A stretch of DNA of 64,000 nt, taken from positions 1-64,000 of the forward strand of contig JAYJMM010000019.1 of assembly GCA_037349105.1 (NCBI GenBank), written 5' to 3'. The translations under genes were made by a program, and so were the position numbers. The notes under the pieces are model-generated. The model ran no database searches, was not told the DNA's origin, and was given only the letters and a program-made list of their open reading frames with translations. This DNA comes from Limnomonas spitsbergensis. Lineage: Eukaryota; Chlorophyta; Chlorophyceae; Chlamydomonadales. Each line of letters opens with the position of its first letter. The first letter of the stretch is position 1. Below, one piece after another: positions 1 to 64,000 of this stretch.

Positions 1-3000
1 GGGGTGGGAGGGAGGAGGCAGCTGACTGATCCACAGCTGTTCTGGGGTAAAGGGTGAAGGGGTGGAGGGAGGAGGCAGCTGACTGATCCACAGCTGTTCT
101 GGGGTAAGGGTGAAGGGTGGGAGGGAGGAGGCAGCTGACTGGTCCAAAGCTGTTCTGGGGTTAGGGTGAAGGGTGGGAGGGAGGAGGCAGCTGACGGGTC
201 CACAGCTGTTCTGGGGTAAGGGTGAAGGGTGGGAGGGAGGGGGCAGCTGACTGGTCCACAGCTGTTCTGGGGTAAGGGTGAGGATTGGGAGGGAGGAGAC
301 AGCTGACTGGTCCACAGCTGTTCTGGGGTAAGGGTGGAGGGTGGGAGGGAGAAGGCAGCTGACTGATCCACAGCTGTTCTGGGGTAAGGGTGAGGGGTAG
401 GAGGGAGGAGGCAGCTGACTGATCCACAGCTGTTCTGGGGTAAGGGTAAGGATTGGGAGGGAGGAGGCAGCTCACTGATCCACAGCTGTTCTGGGGTAAG
501 GGTGGAGGGTGGGAGGGAGGAGGCAGCTGACTGGTCCACAGATGTTCTGGGGTAAGGGTGAAGGGTGGGAGGGAGGAGGCAGCTCACTGATCCACAGCTG
601 TTCTGGGGTAAGGGTGAAGGGTGGGAGGGAGGAGCAGCTGACTGGTCCAAAGCTGTTCTGGGTTAGGGTGAAGGGTGGGAGGGAGGAGGCAGCTGACTGG
701 TCCACAGCTGTTCTGGGGTAAGGGTGAAGGGTGGGAGGGAGGGGGCAGCTGACTGGTCCACAGCTGTTCTGGGGTAAGGGTGAGGATTGGGAGGGAGGAG
801 ACAGCTGACTGGTCCACAGCTGTTCTGGGGAAGGGTGGAGGGTGGGAGGGAGAAGGCAGCTGACTGATCCACAGCTGTTCTGGGGTAAGGGTGAGGGGTG
901 GGAGGGAGGAGGCAGGCTACTGATCCACAGCTGTTCTGGGGTAAGGGTGAGGATTGAGAGGGAGGAGGCAGCTGACTGGTCCATAGCTGTTCTGGGGGTA
1001 AGGGTGAAGGGTGGGAGGGAGGAGTCAGGCTACTGATCCACAGCTGTTCTGGGGTAAGGGTGAGGGGTACGAGGGAGGAGGCAGGTTACTGATCCACAGC
1101 TGTTATGGGGTAAGGGTGAGGATTGGGAGGGAGGAGGCAGCTGACTGGTCCACAGCTGTTCTGGGGTAAGGGTGGAGGTGGGAGGGAGGAGGCAGCTGAC
1201 TGGTCCACAGATGTTCTGGGGTAAGGGTGAAGGGTGGGAGGGAGGAGGCAGCTCACTGATCCACAGCAGTTCTGGGGTAAGGGTGAGGATTGGGAGGAGG
1301 AGGCAGCTGACTGGTCCACAGCTGTTCGGGGTGGGAGGGAGGAGGCAGGCTACTGATCCACAACTGTTCTGGGGTAAGGGTGAGGGGTAGGAGGGAGGAG
1401 GCAGCTGACTGGTCCACAGCTGTTTCTGGGTTAAGGGTGAGGGGTAGGAGGAGGAGGCAGGTTACTGATCCACAGCTGTTCTGGGGTAATGGTAAGGGTG
1501 GGAGGGAGGAGGCAGCTCACTGATCCACAGCTGTTCTGGGGTAAGGGTGAGGATTGGGAGGGAGGAGGCAGCTGACTAGTCCACAGCTGTTCTGGGGTAA
1601 GGGTGGAGGGTGGGAGGGAGGAGGCAGCTGACTGATCCACGGCTGTTCTGGGGTAAGGGTGAGGGGTGGGAGGGAGGAGGCAGCTGACTGATCCACAGCT
1701 GTTCTGGGGTTAGGGTGAAGGGTGGGAGGGAGGAGGCAGCTGACTCGTGCACAGCTGTTCTGGGGTAAGGGTGAAGGGTGGGAGGGAGGAGGCAAGTTAC
1801 TGATCCACAGCTGTTCTGGGGTAAGGGTGAGGGGTAGGAGGGAGGAGGCAGCTGACTGATCCACAGCTGTTCTGGGGTAAGGGTGAGGGGTGGGAGGGAG
1901 GAGGCAGCTGACTGATCCGCAGCTGTTCTGGGGTAAGGGTGAAGGGTGGGAGGGAGGCTGCAGCTGACTGGTCCACAGCTGTTCTGGGGTAAGGGTGAAG
2001 GGTGGGAGGGAGGAGGCAGCTGACTGATCCACAGCTGTTCTGGGGTAAGGGTGAAGGGTGGGAGGGAGGAGGCAGCTGACTGGTCCAAAGCTGTTCTGGG
2101 GTTAGGGTGAAGGGTGGGAGGGAGGAGGCAGCTGACTGGTCCACAGCTGTTCTGGGGTAAGGGTGAAGGGTGGGAGGGAGGGGGCAGCTGACTGGTCCAC
2201 AGCTGTTCTGGGGTAAGGGTGAGGATTGGGAGGGAGGAGACAGCTGACTGGTCCACAGCTGTTCTGGGGTAAGGGTGGAGGGTGGGAGGGAGAAGGCAGC
2301 TGACTGATCCACAGCTGTTCTGGGGTAAGGGTGAGGGGTGGGAAGGAGGAGGCAGGCTACTGATCCACAGCTGTTCTGGGGTAAGGGTGAGGATTGGGAG
2401 GGAGGAGGCAGCTGACTGGTCCATAGCTGTTCTGGGGTAAGGGTGAAGGGTGGGAGGGAGGAGGCAGCTGACTGGTGCACAGCTGTTCTGGGGTAAGGGT
2501 GAAGGGTGGGAGGGAGGAGGCAAGTTACTGATCCACAGCTGTTCTGGGGTAAGGGTGAGGGGTAGGAGGGAGGATGCAGCTGACTGATCCACAGCTGTTC
2601 TGGGTAAGGGTGAGGGGTGGGAGGGAGGAGGCAGCTGACTGATCCGCAGCTGTTCTGGGGTAAGGGTGAAGGGTGGGAGGGAGGCTGCAGCTGACTGGTC
2701 CACAGATGTTCTGGGGTAAGGGTGAAGGGTGGGAGGGAGGAGGCAGCTCACTGATCCACAGCTGTTCTGGGGTAAGGGTGGGGATTGGGAGGGAGGAGGC
2801 AGCTGACTGGTCCACAGCTGTTCTGGGTGGGAGGGAGGAGGCATGCTACTGATCCACAGCTGTTCTGGGGTAAGGGTGAGGGGTAGGAGGGAGGAGGCAG
2901 CTGACTGGTCCACAGCTGTTCTGGGGTAAGGGTGAGGGGTAGGAGGGAGGAGGCAGCTGACTGATCCACAGCTGTTCTGGGGTAAGGGTGAGGGGTGGGA

Positions 3001-3637
3001 GGGAGGAGGCAGCTGACTGATCCACAGCTGTTCTGGGGTAAGGGTGAAGGGTGGGAGGGAGGCTGCAGCTGACTGGTCCACAGATGTTCTGGGGTAAGGG
3101 TGAAGGGTGGGAGGGAGGAGGCAGCTCACTGATCCACAGCTGTTCTGGGGTAAGGGTGGGGATTGGGAGGGAGGAGGCAGCTGACTGGTCCACAGCTGTT
3201 CTGGGTGGGAGGGAGGAGGCATGCTACTGATCCACAGCTGTTCTGGGGTAAGGGTGAGGGGTAGGAGGGAGGAGGCAGCTGACTGGTCCACATCTGTTCT
3301 GGGGTAAGGGTGAGGGGTAGGAGGGAGGAGGCAGGTTACTGATCCACAGCTGTTCTGGGGTAAGGGTGAGGGGTGGGAGGGAGGAGGCAGCTGACTGGTC
3401 CACAGCTGTTCTGGGGTAAGGGTGAAGGGTGGGAGGGAGGAGGCAGGCTACTGATCCACAGCTGTTCTGGGGTAAGGGTGAGGGGTAGGAGGGAGGAGGC
3501 AGGTTACTGATCCACAGCTGTTCTGGGGTAAGGGTGAGGGGTAGGAGGGAGGATGCAGCTGACTGATCCACAGCTGTTCTGGGGTAAGGGTGAAGGGTGG
3601 GATGGAGGAGGCAGCTCACTGATCCACAGCTGTTCTG
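1..3637. repeat. 56-bp G-rich minisatellite, block A
   Basis: Tandem array of a 56-bp unit, about 65 copies, entering the window already in progress. Each unit holds two CAGCTG hexamers (in CAGCTGACTG and CCACAGCTGTTC) followed by a G-tract run, GGGGTAAGGGTGAAGGGTGG and onward. Units differ by a limited set of alternative bases (GATCC/GGTCC, GAAGGG/GAGGGG/GGAGGG/GAGGATTG), and some are 14 bp shorter (for example near 2820 and 3200). The C-rich strand has no stop in any frame of the consensus, which produces long proline/serine-rich ORFs on the - strand. They show no start context, domain or codon constraint and I do not annotate them as genes. Confidence 0.97.
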
Positions 3638-4654
3638 AGATAAGGGGTAGGATGTGCAGCCTAGCACACGAGGGGGCAGGGTTCCAGAATATTCTTACGA
3701 GTTGTCCTGCCCAGTGGGCTGGAGGGTTTAGGACCCAGGGGTTGAGTGCAAGGCTGGAGGGTTTAGGACCTAGGGGTTGAGTGCAAGGCTGGAGGACTCA
3801 GGATACAGGGTTGGTGGAAAGGCTGGATGGCTCAGGACCTAGGAATTGAAAGGAAAGCTGGAGGGTTCAGGCAATGCAGGGTTTGCGAATTTTCTAAGGA
3901 TACTGTACTGCCATGTGGGCCTCATGTACATCTTAATACATGGATGGTACAAGGCAGGTACAACAAGCAATGCCCAGGTTGACTCACAACTCCTACTCCT
4001 ACAGATTTTATCTTTGGTATGGGTGCTTTGATTAAAGTGTGCAAGACACAATATACGAAAGCTACGAAGTGACGGATGCAAGGTGGTGTGGAGAAAGGCG
4101 ATGTGTCTGGCCATGAACTGGGACAGGTGATGGGGGGAGAGGGGATGTGTCTGGCCATGAGCTGGGACAGGTGATGGGGGGAGAGGGGATGTGTCTGGCC
4201 ATGAGCTGGGACAGGTGATGGGGGCAGGGCATTGATGTGCATTTATTTGGTGCATTTATTTGGTGCTTACTGGCGGGAACGTGGACTTGAGCTTGCAAGA
4301 TGATAGGCCTCTTGGTTGGAGACTTGGGATGTTGGTTGATCTTCTGAAAATAGGGAAGAAAGGTACATTAAGTAGGTGGAGAGCTGGCCAGATGTGGAGT
4401 GAAAGGATATGAAGCAGCTGACCAAAATGCCAAAAATGTAAATGGCCCTGGGCTGGCAGGTGCAGAGGTGAGGAGGGTAAGGGTGAGGGTTGGGAGGGAG
4501 GATGCAGCTGACTGATCCATACCTGTTCTGGCTGGGACATGTGGTGGGGGAAGAGGGGATGTGTCTGGCCATGAGCTGGTGCAGGTGGTGGGGGGAGAGG
4601 GGATGTGTCTGGCCATGGGCTGGGACATGTGATGGGGGGAGAGGGGACGTGTCT
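3638..4654. repeat. 1.02-kb spacer, copy 1
   Basis: Non-56-bp segment that interrupts the minisatellite and recurs almost unchanged at 19190, 22613 and 24916. In order it contains: a decayed ~35-38-bp tandem (GGCTGGAGGGTTTAGGACC-type, 3718-3880); a more AT-rich single-copy stretch (3880-4080); three copies of the 44-bp unit that later forms its own array (4098-4222); a second single-copy stretch (4223-4480); one degenerate 56-bp unit (4475-4530); and about two more 44-bp units (4540-4650). Copy 1 differs from the other three at scattered bases, for example ACATTAAG here versus ACAGTAAG in the others. No gene recognised. Confidence 0.9.
3718..3880. repeat. short ~35-38-bp tandem within spacer
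   Basis: Four to five imperfect copies of a unit starting GGCTGGAGG(G/A) and containing TTTAGGACC or CTCAGGA, spaced about 35-38 bp apart. The same block is present in all four spacer copies. Confidence 0.75.
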
Positions 4655-7600
4655 ACAGCTGTTCTGGGGTAAGGGTGAGGATTGGGAGGGAGGAGGCAGC
4701 TGACTGGTCCACAGCTGTTCTGGGGTAAGGGTGAAGGGTGGGAGGGAGAAGGCAGCTGACTGATCCACAGCTGTTCTGGGTAAGGGTGAGGGGTAGGAGG
4801 GAGGAGGCAGCTGACTGATCCACAGCTGTTCTGGGGTAAGGGTAAGGATTGGGAGGGAGGAGGCAGCTGACTGATCCACAGCTGTTCTGGGGTAAGGGTG
4901 GAGGGTGGGAGGGAGGAGGCAGCTGACTGATCCACAGCTGTTCTGGGGTAAGGGTGAAGGGTGGGAGGGAGGAGGCAGCTGACTGATCCACAGCTGTTCT
5001 GGGGTAAGGGTGAAGGGTGGGAGGGAGGAGGCAGCTGACTGGTCCAAAGCTGTTCTGGGTTAGGGTGAAGGGTGGGAGGGAGGAGGCAACTGACTGGTCC
5101 ACAGCTGTTCTGGGGTAAGGGTGAAGGGTGGGAGGGAGGGGGCAGCTGACTGGTCCACAGCTGTTCTGGGGTAAGGGTGAGGATTGAGAGGGAGGAGACA
5201 GCTGACTGGTCCACAGCTGTTCTGGGGTAAGGGTGGAGGGTGGGAGGGAGAAGGCAGCTGACTGATCCACAGCTGTTCTGGGGTAAGGGTGAGGGGTAGG
5301 AGGGAGGAGGCAGCTGACTGATCCACAGCTGTTCTGGGGTAAGGGTAAGGATTGGGAGGGAGGAGGCAGCTGACTGATCCACAGCTGTTCTGGGGTAAGG
5401 GTGGAGGGTGGGAGGGAGGAGGCAGCTGACTGATCCACAGCTGTTCTGGGGTAAGGGTGAAGGGTGGGAGGGAGGAGGCAGCTGACTGATCCACAGCTGT
5501 TCTGGGGTAAGGGTGAAGGGTGGGAGGGAGGAGGCAGCTGACTGGTCCAAAGCTGTTCTGGGGTTAGGGTGAAGGGTGGGAGGGAGGAGGCAGCTGACTG
5601 GTCCACAGCTGTTCTGGGGTAAGGGTGAAGGGTGGGAGGGAGGGGGCAGCTGACTGGTCCACAGCTGTTCTGGGGTAAGGGTGAGGATTGGGAGGGAGGA
5701 GACAGCTGACTGGTCCACAGCTGTTCTGGGGTAAGGGTGGAGGGTGGGAGGGAGAAGGCAGCTCACTGATCCACAGCTGTTCTGGGGTAAGGGTGAGGGG
5801 TGGGAGGGAGGAGGCAGGCTACTGATCCACAGCTGTTCTGGGGTAAGGGTGAGGATTGGGAGGGAGGAGGCAGCTGACTGGTCCATAGCTGTTCTGGGGT
5901 AAGGGTGAAGGGTGGGAGGGAGGAGTCAGGCTACTGATCCACAGCTGTTCTGGGTAAGGGTGAGGGGTACGAGGGAGGAGGCAGGTTACTGATCCACAGC
6001 TGTTATGGGGTAAGGGTGAGGATTGGGAGGGAGGAGGCAGCTGACTGGTCCACAGCTGTTCTGGGGTAAGGGTGGAGGGTGGGAGGGAGGAGGCAGCTGA
6101 CTGGTCCACAGATGTTCTGGGGTAAGGGTGAAGGGTGGGAGGGAGGAGGCAGCTCACTGATCCACAGCAGTTCTGGGGTAAGGGTGAGGATTGGGAGGGA
6201 GGAGGCAGCTGACTGGTCCACAGCTGTTCTGGGTGGGAGGGAGGAGGCAGGCTACTGATCCACAACTGTTCTGGGGTAAGGGTGAGGGGTAGGAGGGAGG
6301 AGGCAGCTGACTGGTCCACAGCTGTTCTGGGTTAAGGGTGAGGGGTAGGAGGGAGGAGGCATGTTACTGATCCACAGCTGTTCTGGGGTAATGGTAAGGG
6401 TGGGAGGGAGGAGGCAGCTCACTGATCCACAGCTGTTCTGGGGTAAGGGTGAGGATTGGGAGGGAGGAGGCAGCTGACTGGTCCACAGCTGTTCTGGGGT
6501 AAGGGTGGAGGGTGGGAGGGAGGAGGCAGCTGACTGATCCACGGCTGTTCTGGGGTAAGGGTGAGGGGTGGGAGGGAGGAGGCAGCTGACTGATCCACAG
6601 CTGTTCTAGGGTTAGGGTGAAGGGTGGGAGGGAGGAGGCAGCTGACTCGTGCACAACTGTTCTAGGGTAAGGGTGAAGGGTGGGAGGGAGGAGGCAGCTG
6701 ACTGATCCACAACTGTTCTGGGGTAAGGGTGGGGATTGGGAGGGAGGAGGCAGCTGACTGGTCCACAGCTGTTCTGGGGTAAGGGTGGAGGGTGGGAGGG
6801 AGGAGGCAGCTGACTGGTCCACAGCTGTTCTGGGGTAAGGGTGAAGGGTGGGAGGGAGGAGGCAGCTCACTGATCCACAGCTGTTCTGGGGTAAGGGTGG
6901 GGATTGGGAGGGAGGAGGCAGCTGACTGGTCCACAGCTGTTCTGGGGTAAGGGTGGAGGGTGGGAGGGAGGAGGCAGCTCACTGATCCACAGCTGTTCTG
7001 GGGTAAGGGTGGAGGGTGGGAGGGAGGCTGCAGCTGACTGGTCCACAGCTGTTCTGGGGTAAGGGTGAAGGGTGGGAGGGAGGAGGCAGCTCACTGATCC
7101 ACAGCTGTTCTGGGGTAAGGGTGGGGATTGGGAGGGAGGAGGCAGCTGACTGGTCCACAGCTGTTCTGGGGTAAGGGTGGAGGGTGGGAGGGAGGAGGCA
7201 GCTGACTGATCCACAGCTGTTCTGGGGTAAGGGTGAGGGGTGGGAGGGAGGAGGCAGCTGACTGGTCCACAGCTGTTCTGGGGTAAGGGTGGAGGGTGGG
7301 AGGGAGGAGGCAGCTGACTGATCCACAGCTGTTCAGGGGTAAGGGTGAGGGGTGGGAGGGAGGAGGCAGCTGACTGATCCACAGCTGTTCTGGGGTAAGG
7401 GTGGAGGGTGGGAGGGAGGAGGCAGCTGACTGATCCACAGCTGTTCTGGGGTAAGGGTGAAGGGTGGGAGGGAGGAGGCAGCTGACTGGTCCAAAGCTGT
7501 TCTGGGGTTAGGGTGAAGGGTGGGAGGGAGGAGGCAGCTGACTGGTCCACAGCTGTTCTGGGGTAAGGGTGAAGGGTGGGAGGGAGGGGGCAGCTGACTG

Positions 7601-10600
7601 GTCCACAGCTGTTCTGGGGTAAGGGTGAGGATTGGGAGGGAGGAGACAGCTGACTGGTCCACAGCTGTTCTGGGGTAAGGGTGGAGGGTGGGAGGGAGAA
7701 GGCAGCTGACTGATCCACAGCTGTTCTGGGGTAAGGGTGAGGGGTGGGAGGGAGGAGGCAGGCTACTGATCCACAGCTGTTCTGGGGTAAGGGTGAGGAT
7801 TGGGAGGGAGGAGGCAGCTGACTGGTCCATAGCTGTTCTGGGGTAAGGGTGAAGGGTGGGAGGGAGGAGTCAGGCTACTGATCCACAGCTGTTCTGGGGT
7901 AAGGGTGAGGGGTACGAGGGAGGAGGCAGGTTACTGATCCACAGCTGTTATGGGGTAAGGGTGAGGATTGGGAGGGAGGAGGCAGCTGACTGGTCCACAG
8001 CTGTTCTGGGGTAAGGGTGGAGGGTGGGAGGGAGGAGGCAGCTGACTGGTCCACAGATGTTCTGGGGTAAGGGTGAAGGGTGGGAGGGAGGAGGCAGCTC
8101 ACTGATCCACAGCAGTTCTGGGGTAAGGGTGAGGATTGGGAGGGAGGAGGCAGCTGACTGGTCCACAGCTGTTCTGGGTGGGAGGGAGGAGGCAGGCTAC
8201 TGATCCACAACTGTTCTGGGGTAAGGGTGAGGGGTAGGAGGGAGGAGGCAGCTGACTGGTCCACACCTGTTCTGGGTTAAGGGTGAGGGGTAGGAGGGAG
8301 GAGGCAGGTTACTGGTCCACAGCTGTTCTGGGGTAATGGTAAGGGTGGGAGGGAGGAGGCAGCTCACTGATCCACAGCTGTTCTGGGGTAAGGGTGAGGA
8401 TTGGGAGGGAGGAGGCAGCTGACTGGTCCACAGCTGTTCTGGGGTAAGGGTGGAGGGTGGGAGGGAGGAGGCAGCTGACTGATCCACGGCTGTTATGGGG
8501 TAAGGGTGAGGGGTGGGAGGGAGGAGGCAGCTGACTGATCCACAGCTGTTCTAGGGTTAGGGTGAAGGGTGGGAGGGAGGAGGCAGCTGACTCGTGCACA
8601 ACTGTTCTAGGGTAAGGGTGAAGGGTGGGAGGGAGGAGGCAGCTGACTGATCCACAACTGTTCTGGGGTAAGGGTGGGGATTGGGAGGGAGGAGGCAGCT
8701 GACTGGTCCACAGCTGTTCTGGGGTAAGGGTGGAGGGTGGGAGGGAGGAGGCAGCTGACTGGTCCACAGCTGTTCTGGGGTAAGGGTGAAGGGTGGGAGG
8801 GAGGAGGCAGCTCACTGATCCACAGCTGTTCTGGGGTAAGGGTGGGGATTGGGAGGGAGGAGGCAGCTGACTGGTCCACAGCTGTTCTGGGGTAAGGGTG
8901 GAGGGTGGGAGGGAGGAGGCAGCTCACTGATCCACAGCTGTTCTGGGGTAAGGGTGGAGGGTGGGAGGGAGGCTGCAGCTGACTGGTCCACAGCTGTTCT
9001 GGGGTAAGGGTGAAGGGTGGGAGGGAGGAGGCAGCTCACTGATCCACAGCTGTTCTGGGGTAAGGGTGGGGATTGGGAGGGAGGAGGCAGCTGATTGGTC
9101 CACAGCTGTTCTGGGGTAAGGGTGGAGGGTGGGAGGGAGGAGGCAGCTGACTGATCCACAGCTGTTCTGGGGTAAGGGTGAGGGGTGGGAGGGAGGAGGC
9201 AGCTGACTGGTCCACAGCTGTTCTGGGGTAAGGGTGGAGGGTGGGAGGGAGGAGGCAGCTCACTGATCCACAGCTGTTCAGGGGTAAGGGTGAGGGGTGG
9301 GAGGGAGGAGGCAGCTGACTGATCCACAGCTGTTCTGGGGTAAGGGTGAAGGGTGGGAGGGAGGAGGCAGCTGACTGGTGCACAGCTGTTCTGGGGTAAG
9401 GGTGAGGGGTAGGAGGGAGGAGGCAGCTGACTGGTCCACAGCTGTTCTGGGTTAAGGGTGAGGGGTAGGAGGGAGGAGGCAGGTTACTGATCCACAGCTG
9501 TTCTGGGGTAATGGTAAGGGTGGGAAGGAGGAGGCAGCTCACTGATCCACAGCTGTTCTGGGGTAAGGGTGAGGATTGGGAGGGAGGAGGCAGCTGACTG
9601 GTCCACAGCTGTTCTGGGGTAAGGGTGGAGGGTGGGAGGGAGGAGGCAGCTGACTGATCCACGGCTGTTCTGGGGTAAGGGTGAGGGGTGGGAGGGAGGA
9701 GGCAGCTGACTGATCCACAGCTGTTCTGGGGTTAGGGTGAAGGGTGGGAGGGAGGAGGCAGCTGACTCGTGCACAGCTGTTCTGGGGTAAGGGTGAAGGG
9801 TGGGAGGGAGGAGGCAAGTTACTGATCCACAGCTGTTCTGGGGTAAGGGTGAGGGGTAGGAGGGAGGAGGCAGCTGACTGATCCACAGCTGTTCTGGGGT
9901 AAGGGTGAGGGGTGGGAGGGAGGAGGCAGCTGACTGATCCGCAGCTGTTCTGGGGTAAGGGTGAAGGGTGGGAGGGAGGCTGCAGCTGACTGGTCCACAG
10001 CTGTTCTGGGGTAAGGGTGAAGGGTGGGAGGGAGGAGGCAGCTCACTGATCCACAGCTGTTCTGGGGTAAGGGTGGGGATTGGGAGGGAGGAGGGAGCTG
10101 ACTGGTCCACAGCTGTTCTGGGGTAAGGGTGGAGGGTGGGAGGGAGGAGGCAGCTGACTGATCCACAGCTGTTCTGGGGTAAGGGTGAGGGGTGGGAGGG
10201 AGGAGGCAGCTAACTGATCCACAGCTGTTCTGGGGTTAGGGTGAAGGGTGGGAGGGAGGAGGCAGCTGACTGGTGCACAACTGTTCTGGGGTAAGGGTGA
10301 AGGGTGGGAGGGAGGAGGCAAGTTACTGATCCACAGCTGTTCTGGGGTAAGGGTGAGGGGTAGGAGGGAGGAGGCAGCTGACTGATCCACAGCTGTTCTG
10401 GGGTAAGGGTGAGGGGTGGGAGGGAGGAGGCAGCTGACTGGTCCACAGATGTTCTGGGGTAAGGGTGAAGGGTGGGAGGGAGGCAGCAGCTGACTGGTCC
10501 ACAGATGTTCTGGGGTAAGGGTGAAGGGTGGGAGGGAGGAGGCAGCTCACTGATCCACAGCTGTTCTGGGGTAAGGGTGGGGATTGGGAGGGAGGAGGCA

Positions 10601-13600
10601 GCTGACTGGTCCACAGCTGTTCTGGGGTAAGGGTGGAGGGTGGGAGGGAGGAGGCAGCTGACTGATCCACAGCTGTTCTGGGGTAAGGGTGAGGGGTGGG
10701 AGGGAGGAGGCAGCTGACTGGTCCACAGCTGTTCTGGGGTAAGGGTGAAGGGTGGGAGGGAGGAGGCAAGTTACTGATCCACAGCTGTTCTGGGGTAAGG
10801 GTGAGGGGTAGGAGGGAGGAGGCAGCTGACTGATCCACAGCTGTTCTGGGGTTAGGGTGAAGGGTGGGAGGGAGGAGGCAGCTCACTGGTCCACAGCTGT
10901 TTTGGGGTAAGGGTGAAGGGTGGGAGGGAGGGGGCAGCTGATTGGTCCACAGCTGTTCTGGGGTAAGGGTGAGGATTGGGAGGGAGGAGACAGCTGACTG
11001 GTCCACAGCTGTTCTGGGGTAAGGGTGGAGGGTGGGAGGGAGAAGGCAGCTGACTGATCCACAGCTGTTCTGGGGTAAGGGTGAGGGGTGGGAGGGAGGA
11101 GGCAGGCTACTGATCCACAGCTGTTCTGGGGTAAGGGTGGGGATTGGGAGGGAGGAGGCAGCTGACTGGTCCACAGCTGTTCTGGGGTAAGGGTGGAGGG
11201 TGGGAGGGAGGAGGCAGCTGACTGATCCACAGCTGTTCTGGGGTAAGGGTGAGGGGTAGGAGGGAGGAGGCAGCTGACTGATCCACAGCTGTTCTGGGGT
11301 AAGGGTGAGGGGTGGGAGGGAGGAGGCAGCTGACTGATCCGCAGCTGTTCTGGGGTAAGGGTGAAGGGTGGGAGGGAGGCTGCAGCTGACTGGTCCACAG
11401 ATGTTCTGGGGTAAGGGTGAAGGGTGGGAGGGAGGAGGCAGCTCACTGATCCACAGCTGTTCTGGGGTAAGGGTGGGGATTGGGAGGGAGGAGGCAGCTG
11501 ACTGGTCCACAGCTGTTCTGGGTTGGAGGGAGGAGGCATGCTACTGATCCACAGCTGTTCTGGGGTAAGGGTGAGGGGTAGGAGGGAGGAGGCAGCTGAC
11601 TGGTCCACAGCTGTTCTGGGGTAAGGGTGAGGGGTAGGAGGGAGGAGGCAGGTTACTGATCCACAGCTGTTCTGGGGTAAGGGTGAGGGGTGGGAGGGAG
11701 GAGGCAGCTGACTGGTCCACAGCTGTTCTGGGGTAAGGGTGAAGGGTGGGAGGGAGGAGGCAGGCTACTGATCCACAGCTGTTCTGGGGTAAGGGTGAGG
11801 GGTAGGAGGGAGGAGGCAGCTGACTGATCCACAGCTGTTCTGGGGTAAGGGTGAGGGGTGGGAGGGAGGAGGCAGCTGACTGGTCCACAGCTGTTCTGGG
11901 GTAAGGGTGAGGATTGGGAGGGAGGAGGCAGCTGACTGGTCCACAGCTGTTCTGGGGTAAGGGTGAAGGGTGGGAGGGAGAAGGCAGCTGACTGATCCAC
12001 AGCTGTTCTGGGGTAAGGGTGAGGGGTAGGAGGGAGGAGGCAGCTGACTGATCCACAGCTGTTCTGGGGTAAGGGTAAGGATTGGGAGGGAGGAGGCAGC
12101 TGACTGATCCACAGCTGTTCTGGGGTAAGGGTGGAGGGTGGGAGGGAGGAGGCAGCTGACTGATCCACAGCTGTTCTGGGGTAAGGGTGAAGGGTGGGAG
12201 GGAGGAGGCAGCTGACTGATCCACAGCTGTTCTGGGGTAAGGGTGAAGGGTGGGAGGGAGGAGGCAGCTGACTGGTCCAAAGCTGTTCTGGGGTTAGGGT
12301 GAAGGGTGGGAGGGAGGAGGCAACTGACTGGTCCACAGCTGTTCTGGGGTAAGGGTGAAGGGTGGGAGGGAGGGGGCAGCTGACTGGTCCACAGCTGTTC
12401 TGGGGTAAGGGTGAGGATTGAGAGGGAGGAGACAGCTGACTGGTCCACAGCTGTTCTGGGGTAAGGGTGGAGGGTGGGAGGGAGAAGGCAGCTGACTGAT
12501 CCACAGCTGTTCTGGGGTAAGGGTGAGGGGTAGGAGGGAGGAGGCAGCTGACTGATCCACAGCTGTTCTGGGGTAAGGGTAAGGATTGGGAGGGAGGAGG
12601 CAGCTGACTGATCCACAGCTGTTCTGGGGTAAGGGTGGAGGGTGGGAGGGAGGAGGCAGCTGACTGATCCACAGCTGTTCTGGGGTAAGGGTGAAGGGTG
12701 GGAGGGAGGAGGCAGCTGACTGATCCACAGCTGTTCTGGGGTAAGGGTGAAGGGTGGGAGGGAGGAGGCAGCTGACTGGTCCAAAGCTGTTCTGGGGTTA
12801 GGGTGAAGGGTGGGAGGGAGGAGGCAGCTGACTGGTCCACAGCTGTTCTGGGGTAAGGGTGAAGGGTGGGAGGGAGGGGGCAGCTGACTGGTCCACAGCT
12901 GTTCTGGGGTAAGGGTGAGGATTGGGAGGGAGGAGACAGCTGACTGGTCCACAGCTGTTCTGGGGTAAGGGTGGAGGGTGGGAGGGAGAAGGCAGCTCAC
13001 TGATCCACAGCTGTTCTGGGGTAAGGGTGAGGGGTGGGAGGGAGGAGGCAGGCTACTGATCCACAGCTGTTCTGGGGTAAGGGTGAGGATTGGGAGGGAG
13101 GAGGCAGCTGACTGGTCCATAGCTGTTCTGGGGTAAGGGTGAAGGGTGGGAGGGAGGAGTCAGGCTACTGATCCACAGCTGTTCTGGGGTAAGGGTGAGG
13201 GGTACGAGGGAGGAGGCAGGTTACTGATCCACAGCTGTTATGGGGTAAGGGTGAGGATTGGGAGGGAGGAGGCAGCTGACTGGTCCACAGCTGTTCTGGG
13301 GTAAGGGTGGAGGGTGGGAGGGAGGAGGCAGCTGACTGGTCCACAGATGTTCTGGGGTAAGGGTGAAGGGTGGGAGGGAGGAGGCAGCTCACTGATCCAC
13401 AGCAGTTCTGGGGTAAGGGTGAGGATTGGGAGGGAGGAGGCAGCTGACTGGTCCACAGCTGTTCTGGGTGGGAGGGAGGAGGCAGGCTACTGATCCACAA
13501 CTGTTCTGGGGTAAGGGTGAGGGGTAGGAGGGAGGAGGCAGCTGACTGGTCCACAGCTGTTCTGGGTTAAGGGTGAGGGGTAGGAGGGAGGAGGCATGTT

Positions 13601-16600
13601 ACTGATCCACAGCTGTTCTGGGGTAATGGTAAGGGTGGGAGGGAGGAGGCAGCTCACTGATCCACAGCTGTTCTGGGGTAAGGGTGAGGATTGGGAGGGA
13701 GGAGGCAGCTGACTGGTCCACAGCTGTTCTGGGGTAAGGGTGGAGGGTGGGAGGGAGGAGGCAGCTGACTGATCCACGGCTGTTCTGGGGTAAGGGTGAG
13801 GGGTGGGAGGGAGGAGGCAGCTGACTGATCCACAGCTGTTCTAGGGTTAGGGTGAAGGGTGGGAGGGAGGAGGCAGCTGACTCGTGCACAACTGTTCTAG
13901 GGTAAGGGTGAAGGGTGGGAGGGAGGAGGCAGCTGACTGATCCACAACTGTTCTGGGGTAAGGGTGGGGATTGGGAGGGAGGAGGCAGCTGACTGGTCCA
14001 CAGCTGTTCTGGGGTAAGGGTGGAGGGTGGGAGGGAGGAGGCAGCTGACTGGTCCACAGCTGTTCTGGGGTAAGGGTGAAGGGTGGGAGGGAGGAGGCAG
14101 CTCACTGATCCACAGCTGTTCTGGGGTAAGGGTGGGGATTGGGAGGGAGGAGGCAGCTGACTGGTCCACAGCTGTTCTGGGGTAAGGGTGGAGGGTGGGA
14201 GGGAGGAGGCAGCTCACTGATCCACAGCTGTTCTGGGGTAAGGGTGGAGGGTGGGAGGGAGGCTGCAGCTGACTGGTCCACAGCTGTTCTGGGGTAAGGG
14301 TGAAGGGTGGGAGGGAGGAGGCAGCTCACTGATCCACAGCTGTTCTGGGGTAAGGGTGGGGGTTGGGAGGGAGGAGGCAGCTGACTGGTCCACAGCTGTT
14401 CTGGGGTAAGGGTGGAGGGTGGGAGGGAGGAGGCAGCTGACTGATCCACAGCTGTTCTGGGGTAAGGGTGAGGGGTGGGAGGGAGGAGGCAGCTGACTGG
14501 TCCACAGCTGTTCTGGGGTAAGGGTGGAGGGTGGGAGGGAGGAGGCAGCTCACTGATCCACAGCTGTTCAGGGGTAAGGGTGAGGGGTGGGAGGGAGGAG
14601 GCAGCTGACTGATCCACAGCTGTTCTGGGGTAAGGGTGGAGGGTGGGAGGGAGGAGGCAGCTGACTGATCCACAGCTGTTCTGGGGTAAGGGTGAAGGGT
14701 GGGAGGGAGGAGGCAGCTGACTGGTCCAAAGCTGTTCTGGGGTTAGGGTGAAGGGTGGGAGGGAGGAGGCAGCTGACTGGTCCACAGCTGTTCTGGGGTA
14801 AGGGTGAAGGGTGGGAGGGAGGGGGCAGCTGACTGGTCCACAGCTGTTCTGGGGTAAGGGTGAGGATTGGGAGGGAGGAGACAGCTGACTGGTCCACAGC
14901 TGTTCTGGGGTAAGGGTGGAGGGTGGGAGGGAGAAGGCAGCTGACTGATCCACAGCTGTTCTGGGGTAAGGGTGAGGGGTGGGAGGGAGGAGGCAGGCTA
15001 CTGATCCACAGCTGTTCTGGGGTAAGGGTGAGGATTGGGAGGGAGGAGGCAGCTGACTGGTCCATAGCTGTTCTGGGGTAAGGGTGAAGGGTGGGAGGGA
15101 GGAGTCAGGCTACTGATCCACAGCTGTTCTGGGGTAAGGGTGAGGGGTACGAGGGAGGAGGCAGGTTACTGATCCACAGCTGTTATGGGGTAAGGGTGAG
15201 GATTGGGAGGGAGGAGGCAGCTGACTGGTCCACAGCTGTTCTGGGGTAAGGGTGGAGGGTGGGAGGGAGGAGGCAGCTGACTGGTCCACAGATGTTCTGG
15301 GGTAAGGGTGAAGGGTGGGAGGGAGGAGGCAGCTCACTGATCCACAGCAGTTCTGGGGTAAGGGTGAGGATTGGGAGGGAGGAGGCAGCTGACTGGTCCA
15401 CAGCTGTTCTGGGTGGGAGGGAGGAGGCAGGCTACTGATCCACAACTGTTCTGGGGTAAGGGTGAGGGGTAGGAGGGAGGAGGCAGCTGACTGGTCCACA
15501 CCTGTTCTGGGTTAAGGGTGAGGGGTAGGAGGGAGGAGGCAGGTTACTGGTCCACAGCTGTTCTGGGGTAATGGTAAGGGTGGGAGGGAGGAGGCAGCTC
15601 ACTGATCCACAGCTGTTCTGGGGTAAGGGTGAGGATTGGGAGGGAGGAGGCAGCTGACTGGTCCACAGCTGTTCTGGGGTAAGGGTGGAGGGTGGGAGGG
15701 AGGAGGCAGCTGACTGATCCACGGCTGTTATGGGGTAAGGGTGAGGGGTGGGAGGGAGGAGGCAGCTGACTGATCCACAGCTGTTCTAGGGTTAGGGTGA
15801 AGGGTGGGAGGGAGGAGGCAGCTGACTCGTGCACAACTGTTCTAGGGTAAGGGTGAAGGGTGGGAGGGAGGAGGCAGCTGACTGATCCACAACTGTTCTG
15901 GGGTAAGGGTGGGGATTGGGAGGGAGGAGGCAGCTGACTGGTCCACAGCTGTTCTGGGGTAAGGGTGGAGGGTGGGAGGGAGGAGGCAGCTGACTGGTCC
16001 ACAGCTGTTCTGGGGTAAGGGTGAAGGGTGGGAGGGAGGAGGCAACTCACTGATCCACAGCTGTTCTGGGGTAAGGGTGGGGATTGGGAGGGAGGAGGCA
16101 GCTGACTGGTCCACAGCTGTTCTGGGGTAAGGGTGGAGGGTGGGAGGGAGGAGGCAGCTCACTGATCCACAGCTGTTCTGGGGTAAGGGTGGAGGGTGGG
16201 AGGGAGGCTGCAGCTGACTGGTCCACAGCTGTTCTGGGGTAAGGGTGAAGGGTGGGAGGGAGGAGGCAGCTCACTGATCCACAGCTGTTCTGGGGTAAGG
16301 GTGGGGATTGGGAGGGAGGAGGCAGCTGATTGGTCCACAGCTGTTCTGGGGTAAGGGTGGAGGGTGGGAGGGAGGAGGCAGCTGACTGATCCACAGCTGT
16401 TCTGGGGTAAGGGTGAGGGGTGGGAGGGAGGAGGCAGCTGACTGGTCCACAGCTGTTCTGGGGTAAGGGTGGAGGGTGGGAGGGAGGAGGCAGCTCACTG
16501 ATCCACAGCTGTTCAGGGGTAAGGGTGAGGGGTGGGAGGGAGGAGGCAGCTGACTGATCCACAGCTGTTCTGGGGTAAGGGTGAAGGGTGGGAGGGAGGA

Positions 16601-19189
16601 GGCAGCTGACTGGTGCACAGCTGTTCTGGGGTAAGGGTGAGGGGTAGGAGGGAGGAGGCAGCTGACTGGTCCACAGCTGTTCTGGGTTAAGGGTGAGGGG
16701 TAGGAGGGAGGAGGCAGGTTACTGATCCACAGCTGTTCTGGGGTAATGGTAAGGGTGGGAAGGAGGAGGCAGCTCACTGATCCACAGCTGTTCTGGGGTA
16801 AGGGTGAGGATTGGGAGGGAGGAGGCAGCTGACTGGTCCACAGCTGTTCTGGGGTAAGGGTGGAGGGTGGGAGGGAGGAGGCAGCTGACTGATCCACGGC
16901 TGTTCTGGGGTAAGGGTGAGGGGTGGGAGGGAGGAGGCAGCTGACTGATCCACAGCTGTTCTGGGGTTAGGGTGAAGGGTGGGAGGGAGGAGGCAGCTGA
17001 CTCGTGCACAGCTGTTCTGGGGTAAGGGTGAAGGGTGGGAGGGAGGAGGCAAGTTACTGATCCACAGCTGTTCTGGGGTAAGGGTGAGGGGTAGGAGGGA
17101 GGAGGCAGCTGACTGATCCACAGCTGTTCTGGGGTAAGGGTGAGGGGTGGGAGGGAGGAGGCAGCTGACTGATCCGCAGCTGTTCTGGGGTAAGGGTGAA
17201 GGGTGGGAGGGAGGCTGCAGCTGACTGGTCCACAGCTGTTCTGGGGTAAGGGTGAAGGGTGGGAGGGAGGAGGCAGCTCACTGATCCACAGCTGTTCTGG
17301 GGTAAGGGTGGGGATTGGGAGGGAGGAGGGAGCTGACTGGTCCACAGCTGTTCTGGGGTAAGGGTGGAGGGTGGGAGGGAGGAGGCAGCTGACTGATCCA
17401 CAGCTGTTCTGGGGTAAGGGTGAGGGGTGGGAGGGAGGAGGCAGCTAACTGATCCACAGCTGTTCTGGGGTTAGGGTGAAGGGTGGGAGGGAGGAGGCAG
17501 CTGACTGGTGCACAACTGTTCTGGGGTAAGGGTGAAGGGTGGGAGGGAGGAGGCAAGTTACTGATCCACAGCTGTTCTGGGGTAAGGGTGAGGGGTAGGA
17601 GGGAGGAGGCAGCTGACTGATCCACAGCTGTTCTGGGGTAAGGGTGAGGGGTGGGAGGGAGGAGGCAGCTGACTGGTCCACAGATGTTCTGGGGTAAGGG
17701 TGAAGGGTGGGAGGGAGGCAGCAGCTGACTGGTCCACAGATGTTCTGGGGTAAGGGTGAAGGGTGGGAGGGAGGAGGCAGCTCACTGATCCACAGCTGTT
17801 CTGGGGTAAGGGTGGGGATTGGGAGGGAGGAGGCAGCTGACTGGTCCACAGCTGTTCTGGGGTAAGGGTGGAGGGTGGGAGGGAGGAGGCAGCTGACTGA
17901 TCCACAGCTGTTCTGGGGTAAGGGTGAGGGGTGGGAGGGAGGAGGCAGCTGACTGGTCCACAGCTGTTCTGGGGTAAGGGTGAAGGGTGGGAGGGAGGAG
18001 GCAAGTTACTGATCCACAGCTGTTCTGGGGTAAGGGTGAGGGGTAGGAGGGAGGAGGCAGCTGACTGATCCACAGCTGTTCTGGGGTTAGGGTGAAGGGT
18101 GGGAGGGAGGAGGCAGCTCACTGGTCCACAGCTGTTTTGGGGTAAGGGTGAAGGGTGGGAGGGAGGGGGCAGCTGATTGGTCCACAGCTGTTCTGGGGTA
18201 AGGGTGAGGATTGGGAGGGAGGAGACAGCTGACTGGTCCACAGCTGTTCTGGGGTAAGGGTGGAGGGTGGGAGGGAGAAGGCAGCTGACTGATCCACAGC
18301 TGTTCTGGGGTAAGGGTGAGGGGTGGGAGGGAGGAGGCAGGCTACTGATCCACAGCTGTTCTGGGGTAAGGGTGGGGATTGGGAGGGAGGAGGCAGCTGA
18401 CTGGTCCACAGCTGTTCTGGGGTAAGGGTGGAGGGTGGGAGGGAGGAGGCAGCTGACTGATCCACAGCTGTTCTGGGGTAAGGGTGAGGGGTAGGAGGGA
18501 GGAGGCAGCTGACTGATCCACAGCTGTTCTGGGGTAAGGGTGAGGGGTGGGAGGGAGGAGGCAGCTGACTGATCCGCAGCTGTTCTGGGGTAAGGGTGAA
18601 GGGTGGGAGGGAGGCTGCAGCTGACTGGTCCACAGATGTTCTGGGGTAAGGGTGAAGGGTGGGAGGGAGGAGGCAGCTCACTGATCCACAGCTGTTCTGG
18701 GGTAAGGGTGGGGATTGGGAGGGAGGAGGCAGCTGACTGGTCCACAGCTGTTCTGGGTTGGAGGGAGGAGGCATGCTACTGATCCACAGCTGTTCTGGGG
18801 TAAGGGTGAGGGGTAGGAGGGAGGAGGCAGCTGACTGGTCCACAGCTGTTCTGGGGTAAGGGTGAGGGGTAGGAGGGAGGAGGCAGGTTACTGATCCACA
18901 GCTGTTCTGGGGTAAGGGTGAGGGGTGGGAGGGAGGAGGCAGCTGACTGGTCCACAGCTGTTCTGGGGTAAGGGTGAAGGGTGGGAGGGAGGAGGCAGGC
19001 TACTGATCCACAGCTGTTCTGGGGTAAGGGTGAGGGGTAGGAGGGAGGAGGCAGGTTACTGATCCACAGCTGTTCTGGGGTAAGGGTGAGGGGTAGGAGG
19101 GAGGATGCAGCTGACTGATCCACAGCTGTTCTGGGGTAAGGGTGAAGGGTGGGATGGAGGAGGCAGCTCACTGATCCACAGCTGTTCTG
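4655..19189. repeat. 56-bp minisatellite, block B (~260 units), internally duplicated
   Basis: Longest uninterrupted stretch of the 56-bp unit. It is a near-tandem duplication of about 7.2 kb: variant-unit patterns at ~4655-11815 recur at ~11888-19050 with an offset of 7234-7235 bp (for example the GTTATGGGG unit at 6001 recurs at 13236). A smaller duplication with offset 1945 bp (about 5810-7330 onto 7755-9275) lies within each 7.2-kb copy. The array therefore grew by large block duplications as well as unit slippage. Long - strand ORFs across it are repeat artefacts. Confidence 0.93.
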
Positions 19190-20206
19190 AGATAAGGGGT
19201 AGGATGTGCAGCCTAGCACACGAGGGGGCAGGGTTCCAGAATATTCTTACGAGTTGTCCTGCCCAGTGGGCTGGAGGGTTTAGGACCCAGGGGTTGAGTG
19301 CAAGGCTGGAGGGTTTAGGACCTAGGGGTTGAGTGCAAGGCTGGAGGACTCAAGATACAGGGTTGGTGGAAAGGCTGGATGGCTCAGGACCTAGGAATTG
19401 AAAGGAAAGCTGGAGGGTTCAGGCAATGCAGGGTTTGCGAATTTTCTAAGGATACTGTACTGCCATGTGGGCCTCATGTACATCTTAATACATGGATGGT
19501 ACAAGGCAGGTACAGCAAGCAATGCCCAGGTTGACTCACAACTCCTACTCCTACAGATTTTATCTTTGGTATGGGTGCTTTGATTAAAGTGTGCAAGACA
19601 CAATATACGAAAGCTACGAAGTGACGGATGCAAGGTGGTGTGGAGAAAGGCGATGTGTCTGGCCATGAACTGGGACAGGTGATGGGGGGAGAGGGGATGT
19701 GTCTGGCCATGAGCTGGGACAGGTGATGGGGGGAGAGGGGATGTGTCTGGCCATGAGCTGGGACAGGTGATGGGGGCAGGGCATTGATGTGCATTTATTT
19801 GGTGCATTTATTTGGTGCTTACTGGCGGGAACGTGGACTTGAGCTTGCAAGATGATAGGCCTCTTGGTTGGAGACTTGGGATGTTGGTTGATCTTCTGAA
19901 AATAGGGAAGAAAGGTACAGTAAGTAGGTGGAGAGCTGGCCAGATGTGGAGTGAAAGGATATGAAGCAGCTGACCAAAATGCCAAAAATGTAAATGGCCC
20001 TGGGCTGGCAGGTGCAGAGGTGAGGAGGGTAAGGGTGAGGGTTGGGAGGGAGGATGCAGCTGACTGATCCATACCTGTTCTGGCTGGGACAGGTGGTGGG
20101 GGAAGAGGGGATGTGTCTGGCCATGAGCTGGTGCAGGTGGTGGGGGGAGAGGGGATGTGTCTGGCCATGGGCTGGGACAGGTGATGGGGGGAGAGGGGAC
20201 GTGTCT
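19190..20206. repeat. 1.02-kb spacer, copy 2
   Basis: Second copy of the spacer seen at 3638, offset 15552 bp, with the same internal order (35-38-bp tandem, single-copy stretches, 44-bp units). It shares variants with copies 3 and 4 against copy 1, for example TACAGCAAGC versus TACAACAAGC. No gene recognised. Confidence 0.9.
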
Positions 20207-22612
20207 ACAGCTGTTCTGGGGTAAGGGTGAGGATTGGGAGGGAGGAGGCAGCTGACTGGTCCACAGCTGTTCTGGGGTAAGGGTGAAGGGTGGGAGGGAG
20301 AAGGCAGCTGACTGATCCACAGCTGTTCTGGGGTAAGGGTGAGGGGTAGGAGGGAGGAGGCAGCTGACTGATCCACAGCTGTTCTGGGGTAAGGGTAAGG
20401 ATTGGGAGGGAGGAGGCAGCTGACTGATCCACAGCTGTTCTGGGGTAAGGGTGGAGGGTGGGAGGGAGGAGGCAGCTCACTGATCCACAGCTGTTCTGGG
20501 GTAAGGGTGAAGGGTGGGAGGGAGGAGGCAGCTGACTGATCCACAGCTGTTCTGGGGTAAGGGTGAAGGGTGGGAGGGAGGAGGCAGCTGACTGGTCCAA
20601 AGCTGTTCTGGGGTTAGGGTGAAGGGTGGGAGGGAGGAGGCAGCTGACTGGTCCACAGCTGTTCTGGGGTAAGGGTGAAGGGTGGGAGGGAGGGGGCAGC
20701 TGACTGGTCCACAGCTGTTCTGGGGTAAGGGTGAGGATTGGGAGGGAGGAGACAGCTGACTGGTCCACAGCTGTTCTGGGGTAAGGGTGGAGGGTGGGAG
20801 GGAGAAGGCAGCTGACTGATCCACAGCTGTTCTGGGGTAAGGGTGAGGGGTAGGAGGGAGGAGGCAGCTGACTGATCCACAGCTGTTCTGGGGTAAGGGT
20901 AAGGATTGGGAGGGAGGAGGCAGCTGACTGATCCACATCTGTTCTGGGGTAAGGGTGGAGGGTGGGAGGGAGGAGGCAGCTGACTGATCCACAGATGTTA
21001 TGGGGTAAGGGTGAAGGGTGGGAGGGAGGAGGCAGCTGACTGGTCCAAAGCTGTTCTGGGGTTAGGGTGAAGGGTGGGAGGGAGGAGGCAGCTGACTGGT
21101 CCACAGCTGTTCTGGGGTAAGGGTGAAGGGTGGGAGGGAGGGGGCAGCTGACTGGTCCACAGCTGTTCTGGGGTAAGGGTGGAGGGTGGGAGGGAGGAGG
21201 CAGCTGACTGATCCACAGCTGTTCTGGGGTAAGGGTGGGGATTGGGAGGGAGGAGGCAGCTGACTGGTCCACAGCTGTTCTGGGGTAAGGGTGGAGGGTG
21301 GGAGGGAGGAGGCAGCTGACTGATCCACAGCTGTTCTGGGGTAAGGGTGAGGGGTGGGAGGGAGGAGGCAGCTGACTGGTCCACAGCTGTTCTGGGGTAA
21401 GGGTGAAGGGTGGGAGGGAGGAGGCAAGTTACTGATCCACAGCTGTTCTGGGGTAAGGGTGAGGGGTAGGAGGGAGGAGGCAGCTGACTGATCCACAGCT
21501 GTTCTGGGGTTAGGGTGAAGGGTGGGAGGGAGGAGGCAGCTCACTGGTCCACAGCTGTTTTGGGGTAAGGGTGAAGGGTGGGAGGGAGGGGGCAGCTGAT
21601 TGGTCCACAGCTGTTCTGGGGTAAGGGTGAGGATTGGGAGGGAGGAGACAGCTGACTGGTCCACAGCTGTTCTGGGGTAAGGGTGGAGGGTGGGAGGGAG
21701 AAGGCAGCTGACTGATCCACAGCTGTTCTGGGGTAAGGGTGAGGGGTGGGAGGGAGGAGGCAGGCTACTGATCCACAGCTGTTCTGGGGTAAGGGTGGGG
21801 GTTGGGAGGGAGGAGGCAGCTGACTGGTCCACAGCTGTTCTGGGGTAAGGGTGGAGGGTGGGAGGGAGGAGGCAGCTGACTGATCCACAGCTGTTCTGGG
21901 GTAAGGGTGAGGGGTAGGAGGGAGGAGGCAGCTGACTGATCCACAGCTGTTCTGGGGTAAGGGTGAGGGGTGGGAGGGAGGAGGCAGCTGACTGATCCGC
22001 AGCTGTTCTGGGGTAAGGGTGAAGGGTGGGAGGGAGGCTGCAGCTGACTGGTCCACAGATGTTCTGGGGTAAGGGTGAAGGGTGGGAGGGAGGAGGCAGC
22101 TCACTGATCCACAGCTGTTCTGGGGTAAGGGTGGGGATTGGGAGGGAGGAGGCAGCTGACTGGTCCACAGCTGTTCTGGGTTGGAGGGAGGAGGCATGCT
22201 ACTGATCCACAGCTGTTCTGGGGTAAGGGTGAGGGGTAGGAGGGAGGAGGCAGCTGACTGGTCCACAGCTGTTCTGGGGTAAGGGTGAGGGGTAGGAGGG
22301 AGGAGGCAGGTTACTGATCCACAGCTGTTCTGGGGTAAGGGTGAGGGGTGGGAGGGAGGAGGCAGCTGACTGGTCCACAGCTGTTCTGGGGTAAGGGTGA
22401 AGGGTGGGAGGGAGGAGGCAGGCTACTGATCCACAGCTGTTCTGGGGTAAGGGTGAGGGGTAGGAGGGAGGAGGCAGGTTACTGATCCACAGCTGTTCTG
22501 GGGTAAGGGTGAGGGGTAGGAGGGAGGATGCAGCTGACTGATCCACAGCTGTTCTGGGGTAAGGGTGAAGGGTGGGATGGAGGAGGCAGCTCACTGATCC
22601 ACAGCTGTTCTG
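20207..22612. repeat. 56-bp minisatellite, block C
   Basis: About 43 units. The order of variant units over the first ~780 bp is shared with the start of block E (offset 5726), and the last kilobase is shared with the ends of blocks A, B and D, so each spacer copy moved together with its flanking units. Confidence 0.93.
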
Positions 22613-23629
22613 AGATAAGGGGTAGGATGTGCAGCCTAGCACACGAGGGGGCAGGGTTCCAGAATATTCTTACGAGTTGTCCTGCCCAGTGGGCTGGAGG
22701 GTTTAGGACCCAGGGGTTGAGTGCAAGGCTGGAGGGTTTAGGACCTAGGGGTTGAGTGCAAGGCTGGAGGACTCAAGATACAGGGTTGGTGGAAAGGCTG
22801 GATGGCTCAGGACCTAGGAATTGAAAGGAAAGCTGGAGGGTTCAGGCAATGCAGGGTTTGCGAATTTTCTAAGGATACTGTACTGCCATGTGGGCCTCAT
22901 GTACATCTTAATACATGGATGGTACAAGGCAGGTACAGCAAGCAATGCCCAGGTTGACTCACAACTCCTACTCCTACAGATTTTATCTTTGGTATGGGTG
23001 CTTTGATTAAAGTGTGCAAGACACAATATACGAAAGCTACGAAGTGACGGATGCAAGGTGGTGTGGAGAAAGGCGATGTGTCTGGCCATGAACTGGGACA
23101 GGTGATGGGGGGAGAGGGGATGTGTCTGGCCATGAGCTGGGACAGGTGATGGGGGGAGAGGGGATGTGTCTGGCCATGAGCTGGGACAGGTGATGGGGGC
23201 AGGGCATTGATGTGCATTTATTTGGTGCATTTATTTGGTGCTTACTGGCGGGAACGTGGACTTGAGCTTGCAAGATGATAGGCCTCTTGGTTGGAGACTT
23301 GGGATGTTGGTTGATCTTCTGAAAATAGGGAAGAAAGGTACAGTAAGTAGGTGGAGAGCTGGCCAGATGTGGAGTGAAAGGATATGAAGCAGCTGACCAA
23401 AATGCCAAAAATGTAAATGGCCCTGGGCTGGCAGGTGCAGAGGTGAGGAGGGTAAGGGTGAGGGTTGGGAGGGAGGATGCAGCTGACTGATCCATACCTG
23501 TTCTGGCTGGGACAGGTGGTGGGGGAAGAGGGGATGTGTCTGGCCATGAGCTGGTGCAGGTGGTGGGGGGAGAGGGGATGTGTCTGGCCATGGGCTGGGA
23601 CAGGTGATGGGGGGAGAGGGGACGTGTCT
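22613..23629. repeat. 1.02-kb spacer, copy 3
   Basis: Third copy of the spacer, offset 3423 bp from copy 2 and essentially identical to it on reading. No gene recognised. Confidence 0.9.
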
Positions 23630-24915
23630 ACAGCTGTTCTGGGGTAAGGGTGAGGATTGGGAGGGAGGAGGCAGCTGACTGGTCCACAGCTGTTCTGGGG
23701 TAAGGGTGAAGGGTGGGAGGGAGAAGGCAGCTGACTGATCCACAGCTGTTCTGGGGTAAGGGTGAGGGGTAGGAGGGAGGAGGCAGCTGACTGATCCACA
23801 GCTGTTCTGGGGTTAGGGTGAAGGGTGGGAGGGAGGAGGCAGCTCACTGGTCCACAGCTGTTTTGGGGTAAGGGTGAAGGGTGGGAGGGAGGGGGCAGCT
23901 GATTGGTCCACAGCTGTTCTGGGGTAAGGGTGAGGATTGGGAGGGAGGAGACAGCTGACTGGTCCACAGCTGTTCTGGGGTAAGGGTGGAGGGTGGGAGG
24001 GAGAAGGCAGCTGACTGATCCACAGCTGTTCTGGGGTAAGGGTGAGGGGTGGGAGGGAGGAGGCAGGCTACTGATCCACAGCTGTTCTGGGGTAAGGGTG
24101 GGGATTGGGAGGGAGGAGGCAGCTGACTGGTCCACAGCTGTTCTGGGGTAAGGGTGGAGGGTGGGAGGGAGGAGGCAGCTGACTGATCCACAGCTGTTCT
24201 GGGGTAAGGGTGAGGGGTAGGAGGGAGGAGGCAGCTGACTGATCCACAGCTGTTCTGGGGTAAGGGTGAGGGGTGGGAGGGAGGAGGCAGCTGACTGATC
24301 CGCAGCTGTTCTGGGGTAAGGGTGAAGGGTGGGAGGGAGGCTGCAGCTGACTGGTCCACAGATGTTCTGGGGTAAGGGTGAAGGGTGGGAGGGAGGAGGC
24401 AGCTCACTGATCCACAGCTGTTCTGGGGTAAGGGTGGGGATTGGGAGGGAGGAGGCAGCTGACTGGTCCACAGCTGTTCTGGGTTGGAGGGAGGAGGCAT
24501 GCTACTGATCCACAGCTGTTCTGGGGTAAGGGTGAGGGGTAGGAGGGAGGAGGCAGCTGACTGGTCCACAGCTGTTCTGGGGTAAGGGTGAGGGGTAGGA
24601 GGGAGGAGGCAGGTTACTGATCCACAGCTGTTCTGGGGTAAGGGTGAGGGGTGGGAGGGAGGAGGCAGCTGACTGGTCCACAGCTGTTCTGGGGTAAGGG
24701 TGAAGGGTGGGAGGGAGGAGGCAGGCTACTGATCCACAGCTGTTCTGGGGTAAGGGTGAGGGGTAGGAGGGAGGAGGCAGGTTACTGATCCACAGCTGTT
24801 CTGGGGTAAGGGTGAGGGGTAGGAGGGAGGATGCAGCTGACTGATCCACAGCTGTTCTGGGGTAAGGGTGAAGGGTGGGATGGAGGAGGCAGCTCACTGA
24901 TCCACAGCTGTTCTG
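23630..24915. repeat. 56-bp minisatellite, block D
   Basis: Shortest block, about 23 units, between two spacer copies. With spacer 3 it forms a 2303-bp spacer-plus-array unit that repeats into spacer 4. Confidence 0.93.
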
Positions 24916-25932
24916 AGATAAGGGGTAGGATGTGCAGCCTAGCACACGAGGGGGCAGGGTTCCAGAATATTCTTACGAGTTGTCCTGCCCAGTGGGCTGG
25001 AGGGTTTAGGACCCAGGGGTTGAGTGCAAGGCTGGAGGGTTTAGGACCTAGGGGTTGAGTGCAAGGCTGGAGGACTCAAGATACAGGGTTGGTGGAAAGG
25101 CTGGATGGCTCAGGACCTAGGAATTGAAAGGAAAGCTGGAGGGTTCAGGCAATGCAGGGTTTGCGAATTTTCTAAGGATACTGTACTGCCATGTGGGCCT
25201 CATGTACATCTTAATACATGGATGGTACAAGGCAGGTACAGCAAGCAATGCCCAGGTTGACTCACAACTCCTACTCCTACAGATTTTATCTTTGGTATGG
25301 GTGCTTTGATTAAAGTGTGCAAGACACAATATACGAAAGCTACGAAGTGACGGATGCAAGGTGGTGTGGAGAAAGGCGATGTGTCTGGCCATGAACTGGG
25401 ACAGGTGATGGGGGGAGAGGGGATGTGTCTGGCCATGAGCTGGGACAGGTGATGGGGGGAGAGGGGATGTGTCTGGCCATGAGCTGGGACAGGTGATGGG
25501 GGCAGGGCATTGATGTGCATTTATTTGGTGCATTTATTTGGTGCTTACTGGCGGGAACGTGGACTTGAGCTTGCAAGATGATAGGCCTCTTGGTTGGAGA
25601 CTTGGGATGTTGGTTGATCTTCTGAAAATAGGGAAGAAAGGTACAGTAAGTAGGTGGAGAGCTGGCCAGATGTGGAGTGAAAGGATATGAAGCAGCTGAC
25701 CAAAATGCCAAAAATGTAAATGGCCCTGGGCTGGCAGGTGCAGAGGTGAGGAGGGTAAGGGTGAGGGTTGGGAGGGAGGATGCAGCTGACTGATCCATAC
25801 CTGTTCTGGCTGGGACAGGTGGTGGGGGAAGAGGGGATGTGTCTGGCCATGAGCTGGTGCAGGTGGTGGGGGGAGAGGGGATGTGTCTGGCCATGGGCTG
25901 GGACAGGTGATGGGGGGAGAGGGGACGTGTCT
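24916..25932. repeat. 1.02-kb spacer, copy 4
   Basis: Fourth spacer copy, offset 2303 bp from copy 3, same layout. No gene recognised. Confidence 0.9.
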
Positions 25933-28900
25933 ACAGCTGTTCTGGGGTAAGGGTGAGGATTGGGAGGGAGGAGGCAGCTGACTGGTCCACAGCTGTTCTG
26001 GGGTAAGGGTGAAGGGTGGGAGGGAGAAGGCAGCTGACTGATCCACAGCTGTTCTGGGGTAAGGGTGAGGGGTAGGAGGGAGGAGGCAGCTGACTGATCC
26101 ACAGCTGTTCTGGGGTAAGGGTAAGGATTGGGAGGGAGGAGGCAGCTGACTGATCCACAGCTGTTCTGGGGTAAGGGTGGAGGGTGGGAGGGAGGAGGCA
26201 GCTCACTGATCCACAGCTGTTCTGGGGTAAGGGTGAAGGGTGGGAGGGAGGAGGCAGCTGACTGATCCACAGCTGTTCTGGGGTAAGGGTGAAGGGTGGG
26301 AGGGAGGAGGCAGCTGACTGGTCCAAAGCTGTTCTGGGGTTAGGGTGAAGGGTGGGAGGGAGGAGGCAGCTGACTGGTCCACAGCTGTTCTGGGGTAAGG
26401 GTGAAGGGTGGGAGGGAGGGGGCAGCTGACTGGTCCACAGCTGTTCTGGGGTAAGGGTGAGGATTGGGAGGGAGGAGACAGCTGACTGGTCCACAGCTGT
26501 TCTGGGGTAAGGGTGGAGGGTGGGAGGGAGAAGGCAGCTGACTGATCCACAGCTGTTCTGGGGTAAGGGTGAGGGGTAGGAGGGAGGAGGCAGCTGACTG
26601 ATCCACAGCTGTTCTGGGGTAAGGGTAAGGATTGGGAGGGAGGAGGCAGCTGACTGATCCACATCTGTTCTGGGGTAAGGGTGGAGGGTGGGAGGGAGGA
26701 GGCAGCTGACTGATCCACAGCTGTTCTGGGGTAAGGGTGAAGGGTGGGAGGGAGGAGGCAGCTGACTGATCCACAGCTGTTCTGGGGTAAGGGTGAAGGG
26801 TGGGAGGGAGAAGGCAGCTGACTGATCCACAGCTGTTCTGGGGTAAGGGTGAAGGGTGGGAGGGAGGAGGCAGCTGACTGGTCCACAGCTGTTCTGGGGT
26901 AAGGGTGAAGGGTGGGAGGGAGGGGGCAGCTGACTGGTCCACAGCTGTTCTGGGGTAAGGGTGAGGATTGGGAGGGAGGAGACAGCTGACTGGTCCACAG
27001 CTGTTCTGGGGTAAGGGTGGAGGGTGGGAGGGAGAAGGCAGCTGACTGATCCACAGCTGTTCTGGGGTAAGGGTGAGGGGTGGGAGGGAGGAGGCAGGCT
27101 ACTGATCCACAGCTGTTCTGGGGTAAGGGTGAGGATTGGGAGGGAGGAGGCAGCTGACTGGTCCATAGCTGTTCTGGGGTAAGGGTGAAGGGTGGGAGGG
27201 AGGAGTCAGGCTACTGATCCACAGCTGTTCTGGGGTAAGGGTGAGGGGTAGGAGGGAGGAGGCAGCTGACTGGTCCACAGATGTTCTGGGGTAAGGGTGA
27301 AGGGTGGGAGGAAGGAGGCAGCTCACTGATCCACAGCAGTTCTGGGGTAAGGGTGAGGGGTGGGAGGGAGGAGGCAGCTGACTGGTCCACAGCTGTTCTG
27401 GGGTAAGGGTGGAGGGTGGGAGGGAGAAGGCAGCTGACTGATCCACAGCTGTTCTGGGGTAAGGGTGAGGGGTGGGAGGGAGGAGGCAGGCTACTGATCC
27501 ACAGCTGTTCTGGGGTAAGGGTGAGGATTGGGAGGGAGGAGGCAGCTGACTGGTCCATAGCTGTTCTGGGGTAAGGGTGAAGGGTGGGAGGGAGGAGGCA
27601 GCTGACTGGTGCACAGCTGTTCTGGGGTAAGGGTGAAGGGTGGGAGGGAGGAGGCAAGTTACTGATCCACAGCTGTTCTGGGGTAAGGGTGAGGGGTAGG
27701 AGGGAGGAGGCAGCTGACTGATCCACAGCTGTTCTGGGGTAAGGGTGAGGGGTGGGAGGGAGGAGGCAGCTGACTGATCCGCAGCTGTTCTGGGGTAAGG
27801 GTGAAGGGTGGGAGGGAGGCTGCAGCTGACTGGTCCACAGATGTTCTGGGGTAAGGGTAAGGATTGGGAGGGAGGAGGCAGCTGACTGATCCACAGCTGT
27901 TCTGGGGTAAGGGTGGAGGGTGGGAGGGAGGAGGCAGCTGACTGATCCACAGCTGTTCTGGGGTAAGGGTGAAGGGTGGGAGGGAGGAGGCACCTGACTG
28001 ATCCACAGCTGTTCTGGGGTAAGGGTGAAGGGTGGGAGGGAGGAGGCAGCTGACTGGTCCAAAGCTGTTCTGGGGTTAGGGTGAAGGGTGGGAGGGAGGA
28101 GGCAGCTGACTGGTCCACAGCTGTTCTGGGGTAAGGGTGAAGGGTGGGAGGGAGGGGGCAGCTGACTGGTCCACAGCTGTTCTGGGGTAAGGGTGAGGAT
28201 TGGGAGGGAGGAGACAGCTGACTGGTCCACAGCTGTTCTGGGGTAAGGGTGGAGGGTGGGAGGGAGAAGGCAGCTGACTGATCCACAGCTGTTCTGGGGT
28301 AAGGGTGAGGGGTAGGAGGGAGGAGGCAGCTGACTGATCCACAGCTGTTCTGGGGTAAGGGTAAGGATTGGGAGGGAGGAGGCAGCTGACTGATCCACAG
28401 CTGTTCTGGGGTAAGGGTGGAGGGTGGGAGGGAGGAGGCAGCTGACTGATCCACAGCTGTTCTGGGGTAAGGGTGAAGGGTGGGAGGGAGGAGGCAGCTG
28501 ACTGATCCACAGCTGTTCTGGGGTAAGGGTGAAGGGTGGGAGGGAGGAGGCAGCTCACTGGTCCAAAGCTGTTCTGGGGTTAGGGTGAAGGGTGGGAGGG
28601 AGGAGGCAGCTGACTGGTCCACAGCTGTTCTGGGGTAAGGGTGAAGGGTGGGAGGGAGGGGGCAGCTGACTGGTCCACAGCTGTTCTGGGGTAAGGGTGA
28701 GGATTGGGAGGGAGGAGACAGCTGACTGGTCCACAGCTGTTCTGGGGTAAGGGTGGAGGGTGGGAGGGAGAAGGCAGCTGACTGATCCACAGCTGTTCTG
28801 GGGTAAGGGTGAGGGGTGGGAGGGAGGAGGCAGGCTACTGATCCACAGCTGTTCTGGGGTAAGGGTGAGGATTGGGAGGGAGGAGGCAGCTGACTGGTCC

Positions 28901-31900
28901 ATAGCTGTTCTGGGGTAAGGGTGAAGGGTGGGAGGGAGGAGGCAGCTGACTGGTGCACAGCTGTTCTGGGGTAAGGGTGAAGGGTGGGAGGGAGGAGGCA
29001 AGTTACTGATCCACAGCTGTTCTGGGGTAAGGGTGAGGGGTAGGAGGGAGGAGGCAGCCGACTGATCCACAGCTGTTCTGGGGTAAGGGTGAGGGGTGGG
29101 AGGGAGGAGGCAGCTGACTGATCCGCAGCTGTTCTGGGGTAAGGGTGAAGGGTGGGAGGGAGGCTGCAGCTGACTGGTCCACAGATGTTCTGGGGTAAGG
29201 GTGAAGGGTGGGAGGGAGGAGGCAGCTCACTGATCCACAGCTGTTCAGGGGTAAGGGTGGGGATTGGGAGGGAGGAGGCAGCTGACTGGTCCACAGCTGT
29301 TCTGGGTGGGAGGGAGGAGGCATGCTACTGATCCACAGCTGTTCTGGGGTAAGGGTGAGGGGTAGGAGGGAGGAGGCAGCTGACTGGTCCACAGCTGTTC
29401 TGGGGTAAGGGTGAGGGGTAGGAGGGAGGAGGCAGCTGACTGATCCACAGCTGTTCTGGGGTAAGGGTGAGGGGTGGGAGGGAGGAGGCAGCTGACTGAT
29501 CCGCAGCTGTTCTGGGGTAAGGGTGAAGGGTGGGAGGGAGGCTGCAGCTGACTGGTCCACAGATGTTCTGGGGTAAGGGTGAAGGGTGGGAGGGAGGAGG
29601 CAGCTCACTGATCCACAGCTGTTCTGGGGTAAGGGTGGGGATTGGGAGGGAGGAGGCAGCTGACTGGTCCACAGCTGTTCTGGGTGGGAGGGAGGAGGCA
29701 TGCTACTGATCCACAGCTGTTCTGGGGTAAGGGTGAGGGGTAGGAGGGAGGAGGCAGCTGATTGGTCCACAGCTGTTCTGGGGTAAGGGTGAGGGGTAGG
29801 AGGGAGGAGGCAGGTTACTGATCCACAGCTGTTCTGGGGTAAGGGTGAGGGGTGGGAGGGAGGAGGCAGCTGACTGGTCCAAAGCTGTTCTGGGGTTAGG
29901 GTGAAGGGTGGGAGGGAGGAGGCAGCTGACTGATCCACAGCTGTTCTGGGGTAAGGGTGAAGGGTGGGAGGGAGGGGGCAGCTGACTGGTCCACAGCTGT
30001 TCTGGGGTAAGGGTGAGGATTGGGAGGGAGGAGACAGCTGACTGGTCCACAGCTGTTCTGGGGTAAGGGTGGAGGGTGGGAGGGAGAAGGCAGCTGACTG
30101 ATCCACAGCTGTTCTGGGGTAAGGGTGAAGGGTGGGAGGGAGGAGTCAGGCTACTGATCCACAGCTGTTCTGGGGTAAGGGTGAGGGGTACGAGGGAGGA
30201 GGCAGGTTACTGATCCACAGCTGTTATGGGGTAAGGGTGAGGATTGGGAGGGAGGAGGCAGCTGACTGGTCCACAGCTGTTCTGGGGTAAGGGTGGAGGG
30301 TGGGAGGGAGGAGGCAGCTGACTGGTCCACAGATGTTCTGGGGTAAGGGTGAAGGGTGGGAGGGAGGAGGCAGCTCACTGATCCACAGCAGTTCTGAGGT
30401 AAGGGTGAGGATTGGGAGGGAGGAGGCAGCTGACTGGTCCACAGCTGTTCTGGGTGGGAGGGAGGAGGCAGGCTACTGATCCACAACTATTCTGGGGTAA
30501 GGGTGAGGGGTAGGAGGGAGGAGGCAGCTGACTGGTCCACAGCTGTTCTGGGTTAAGGGTGAGGGGTAGGAGGGAGGAGGCAGGTTACTGATCCACAGCT
30601 GTTCTGGGGTAATGGTAAGGGTGGGAGGGAGGAGGCAGCTCACTGATCCACAGCTGTTCTGGGGTAAGGGTGAGGATTGGGAGGGAGGAGGCAGCTGACT
30701 AGTCCACAGCTGTTCTGGGGTAAGGGTGGAGGGTGGGAGGGAGGAGGCAGCTGACTGATCCACGGCTGTTCTGGGGTAAGGGTGAGGGGTGGGAGGGAGG
30801 AAGCAGCTGACTGATCCACAGCTGTTCTGGGGTTAGGGTGAAGGGTGGGAGGGAGGAGGCAGCTGACTCGTGCACAGCTGTTCTGGGGTAAGGGTGAAGG
30901 GTGGGAGGGAGGAGGCAAGTTACTGATCCACAGCTGTTCTGGGGTAAGGGTGAGGGGTAGGAGGGAGGAGGCAGCTGACTGATCCACAGCTGTTCTGGGG
31001 TAAGGGTGAGGGGTGGGAGGGAGGAGGCAGCTGACTGATCCGCAGCTGTTCTGGGGTAAGGGTGAAGGGTGGGAGGGAGGCTGCAGCTGACTGGTCCACA
31101 ACTGTTCTGGGGTAAGGGTGAAGGGTGGGAGGGAGGAGGCAGCTCACTGATCCACAGCTGTTCTGGGGTAAGGGTGGGGATTGGGAGGGAGGAGGCAGCT
31201 GACTGGTCCACAGCTGTTCTGGGGTAAGGGTGGAGGGTGGGAGGGAGGAGGCAGCTGACTGATCCACAGCTGTTATGGGGTAAGGGTGAGGGGTGGGAGG
31301 GAGGAGGCAGCTAACTGATCCACAGCTGTTCTGGGGTTAGGGTGAAGGGTGGGAGGGAGGAGGCAGCTGACTGGTGCACAGCTGTTCTGGGGTAAGGGTG
31401 AAGGGTGGGAGGGAGGAGGCAAGTTACTGATCCACAGTTGTTCTGGGGTAAGGGTGAGGGGTAGGAGGGAGGAGGCAGCTGACTGATCCACAGCTGTTCT
31501 GGGGTAAGGGTGAGGGGTGGGAGGGAGGAGGCAGCTGACTGATCCACAGCTGTTCTGGGGTAAGGGTGAAGGGTGGGAGGGAGGCTGCAGCTGACTGGTC
31601 CACAGATGTTCTGGGGTAAGGGTGAAGGGTGGGAGGGAGGAGGCAGCTCATTGATCCACAGCTGTTCTGGGGTAAGGGTGGGGGTTGGGAGGGAGGAGGC
31701 AGCTGACTGGTCCACAGCTGTTCTGGGGTAAGGGTGGAGGGTGGGAGGGAGGAGGCAGCTGACTGATCCACAGCTGTTCTGGGGTAAGGGTGAGGGGTGG
31801 GAGGGAGGAGGCAGCTGACTGGTCCACAGCTGTTCTGGGGTAAGGGTGAAGGGTGGGAGGGAGGAGGCAAGTTACTGATCCACAGCTGTTCTGGGGTAAG

Positions 31901-32814
31901 GGTGAGGGGTAGGAGGGAGGAGGCAGCTGACTGATCCACAGCTGTTTTGGGGTTAGGGTGAAGGGTGGGAGGGAGGAGGCAGCTCACTGGTCCACAGCTG
32001 TTCTGGGGTAAGGGTGAAGGGTGGGAGGGAGGGGGCAGCTGATTGGTCCACAGCTGTTCTGGGGTAAGGGTGAGGATTGGGAGGGAGGAGACAGCTGACT
32101 GGTCCACAGCTGTTCTGGGGTAAGGGTGGAGGGTGGGAGGGAGAAGGCAGCTGACTGATCCACAGCTGTTCTGGGGTAAGGGTGGAGGGTGGGAGGGAGG
32201 AGGCAGGCTACTGATCCACAGCTGTTCTGGGGTAAGGGTGGGGATTGGGAGGGAGGAGGCAGCTGACTGGTCCACAGCTGTTCTGGGGTAAGGGTGGAGG
32301 GTGGGAGGGAGGAGGCAGCTGACTGATCCACAGCTGTTCTGGGGTAAGGGTGAGGGGTGGGAGGGAGAAGGCAGCTGACTGGTCCACAGCTGTTATGGGG
32401 TAAGGGTGAAGGGTGGGAGGGAGGAGGCAGCTGACTGGTGCACAGCTGTTCTGGGGTAAGGGTGAAGGGTGGGAGGGAGGAGGCAAGTTACTGATCCACA
32501 TCTGTTCTGGGGTAAGGGTGAGGGGTAGGAGGGAGGAGGCAGCTGACTGATCCACAGCTGTTCTGGGGTAAGGGTGAGGGGTGGGAGGGAGGAGGCAGCT
32601 GACTGATCCACAGCTGTTATGGGGTAAGGGTGAAGGGTGGGAGGGAGGCTGCAGCTGACTGGTCCACAGATGTTCTGGGGTAAGGGTGGGGATTGGGAGG
32701 GAGGAGGCAGCTGACTGGTCCACAGCTGTTCTGGGTGGGAGGGAGGAGGCATGCTACTGATCCACAGCTGTTCTGGGGTAAGGGTGAGGGGTAGGAGGGA
32801 GGAGGCAGCTGACT
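25933..32814. repeat. 56-bp minisatellite, block E
   Basis: About 123 units, ending where the 56-bp unit runs directly into the 44-bp array (junction GCAGCTGACTGGCCATGAGC near 32805-32824, using the shared CTGG). It includes several 42-bp short units (GTTCTGGGTGGGAGGG form, for example near 29300, 29680 and 32735). Confidence 0.93.
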
Positions 32815-33622
32815 GGCCATGAGCTGGGGCAGGTGATGGGGGGAGAGGGGATGTGTCTGGCCAGGAGCTGGAGCAGGTGGTGGGGGGAGAGGGGATGTGT
32901 CTGGCCATGAGCTGGAGCAGGTGGTGGGGGGAGAGGGGGTGTGTCTGGCCATGAGCTGGAGCAGGTGGTGGGGGGAGAGGGGATGTGTCTGGCCATGAGC
33001 TGGGACATGTGATGGGGGGAGAGGGGATGTGTCTGGCCATGAGCTGGGACATGTGGTGGGGGGAGAGGGGATGTGTCTGGCCATGAGCTGGAGCAAGTGA
33101 TGGGGGGAGAGGGGATGTGTCTGGCCATGAGCTGGAGCAGGTGGTGGGGGGAGAGGGGATGTGTCTGGCCATGAGCTGGGACAGGTGGTGGGGGGAGAGG
33201 GGATGTGTCTGGCCATGAGCTGGAGCAGGTGGTGGGGGGAGAGGGGATGTGTCTGGCCATGAGCTGGAGCAGGTGGTGGGAGGAGAGGGGATGTGTCTGG
33301 CCATGAGCTGGGACAGGTGGTGGGGGGAGAGGGGATGTGTCTGGCCAGGAGCTGGAGCAGGTGGTGGGGGGAGAGGGGATGTGTTTGGCCAGGAGCTGGA
33401 GCAGGTGGTGGGGGGAGAGGGGGTGTGTCTGGCCATGAGCTGGAGCAGGTGGTGGGGGGAGAGGGGATGTGTCTGGCCATGAGCTGGGACAGGTGGTGGG
33501 GGGAGAGGGGATGTGTCTGGCCATGAGCTGGGACATGTGATGGGGGGAGAGGGGATGTGTCTGGCCATGAGCTGGGGCAGGTGATGGGGGGAGAGGGGAT
33601 GTGTCTGGCCATGAGCTGGGCA
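32813..33622. repeat. 44-bp minisatellite array
   Basis: About 18 head-to-tail copies of a 44-bp G-rich unit (CCATGAGCTGGAGCAGGTGG, then a TGGGGGGAGAGGGGATGTGT-type half and CTGG). Variable positions are GGAGCAGG/GGGACAGG/GGGACATG and CATGAG/CAGGAG. The same unit appears in two or three copies inside every 1.02-kb spacer, so the array and the spacers share an origin. Open frames on both strands are repeat artefacts. Confidence 0.95.
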
Positions 33623-35249
33623 TGTGGAGTGCTTTGGCTGTTGAGAAGCAGTAGGTGATGAGGCTGGGCTTGGGTACCTTCAGACGATCATGATGCATGG
33701 TAGGCCAGCCAGCCTAGTCCTGTGGTAGCAAGGGACATAAAGGGTCCATGCTTTATGGCATGGGATGTACGGGAGGGTATGTGGGAGAGTCTAGGAGAGC
33801 ACATGGGGGTACTGGATGTGGCTGGACCCTGACTGGTTGGACTTTGAGTGGCTGGACCCTAAATTGCTGGGCAGTTGTGGGGGATCTTTGGCATGCAAGA
33901 CCTGGGCAGCTGAGGGGGAGAGGTGGACTGCTGGATCTAGGCAGCAAAGGGGGATATGTGGACTGCATGAGCTAGGCAGCTGAGGGGGAGAGGTGTTTGG
34001 GGAGGGGGTTCTGTTACTTTGCCTTGATGTATCAGGATGGTGGAGTCTTGTGCATGGGGACATGTACTTGTACGCTGCTCTGATAAAAACATGGAGGTGG
34101 AGTCGTGTGCACGGGGACAGGTACTGGTACCTTGCTCTGTAATTTACTTGTGGCTGGTGGCCTGGGGTGTAAGCACGAGGGGGGGGGGGGGGTATGGACA
34201 GAGGGCACATGGCCCATGCTGGAGGGCCATGCGGGAGGGACACGCTGTTACTTGCCTTTCATCCAACAAACAGCAGGAAGGTCGAGTCGAGTGGTCGTGT
34301 GGTCGAGTGGTTGTGGCACTCTGATCTGATGTAGCAAGGTGATGGAGTCTTGTGCACGGGGGATGGTAGTTGCTGGGCTTCTCGATCTTCCTTGTTCTTG
34401 CGTTTACGATGGCGCTTTGGGGATGCGTGGGGATGTCGGCCCCCGGTGTGTTGGGTACCTGACGGTACGCATGAGGAAGATGCTGCTACATTACATTGCG
34501 TATGAGTACAACGCGTTACTCAGAGAACTTCATACAAGATCCAATCCGTGGCAAAGCATGATCGGGCATATCAGGATGAAGCTGGGTCGCCATCAGAGCG
34601 TAGCATTACGTGTGCTACCAAGCTCACCTGAATTGGTTGATCTTTCAAGAAGGGACTGGTACACTGGTGGTACTGAGAAGTGCATTCCAGATCGTCGACA
34701 GGTGGTACAAAGTGTGGAACGTTGCCCCATGGCTGTGGCGTCGAGACGTTCGGTCTCCAGGCGTATCATGGCCGTCTGTTGAGATTGGCATTCCTGGTGT
34801 AGGTCTACAAGATCAACCAGAGGTTTCGCTCAACATCATGCAACACCATCTAGTAGTAACACTGATCGTGGAGCTGTAGGAACGGCGAGGTACGCTTTGC
34901 ATGATTGCTTTATCAGATGCACTGCAATCGCGCTGGGTGTGCCCTCCTGCCACCTCTTGCTGCGCTCAGGCAGCACAGCTGGCGAGGGCTGCGTGGCCAA
35001 CCTGTAGACGAAGCAAGAAGATTGGAGATCGGAGTGGTGCGGCGTGGCTTCGACGCAGATCGGTAAGATGTTGTTGCAAAAAACTGATGGGTGAACATGT
35101 TGTTGCTGTCACCTGAGGCATCAGGCGTGTATGGCACGTTAGATAAAACAGTGTTCGAAACAGCAGAAAGCGGCGTATATGCGCGCATGCGTGTCTTGGT
35201 AGGGCGGCGCTTCGTTCAAAAAGACAGGCAGGATGTTGAAATGAAAAGA
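33623..35249. other. low-copy region without a recognised gene
   Basis: Sequence between the arrays and the telomeric tract. 33800-34010 has loose repeats of CTGGACC(C/T) and CTAGGCAGC(T/A) motifs. 34030-34370 has three imperfect copies of a GGTGGAGTC(T/G)TGTGCA-type element with TGGGGACATGTACT-like sequence. 34181-34193 is a G homopolymer. 34400-35250 is non-repetitive with AT/GC-balanced composition. Two overlapping + strand ORFs of 147 and 89 codons (34339-34782 and 34610-34879) are open but match no family I know and show no clear start or splice structure. I do not call them genes. Confidence 0.6.
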
Positions 35250-35396
35250 CTAAAACTAAACCCTAAACCCTAAACCCTAAACCCTAAACCCTAAACCCTA
35301 AACCCTAAACCCTAAACCCTAAACCCTAAACCCTAAACCCTAAACCCTAAACCCTAAACCCTAAACCCTAAACCCTAAACCCTAAACCCTAAACCC
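35250..35396. repeat. interstitial telomeric repeat (CCCTAAA)n
   Basis: About 20 nearly perfect CCCTAAA units (TTTAGGG on the other strand), preceded by one degenerate unit (TAAAACTAAA). The strand order is that of a left chromosome end with the chromosome extending rightwards. The last unit runs straight into LTR sequence at 35397 with no linker. TTTAGGG is the telomere repeat of most plants, many green algae, oomycetes and dinoflagellates. Confidence 0.97.
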
Positions 35397-35894
35397 TTGA
35401 CAGGTTCTACCGTACTCTGAACTGGGCTTGCCGGGTCCCTGTATCCCGGCAATTGCCTTGGCTAGTTACTTCGTCCCTTTCTAAAGGACAGACCTCTATT
35501 TGTAACAAGCACCGGCAGTCTTTGAGACCAGCAGCTTCCATATAAGTCAGTACCTTAACTCGAGTCAAGCCTAGCTCAGCCTCCGCTGATCTAGCTGGAG
35601 ACAAGTACCCCAGTAAGAGAACCGAGACTCTGCAGAAGAAGAAGTATGCAGCCTCGTCCCGTCCGTCTCTCCGCGTGTTACGCGGTAAGTGTCCTTAACA
35701 TAGCCCTGCTGGATCGCGACCAGACGGCCAGAAGGCCTATGCCCCCAAAGTCAGTTGCTATATATACACAATTCCACCTAGCTGCTTAACTCGAAGAGCA
35801 CTCGCAGCCAGTGAGTAGTCACTGAGCCTGCCCGTAGGCGTCCGTCACTGCAGTGAGGAAAGAAGTCCGCCACGGACCTGAAGCGCACCTCGCG
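35397..35894 (+). repeat. 5' LTR, 3' portion only (498 bp)
   Basis: Matches 53249-53746 with a single visible mismatch and starts exactly where telomeric repeats stop. The missing upstream ~365 bp is present in the 3' LTR (52882-53248). It contains TATATATA (around 35760) and the partner of the downstream 23-nt complement (35468-35490). Truncation at the telomeric tract means the U3 promoter of this copy is lost or incomplete. Confidence 0.93.
35468..35490 (+). promoter_or_regulatory. LTR segment complementary to the putative primer-binding site
   Basis: 23 nt beginning ACTTCGTCCC and ending AAAGGACA. It is the perfect reverse complement of 35895-35917 and is repeated in the 3' LTR at 53320-53342. 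If the transcript starts at or just before this segment, its 5' end could fold onto the site after the LTR and act as a self-primer, as in Tf1-type elements. No obvious TATA box lies just upstream, so this start is an inference. Confidence 0.55.
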
Positions 35895-35917
35895 TGTCCT
35901 TTAGAAAGGGACGAAGT
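35895..35917 (+). promoter_or_regulatory. putative primer-binding site (self-primer type)
   Basis: The first 23 nt after the LTR begin TGTCCTTTAG and are the exact reverse complement of LTR positions 35468-35490. Complementarity stops at the LTR border on one side. The usual tRNA-primed site begins TGG, and this one does not. In Tf1/sushi-type elements the first bases of the RNA pair with a site adjoining the 5' LTR and are cleaved to prime DNA synthesis; the geometry here is the same. Confidence 0.55.
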
Positions 35918-36591
35918 GGATCTAGCCTGATCAGCCTGATTTGCCAATTCCTGCTAAGGGTGCTTGTGCAGCGAGATTGGAATTTTGTTTGTATGCAAAC
36001 AACCTTGGACAGCATATGAATTGCACTTTGCTGTGGTAATCTCCATAGAGAGTGCCAAGTTAAGCCCTGAGAATCACTAAGAGTGGCAACTTAGTGTTGA
36101 GTCCAGGAGAGGCTTGAGGATCTGGCTGTGGATTTATACACCCAGCAGATAATTCCTGTATGACTGCAGATTGAGATCAGGTGGATCCAATCATTCATCA
36201 TTGACAGAAGTAAACTTGTTGACAGATCATCCAAGGTTAAAATTTTGTGGTGTACCAAAGGATCCCCGCAGGCGTCAGAGAGGAACTGACACAGCGCAAG
36301 ATCCGCCAGGAGGCAGACATCCGCAGGGGACGTGCGCCAGCTAGAGGCAGCCCAGCCAGCAAAGGTGGGAAGGGGCTAAAAAGGGCGAAGGAGGATTCCG
36401 CCAGATACAAATATTAGTGAGCATAAAAGCAGAGGGCAAGGCCTATCGCGCAAAATTGCTGTACCTGCCGTCCAGCCTTGACTAGCAGTTCCTCACCAGG
36501 TTGCAGTAAGGATAAGGAGCAGAAGCCTAAACGTTAGCAGGTTTTGTAGGGGGTGTCGCCAGCACGCCTGCAGAACAGTGCGGTTCGTAAA
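35918..36591 (+). other. untranslated leader of the giant element
   Basis: About 670 bp between the putative primer-binding site and the first in-frame ATG of ORF1. An in-frame TAG at 36547-36549 closes the frame upstream. I see no coding signal; it may hold packaging or translation-control structures, but nothing specific is visible. Confidence 0.6.
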
Positions 36592-39500
36592 ATGCATGTA
36601 GAGATGACAGGCATAGATCTAAACCCCGATAGGCACCCGCACCCTGACGTCCAACGGAGGAGTGGGCGTCTGAGGGGGCTGGAGCCGGGAATAGACCTAA
36701 AAAATGCTAGTGCTGAGATTGTAGCAGAGGCCCTGTTGATAGCGGAAAAGCTGCCAGAGCCAGTAGAACCGCCTGCAGAGGATTGCAGGGTACGTGAGCC
36801 AGACCGTGTACCACCCAGAGGGGCAGGGGCGCAAGCAGATGGTGCAGTACTAGTAACACTAAAAAGCATTGGTCGAGGGGGTCCGTTGCCCGCTGGTTCC
36901 GACAGCTGTCTGAATTTCGAGCAGGGGCAGACTCAAGCGGGAACCCCAGAGTTGATCTTGGATCAAGCAACGGAAGCATCCCAGAGCTGTGACACGCGAC
37001 AGAGCAGTGCACCTGAGGCCGAGCCGCAGCAGAGCCTGCCCAGGGTGGCAAGTGTTACACAGCAGGTTGAAAAAGAGCCCAGCCAATCGGGTCTAAGGGC
37101 AGAAGTAGCCGCAGCTTCAGACAAGTTTGCAGGCTGGCATAAGACCTGCGAAGTCAAACCTCGAATAAAGACGGAGGGAGATGGGGCCAGGATTGTGCCT
37201 GCAGAGGTCAAACACGAGGAAGATGAGCCACAGCCAGCAGCAGGCAGACAGAGCTCGCATGCAGGCAAGGACAGGGAGAAACCAGCTGAGCCGGTAGGGA
37301 AGCCTTGGGCTGATCTATCCGAGGAAGAGCAGCCAGACCCAGTTCAGGAAAAGCAGGGGCAGCAGACTACAGCAGAACTGCGTCCCGTGCAGCAGCTGCA
37401 GCCGCGCAAGGCACTGGTTAGAAGAGGAGCTGGATCCACAGTCTTCGGCACACCGCTGTCCAGTTTTCCACCCAGCGTGAACAGACCTGCGCAGACGTCC
37501 AAGGAGGGATCTGGCAGCCAGAGGCAGAGAGAGCCAGAGCACTCGGAGACCGGGGGAGTCGCATGCGGAAATGAGGAGGTAGAAGGGCCGATCGGTTGGG
37601 CAGGAATTGTGCAGTGGGCAACAGACCTGTGGAAGCAAGTGTGCTCCAGGACGTTCTTGCATTTCCAGGACCAGGTCACAGCCATTGAGGAGTTCAAGGC
37701 CCATCATCTGCGGGGATGGGCAACAAAGGCCATGTTGGGTATCCCCCACACAGGTCTGGACAGGGCGCTACTGTTAGCCGCCCTTGGACAGGTATCCAAG
37801 GGAAGGACGGGACACGAAGCAGCCAGGGCTGTTAAAGCCTTCGCAGACGAATGGTGCAAAGAGGTCACAGGAGACCAGGAGGAACCTGGGTCAGAACCAG
37901 AGGATGAGGAGGACCAGGTGTGGGAAGGATTTGAAACAGGGGTGCAGCGGCCTGAGGGGATCAGGGAGGTGCAAAGGTGGCAGCAGCAGGCAAGAGCCGC
38001 GCCAACACCAACACTCAGATTTGCAGCCTTCGAGGTCAGCAGCGAGCCCAGCCTCAGAGGACGGCCAAGGGGCAGGGAAGCACCCAGAGCCAGCAGTCCA
38101 GCCGCCAGCGAAAGGGCGGAATTGACTAGCCAATCACTTGCCAGAATGGCAGAGCAAAGCACAGCGACACGCAGAGCAAGCAGGCAAGAGTCTTATGAGT
38201 TGCTGCGCATAGTCGAGGACAAAGAGAACGCATACCAGGAAACCCAGGTGGATTACATCAAGGAATTCCTGAGGAACAGGCAGCCAGGCGCGGCAAGAGG
38301 AGCTAGGAGGAATGAGCCTGCAGGCAGCGCACAGAGCAGTGGCCCAAAAATACAGGAGACCAAAGAGGAAACACAGTCTGATTCCTACGCCAGGAATTAC
38401 ACAGGCGGGACGCAGCCAGGTCGGCAGAGCCGGGAGCCGCCCAGGGGGCTGGCATACTCCAGGGAACAACCTCACCAGCATAGCCAAGAGCCGCCCAGAG
38501 GACAGGCAGAGGGCAGGGAACAGCCAAGCCAGCAGAGCCAGGAGCAATTAAGGGGACCAGCGGAACGCAGCAGAGGTGTGCGGCAGGAATGGCAAGACCA
38601 GGAGCTGCCCCGGGGACAGGCAGAGCCCGGCAGAGCACAGCCGTGGAGACCTGGATCTGACAGCAGACCAAGCAGAAGCGAACTAGAACGACCGCCACCC
38701 GAAGGAAGTAGAGGCTCGGCAGGCAGAGCGGGCAGACAGCCATCACGAGACGCTCACGATCATGATGAGGATTATAACAGACATGACAGGTATCAGTCAG
38801 GCCGCAGCCCATCGAGGGGCGGCAGTGGAGGACCTAGGTCGCGGTCAGGATCAGTAGATTCGGGACCAGGGGGAGCGGACAGACGCAGGCCAGGAGCCAG
38901 ACAGGAGTCCAGCGACCAGGAAATGAAAAGGCTCGATCGGGAGCAGGCGAGGGTGAACCTGCAGCTGCAGCAACAGATGGTATTGCAGCTGGCAGGGGTA
39001 GCCAAGGTAGCCAAGATCCCAGCCATCCAAGGCAACGTACAAGTCCTGGATATGTCACACCCAGGAGCGGTTGCAGCCAGAAAGTATTGCCAGGCGTGTG
39101 GGTACTGGGGATCGCACAACAGGTTGGCAATGTCAGATGACCAACCAGCATTGGCCGTGGTGGCAGGTGAAATAGCTGGATCATGCCAGTCGCCGTCAGC
39201 TATGACGTTGCTGATCAAGTCGCTGGTCAAGCTGTGGGACAGCAAGCCTGCCAGCATGAGGCCGCTGATGGCAGCCATCAGGGCAGCGCCCCACGCAGGA
39301 AACAGAATTGCCAGAGAGGTGGAGCGGATCGGACAGCAGTGGATAGCCCCAGCGGAGCAGCAGGGTTGCGAAGCTTCGCTACTCACGTTGTGGATCAGGG
39401 TGGTCCAGGAGGAAGTGGGAAAGCCAACTTCAGAGGAGAGGACGGCCATCACCAACCTCAGGCTAGGAGTAAAAACTACTCTAGACCCGGACGTCAAGCC

Positions 39501-40623
39501 AGAGGAGACGGTGGAAGCATTTGCTCACAGAGTACTGACAACGGCAGAGTTGCTGCAGATCTCAAGGGATGCAGTAGATCACTTCGGCAGAAGCCACTCG
39601 GTCTCGCGCATGTTCCATGACGGACTCCCAGCGGTTGCTAGAGCCAAGCTGAGCAAGTTCGTTATGACGGTGCCAGGGTATCTCAGCATGAGCGATGAAG
39701 ACCAAATCGCAGTACTCACGCAGCAGGTGGTGCTGTGGGAGAGGTTTGCCCTGGAAATGGGTGACCTGGGAGGTACCGGCTTCAGGCAGATAACCAACAG
39801 CGGGCCTGGCCAGGGAGAGGCACAGCCCAACAGGGGCAGGAGAGAGAGAGCAGGACAGTGGGAGATGCGAACACGCCTTGATGGACTTGTGCACCCCACA
39901 GGCTCAGCAGCAGTACCACAGGCGCGGATGGATGGTAAACCCAGAGGAGTTACCTGGGTGGACCAAGCAGGGGCGGCAAATTACAACGCTGAGGGTGGCT
40001 CAAGCGCAGCCAAGGCATGCTACCAGTGCGGTAGTACGTCGCACCTAGCCAGGGATTGCAGGGCGCCCAGGGCCAGGGATGAGCGCAGACCTATGCCCCT
40101 GGTTACAGACATCACACCTGGACCGGCCAGACAGCCGCAACAGCAGTATCCGCAGCAACAGCAGTATCCGCAGCAACAGCAGTATCCCCTGCCGCCAAGG
40201 CCGCAGCAGGGACAGGCGGCAGGCAGGCCGTATGACAGGAATCAGAACAACAGACAGTATCCTAGGCCTGGGCCTGGCCAGGGAGGTCAGGCGCAGCAGG
40301 CAGCCCACGTGTCGCATCTCAGCAATGCAACGGGGCAGGCTGAGCCAGAGGGATGGCACCAGACCATGGCAGAGATGCTCAGCGAGTCCGTAGCACTCAT
40401 GACGCAGGTTGGGCTGGTACCCAAGCCTGCAGGTTTCAAGCAGGCAGTTCATAACGCCCGTCCTAAGTCGTTTTTGCCAGAACCTTTGCAGGAGGAGGAA
40501 CCAGTACCAGGATTCACGGTACAACCCTCCAGGAAGGGAGCAAAGAGGCTGGTATTGAGTAAACTAGCTGACGATATGTCTGACATCCGCCTACAGGTGT
40601 TCAAGTTGAACGAGCGGCTCTGA
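36592..40623 (+). CDS. gag: ORF1: very long Gag-like structural protein
   Basis: Predicted 1343-aa retrotransposon Gag, which would package element RNA into cytoplasmic particles. I start at the first ATG (36592); the frame is open from a GTG at 36553 after an in-frame TAG. Residues 1-600 are acidic, Q/P/E-rich and probably disordered. About 607-770 is an Arg/Ser/Glu-rich region with degenerate repeats (REPPRG, REQPHQ, QSQE). About 800-1060 is helix-prone and capsid-like. A CCHC zinc knuckle, CYQCGSTSHLARDC, lies at 1143-1156, followed by a Q/P/Y repeat (about 1183-1207). A lone CxxC (CQAC, from 833) precedes the capsid-like part. It ends with TGA at 40621, and the same frame stays open into ORF2. 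Typical gypsy Gag is 300-500 aa, so this one is exceptionally long. The zinc knuckle and position make Gag likely; capsid homology is inferred. Confidence 0.8.
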   Translation: MHVEMTGIDLNPDRHPHPDVQRRSGRLRGLEPGIDLKNASAEIVAEALLIAEKLPEPVEPPAEDCRVREPDRVPPRGAGAQADGAVLVTLKSIGRGGPLPAGSDSCLNFEQGQTQAGTPELILDQATEASQSCDTRQSSAPEAEPQQSLPRVASVTQQVEKEPSQSGLRAEVAAASDKFAGWHKTCEVKPRIKTEGDGARIVPAEVKHEEDEPQPAAGRQSSHAGKDREKPAEPVGKPWADLSEEEQPDPVQEKQGQQTTAELRPVQQLQPRKALVRRGAGSTVFGTPLSSFPPSVNRPAQTSKEGSGSQRQREPEHSETGGVACGNEEVEGPIGWAGIVQWATDLWKQVCSRTFLHFQDQVTAIEEFKAHHLRGWATKAMLGIPHTGLDRALLLAALGQVSKGRTGHEAARAVKAFADEWCKEVTGDQEEPGSEPEDEEDQVWEGFETGVQRPEGIREVQRWQQQARAAPTPTLRFAAFEVSSEPSLRGRPRGREAPRASSPAASERAELTSQSLARMAEQSTATRRASRQESYELLRIVEDKENAYQETQVDYIKEFLRNRQPGAARGARRNEPAGSAQSSGPKIQETKEETQSDSYARNYTGGTQPGRQSREPPRGLAYSREQPHQHSQEPPRGQAEGREQPSQQSQEQLRGPAERSRGVRQEWQDQELPRGQAEPGRAQPWRPGSDSRPSRSELERPPPEGSRGSAGRAGRQPSRDAHDHDEDYNRHDRYQSGRSPSRGGSGGPRSRSGSVDSGPGGADRRRPGARQESSDQEMKRLDREQARVNLQLQQQMVLQLAGVAKVAKIPAIQGNVQVLDMSHPGAVAARKYCQACGYWGSHNRLAMSDDQPALAVVAGEIAGSCQSPSAMTLLIKSLVKLWDSKPASMRPLMAAIRAAPHAGNRIAREVERIGQQWIAPAEQQGCEASLLTLWIRVVQEEVGKPTSEERTAITNLRLGVKTTLDPDVKPEETVEAFAHRVLTTAELLQISRDAVDHFGRSHSVSRMFHDGLPAVARAKLSKFVMTVPGYLSMSDEDQIAVLTQQVVLWERFALEMGDLGGTGFRQITNSGPGQGEAQPNRGRRERAGQWEMRTRLDGLVHPTGSAAVPQARMDGKPRGVTWVDQAGAANYNAEGGSSAAKACYQCGSTSHLARDCRAPRARDERRPMPLVTDITPGPARQPQQQYPQQQQYPQQQQYPLPPRPQQGQAAGRPYDRNQNNRQYPRPGPGQGGQAQQAAHVSHLSNATGQAEPEGWHQTMAEMLSESVALMTQVGLVPKPAGFKQAVHNARPKSFLPEPLQEEEPVPGFTVQPSRKGAKRLVLSKLADDMSDIRLQVFKLNERL

Positions 40624-40641
40624 GCGCTGTCGTTCACCACG

Positions 40642-41725
40642 ATGCCCATGGGAGGAGACAGCACCGGCCACAGGGGTGAGACTAGTAACACCAGGCCAGA
40701 GGGTAGAACGGTGACGGCTGCACCCAAGCTGCAGTATTTCAAAAATGACAGAAGCAACCTGGAGCAGTGTGTGGGACTTATGGTCAATGGTAAGGTCCTG
40801 GTGGCTCAGAAAGCACTCATGGACTCCGCATGCACGTGCCATGTCATCACTGTCAATATTGCAGAGCAATTAGTTGCAATGGGGGCGGAGCTGGTGCGTA
40901 CAGACGAGAAGATTCGTACCACAGACAATGCAGGGGCAGATCTGTATGGAGTACTGTTCATTTATGTGGTGTATGGATACGGAGGGCCCAATGCCATTAT
41001 GGAGCCCACGGTGGTCAGGGTCGTTAAGACACCACCGGATGCATATGAGCACTTGGTAGGGAACCCAGAGTTCCTCAAGTATAACGGGGTCTTAGAGGCA
41101 GCAGGAAGGCTGACCTTACGGCCCAGAGAGGGCCCACAGAGAGTGCAAGGGGTCAAGGACCTTACGCTGCCACTACTGCGGGCATCTCCGGCAGGGGGGT
41201 ACCAGGCAGCAGCAGTGGCATGGGCAGGAATTCAGTGTGGATTCGCAGAAAGAGAGGGGTGGCCAGCTGCAACAGTTGAAACAGAGCACGAACCGCTCTT
41301 ACAGCATTCCATGGCCACACGCGCAGGTACCGCTATGAGGGCCGAACAGGGCGCAGGACCCAGCAGCGAGCCAAACCCCAGGCTACAAAGGCGCAGGCCG
41401 GTGCCAGTCGAAGCAGCAGTGGAAGAGACCGCCACACCAACCGCAGAGGAGATGGCAAGAGCGCGCAGAGCCGCGGAACTCTCTGACGTTGAGAAAAGGG
41501 CGGTCAGGGACTTCATGCCAGCATGCCCCGCCTACCCGTGCGCCTTGTGCGGAAAACCAGACAAGCACGCGGTGGAAGAGTGTGAGAGGAGGATTCAGGA
41601 CTTTTCGCGGACACCCGAAACAGCGCTTGCGGTGCAGGCAGGGCCGCCTACAGCGCAGAGGAGGGGATACGGCACAGCTGCAGCCGATAGAGCTGCACAG
41701 GCAACTTCAACGCGCAGCAGGGGAG

Positions 41726-41759
<34 letters not shown>

Positions 41760-44700
41760 GCAGCAGCTGCAAAAGCAACCGCAGGTGGCAGGGCCTAGAG
41801 TGCAGCAGGCCAGCGACGGCAAGGGTAGGCAGGCGCAACAGCAGCAGGGGCAAGGAAAGCCAGGGGCAGCAAGGGCCCCCGCGCAATCAGCCAGCAACAG
41901 CGAAGATGAGGCGCAGGAAGCAGAGGAGGAGGAAGATTGCAGCGTAGAGAAGGTTCCAGAGCCAGGGACCAGCCCACAAGACAGGCAAATCAACAGGCTG
42001 GCAGGGCAAGTCAACGGGCTGAAAAAGGCCCTAAGATGGAGAGAGCGGCAAATGTGGAAGCAGTCAGCGGAATTTGTGGATTACCTGAAAGGCCAGCTGG
42101 CCGGGTGGAAGGTCATCACGGATGGTCAGCAGGTCATGACAACGGTCCAGCGAGAGTACATCCTGCGGGCAGATGAGCTGAAAGGGCTGCAGGAGGCCCT
42201 GGGACTACAGCACTTGGGGGGCCCGCCAAACCACGGGCAGCCGCTTCCATTCGAAACAGACCCAGAGTTGGCGGGGTGCGTCAGGGCAATGTTGGCGACT
42301 CCGTCCCCGCTACGAGACGTGGACAGCGAGCATTCCGGCATGGAGGAGCCGAAGAAGCGCAGTCCTTCTAGCAGCGACGAGAGCGGCTCAGGGGACAGAA
42401 GGCTACGACGGCGCAACAGAAGCGCGCAAAGGGCCATCAGTGAGGAGCGCCAAGGGGCGGTGCCAACGCCGGCAGCCAGGACCCAGCGGCAGGGCGCAGG
42501 GAGGCGCAGCAACAGCGAGGAAAGGAGCAGGGACCGCAGACAGCGGTCACCATGCAGGGACCAGCCCAGGGGCAGATCCAGGGAACGGCACCATGCTGAG
42601 GTTGCCAGGCCTTACAGGCAGGGGCAGGAGCACCAGAGAGGCCCAGGCCCCGGGCCGACAAACAGAACCCTGGCAGAGGGCAGCGGGGCGGCAGAGCCTA
42701 GGCGTCACCTGGGACCGCGCCATGGTGGATTGTGCTTCAAGTGCAATCAGCCGGGGCACTTTGCCAACGAGTGCACCAACCCGGAGCAGGCCGGGCTGAC
42801 AGGCGACAGGCCAGGGGCACCTGCAGGCCCAGCGCGGGGCTATGGAACCTGGGGCCCAGGCAGGGGCCAGGGGATGCCCATGGAGAGCAGGCGCAGGACC
42901 TTCGATACTGCCATGGGAACTCCCAGTGCAAGGGACTTCCAGCAGGGGGCAGCAGGCCCCAGCGCGTGGCCAGAACCGCCAGCGCGACAGGAACCACCGG
43001 AGGGCGAGCAACCAAGGTGGGAGGGGACAGGAGGCCACACGTGCTTCATGACAGGCCACATGGAAATTAGCCAGGACAGAGATGCCTACCAGGCTGAGGT
43101 CAGTCAGGCAGGACCAGTTCAGGTGGCCCCTCAGAGGGTGCCAGAAGGGCAGGTAGCCAGTCAGGTAAGCCACTGGGCGATGGCTGTAGAGGCGTTAGCC
43201 ATGAACCATTATGGGACTATGCCTGCAGGGTCGGCCAGATCCGTAGCACATGCGTTGGAGTTCTTGAAGGATCTCCAGAGGAGGGGGTGCCCAGCTCCGT
43301 GTGTAGGATGGCCAAATCTGATGCAGAGGTTCCTAGACAGGGAATGGGACAAGTATGATGAGCAGTGGGATGAGTTTGAGAGACGCGAGCGGGAGGCAGT
43401 ACCCCAGCACGACGTAGACGGGTGGGATACCGATTCAGGATCCAACCTTTCAGCAGGCAGATATGAGCCTCAGGAACCCTCGCCCTTGCATGAAAGAGAG
43501 TTTGGCGTGTTATGTCCAGGTACCCCGGAGGGCAATCAAGACACAGGCAGAGGGGTAGCGGGAGCAGCCGCCGAGACAGAGGAGCCACACAGAGCGGGGT
43601 CGCGACTCCCAGCGGCCAGAGGGACCGCAGCAGGGAGCCAGCTGGACGCTCGGGCGGGGCCCGTTAGGACCCATAAAGGCACCAGCTCTCGGTGCAATGC
43701 TTGGGGAGAAATCGACGAGGACGAAGAGACACAGCACGGCAGCGAGAGGGAAGGGAGGTCTGACGCAAGGGGCGAGGACAGGCAGCTTGACCAGTCCTTC
43801 AGCAGAGACAGGTCCTACAGCAGAGAACGCATCTACATACAGCCGTTCCCGCAGTCGCTGCCAGCAGGCGAGCCCTTTGTGCAGTACTTCCGCCTGGGGG
43901 AAGAGATGCCAGAGGCGTCCACCTCCGGGGCCATGCTGACTATGCCAGGGGAGTGCAGGGACGGGCCATGTCGGTTGCAGAACCATAGGCTCCTGGACGG
44001 CGGAGAGCAGACATGTGTTGACAGGGCAGCAGCCATGCAGGCAGTTGCCAGGATGATTTTCCCGTGGGTCGCAGTGACAGCTGTCATGCTGGGCGCTGCG
44101 CTCAAAGGATACATCCTGCCCAGCACAAATATAGCAGATTACATGCAGAGGGGATGGTCGCGGCACCCCATCTATGCACACTGCGTTAGCGAGATGGTGA
44201 GTCTCGCCATTGCAGCAGGCATCACAGCGGTGGATGCAGCATGCTGGGCGCACCCAGACATGCCAGACATTGCGCCAGCCGAGGGGATGTGGCAGGGCGC
44301 GCAGCCAGGATTCATGCGCACACCGTGGGCGATGGATTGTGTCCGTGAGCTGATGGGGCACCCAGCCCTCAGAGACCGCGCATTTTATGTGCCAGTCCAA
44401 GCCATGGGCGAGTTCGAGAGATTTGTGGAAACAACAGAGCAGGCCCCAGTGAGGGCAGGGCTGTGTCACCTAGGCAGGCCAGGGCGGTGTGAGGCGACCA
44501 TAGAGGCGTCCATCGTCATCCCCAGGACGGTCGCAGGACAAGCAGTGCCGTGGGGGCCAGCGCCAGGGGACGCCAGGGCAGCCATTCCAGTCCAGCAGCT
44601 AGTAACTTACTACTATGAGGAGATGGCTGATGAGGAGTTGCCCGTTTCATCGGCATGGATCCACATGCACGCGACTCACGATGATATGCCCGTCTACCTG

Positions 44701-45129
44701 TTTGCAAGGCACCAGCAGGACGTGGCAGTCACTAAGTGCGCGTCAGTAGACGAGGCGGAGTTCCATGCCTATACCTACGCTAGGGGAGCAGACCCGACAG
44801 TGTGGACGCTCATGCTAATGGCGCTGCAGAGGGTCCTGCTCCCAGGACAGCGATCAGCGGCCATGCGGCATGTGTGGGGCGTAGAGGATCAGTGGGCGCC
44901 TACAGAGGTAACAGCCTGTCCAACATGGCCTTACGGACCCCAGCAGTCGCCAGCATCAGGAGCCATGTGGGAAGGAGAGGAAGAGCTGGCGAGCTCGCCG
45001 TTCGCAGTAGAACGCCTGGCAGCATATGTGCACCAGTGGGTGCGTCAGGAGCGGAGGGCGTGGCACGACAACATGGCCAGCAGCGTGCTGCCCTATTGGC
45101 AGGCTGACGTCATAACGACGCAGTTGTAA
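40642..45129 (+). CDS. ORF2: retropepsin-like protease, second zinc knuckle, unknown C-terminal domain
   Basis: 1495 aa from ATG 40642, in the same frame as ORF1 and only 18 nt after its stop. Near the N-terminus ALMDSACTCHVI places Asp61 in a retropepsin-like active site, with Ser-Ala where DTG/DSG is usual. HLVGNPEFL farther on resembles the family's second conserved strand. Expected role: cleavage of the polyprotein. A 13-Gln run begins at about residue 363. A basic, R/S-rich region leads to a second CCHC knuckle, CFKCNQPGHFANEC, at 698-711. From about 1105 to the end a better-folded region of ~390 aa begins with Cys-rich CRDGPC and includes a hydrophobic stretch (IFPWVAVTAVMLGAAL). I do not recognise it. 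Stop TAA at 45127; the frame continues open into ORF3. Confidence 0.75.
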
Positions 45130-45144
45130 GCGCACCCAGCAGGG

Positions 45145-48100
45145 GTGCGCACGCTGCACCCTCTGTTCAGAGGAGCAGGGGAAGTAGGCATCGAGGAGGA
45201 GTTGGAGGACTTGAGGAACCAGCCGAGTAGGGGACATGGGCCGGTGGGCAGGCGAGGCGCCGATGCAGAGGAGCCAGCGGCAGCCACCGACGGCCCTGTC
45301 CAGGATGAGGAGCCGGAATGGACCCTGGTGGCATTTGTAACATTTGGGGCGGCAGCAGCCTCATGGGAGCTGCTGGAGTATGTGGACGACTTGGGGGTAT
45401 CAGCACTGGAGGCTGAGCCTAGGGGACGGGCAGAGCCCCATGCGCCCCTGGACAGTGTCAGCACACCGCCCACGGAGGACTCAGACAGCAGGATCCCAGA
45501 GCTCAGCGACAACGTTTCAGAGGGCCCACCACCACTGGTTGAGATCACCGAGTCAGATGAGGAGTGGCACGAGGCAGGAGCCAGGCCCTCGGACCAGGAT
45601 AGCGTCACCAGAGCAGAGGCTCGGGATGCAGAGGGCAACTACGTGCCAGCAGACAGCGGCCCAGGACCAGGAAGTCCAAGGTACGGCATGGTGGGAGAGC
45701 TGCCACAGCTGAGGCGCGCGTGGATGCGCGGCGTCTTTCAGGAGCAGGCAGCAATGAAAGAGCGCAGAAGCAGGAGGGCCGCTATAGAGCTTGGTAACGG
45801 AATCACGCTGGAGGAAGAGGCAAACCAGGTCACAGCGGGGATCAGCCTTCAGCAGGCAGCAGACCAGCGCGCTCACAGGCCCGAGGAGGCAGCAGCAGAC
45901 AAGAAGAGCAACGGGCGCCCAGGATACCCACAGATCCGCCAGCCAGCACAGACAGCGGCACAGGGGCCTTGGGGTGACCCAGCAGAGTACAGCACGGGAC
46001 GCTGGGTTGCAGTGCTCAGGAACTTTGTAGATCAGCTGGACGTGCTACGAAGGCAGGAAATGGGGCAGCAAGAGGCGGGCCAGGAGGCTAGCCTGCTGTT
46101 CCGACTTAAGATGCTACCACAGCCCGATCCGGACCCCAGGATGGGAGGTTACAGCAGGGCGGTCAGGGAGCTACAGGAGGAGCTGACGGAGAGAGTATCA
46201 GCCCTCTACACGGGGAGAGCAGAAGGAACGGACACCCAACAGCCGTCGGACAGCCGCAGCAGACAAGCCCAAACCGGCAGGGGCGAGGACCTCGCCAGCA
46301 GGGTTGCGGGCGCGCAGGAAACCATACGACGGAGCTGTGGGCAAGATGAGCCCGCGGGTGCAAGCAGTAGTAAGGCTGTGCAGCGCGCCAACCACAGGCA
46401 GGAGAGAACGGCACAGTACAGCACAGGACAGATCCCAGGAGCAGGGCCAGAAAGGGCCAGTGCAATTTGGGCTGACACTGCCGAGTTGCAAGGAAAGAAT
46501 TCTAAGAAGGCCAGGAGACGCGCAGGAAAGGCGCAGAGGGCGGCCGCGGACAGGAACCGTGGCAGCAGACCAGGAATGGACTGCCCAGCCCTGCCACTCA
46601 GGATCAGCCAGGTAGACCTGGAGATCACGTGGGCCAGAGGACAGCAGCCGCCAGCGCAGAGTGCAGAGCCATGCGTTCAGCCCGCAGAACAGTTACCGCA
46701 GCAACCCATGAGGAAGATGACAGCGTGCAGAGGACTCCTCACCTGTACAGCAATTAAGGGGATCCTGACGGGGACGCTCCAGCTGATACTGGTGTGGCTC
46801 ATGCTGTCGGTGTGTGTGCCGGGGGCGCGAGCTACCGGGCAGGGAGTGCGAGGAGGAGGATTTACAGCAGGCCAAGGTGCTTTTGTGTCTGGAAAGGAGG
46901 CAGCAGCAAAGCTGTCGTCTGGATGGTTACGCCCACAAGCAGTCAGCCCCATGGGGGCCGCCAGCAGGAGGGGTGCATGCAGCCAGCAGGAGAGATGGCA
47001 CAGCGGCAACACCACTGGCGGGGAGGAGCTGCCCGCGGAGGACGACCCGCAGGCGGCTGTGGTGATCGACATGTTCCAGCCGGGGGGAGTAGTGGAGCCA
47101 CCTGCAGAGTACGTCAAGACCAAGGAGGGATGGCTGCTGGGCAAGCACCCCGACTTCACTGCGGAGCAGCAGGAGAGCCTGGAGCAGAGCCTCAGGGATC
47201 GCCAAGGAGCATTCGCTTACTCCATGGAGGATCTACCAGGCTACTGCGGCACGCAGGGTGAGTTTACACTGGCTTTAGAAGACGAGGTCAGTTCGTGCTT
47301 TCAGAAGTCCAGGGATATGCCACCGCCTAAAGCAGCAATTTTTAAGGAAAAGTGTCAGCCGATGATTGAGGCAGTTATCATAGTCAAGGTGCCCCAGGGG
47401 GGGCCTATCAAGTTTGCGGCCAACTCAGTAGTAGCAGCCAAAAAGAGTGCTGAGACTGGGGAGTGGACAGACCATCGAATAGCGCACGATATGCGCAGGT
47501 TAAACTTGCGTACAGCCAAGCAGGAATTTGCCATCCCCAGGATGGAGACTATTTTTCAGAACCTGGGCACTGCCAAGATATTCAGCAAGGTTGATCTCCG
47601 GTCGGGGTTCATGCAGATCCCTATAAAGGTCGAGGACCAGCCTAAGACAGCTTTCTGGATGGGACCTGAGCTGTGGATGTACACAAAGCTCAATTTCGGT
47701 CTGCGCAACGGGCCTCCTTTCTTTCAGCGTATGATGGAAGAAGAGATTGCCAGGGCAGGCCTGAGTGCGTTCTGCGTAGCATTCATTGACGATTTGCTAG
47801 TGTACAGTGACACACCGGCAGAACACATCAGGCATGTGGAGCTGATGTTGGACATGCTCCACAATGTAGGATTAAGGGCGCACCCCGACAAGTCCCTGTT
47901 TGGGTGTGCAACAGTAGAGTACCTGGGTCACAATGTGTCGGCCCAGGGGCTCACGCCGCACGCTGCTAAGATAGCAGCAGTTATGGCGCTGCCAGAGCCT
48001 GCATCGGTGAAAAACATTCAGGAGGTCATGGGATTCTTGAATTTCTACCGGTGCTACGTCCCGGACTTCTCGAAAAAGGCAGCATGCATCAACGCATTGC

Positions 48101-48507
48101 TGGTCCAGGGGGTCCCGTTTGTGTGGGGGCCAGAGCAGTCGCAGGCGTTCCAGTTGATTAAGACAGAGATGTGCGAGGGCGGGAGAGTCCTGCGCATACC
48201 AGATTACAGTGGGACAGGACCAGACGGCAAGGGGCCGCCAAGGCCGTTCTTATTGTACACAGATTTCTCTAAGCAAGGCATAGGCGCAGTGCTAGGGCAG
48301 TGTGATGACAGCGGGCGGGAGTATATGGTGGCATGCACATCCAGATCCCTGAACAAGAGCGAGAGGAACTATTCCTCGTTCCAGGGGGAGATGCTGGCCG
48401 CAGTGTATGCAGTAGGACATACCGCCACATGCTGTTTGGGTGCAAGGTGCATCTCATCACTGACCATGAGCCGCTCACTTACCTCATGGACAACCAGACG
48501 TTGGTAG
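45145..48507 (+). CDS. pol: ORF3: N-terminal extension, reverse transcriptase and most of RNase H (frameshifted end)
   Basis: Copies element RNA into DNA. The frame opens right after the TAA at 45127 and its first codon choice is GTG 45145. No ATG occurs in the first ~180 codons, so readthrough or fusion to ORF2 is more likely than independent initiation. About 1-520 is charged and unrecognised. About 522-565 (from ATG 46708) carries a signal-peptide or membrane-like hydrophobic run (LQLILVWLMLSVCVPGARA). Reverse transcriptase spans about 649-960, with catalytic Asp817 (KVDLRSG) and FIDD at 880-883, where YxDD is usual. The connection domain is followed by RNase H with Asp1040 (LYTDFSK). After about 48413 the frame is wrong: the RNase H continuation (TDHEPLTYL) lies in another frame, indicating a one-base indel, so the last ~30 codons listed here are not native. 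Confidence 0.88.
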   Translation: MRTLHPLFRGAGEVGIEEELEDLRNQPSRGHGPVGRRGADAEEPAAATDGPVQDEEPEWTLVAFVTFGAAAASWELLEYVDDLGVSALEAEPRGRAEPHAPLDSVSTPPTEDSDSRIPELSDNVSEGPPPLVEITESDEEWHEAGARPSDQDSVTRAEARDAEGNYVPADSGPGPGSPRYGMVGELPQLRRAWMRGVFQEQAAMKERRSRRAAIELGNGITLEEEANQVTAGISLQQAADQRAHRPEEAAADKKSNGRPGYPQIRQPAQTAAQGPWGDPAEYSTGRWVAVLRNFVDQLDVLRRQEMGQQEAGQEASLLFRLKMLPQPDPDPRMGGYSRAVRELQEELTERVSALYTGRAEGTDTQQPSDSRSRQAQTGRGEDLASRVAGAQETIRRSCGQDEPAGASSSKAVQRANHRQERTAQYSTGQIPGAGPERASAIWADTAELQGKNSKKARRRAGKAQRAAADRNRGSRPGMDCPALPLRISQVDLEITWARGQQPPAQSAEPCVQPAEQLPQQPMRKMTACRGLLTCTAIKGILTGTLQLILVWLMLSVCVPGARATGQGVRGGGFTAGQGAFVSGKEAAAKLSSGWLRPQAVSPMGAASRRGACSQQERWHSGNTTGGEELPAEDDPQAAVVIDMFQPGGVVEPPAEYVKTKEGWLLGKHPDFTAEQQESLEQSLRDRQGAFAYSMEDLPGYCGTQGEFTLALEDEVSSCFQKSRDMPPPKAAIFKEKCQPMIEAVIIVKVPQGGPIKFAANSVVAAKKSAETGEWTDHRIAHDMRRLNLRTAKQEFAIPRMETIFQNLGTAKIFSKVDLRSGFMQIPIKVEDQPKTAFWMGPELWMYTKLNFGLRNGPPFFQRMMEEEIARAGLSAFCVAFIDDLLVYSDTPAEHIRHVELMLDMLHNVGLRAHPDKSLFGCATVEYLGHNVSAQGLTPHAAKIAAVMALPEPASVKNIQEVMGFLNFYRCYVPDFSKKAACINALLVQGVPFVWGPEQSQAFQLIKTEMCEGGRVLRIPDYSGTGPDGKGPPRPFLLYTDFSKQGIGAVLGQCDDSGREYMVACTSRSLNKSERNYSSFQGEMLAAVYAVGHTATCCLGARCISSLTMSRSLTSWTTRRW

Positions 48508-49148
48508 GCCAGCACGCTAGGTGGGCTCTCATGCTTCAAGAGCTAGACATTACCATTGTCCACCGCTCAGGAGCATGCCACCAGAATGCAGACATCCCGT
48601 CCAGATCCCCCCTCCCATCCTCAGCCGACCGCACAGGGGCCAGGCTTGATACAGTCGCGCCCGAGCCAGCAGCCAGGGAGGAGGCAAGTGGGAAGCAAGT
48701 AGCTTTGCTCACAGGGTTGGGCAGAGTGAACCAGTGGCATGCAGACCAGATAGTGCGCATGGCGCAGGAGGGCAGAAGGAGAGTACAGATGTTGCGAGCT
48801 GCAGAGGCAGCTTGCGTGACAGCACCGGTGGGGCAGGAGATATCCTCTGCCGCCACTGACGATGATGAACAGGCGCAGCCTGTCAGTACAGCAGAGCAGG
48901 CGTTCAGCAACAGGGAGCGATCCAGGACGATGATCAGTGATGTTCTTGCTGACTTGCCTCGGGTGACGCCCCCTCATTCCCTTGCAGGCCTGGATACAGC
49001 TTGCCTGTCAAGTGGGGCTGTGCGGGCCATGGAGACCGAAGGAGTCGTCCTCTTCGAGCCTTTTGGAGGTATGTGCTCAGGGCTGGAAATGGTACTCAGG
49101 GCAGGTATCCCAGTAGCCAGTGCAGTACTTGTATGCAGATATCAGTGA
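48414..49148 (+). CDS. pol, shifted frame: RNase H end, linker and methyltransferase motif I
   Basis: Continuation of pol one base out of frame with ORF3. It begins with the rest of RNase H (YRHMLFGC, TDHEPLTYLMDN, HRSGACHQNADIPSR). A ~170-aa low-complexity linker follows. It then enters the S-adenosylmethionine-binding motif I of a cytosine-5 methyltransferase, LFEPFGGMCSGLEMVLRAGI (about 49053-49112), which corresponds to the DLFxGxGG glycine loop of the family. The frame ends at TGA 49146. The downstream motifs continue one frame over from about 49115, so a second single-base indel splits the methyltransferase between motifs I and II. Neither indel is in a homopolymer. They may be genuine decay or assembly errors; the near-identical LTRs make errors worth checking. 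Confidence 0.75.
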   Translation, partial: RTYRHMLFGCKVHLITDHEPLTYLMDNQTLVGQHARWALMLQELDITIVHRSGACHQNADIPSRSPLPSSADRTGARLDTVAPEPAAREEASGKQVALLTGLGRVNQWHADQIVRMAQEGRRRVQMLRAAEAACVTAPVGQEISSAATDDDEQAQPVSTAEQAFSNRERSRTMISDVLADLPRVTPPHSLAGLDTACLSSGAVRAMETEGVVLFEPFGGMCSGLEMVLRAGIPVASAVLVCRYQ

Positions 49149-50328
49149 GGAAGTCAGAGAGATCGCAGGGGGTCGCCTGTTGCAGTTGCACAAGAGATTC
49201 CCCCAGTTGCTTCCGGTCAGAGCGTTTGATAAGGCTTTCAGAGCGTTGCCGCAAGATGTGTATGCCATTACGGCAGAACACCTCAAGGAGGCGGGTGCCC
49301 AGGAGGGGCGCCCGTGGTTCATGGTAGCAGGCTGGGAGTGCCAGGACCTTTCGTCAGCTGGCAAGGGGCGGGGGCTCGCGGGAGAGAGAAGCAAGTCTTT
49401 CTTCCCGTTAGTCAAGGTGTTGGGTACTCTGCAGTTCCTGCAGGGACCTAGGCCGCCAGCGTACCTGATTGAGAATGTAGCAATGCAATTGAATCAGAAG
49501 AGTGAGAAGGCCAGTGTTGAGGCTTTTCAGGAAGTGTGCAGGATTCTAGGGACACCGGCGTTGTTTGACGCAGCGCAGGTGGGGTCTTACGCCCACCGCA
49601 CCCGCAACTATTGGGGGAATATTGCCCCCGCAGCAGATATTGAATTTGTGATTCGTGCGTCGACCAGACCCCACGAGGTGATTGTAGACGACATTCTGGA
49701 CAAGGGCAGCAAGGCCCAGGTAGTATCATGTCCGGACAATGGGGGGTACCGCATCAATGTCACAGGGCAACCCAGGAAGGTGCTGCCGTGTTTGATGGCC
49801 ACGCCCTCATCATATGCTTTCCGGAACGGGCAAAATGGGATGGTGTACAGGCCCATGGGGGACTTGCAGGAGCCCAACGCAAACGAGCGTGAGCGCGCCA
49901 TGGGGTACGCTGTGGGGTCCACATTGCCGCGCCCAGACTTCCCAGAGGCAGCCAGACGGGCAGCCTTGGGCAGGTGCATGGATTCATGGGCACTCAGTGC
50001 ATGGCTCAATGTGGCACTCGAGTGTGCTAAGATCATGCCAGCAGAATTGACGCGCAGGGCAAAGCTGCCAGGCCAGGACAGGGACCCAGTGCTGGGGGCG
50101 ACTTTAATGTCCAGCCACTATGCCCTTGCTACTGCAGGAAACGCGTGCTCTGGCAGCGGGGAAGCGGCCGCGTCATACAGACAGTGCCTGGGAGAATCGG
50201 CCGCGGCAGACTGGGCCGACGCGGCACAGGAACCAGGTGGGAACGCGTCTGAGGCACAAGTTGAGGTTGCAATCAGAGTAACCAGGGAAATAGAGAGTGA
50301 GAAGGACCAGCCAGGTTGTCCTGCATGA
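49120..50328 (+). CDS. cytosine-5 DNA methyltransferase domain within pol
   Basis: C5-cytosine methyltransferase catalytic region, expected to transfer a methyl group from S-adenosylmethionine to DNA cytosines. Motifs in order: II (YADISEEVRE) from the first residues; IV GWECQDLSSAGKGRGL with candidate nucleophile Cys74 (family form is PCQ, here ECQ); VI YLIENV with Glu118; VIII SYAHRTRNYWGN (about 156-167, the RxR signature); a target-recognition stretch; then late motifs ERERAMGY and RRAALGRCMDSW, like the usual LGN segment. Motif I sits in the preceding frame. Length and motif order fit a whole catalytic domain with no separate regulatory domains. It lies between RNase H and integrase and ends at TGA 50326, with the integrase in the same frame. 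The motif style (QDLS, AGKGRGL, GERS) looks more like bacterial/phage enzymes than DNMT1 or DNMT3. Confidence 0.85.
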   Translation: MQYLYADISEEVREIAGGRLLQLHKRFPQLLPVRAFDKAFRALPQDVYAITAEHLKEAGAQEGRPWFMVAGWECQDLSSAGKGRGLAGERSKSFFPLVKVLGTLQFLQGPRPPAYLIENVAMQLNQKSEKASVEAFQEVCRILGTPALFDAAQVGSYAHRTRNYWGNIAPAADIEFVIRASTRPHEVIVDDILDKGSKAQVVSCPDNGGYRINVTGQPRKVLPCLMATPSSYAFRNGQNGMVYRPMGDLQEPNANERERAMGYAVGSTLPRPDFPEAARRAALGRCMDSWALSAWLNVALECAKIMPAELTRRAKLPGQDRDPVLGATLMSSHYALATAGNACSGSGEAAASYRQCLGESAAADWADAAQEPGGNASEAQVEVAIRVTREIESEKDQPGCPA

Positions 50329-52149
50329 CCGTCGGCTAGGGTTGATGTGTGGGCAGATGAGCCCGTCTTGAGGTTTCTCCGTGAAAAGACTTATGTCCAG
50401 GGAACAGAGCTAGGAGAACAGACTAGAATACAGCGCAGAGCAGCGCCATTCCAGTGGGAATCAGAGAGGGGAGGAGTCCTGATGAGACTCATGCCTGATG
50501 GTAGACGTTGTGTGGTGCCCAGGCCAGAAGACAGGCTAGCAGTGATCCAGACAGCGCATGCAGGTACGGGCCATTTCGGCAGCCACCGCACGGCTTTCAT
50601 GGTCATGCAGCAGCATTGGTGGCGGGGGCTTCGAGCAGCAGTCAAGAAGGCGGTGCAGGAATGCGGTGTGTGTGACAGGGCCAGGGCATCCACGTTCAAT
50701 CACATACAGCCCAACCTGCACCCGCTACCCATTGAGGGGTTGTTTTTCCGGTGGGGAGTGGACCTGTGTGGTCCATTCACGACCACTTCCAGGGGAAATC
50801 GGTTTGTGATGGTGTGTGTGGAGCATTACTCCAAATGGGTGGAGTTAATCCCCATTCCAAGCAAGGCGTCTGATGTGACGGCCTTGGCATTCTTTCAAAA
50901 TGTTGTTGCACGATTCGGGGGATGCGCAGAGGTGGTGACAGACCAGGGAACAGAGTTCCAGGGTGAATTTCAGGACATGTTGTTGGACTGCTTCATTGAC
51001 CATCGCACCACTTCTGCCAACCACCCCCAGGCAGACGGGCTTTCCGAGAGGGCTGTCCAGACCCTCAAGGCAGGCCTGCGCAAGTGCTGCGAGGAGGGCA
51101 GCAGCGACGAGTCCTGGGACAAGATGGTGCCCTGGGTAGCCCTTGGCTTCCGATGCTCGCCGCAGCAGGCCACACGCATGGCGCCGTACGAGGTGCTGTT
51201 CGGACAGAGACCCACCTTCCCCTCCAGAGTGGGAGCGGACCTCTGGAGCACAGCCAAGGTGGCAACGGCAGAGGAGGCAGCAGACCTGCTTTTGGCCAGA
51301 GTGGCCAGGATCAAAGAGGCACTGCCAGTCGCGGGTGAGCATCTAAAAATTGCGCAGCACCGCGACAAGCTGCGATATGCACGCATTCGTGGGGGAGGGT
51401 ATGTCCCCCAGGTCAGGCGTTTTGCAGAGGGAGATTACGTGTATGTGAAGTATTCGTCAGAGCGACGCAGCCTCGATCCCAAGGCCAGGCCTGAGATCCT
51501 CAGGGTAAAAACACTGGGGGCGACGGGAACTTTGGTGCTGGAAGGGGCAGATGGCCTCACAGTTACAGAGAATGCAGTCAATTGTTCTCCATGCCACTTG
51601 CCCAACCTCAGGGGAGTGGTTGATTTCAGTGGAACCAGACCCAATAACAGCCTGTCATGCGAGGTGTGCCAGCTGCCCGATCGCGGAGAGGTGATGCTTT
51701 TGTGTGATGCCTGCAATACAGGTTGGCACATGGACTGCTTGGTACCAGTACTCGAGGAGGTGCCTGAGGGCGAGTGGTTGTGCCCACACTGCAAGCCGGA
51801 AGACAAGGGAGCTGGGCCCGCTGCAGTAGCAGGGCCCCCCACAGAGGAGCGCAGTTTACATGTCCAGGGGCGACCGAGCCCAGCGGCCAGAGCGGCTGCC
51901 AGGACAGCCCAGGAGGCCGACGTCATGGACAGGCCTGAGGTGGAAGTCATGGCCACCAACCCAGCAACAAGGCAAATGGAGCGGGGCATCGCAAGACCAA
52001 TGGCGAACGGGTTGTATGACATCTCGTACACCACTGGCCGGGGAGAGGCCAATGTCACCCCGAGAGCAGTTACAAGAAGGGCCAAGGTGGCCAAAGAAGC
52101 AGCAAGGGAGGAAGAGGAGTCAGCCCTCGAGGATTTTACCGGGACCTGA
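50329..52149 (+). CDS. integrase with C-terminal PHD finger
   Basis: Inserts the element DNA into the host genome. It is in the frame of the methyltransferase after one TGA. The first start-like codon is GTG 50347 and the first ATG is near 50480, so readthrough or a mutated sense codon is likely. Numbering from 50347: HHCC zinc module His71, His76, Cys106, Cys109; RNase H-like core with Asp139 (GVDLCGPF), Asp199 (VTDQGTEF) and Glu234 (DGLSERAV), giving 34 residues between the last two. A small beta-rich region (about 340-420) matches the gypsy integrase tail. A PHD finger follows, Cys4-His-Cys3: Cys438, 441, 453, 456, His461, Cys464, 479, 482. PHD fingers read histone H3 tails, so a role in insertion-site choice is plausible. 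The last ~110 residues are low complexity. There is no chromodomain. Confidence 0.88.
   Translation, partial: PSARVDVWADEPVLRFLREKTYVQGTELGEQTRIQRRAAPFQWESERGGVLMRLMPDGRRCVVPRPEDRLAVIQTAHAGTGHFGSHRTAFMVMQQHWWRGLRAAVKKAVQECGVCDRARASTFNHIQPNLHPLPIEGLFFRWGVDLCGPFTTTSRGNRFVMVCVEHYSKWVELIPIPSKASDVTALAFFQNVVARFGGCAEVVTDQGTEFQGEFQDMLLDCFIDHRTTSANHPQADGLSERAVQTLKAGLRKCCEEGSSDESWDKMVPWVALGFRCSPQQATRMAPYEVLFGQRPTFPSRVGADLWSTAKVATAEEAADLLLARVARIKEALPVAGEHLKIAQHRDKLRYARIRGGGYVPQVRRFAEGDYVYVKYSSERRSLDPKARPEILRVKTLGATGTLVLEGADGLTVTENAVNCSPCHLPNLRGVVDFSGTRPNNSLSCEVCQLPDRGEVMLLCDACNTGWHMDCLVPVLEEVPEGEWLCPHCKPEDKGAGPAAVAGPPTEERSLHVQGRPSPAARAAARTAQEADVMDRPEVEVMATNPATRQMERGIARPMANGLYDISYTTGRGEANVTPRAVTRRAKVAKEAAREEEESALEDFTGT
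51658..51795 (+). other. PHD finger domain
   Basis: Residues ~438-483 of the integrase ORF. The motifs CEVC, LLCDACNTGWHMDC and WLCPHC give complete Cys4-His-Cys3 spacing, including the conserved Trp two residues before the last Cys pair. LLCDAC and GWHMDC are the most typical parts of the family. An acidic patch on the finger (CDAC with EVPEGEW) is usual for H3 readers; ligand specificity cannot be read from sequence. Confidence 0.9.
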
Positions 52150-52881
52150 AGCCTGGAGCGGCAGGGCCGCTGAGCACGTGACGTCACCCACGCCGTAGCT
52201 GGCAAGGAGCGGGCAGGCACCTACAGAGCAGAAATGCAGACGCAGTGCGGCTTGTCCTAGTACCCAGTAGGCAGCGGGCCGGCAGCCAGCGGACCGAAAA
52301 CGGAAGATGCAGGAGTAGAGTTACGGCAGCTTAATGAAAATTTGTTCCTCAAATACCGTGGCAGCAAGGCTACAGTAGTACATAAGTTATGAAAATGATG
52401 AGCGAGGAGAATTAGTCAACTCGAGCAATTCTAGCACAGCAGGGGGCAGATCACGCTGCTACGGCGCACATTTTCTGTGGCCTTTAAAGACCAGGCGGCT
52501 ATGGCGCAGTGGGGCGAGAGCAGCGGTTGTTCTTAGCTTGACCTGATAACTTTGAAATTTCACTGTTTGCTAGCCAGTAGTGGGCTGAACAGCTTGAGTT
52601 TGTAGGGTTCTGCGCATTGCGCTTCAGCTGAAACTCGGTTGATTTTTTTTTATTTTCCTGATTGCAGAATGCCTGAACCAGGCAGATTCGTAGAAGGCCT
52701 GAACCAGGCAGATTCGTAGAATGCCGGAACCAGGCAGATTGGTAAAAGGCCAGAACCTGGCATATTTGCTGATGATGATTTGAGCTTGTACGTACATATT
52801 TTTCCAGAAGTTTATTTCAGTACCACCCCTTTTTCCGGCTCCCCGCGCATGCCTGGAGGGCTTAACGCTGGGGAGCGGGGG
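52150..52881 (+). other. 3' untranslated region of the giant element
   Basis: About 730 bp between the pol stop (TGA 52147) and the 3' LTR. It contains no ORF of interest, a T-rich tract (52642-52656), the four-copy 26-bp repeat at 52668-52768, and a G-rich stretch just before the LTR. Confidence 0.7.
52668..52768 (+). repeat. 26-bp tandem repeat with internal hairpin, four copies
   Basis: Units of the form AATGCCTGAACCAGGCAGAT plus TCGTAG, the last one degenerate. Each holds GCCTG-AAC-CAGGC, a 5-bp stem with a 3-base loop, so the RNA could form four short hairpins in a row upstream of the 3' LTR. Confidence 0.85.
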
Positions 52882-52884
52882 GCG
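52868..52884 (+). promoter_or_regulatory. candidate polypurine tract
   Basis: The G-rich run GCTGGGGAGCGGGGGGC directly abuts the 3' LTR start, where the plus-strand primer of an LTR element is expected. One or two pyrimidines interrupt it, so the call is tentative. Confidence 0.5.
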
Positions 52885-53746
52885 AGTAAAGTAGTAGGGG
52901 CGGTACCCACGAGACGGAGACTTCCAGGCAGAGATATCCAGTTAGGGACTTCCAGATACAGTTATCTTGTTGACACACTCTTGTCTGAAGTACAAGGAGC
53001 ATGAGTGTACGGTGATGTACCGTGTTTGTGAGTAGAGGACACCTCTCTAAGGTGTCCTGACCGGAGTTTACGGTATTTACCATATTGGCACGTTTACTGC
53101 TTTATGGTGCGACAGCTGTCACAGTATATTACCGTATACGTGACAGAACCGTTTAGACCGCAGTTAGCGGCCGCGGAGCCTCCGCAGCTTATCTGCGGAG
53201 TCTCCGGATTTGAGCTGAGACCTAGAAACCCGCTTACGCAGGATTAGTTTGACAGGTTCTACCGTACTCTGAACTGGGCTTGCCGGGTCCCTGTATCCCG
53301 GCAATTGCCTTGGCTAGTTACTTCGTCCCTTTCTAAAGGACAGACCTCTATTTGTAACAAGCACCGGCAGTCTTTGAGACCAGCAGCTTCCATATAAGTC
53401 AGTACCTTAACTCGAGTCAAGCCTAGCTCAGCCTCCGCTGATCTAGCTGGAGACAAGTACCCCAGTAAGAGAACCGAGACTCTGCAGAAGAAGAAGTACG
53501 CAGCCTCGTCCCGTCCGTCTCTCCGCGTGTTACGCGGTAAGTGTCCTTAACATAGCCCTGCTGGATCGCGACCAGACGGCCAGAAGGCCTATGCCCCCAA
53601 AGTCAGTTGCTATATATACACAATTCCACCTAGCTGCTTAACTCGAAGAGCACTCGCAGCCAGTGAGTAGTCACTGAGCCTGCCCGTAGGCGTCCGTCAC
53701 TGCAGTGAGGAAAGAAGTCCGCCACGGACCTGAAGCGCACCTCGCG
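52882..53746 (+). repeat. 3' LTR of the giant element
   Basis: About 865 bp. Its first 233 bp (52882-53114) recur at 53744-53976 and its last 498 bp (53249-53746) recur as the truncated 5' LTR. Borders are GCGAGTAAAG at the start and CACCTCGCG at the end, with a 3-base ambiguity because GCG occurs at both. The ends are not the usual TG...CA. The start is inferred from the tandem junction with the next partial copy. Confidence 0.8.
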
Positions 53747-53976
53747 AGTAAAGTAGTAGGGGCGGTACCCACGAGACGGAGACTTCCAGGCAGAGATATC
53801 CAGTTAGGGACTTCCAGATACAGTTATCTTGTTGACACACTCTTGTCTGAAGTACAAGGAGCATGAGTGTACGGTGATGTACCGTGTTTGTGAGTAGAGG
53901 ACACCTCTCTAAGGTGTCCTGACCGGAGTTTACGGTATTTACCATATTGGCACGTTTACTGCTTTATGGTGCGACA
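53747..53976 (+). repeat. partial second LTR, tandem with the 3' LTR
   Basis: Repeats the first ~230 bp of the LTR (compare 52885-53114) with no difference I can see, immediately after the 3' LTR end. It is cut off at GGTGCGACA, where the mariner-associated repeat begins. It looks like an LTR-LTR junction from a tandem insertion or recombination, later truncated. Confidence 0.8.
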
Positions 53977-54205
53977 AGGCCCCTCAGCATGGCCAAGTTA
54001 TCTCAAAACATACATTTATTGGAGTTGGTGATTCTGTCAAGTGGACTCCTTAAGCCCATTGTGTTTGCGTTTGATTATCTCAAGGGACAGTTGGTGCCTA
54101 CCAGTATTAGTGCATTGCTAGCAATCAGGTTAGAGCACAGTCAATGTGTAACTGATATCAAGTCATGACCTAACCTCCTTGCACTGCTGGGCCTGTCCAC
54201 GTTTT
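53977..54205. repeat. repeat flanking mariner copy 1
   Basis: 229 bp starting AGGCCCCTCAGCATGGCC, also present at 56431-56659. It lies outside the mariner inverted repeats, so the mariner copies were duplicated as part of a larger repeat. A short + strand ORF inside (53947-54168) has no recognisable content. Confidence 0.8.
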
Positions 54206-55572
54206 TACGATACATATGACCCGCCTTGTGATGTAGCGGCGGGTGGCAAGAATTTTCAATATTTTGTCTTGTTGCCCTTCTTGCGCATGCATGCAACGAT
54301 CCTTTTGGCATGCTGCCCACCAGCTTAGAGAAGTACTCCTTGGGTACTGCTGCTACCTCCTTGATTAGGGATACCTTAACCTCCTGGAGAGTTCTGCAGC
54401 CCTTAGCGTCCATCTTGGCCTGCATATATCCCCAAAAGTTCTCGATCGGACTCAAGTCCGGGCTGTTGGGAGGCCACTTCTGGAGGAGGCCCACGCTGCT
54501 GCCACGCTGGGAGTTCCACCTCTTCACCACAGGTATGGCTGCTTTGTGAGTAGGGTCGTTGTCCTGCTGAAGGTACCATGTAGCAATGTCGTGCTAGGTG
54601 AAGAGGCGTTGTCCCTCATGCATGAATGTCGCCTTCACGACCTCCTCATACTCCTATGTGGTGATATTCCTGGCCACCTGGCCCCTCTTGTTCTTGAAGG
54701 TGGTCTTCTGGTTGCTGGTGCCTGCCACAAAGTGAAGCTTGCTGATTCCCCACTTGCAGATGCCCGCATACACGTTGAGGACCAGGGGGTGATTTGGAGA
54801 GGCTGCCTCACGCACCGCTCTCTCACCCTCACCCTCCACGCCCCAGGACACAGGCTGCACCTTCACCCATGGGTAGGTAAATGGAAACTTCTTCCAGTCG
54901 GTGAAGAGGACGTGGCTCCAGTCCCTTCCCTTGCTGGCTTTGCAGAAGTCCAGCCGCTTCTACAGGTCGAGTTGACCCCGAAAGCTGCTTCCTAGGCGCA
55001 CCCTGCAGAACCCTCAATTTTTTCCCAATCTCCGATGCGTGCCTCTGGGCTGCTCGAATGACAGTCTTCTTCCCCACTGGCCTGGTGACCAAGCCTAATG
55101 TCCCAAGCTCATGTGCAACTGTTTTTGCACCACCATGATGGTTGCTCAGCAGCAGGTCATAGGCCCGGGACTCCGCCTCTGGGCTGAGGATCCTCTTCTT
55201 GCCGGACTTTGGCGCGACGTGGACAGCTCCGGAATCTTTATATCGCTGCACCCAGTGCTCCACAACCCTGTCGGACAGCCCAAGCTGCCTAGCTGTCGTG
55301 GAGATGTCGTGGTTCTCATTCCACCTCGTTATGATAGCCCAACGGAGTTCTTCAGAGGTGAGCCCCATGGGAGCAAATGAGGCCCTAAAATGCAATGATT
55401 TTAGGGATGCCAATTTTGTGCTCTTGAGTAGCCAGGTTTAATTTCGCTTTGCGTGGGTGTTGCATTTCCCTAGGGCATGCCCACCATGTGTGTGCATGGT
55501 CCGGGTCCCACTGTTGATATTTAAGACCTGCGAGCTTTTTTTCCGGGTACAGGGCGGGTCAGATGTATCGAC
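54206..55572 (-). mobile_element. Tc1/mariner transposon, copy 1 (defective)
   Basis: About 1.37 kb bounded by imperfect 22-bp terminal inverted repeats (20 of 22 matching): CGATACATATGACCCGCC on the left (54208-54229) and its reverse complement form at 55549-55570. A TA lies directly outside the left repeat (54206-54207). On the right the expected TA reads AC, so the target site is eroded or the true end is slightly different. It contains one transposase pseudogene on the - strand. Confidence 0.75.
54256..55368 (-). pseudogene. Tc1/mariner transposase, copy 1, disrupted
   Basis: DDE transposase of about 370 codons, read on the - strand from ATG 55368 (MGLTSEELRW) to the TGA near 54256. The N-terminal helix-turn-helix is intact (TARQLGLSDRVVEHWVQRY, then a second helix region). 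Catalytic motifs: LFTDWKKF (first Asp, about 54890-54910), YLQQDNDPTHK (second Asp, about 54543-54571), SPDLSPIENFWGY (Glu, about 54430-54465). About 37 residues separate the last two when counted from the second Asp of DND, so it is DD37E-like rather than DD34E. Damage: a frame change near 55015, in-frame TAGs near 54960, 54654 and 54594, and a one-base deletion (GGC for GGGC near 54308) that alters the C-terminus. Not functional as it stands. Confidence 0.85.
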
Positions 55573-56430
55573 ACGTTTTAGGGGTACTGAGGTTTGACCT
55601 GCCGTCCCAACCTGGTTCACACTAGCAGTACCAACTGCAATTTGAAGTAATCTCTATATGAACTGCCTCGATCGACCTGGTGTGTTGCTACATCGTCAAG
55701 TGTTGTAATCAGCTTGCCATACACGGTTTATTGAGGTCTGTTGGGGTATCATTTGAATCCGAATGGCAGTTGGATGCCAAAAACTGCCCCGTTGGGTACC
55801 AAACTTGCGGCGGCTGAGCCTGAAAAGTGGCCAAAACCCGGTTAAGGTAGATCCTTAAGTGGGTGTAGGTGGGCCATAGAAGGAGGCATTGCCACCTTCC
55901 CTGTGTCATTTGGCCAATCCAACATGCAGATATGGCCTTCCATGTGGTCCACATCAGGGCTGTCTTTGATGGATTGGAATTCACTCCATACATGTCTGAT
56001 TGCTACGATGTCTGGTGATTCAGAGAGCCTGAGAGTAGCTCATTAAGACTGCTCACCCAATTTTTGCACCATTCCCCACTCCAGAGGCTGCAAATTTGGG
56101 GCAAAGGTGGCTTGTCGGGAAGCCATGCCCCTTGCCCCATGCAGCCCCTCAGCCATGCAAGCTCCCATATCACTGCCACAGAGTTCCAGAATGCCTTAAG
56201 TCAGGTATCCACTCTTTATTCACACATCTTGATTTTCATGTCATTTATTCCAGGCTCACCTTCTTATCTGAGCTGAGCCAGCCAGATCTGCCGAGGACTG
56301 GTTTTGCGAGAGGATGGAAAACAACAGCACTGGTGGTTTCAGAGCCACAGCCCTAGGCTTTACAGCAGGTAATACTTCAGCTATCATGGAGTCCAGCACT
56401 GCAATATAACATCCTCAAAAAATTAGAGGC
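55573..56430. other. intergenic sequence, nothing recognised
   Basis: About 860 bp between mariner copy 1 and the repeat that carries copy 2. Composition is ordinary. Short ORFs (55709-55993 on -, 56064-56356 on +) contain no recognisable domain. Confidence 0.6.
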
Positions 56431-56659
56431 AGGCCCCTCAGCATGGCCAAGTTATCTCAAAACATACATTTATTGGAGTTGGTGATTCTGTCAAGTGGAC
56501 TCCTTAAGCCCATTGTGTTTGCGTTTGATTATCTCAAGGGACAGTTGGTGCCTACCAGTATTAGTGCATTGCTAGCAATCAGGTTAGAGCACAGTCAATG
56601 TGTAACTGATATCAAGTCATGACCTAACCTCCTTGCACTGCTGGGCCTGTCCACGTTTT
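56431..56659. repeat. repeat flanking mariner copy 2
   Basis: Second copy of the 229-bp segment at 53977-54205, essentially identical on reading, again ending just before the mariner left inverted repeat. Confidence 0.8.
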
Positions 56660-56772
56660 TACGATACATATGACCCGCCATGTGATGTAGCGGCGGTTGG
56701 CAAGAATTTTCAATATTTTGTCTTGTTGCCCTTCTTGCGCATGCATGCAACGATCCTTTTGGGCATGCTGCC
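56660..56772 (-). mobile_element. Tc1/mariner copy 2, left part (split by gypsy insertion)
   Basis: Left inverted repeat (56662-56683) and transposase C-terminus of copy 2. Unlike copy 1 it keeps GGGC near 56761, so the native end of the protein (SMPKRIVACM...KTKY, stop TGA at 56710-56712) reads in frame. The sequence stops at CTGCC (56768-56772), the target duplication of the inserted gypsy element, and resumes at 62747. Confidence 0.85.
56768..56772. other. target-site duplication, left copy (CTGCC)
   Basis: CTGCC directly before the LTR start; the same five bases follow the other LTR at 62747-62751. Removing the element and one CTGCC restores the mariner sequence CATGCTGCCCACCAGC seen in copy 1 at 54310-54325. 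Confidence 0.93.
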
Positions 56773-57197
56773 TGAAGTGATCTACTGCCCGGGAGGGGAC
56801 AAAGACTACTGATACTAGGCTAGAGGCTGGGCTGGAAGACTAGGGAGGCGCACGTGGTGCGTGGGAGCTATGTCGACTCCGGGACTGGGGCGTTGGCTGA
56901 AGGGTTTGCAAGTGGGAGCCAAGTATTGAGCTTGGTAGAATGAACTTATCTCTGTCGAGAGACTCCCGGTTTACTAGCGGGGCGCACTTATGTAGGCGCT
57001 CGGCAGATGGCAAGCCCGGATAAGGCTCTAAAGGCTGGAAGGTTCATGTCGTACAACCGAAGGTTGTTAGAGGTCTTAACGACACGCAACTGCTCTCACA
57101 CTGTTAGCTACGCAGTGTGACAACGGTTGTGTTCGCGTACTGGATACTAGGAGACATGTACTGAGTTAACTGGACTGGGGGGTCCAAGACCACTACA
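56773..57197 (-). repeat. LTR of the chromodomain element (3' LTR in element orientation)
   Basis: 425 bp, TGAAGTGATC...CCACTACA on the + strand. No difference seen against 62322-62746. Confidence 0.95.
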
Positions 57198-57213
57198 CAC
57201 CTCCCCCTTTGCT
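57198..57213 (-). promoter_or_regulatory. polypurine tract
   Basis: CACCTCCCCCTTTGCT on the + strand, i.e. AAAGGGGGAGGTG in element orientation, directly next to the 3' LTR. This is the standard site of plus-strand priming. Confidence 0.85.
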
Positions 57214-57476
57214 GCGTGCATAACGTGCTGCAAGGAGCGTAGGCTGTAGCGACTTGTAGCTGGATAACTCGGCTGGTAAGATAGAGATTAATCTGTAAAA
57301 TGGACATGACTTGGAATGGACTTGATTTTTTTTTTTTTTTTTTTTTCATTTGCTTGACTGGAATCTTTATGCCTGGTCAGATTTAGTTCGGACAGATTGT
57401 CTGGGCTAGTCTGGTGAATATGTGACACGTACACAGTGTTAAATATTTTTAATTAATGACAAGGAATGCTGCAACA
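57214..57476 (-). other. 3' untranslated region of the chromodomain element
   Basis: About 260 bp between the pol stop and the polypurine tract. It contains a run of about 20 T (57327-57346; A-rich in element orientation) and no ORF of interest. Confidence 0.7.
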
Positions 57477-60140
57477 TTATTTGAAAAATGTTTTAGCTTG
57501 CTCGAGCAGGTCAGGAGTGAGGTTAGCAAGCGGTTCCCATGAATTGTGGGTGTCGTCGTATGCTTTCCACTTGACTAGAACTTGTTTGATTTTCCTTTTT
57601 CCAACCTTTCGGATGCGATGGGACAAGAGTGTCTCGACTTGATAGAACGGAAGGCCGTCTTCTACTTCAGGTCCAGCTGGTACAGGCATGGATTCGCTTG
57701 AAGATTTGAAGGGCTTGAGGAGGGACACGTGAAAAACTTGGTGAACTCGTGAGTAATTGGCAGGCAATGCTAGTTTCGCAGCGTTGCCTCCTGGTGTCAT
57801 AGACAGGATCTGGACTGGGCCGATGTATTTGGGATGTAATTTCTTAACACCTGTTTTGAACTTGAAATTTCTGGTGGAAACCATGACTTGATCTCCTGTT
57901 TTGAAGGAGTGTGGTGCTCGGAATCTTGAATCAGCGTACGTTTTCTGTCTGTCTTGGGCAGAGCGCAAAAGCTGCTGGACTCGTACAAGTGTGATGTCTA
58001 GGTCTGCAAATACTGCGTCAAGTGCTGGGATTTGCTTGTCAGGCATCTGGACAGACAAGGGTGTGTTTGGGTGCCTTGCGGTGTTCAAGTAAAATGGGCT
58101 CTGCCCGGTGACGCTGGATTTTGCATTATTTATAGTCAGGGCGACTATGGGCAAGAGTTCTTCCCATGTGACATGATTTCCATCAATTAAATGCCTCAGC
58201 ACTTCTTCAACGACTCGGTTCATGCGCTCGGTTTGCCCATCGGTTTGAGGGTGGAAAGCAGTTGAAAAACGCGGCTCGATTCGCATGCGGGTGCACATAT
58301 TGCGCCAGAACTGTGAGGTAAAACGCACATCTCGATCCGATATAATATTTTTCGGTAGGCCATGGTGTTGGTAAACATGTTTGATAAAGGCTCGTGCTAT
58401 GTCCTCTGAGGTACTGGATTTCTGGACTGGTGCTAGGCAGACATACTTGGTAAGCTTGTCAACAATGACCATGATTCCATCGTTTTTCTCTGAAGACATG
58501 GGAAGATCGAACACGAAGTCCATAGTGACAGTGTGCCACCTAGTGTCTGGGATGGGCAAGGGCTGGAGCAACCCATAGGGTCGTTTGCATGAGGCCTTGT
58601 TTGCTTGGCATGTTTGGCATGTGGACACGAACTGTTGGACATCAGCAGCCATGCTGGGCCACCAAAACTGTCGCTGAATCAAGTCTAGAGTCTTGGTCCA
58701 GCTGAAATGGCCGGCAATGAGGGTTGCATGGTGCTCTTTCAGGACACGTGCTTGGACAGTGGTTGGAACAATGATTCGACCGCGGAATGACCAGTAGCCA
58801 TGCTGGAGTGACCACTGTTTTGTGACAGTTGGGTCCTTGAAATCTAGATCTGTCTGGGATTCAGCTTTTATTTGCTGCATGAGGTCTGGACTGGACTCGT
58901 TTACTGTGATCACGAAAAGCATGAGCGCTGCTGCCTCACCTTGGTGTGGCAATCTCGACAGGGAGTCAGCAGGGTTGGTTGCACCGGGCCGGTAGCGGAC
59001 TGAAAACTGGAACCTCGACATGAATTCGCTCCATCGCGCTTGTCTTTTGGACAGGGTCGGTTGCTTGGTGAAAAATGTCAAGGGATTGTGATCAGTGACA
59101 ATTGAAAGTCCTTGGCTGCCCTCAAGATAGCAGCGCCATTCTTTGAGTGCCTTGATGATTCCTAGAAGTTCTTGTTCACCTGTGGTGTAATTATGCTCGG
59201 CTGGGCTGAACTTGGAGGAGAAGTACGCGACTGGTCGGCCCTGCTGGGTGAGTACTGCACCGCAACCTGTCATGGATGCGTCAGATACTAGTTCGTAGGG
59301 CAAGTCTGGATTCGGGTACGCTAGGACTGGAGGTGAAGCTAACGCCTCCTTGATGGCTTCAAATGCTAGGATGGCATCTTCGCCCTTGGTGAATTGTACT
59401 TTTTTCTTGGTGAGCTGGTGCAGGGGAGCCGCTAGTCGCGACAGGTTAGGTACGAATTTGCGAAAATAATTCGCAAGTCCCAGGAATTGGAGTATGCCTG
59501 TGGCATTGGTTGGGAATTCCCACTCGGTCAGGGTACGAAGTTTTTCTGGGTATGCGCGCACTCCCTCTTTGGAAAGAATGTGGCCTAGGTACTTGACTTG
59601 TTCTTGTAAAAATCTGCACTTCGAAAAGCGCACTTGCAGCCCGGCTTCACGAATCTTCGTAAACACCTGGTTCAAGTGGTCTAGATGTTCTGCTGGGGAT
59701 TGCGACAGGATGAGGATGTCATCGATGTAAATCAGCACGAAGGACAGGGACTGGAAGATCTTGTTAACAGTACTCTGGTACTGGCTGGGCGCGTTGGAAA
59801 GTCCCATAGGCAGACATCGCCATGCATAGTGACCGAATGGTGTCGCGAACGCGGTTTTAGGCACGTCTTCCTCGGAAATCAGCAGCTGGTGAAAGCCACC
59901 TGCCATGTCAAGGCTGGAGTAACAAGTGGCACCGCGGGCTGCATCCAGCAGGTCATCAATGCGCGGTAGCGGATAGCGGAGCTTGAGAGTTATTTCATTG
60001 AGGGCTCGGTAATCAAGGCAAAACCTGAAGCCACCGCTTGGTTTCTTGACAAAGAGGACTGGAGCTCCGTATGGAGAATTGATAGGGGTGGTGATTCCCT
60101 TCGCTAGGAGTTCGGTAACTTGTGACTTGAGCTCGATCAT
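57477..60140 (-). CDS. pol: pol polyprotein: reverse transcriptase, RNase H, integrase, chromodomain
   Basis: 887 aa, uninterrupted, stop TAA. Reverse transcriptase from residue 1: Asp78 (SSLDMAGG) and YIDD at 138-141. RNase H with Asp287 (LVSDASMTGCG) and TDHNPLTFF at 349-357. Integrase zinc module with His470/471, His478, Cys508, Cys511; catalytic Asp541 (TMDFVFDLP), Asp602 (ISDRDVRF), Glu638 (GQTERMN), a DD35E spacing. The GPY-like tail includes KYIGPVQIL at 771-779. The chromodomain is at about 832-880 (YQVETLLSHR, LVKWKAY, NSWEP). Chromodomains bind methylated histone tails and steer insertion to heterochromatin. The listed ATG is internal: the N-terminal part of the RT region lies in a second frame at 60137-60478, so a single frameshift separates it. 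All catalytic residues are present. Confidence 0.95.
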   Translation of the reverse strand: MIELKSQVTELLAKGITTPINSPYGAPVLFVKKPSGGFRFCLDYRALNEITLKLRYPLPRIDDLLDAARGATCYSSLDMAGGFHQLLISEEDVPKTAFATPFGHYAWRCLPMGLSNAPSQYQSTVNKIFQSLSFVLIYIDDILILSQSPAEHLDHLNQVFTKIREAGLQVRFSKCRFLQEQVKYLGHILSKEGVRAYPEKLRTLTEWEFPTNATGILQFLGLANYFRKFVPNLSRLAAPLHQLTKKKVQFTKGEDAILAFEAIKEALASPPVLAYPNPDLPYELVSDASMTGCGAVLTQQGRPVAYFSSKFSPAEHNYTTGEQELLGIIKALKEWRCYLEGSQGLSIVTDHNPLTFFTKQPTLSKRQARWSEFMSRFQFSVRYRPGATNPADSLSRLPHQGEAAALMLFVITVNESSPDLMQQIKAESQTDLDFKDPTVTKQWSLQHGYWSFRGRIIVPTTVQARVLKEHHATLIAGHFSWTKTLDLIQRQFWWPSMAADVQQFVSTCQTCQANKASCKRPYGLLQPLPIPDTRWHTVTMDFVFDLPMSSEKNDGIMVIVDKLTKYVCLAPVQKSSTSEDIARAFIKHVYQHHGLPKNIISDRDVRFTSQFWRNMCTRMRIEPRFSTAFHPQTDGQTERMNRVVEEVLRHLIDGNHVTWEELLPIVALTINNAKSSVTGQSPFYLNTARHPNTPLSVQMPDKQIPALDAVFADLDITLVRVQQLLRSAQDRQKTYADSRFRAPHSFKTGDQVMVSTRNFKFKTGVKKLHPKYIGPVQILSMTPGGNAAKLALPANYSRVHQVFHVSLLKPFKSSSESMPVPAGPEVEDGLPFYQVETLLSHRIRKVGKRKIKQVLVKWKAYDDTHNSWEPLANLTPDLLEQAKTFFK

Positions 60141-60478
60141 TTCACTGGGAGAAAGGCGACAGTTCCTTCGGAAAGGGGGCTTCGCACCGGGTACAAGATT
60201 GATTGTGTGCTTGAGTGGCGGGATGTTAGTCCGCCGGCCTGGGTTGTTTCACTGAAGATGTCTGCAAATCTGTCAATCAGGTTGCGCAGGTCAGTTTGCA
60301 TGGCTGGTGGCACATGGTCCATGTTCACGTCAAGTTTGCATGGCTGGGTCTCGACTGGTTCTCCACTGGGTTGGTTTGGTACCCTATTAAGGTCGACCTC
60401 ACTGTCGTCTGGGCTTAGCTCGTGAGGCGTAAGGACCGTGACGAAGGACTTGTATCGACCGGAGTTGAGGTATCTCAC
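60137..60478 (-). pseudogene. upstream pol fragment, out of frame
   Basis: 113-aa open frame whose DLRNLIDRFADIFSETTQ segment is the typical linker just before the gypsy reverse transcriptase. It then goes out of frame around 60180-60260, before joining the 887-aa ORF. Upstream residues (VTVLTPHELSPDDSEVDL) are not recognisable as protease. Confidence 0.65.
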
Positions 60479-62321
60479 GGCGAGGTCAGCTGGGATTTCA
60501 TCTGGCGGGGGCGTTCGTCTTCCGCGGAGTTCTGAAAATCAGTAACCGTGGGCATAGGGGCGGTGGTCTTCACTACACGGGCAGTTGCACCGCGAGTGCC
60601 ACGGTAGACGCACTAGGTTTACACGACTCCATCCCCATTGGGTGATGGAAGCCTCATCGAGTCAAGATTGTATGTTAGCCACAAGATGCATCGACAAGAA
60701 TATGGACAGGACGTGGACAATGATTTCAAAAGCAGCCCGGCCGAGCATAATTGTAAAGTCACTGCCCTGGCTACAGGGACAACTTGATCGGAAGCGGTGG
60801 CCACCGGCTTGAATCGCGACATACGAACGGGGAGTCCCATTTTCTTGGGAAATCAGGAACTAGAGCTAGATCCAGTATGAAATAGACTAGGGAGACTTTG
60901 ACCATGTGCTGGCCGTCATAGATTGATGCTAGGGACTAGGGACTGGACTAGGGGAAGTCCACTTCCATCACGGACAGCGGCTGGGTCATCTGAAAGGCTC
61001 GGCATTTTGCTGTGTCGCGTAAATCTGAAGGAACTAGAAGAGCCCATGCCTGTTTAGACAAGGCAGGGGCCGCGATATTTGTTCTCTTGAGCTGGAACTA
61101 GTATGGACAGCAGGGAGAGCTGAGATTGGAGGAACCAATGCCTGGGGCTGTAGCGACAGCTTGGGGTGGGCAAATATTCGTACTCGCGAAATTAAAAAAT
61201 GTCTGGGCTGGACTCGGGCCTGGGTGCGACTCGGCTGGAATCTGGACTCGATCTCGAACTGTTCCGCCACGTTACATAACGTGTCAGCAAGGATACGATA
61301 CATTTTGGTATATTTGCTTGCATAGCTCTGATTGACTGGGTCTGGTAGTTTCTCGATTTGCAGAGGAGCTAGGTAGTCAGCGACTGGACATGTGAGTGAC
61401 TTGAGCTGCAGATACGCGAGAGAGATGGCAGTATATCGCCCATTATACGCTTGGCTTGGGCAGGAGCAGCAGCGGTTGGGCTGCAATGATATCGGCCTGG
61501 ACTGGAATTGCGACGGCAACAACTTGATCCGTCGGGGTGACAGCGATAGCGACCCCACTGGAAGACATGGAAACAGCGTCATGAGAATTGCGAAGGCAAC
61601 GCTTAGTAAGCGGCTGGAAATGGCTAGAAGGGGAGGGGAGCTTGTCGATATGTCGCCTGTAGGCGTTGACAGGTTGTTGAACGACCAGGGGGGGGGGAGC
61701 TTCGCGCAGTAGCCTGTAGGCGTCGACAGGTTGCGGTACGACAGCATGGGGGGGGGGGGGGGAGCTTCGCGCCGTAGCCTGTAGGCGTCGACAGGCTGAT
61801 GCTGAACCCAAGGTGCTTGTCCGCGACATGCGCTAGGTGTTGGGGTGGCTTAACTCAACGGAACTCTGAGAGCCGGGTTGCGAGATTGGAAATGAGTGAC
61901 CATAGCTTGGCTTGACTAGACAGAAGCTTGACACGTATGACAGGGTGGCCCGCGCGTAATCGCGTCGAACAAATTTTGACGTGGTACATCATGACTGATG
62001 ACTGGGACTGAGTTTGTGGCTAGGCTTGGCGCGAAAAAAATGCTCGGTGGATCAATGGCTGGGACTGGGAGATTCCAACAATTCACAATTCCTTTCAATC
62101 TGCAGCGACTCTTTGATATCTATGTATCTCAAGTTTGCTGTTGAGAGATTGGAGTGCAAAATTGAAGGTCTGGGAGAGTCAAGGACTTGATCCTCGAGAG
62201 GATGCCGGAGGATACTCGAAGACTGGGCACGCGAGGAAACTCGGGGATACTGGTTGTGTCCGATGGTTTCCATTTGGGTGGCTCGACACTACGGTAAAGA
62301 GACCTTGGCTCGTGAAACCAC
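60479..62321 (-). other. expected gag/protease region with no intact ORF
   Basis: About 1.84 kb between the 5' LTR and pol in element orientation, where gag and protease should lie. Only scattered frames occur, the longest 237 codons at 61034-61747, and none shows a zinc knuckle or protease Asp motif. Contains the triplicated G-run repeat at 61655-61800. Directly inside the LTR (- strand) the sequence reads GTGGTTTCACGAGCC; TGG at its second base could start a tRNA primer-binding site, but I could not assign a tRNA. Confidence 0.65.
61655..61800. repeat. ~60-bp direct repeat, three copies, with long G runs
   Basis: Three copies of a unit containing CCTGTAGGCGT(C/T)GACAGG; two of the intervals carry runs of about 10 and 15 G followed by GAGCTTCGCGC. 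Length differences sit mostly in the G runs, which suggests slippage. Confidence 0.8.
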
Positions 62322-62746
62322 TGAAGTGATCTACTGCCCGGGAGGGGACAAAGACTACTGATACTAGGCTAGAGGCTGGGCTGGAAGACTAGGGAGGCGC
62401 ACGTGGTGCGTGGGAGCTATGTCGACTCCGGGACTGGGGCGTTGGCTGAAGGGTTTGCAAGTGGGAGCCAAGTATTGAGCTTGGTAGAATGAACTTATCT
62501 CTGTCGAGAGACTCCCGGTTTACTAGCGGGGCGCACTTATGTAGGCGCTCGGCAGATGGCAAGCCCGGATAAGGCTCTAAAGGCTGGAAGGTTCATGTCG
62601 TACAACCGAAGGTTGTTAGAGGTCTTAACGACACGCAACTGCTCTCACACTGTTAGCTACGCAGTGTGACAACGGTTGTGTTCGCGTACTGGATACTAGG
62701 AGACATGTACTGAGTTAACTGGACTGGGGGGTCCAAGACCACTACA
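62322..62746 (-). repeat. LTR of the chromodomain element (5' LTR in element orientation)
   Basis: 425 bp, no difference seen against 56773-57197. It would carry the promoter for the - strand transcript. Confidence 0.95.
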
Positions 62747-63802
62747 CTGCCCACCAGCTTAGAAAAGTACTCATTGGGTACTGCTGCTACCTCCTTGATT
62801 AGGGATACCTTAACCTCCTTTAGAGTTCTGCAGCCCTTAGCGTCCATCTTGGCCTGCATATATCCCCAAAAGTTCTCGATCGGACTCAAGTCCGGGCTGT
62901 TGGGAGGCCACTTCTGGAGGAGGCCCACGCTGCTGCCACGCTGGGAGTTCTACCTCTTCACCACAGGTATGGCTGCTTTGTGAGTAGGGTCGTTGTCCTG
63001 CTGAAGGTACCATGTAGCAATGTCGTGCTGGGTGAAGAGGCGCTGTCCCTCATGCATGAATGTCGCCTTCACGACCTCCTCATACTCCTATGTGGTGGTA
63101 TTCCTGGCCACCTGGCCCCTCTTGTTCTTGAAGGTGGTCTTCTGGCTGTTGGTGCCTGCAACAAAGTAAAGCGTGCTGATTCCCCACTTGCAGATGCCCG
63201 CATACACGTTGAGGACCAGGGGGTGATTTGGAGAGGCTGCCTCACGCACCGCTCTCTCACCCTCACCCTCCACGCCCCAGGAAACAGGCTGCACCTTCAC
63301 CCCTGGGTAGGTAAATGGAAACTTCTTCCAGTCGGTGAAGAGGACGTGGCTCCAGTCCCTTCCCTTGCTGGCTTTGCAAAAGTCCAGCCGCTTCTACAGG
63401 TCGAGTTGACCCCGAAAGCTGCTTCCTAGGCGCACCCTGCAGAACCCTCAATTTTTTCCCAATCTCCGATGCGTGCCTCTGGGCTGCTCGAATGACAGTC
63501 TTCTTCCCCACTGGCCTGGTGACCAAGCCTAATGTCCCAAGCTCATGTGCAACTGTTTTTGCACCACCATGATGGTTGCTCAGCAGCAGGTCATAGGCCC
63601 GGGACTCCGCCTCTGGGCTGAGGATCCTCTTCTTGCCGGACTTTGGCGCGACGTGGACAGCTCCGGAATCTTTATATCGCTGCACCCAGTGCTCCACAAC
63701 CCTGTCGGACAGTCCAAGCTGCCTAGTTGTCGTAGAGATGTCGTGGTTCTCATTCCACCTCGTTATGATAGCCCAACGGAGTTCTTCAGAGGTGAGCCCC
63801 AT
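62747..63802 (-). pseudogene. Tc1/mariner transposase, copy 2, split by gypsy insertion
   Basis: Same transposase as copy 1, read from ATG 63802. HTH intact (TTRQLGLSDRVVEHWVQRY), first Asp LFTDWKKF, second Asp QQDNDPTHK, Glu motif SPDLSPIENFWGY (about 62880). It keeps the frame change near 63450 and the TAGs near 63397 and 63090 seen in copy 1, but has CAG where copy 1 has a third TAG (near 63028). The last ~20 codons lie beyond the inserted element at 56710-56772, so the gene is physically interrupted. Confidence 0.85.
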
Positions 63803-64000
63803 GGGAGCAAATGAGGCCCTAAAATACAATGATTTTAGGGATGCCAATTTTGTGCTCTTGAGTAGCCAGGTCTTATTTCGCTTTGCGTGGGTGTTGCATT
63901 TCCCTAGGGCATGCCCACCATGTGTGTGCATGGTCCGGGTCCCACTGTTGATATTTAAGACCTGCGAGCTTTTTTTCCGGGTACAGGGCGGGTCAGATGT
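62747..64000 (-). mobile_element. Tc1/mariner copy 2, right part, running off the window
   Basis: Continuation of copy 2 after the gypsy insertion, starting with the duplicated CTGCC. The right inverted repeat begins at 63983 (ACAGGGCGGGTCAGATGT) and is cut by the window end. About 97% similar to copy 1 on reading. Confidence 0.88.

What the first reader, a model, noticed from the sequence alone, without database searches (positions are those of the whole stretch)
48990..52149. LTR retrotransposon that carries its own cytosine-5 DNA methyltransferase
Between RNase H and integrase of a gypsy-order element there is a methyltransferase with motifs I, II, IV, VI, VIII and the late ERERAMGY/LGRCMDSW block, in the polyprotein's reading direction. 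Capture of such enzymes by retrotransposons has been reported for dinoflagellate (Symbiodinium) and charophyte (Klebsormidium) elements. This copy may be a relative or a separate capture, combined here with an ~18-kb size, two zinc knuckles and a PHD finger. An element that can methylate DNA could silence itself or rivals, or mark new insertions.
Basis: partly seen in the sequence, partly recalled or inferred. Interest (0 to 1): 0.92.

Follow-up and report, generated by a model that had tools for sequence, protein, structure and literature searches.

The report
Algal retrotransposon with built-in DNA methyltransferase
A large mobile genetic element in an alga-like genome carries its own DNA-methylating enzyme, kept working-looking in many copies, and its ends are arranged so oddly that it probably inserts itself by a route not used by ordinary elements of its kind.

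Summary
Window 49017-50043 encodes a cytosine-C5 methyltransferase between RNase H and integrase of a gypsy-type element with a PHD finger. It is no one-off: the genome (260 Mb) gave 123 scored methylase matches, dozens in open frames of 1,000-5,300 aa, and two element families there share RT-RNaseH-DNMT-integrase-PHD, as do metagenomic polyproteins. The domain is nearest DNMT3 by sequence and fold and under purifying selection in the copies compared. The window copy itself is broken.

It is not an ordinary LTR element. Copies read A-coding-B-GC-A-B (split direct repeats, as in DIRS elements and as reported for Klebsormidium KnitGypsy-Dnmt3), yet encode a DDE integrase and show 4-bp target duplications in 13 of 14 copies with both standard ends read. 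A self-primer-like site and a G-rich tract abut A and B; B-GC-A is invariant, A|B varies like an end-joining scar. I infer that the cDNA ends are joined and integrase cuts an internal palindrome. Methylation activity is unproved. New variant of a known kind.

The parts
35397..35894 (+). Left repeat A1, lacking its first ~132 bp; joined directly to CCCTAAA repeats
   Evidence: One mismatch in 498 to 53249-53746; other copies carry the missing stretch at the left end
35468..35490 (+). Self-primer-like segment inside A1, complementary to the site right after A1
   Evidence: 23 nt here; 23-24 nt in 6 of 7 other copies and 17 nt in the seventh; in copy L024, 0 of 2000 shuffles reach the observed match
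35895..35917 (+). Primer-binding-site-like tract immediately after A1
36550..40623 (+). Gag-like frame with zinc knuckle 40015-40062
40624..45129 (+). Second frame: protease-like motif (LMDSACTC, 40816-40848; motif reading recalled, no Pfam match) and zinc knuckle 42730-42780
47473..47937 (+). Reverse transcriptase
   Evidence: RVT_1 E 1.5e-22
48124..48542 (+). RNase H, across a frame change
   Evidence: RT_RNaseH_2 and RT_RNaseH
49017..50043 (+). DNMT3-like cytosine-C5 methyltransferase domain, across a frame change near 49.1 kb
   Evidence: PF00145 E 3.7e-6; PDB and fold matches of the family and of an intact copy's domain; bounds
50527..50688 (+). Integrase H2C2 zinc-binding domain
   Evidence: E 2.6e-11
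50752..51027 (+). DDE integrase core (rve)
   Evidence: E 3.8e-10
51658..51792 (+). PHD finger
   Evidence: E 1.2e-10
52870..52881 (+). G-rich tract immediately before B1 (polypurine-tract-like)
   Evidence: sequence; a G-run also precedes B1 in family 2 copies C19 and C3
52882..53114 (+). Repeat B1, ends ...GCGACA
   Evidence: 100% to 53744-53976
53115..53116 (+). GC between B1 and A2; centre of palindrome GACAGCTGTC
53117..53746 (+). Full repeat A2, starts TGTCAC
53747..53976 (+). Repeat B2, right end of the element ...GCGACA (repeat identity begins at 53744)

Best explanation
It is a defective copy of a large multi-copy gypsy-type retrotransposon of an alga-like genome (organism not identified) whose polyprotein has long included a DNMT3-like cytosine-C5 methyltransferase between RNase H and integrase, and a PHD finger after integrase. 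Shown here: identity, position, presence in two families of the genome and in other green algae, purifying selection, split direct repeats A-coding-B-GC-A-B, TGT...ACA ends, 4-bp target duplications. Inferred: reverse transcription is self-primed at the site right after A1 and second-strand synthesis starts at the G-rich tract before B1, so the cDNA carries B-GC-A as its LTR. The cDNA ends (A end, B start) are joined by end-joining, as a circle or during repair after insertion. Integrase acts not at the LTR ends but at the palindrome ACA-GC-TGT inside one LTR, which yields A-coding-B-GC-A|B. Inferred with less support: the methyltransferase methylates the element's own new DNA (cDNA, circle or fresh insertion), which helps it pass or settle in a methylating host; the PHD finger helps choose chromatin.
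Against: A two-LTR circle has two such palindromes, and cutting the other would give A|B-GC-A-coding-B; all 10 copies mapped at both ends with all four repeats show only one order. So integrase must choose, or the model is incomplete. Family-2 copy C36 has a B preceded by neither A nor a G-run, unexplained. One copy (C41:8961146) has no TSD. 14 of 16 family-1 A|B joints are alike. C120 lacks the second A-B but has a 322-bp deletion before B, so it is no clean one-LTR product. C80 ends in A without B in the ~1.1 kb read beyond it. The residue before the catalytic Cys is Glu in 46 of 59 rows and Met in family 2, not Pro. CpG depletion of the elements (o/e 0.52-0.58) is within the range of flanking DNA (0.52-1.13). 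Copies were chosen by methylase hits, most with long frames, which favours low pN/pS; DNMT pN/pS is well above that of RT and integrase.
Confidence: 0.6

Rival explanations
1. The element replicates as DIRS/Ngaro elements are thought to (model recalled): the RNA spans nearly all of A-coding-B-A-B, the ends are completed on the internal B-A joint as template, and A|B is inherited; the DDE integrase merely replaced a recombinase.
For: Same repeat order as described for split-direct-repeat elements and stated for KnitGypsy-Dnmt3; single order in all 10 fully mapped copies; 14 of 16 family-1 A|B joints alike.
Against: A|B joints of closely similar family-2 copies differ by small insertions and deletions, one with about 9 extra bases; A ends at a primer-like site and B starts at a G-rich tract, as U5 and U3 do.
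Confidence: 0.25
2. The domain is a C5-methyltransferase fold that no longer methylates DNA: it serves as a nucleic-acid-binding part of the polyprotein, or acts on RNA.
For: Proline of motif IV replaced by Glu, Ser or Met in 49 of 59 covered rows; DNMT pN/pS (0.08-0.10) is several times that of RT and integrase; de Mendoza et al. saw no activity for the KnitGypsy enzyme in yeast, which they call inconclusive.
Against: Catalytic Cys, ENV and the RxR of motif VIII are nearly invariant; confident DNMT3 fold.
Confidence: 0.25
3. The methylase is a passenger or an assembly artefact in a single copy.
For: The window copy is broken and lies beside telomere-type repeats near a contig end.
Against: Dozens of copies on many contigs with open frames; same order in metagenomic polyproteins and in pieces from other algae.
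Confidence: 0.01

Closest known systems
KnitGypsy-Dnmt3 of Klebsormidium nitens (de Mendoza et al. 2018, PMC5890265; outline, parts 1 and 2 of 7 of the text, and sections 9-11 read)
   Same: Gypsy domain composition, Dnmt3-type domain in Pol, repeat structure stated to be that of a DIRS element, purifying selection on the DNMT
   Different: Chlorophyte relatives here; PHD finger; frames of up to 5,300 aa in family 1; TSD, self-primer and joint analysis are not in the parts read. Sequence kinship and the exact position in KnitGypsy Pol could not be compared.
SymbioDIRS-Dnmt3 and SymbioLINE-Dnmt of Symbiodinium (same paper, same parts)
   Same: Retroelement-encoded cytosine DNMT; SymbioDIRS has A-coding-B-A-B repeats
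   Different: Those are tyrosine-recombinase DIRS or LINE elements; here DDE integrase and target duplications
DIRS/PAT/Ngaro split-direct-repeat elements (PMC8547959, PMC8969392, PMC4157794; passages)
   Same: A1-internal-B1-A2-B2 repeats
   Different: They encode a tyrosine recombinase; here DDE integrase, TSDs and a GC spacer at B1-A2
Tf1/Sushi self-priming gypsy elements (PMC6317226, PMC4600332; passages)
   Same: Site right after the 5' repeat complementary to an upstream segment of that repeat
   Different: Described there with ordinary LTR pairs; no DNMT mentioned in the passages
Chlamyvir chromoviruses of algae (PMC6317226; passages)
   Same: Gypsy elements of algae
   Different: Chromodomain instead of PHD; that survey reports no non-chromovirus gypsy elements in algae

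Membership tests
C5 cytosine methyltransferase (PF00145) | Profile match over curated cut-off, AdoMet and catalytic motifs | tested here: met
   (27 bits against 22); motif counts
C5 cytosine methyltransferase (PF00145) | Pro-Cys of motif IV (usual form, recalled) | tested here: not met
   Cys in 58 of 59 covered rows, Pro before it in 10 of 59; the window family has Glu, family 2 Met. The catalytic Cys itself is met
DNMT3 family | Nearest by sequence profile and fold | tested here: met
DNMT3 family | De novo DNA methylation | not testable with these tools
   Needs an assay
Ty3/gypsy | RT-RNaseH-integrase order with DDE integrase | tested here: met
   the three DDE blocks are seen in both families
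Ty3/gypsy | A pair of complete LTRs at the ends | tested here: not met
   A at the left, B-GC-A-B at the right
Ty3/gypsy | Short target duplication | tested here: met
   13 of 14 copies with both standard ends read
DIRS order | Tyrosine recombinase | tested here: not met
   No such Pfam match in the six window frames or three pol frames scanned; the upstream part of family 2 was not scanned
DIRS order | Split direct repeats or inverted repeats | tested here: met
KnitGypsy-Dnmt3 | Gypsy domains, Dnmt3 in Pol, DIRS-like repeats | tested here: met
   Compared with the text
KnitGypsy-Dnmt3 | Sequence kinship | not testable with these tools
Self-priming retroelements | At least 10 bp complementary to the 5' repeat starting 0-5 bp after it (criterion of PMC6317226) | tested here: met
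   17-24 nt in family 1; 15 nt in family 2, of which 3 nt lie inside A

The most novel reading that the evidence does not exclude
A retroelement whose DDE integrase naturally uses an internal, palindromic, circle-junction-like site inside its LTR, so that every insertion carries a newly made end-joined U5|U3 scar. This is in effect the two-LTR-circle integration route that was proposed and abandoned for retroviruses (history: passages of PMC11054761). The same element supplies its own DNMT3-type enzyme, which could methylate that intermediate.
Probability: 0.5. Interest if true: 0.87.

Novelty: new variant of a known kind. Interest (0 to 1): 0.73.

Why it matters
In the paper read, a DNMT-bearing gypsy element is described from one charophyte; an opinion piece (PMC6338049, passages) says without detail that methylase-bearing gypsy or DIRS elements occur in green algae. 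Here the arrangement is an old, conserved trait of at least two element families of one genome with many open-frame copies, and of relatives in other green algae. That makes two questions testable: what a transposon gains from its own cytosine methyltransferase, and whether split direct repeats with a DDE integrase reflect integration through an internal site.

Tried and rejected
One-off insertion or chimera: rejected. Plain LTR pair: rejected, as A and B repeats are split in the copies mapped. DIRS by recombinase: no recombinase match in the frames scanned, target duplications present. Viral origin: no relative in phage records or in two viral-contig scans; not a full test. CpG depletion as a sign of self-methylation: inconclusive. 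C120 as a one-LTR-circle product: dropped after finding a 322-bp deletion. Kinship with Klebsormidium: not testable. The integrase tree left family 1 unresolved. Number of copies and copies without DNMT: not obtained. The genome search answered once and was busy. Of the 20 junction stretches, 11 showed A and B, three A without a full B (L057, L060, L061), one B only (L066) and five neither (L047, L054, L055, L059, L064). After more was fetched, L047's copy showed A|B (L072), and L066's, L054's and L055's copies still showed nothing; L059 and L064 were dropped. Left end of C82 not found. Rows dropped: P0033 and five further copies from the motif counts; hits with DNMT under 265 aa and three copies from the DNMT tree; RT pieces under 140 aa and three copies from the RT tree.
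Full report
Observation. The window is the start of contig C19 of a 260.2-Mb, 124-contig genome. Six + strand frames between 36550 and 52149 make up the coding part. Pfam finds two CCHC knuckles, RVT_1, RNase H, DNA_methylase, H2C2, rve and PHD, in that order. The methyltransferase spans 49017-50043 over a frame change. The copy is defective. Other copies have unbroken frames of up to 5,315 aa.

Other copies. The PF00145 search of the genome listed 665 candidates and scored 123; the counts are lower bounds and include a few unrelated DNMT genes. Eight family-1 loci and six family-2 loci were fetched. Family 1 matches the window's methyltransferase piece at 90.5-94.0% and family 2 at 39.5-40.4%. 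In one family-2 and two family-1 frames scanned, the order is RT, RNase H, DNMT, H2C2, rve, PHD. All copies were found through the DNMT, so none without it could appear.

Relatives elsewhere. Three protein searches gave 8, 25 and 40 hits, 63 distinct proteins. Named sources are Chlamydomonas eustigma, Monoraphidium neglectum, Chromochloris zofingiensis and Closterium (NIES-65 and NIES-68). 32 of the 63 show RT and/or integrase in the same protein; polyproteins with RT-DNMT-integrase are P0014, P0015, P0016, P0020, P0024, P0025 and P0028. Six of these seven carry PHD in the precomputed list, P0028 does not. The named algal hits are pieces: RT or RNase H with DNMT (P0008, P0030, P0033) or DNMT with an integrase part (P0026). 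A second order, with DNMT before RT, occurs in P0011 (Closterium) and P0032; P0029, P0031 and P0032 carry a CCHC knuckle, and P0031 a protease match, before DNMT. In a tree of 44 rows, 36 rows, including every row with RT before DNMT or integrase after it, form a group with 99% SH-aLRT support, and the DNMT-before-RT rows fall outside (quick method, rooted on one long DNMT3A branch). Family 2 groups with C. eustigma in the DNMT tree (94%) and the RT tree (99%); family 1 groups with P0013 and P0015 in the RT tree (99%) and is unresolved in the DNMT and integrase trees. This fits long joint descent of RT and DNMT without proving it. Where the two orders parted is open.

The enzyme. The profile's best PDB matches are DNMT3A/B, then plant DRM2, then HhaI. 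The predicted structure of the L010 copy's domain (mean pLDDT 94.1) aligns best with DNMT3B/3A. Catalytic Cys is present in 58 of 59 covered rows of 64; the residue before it is Glu in 46, Pro in 10, Ser in 2 and Met in 1. Nei-Gojobori comparison of 8 family-1 copies gives DNMT mean dN 0.0116 and dS 0.173; pooled pN/pS is 0.077 for DNMT, 0.017-0.028 for RT, RNase H, integrase and the part after it, 0.168 for the linker and 0.329 for PHD (7 copies for integrase and later parts). Six family-2 copies give DNMT 0.102, RT+RNase H 0.009, integrase 0.014, linker 0.160 and PHD 0.079 (simpler counting). The DNMT is constrained, but less than RT and integrase.

Termini. The window shows A1 at 35397-35894, B1 at 52882-53114, GC, A2 at 53117-53746 and B2 to 53976. 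In 7 of 7 family-1 copies the left end is the full A and the right end is B-GC-A-B. Ends are TGTCAC and GCGACA. Family 2 has the same plan in C19, C41 and C90; C3 is cut within A2; C120 is A-coding-B with a 322-bp deletion before B; C80 ends in A; C82 ends in an inverted A piece. Target duplications of 4 bp, among copies with both standard ends read: family 1 in 9 of 10 (TATA, TGTC, TGGT, AGAA, CACC, CCCA, ACAG, CCTA, CAAA; none in C41:8961146), family 2 in 4 of 4 (GTTG, CGAC, AAGT, CTAC).

Joints. B1-GC-A2 reads GACAGCTGTC in the window, 7 of 7 family-1 and 4 of 4 family-2 copies. A2|B2 in family 1: 14 of 16 alike (window included), two variants (L023, L048). In family 2: five forms in seven copies (C19; C41 = C58 = C124; C90 with about 9 extra bases; C111; C102 with a short duplication), and an eighth, C99, with B shortened. 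Because A ends at the primer-like site and B begins at a G-rich tract, A|B is what a U5|U3 joint of a two-LTR circle should be. Junction variability is as expected for end-joining.

Priming. Right after A1 lies a tract complementary to a segment about 200 nt into A in family 1 (23-24 nt in 6 of 7 copies, 17 in one; 23 in the window) and, with unrelated sequence, to A 121-135 in family 2 (3 of 3 copies). Shuffling 60 bases around the site reaches the observed match in 0 of 2000 (L024) and 1 of 2000 (C3) trials. It meets the published criterion for self-priming. Copy C82 continues from the end of A into the reverse complement of A 135-1, a snap-back that starts at this pairing. A title cited in PMC6317226 says that the Tf1 self-primer is not removed (reference list passage).

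Mechanism. See Best explanation. Shown: anatomy, conservation, selection, duplications, joint variability. Inferred: self-priming, G-tract priming, end-joining, internal cutting by integrase. Weakest: what methylation does. The unsolved point is why only one of two possible orders is seen in 10 of 10 fully mapped four-repeat copies.

Known work. de Mendoza et al. 2018 was read in part. KnitGypsy appears in no other held paper. A search for DNMT, retrotransposon, chlorophyte and PHD finger gave one paper on 6mA, seen in the listing only. A search for Dnmt3, Gypsy and Chlamydomonas gave two plant papers, listing only. Split direct repeats with integrase gave eight papers; the passages read in three describe DIRS-type or tyrosine-recombinase elements. 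No paper on the green-algal DNMT-PHD family or its terminal joints was recognised in these and the other searches (of the longer lists, only the top 20 were shown); subscription journals and preprints are not covered.

Noticed in passing
35261-35393: 19 exact CCCTAAA units abut a left-truncated element, 35 kb inside the contig; a healed break, an interstitial telomere or a misjoin could explain it.
   Followed up: partly
1-33800: Long G-skewed stretch with a 44-bp-period minisatellite at 33000-33800 and many overlapping frames on the - strand.
   Followed up: no
57477-60248: A separate gypsy chromovirus (RT, RNase H, integrase, chromodomain) on the - strand, without DNMT.
   Followed up: partly
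53977-56730: A 300-bp repeat at 53977 and 56431 flanks HTH-transposase-like remnants; the DNMT element ends exactly where this repeat begins.
   Followed up: no
L001, L002, L003: Three other DNMT genes of the genome, CpG o/e 1.05-1.15; L002 and L003 have HMG-box-like tails (my reading) and look unlike the retroelement type, perhaps of viral origin.
   Followed up: partly
L060 with L067: Family-2 copy C82 whose right end is an inverted copy of the left end of A, a snap-back at the self-priming site.
   Followed up: yes
L029, L030: A family-1 copy inserted inside the A repeat of another copy, with target duplication AGAA.
   Followed up: no
L066, L071: Family-2 copy C36 with a B repeat preceded by neither A nor a G-run.
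   Followed up: no
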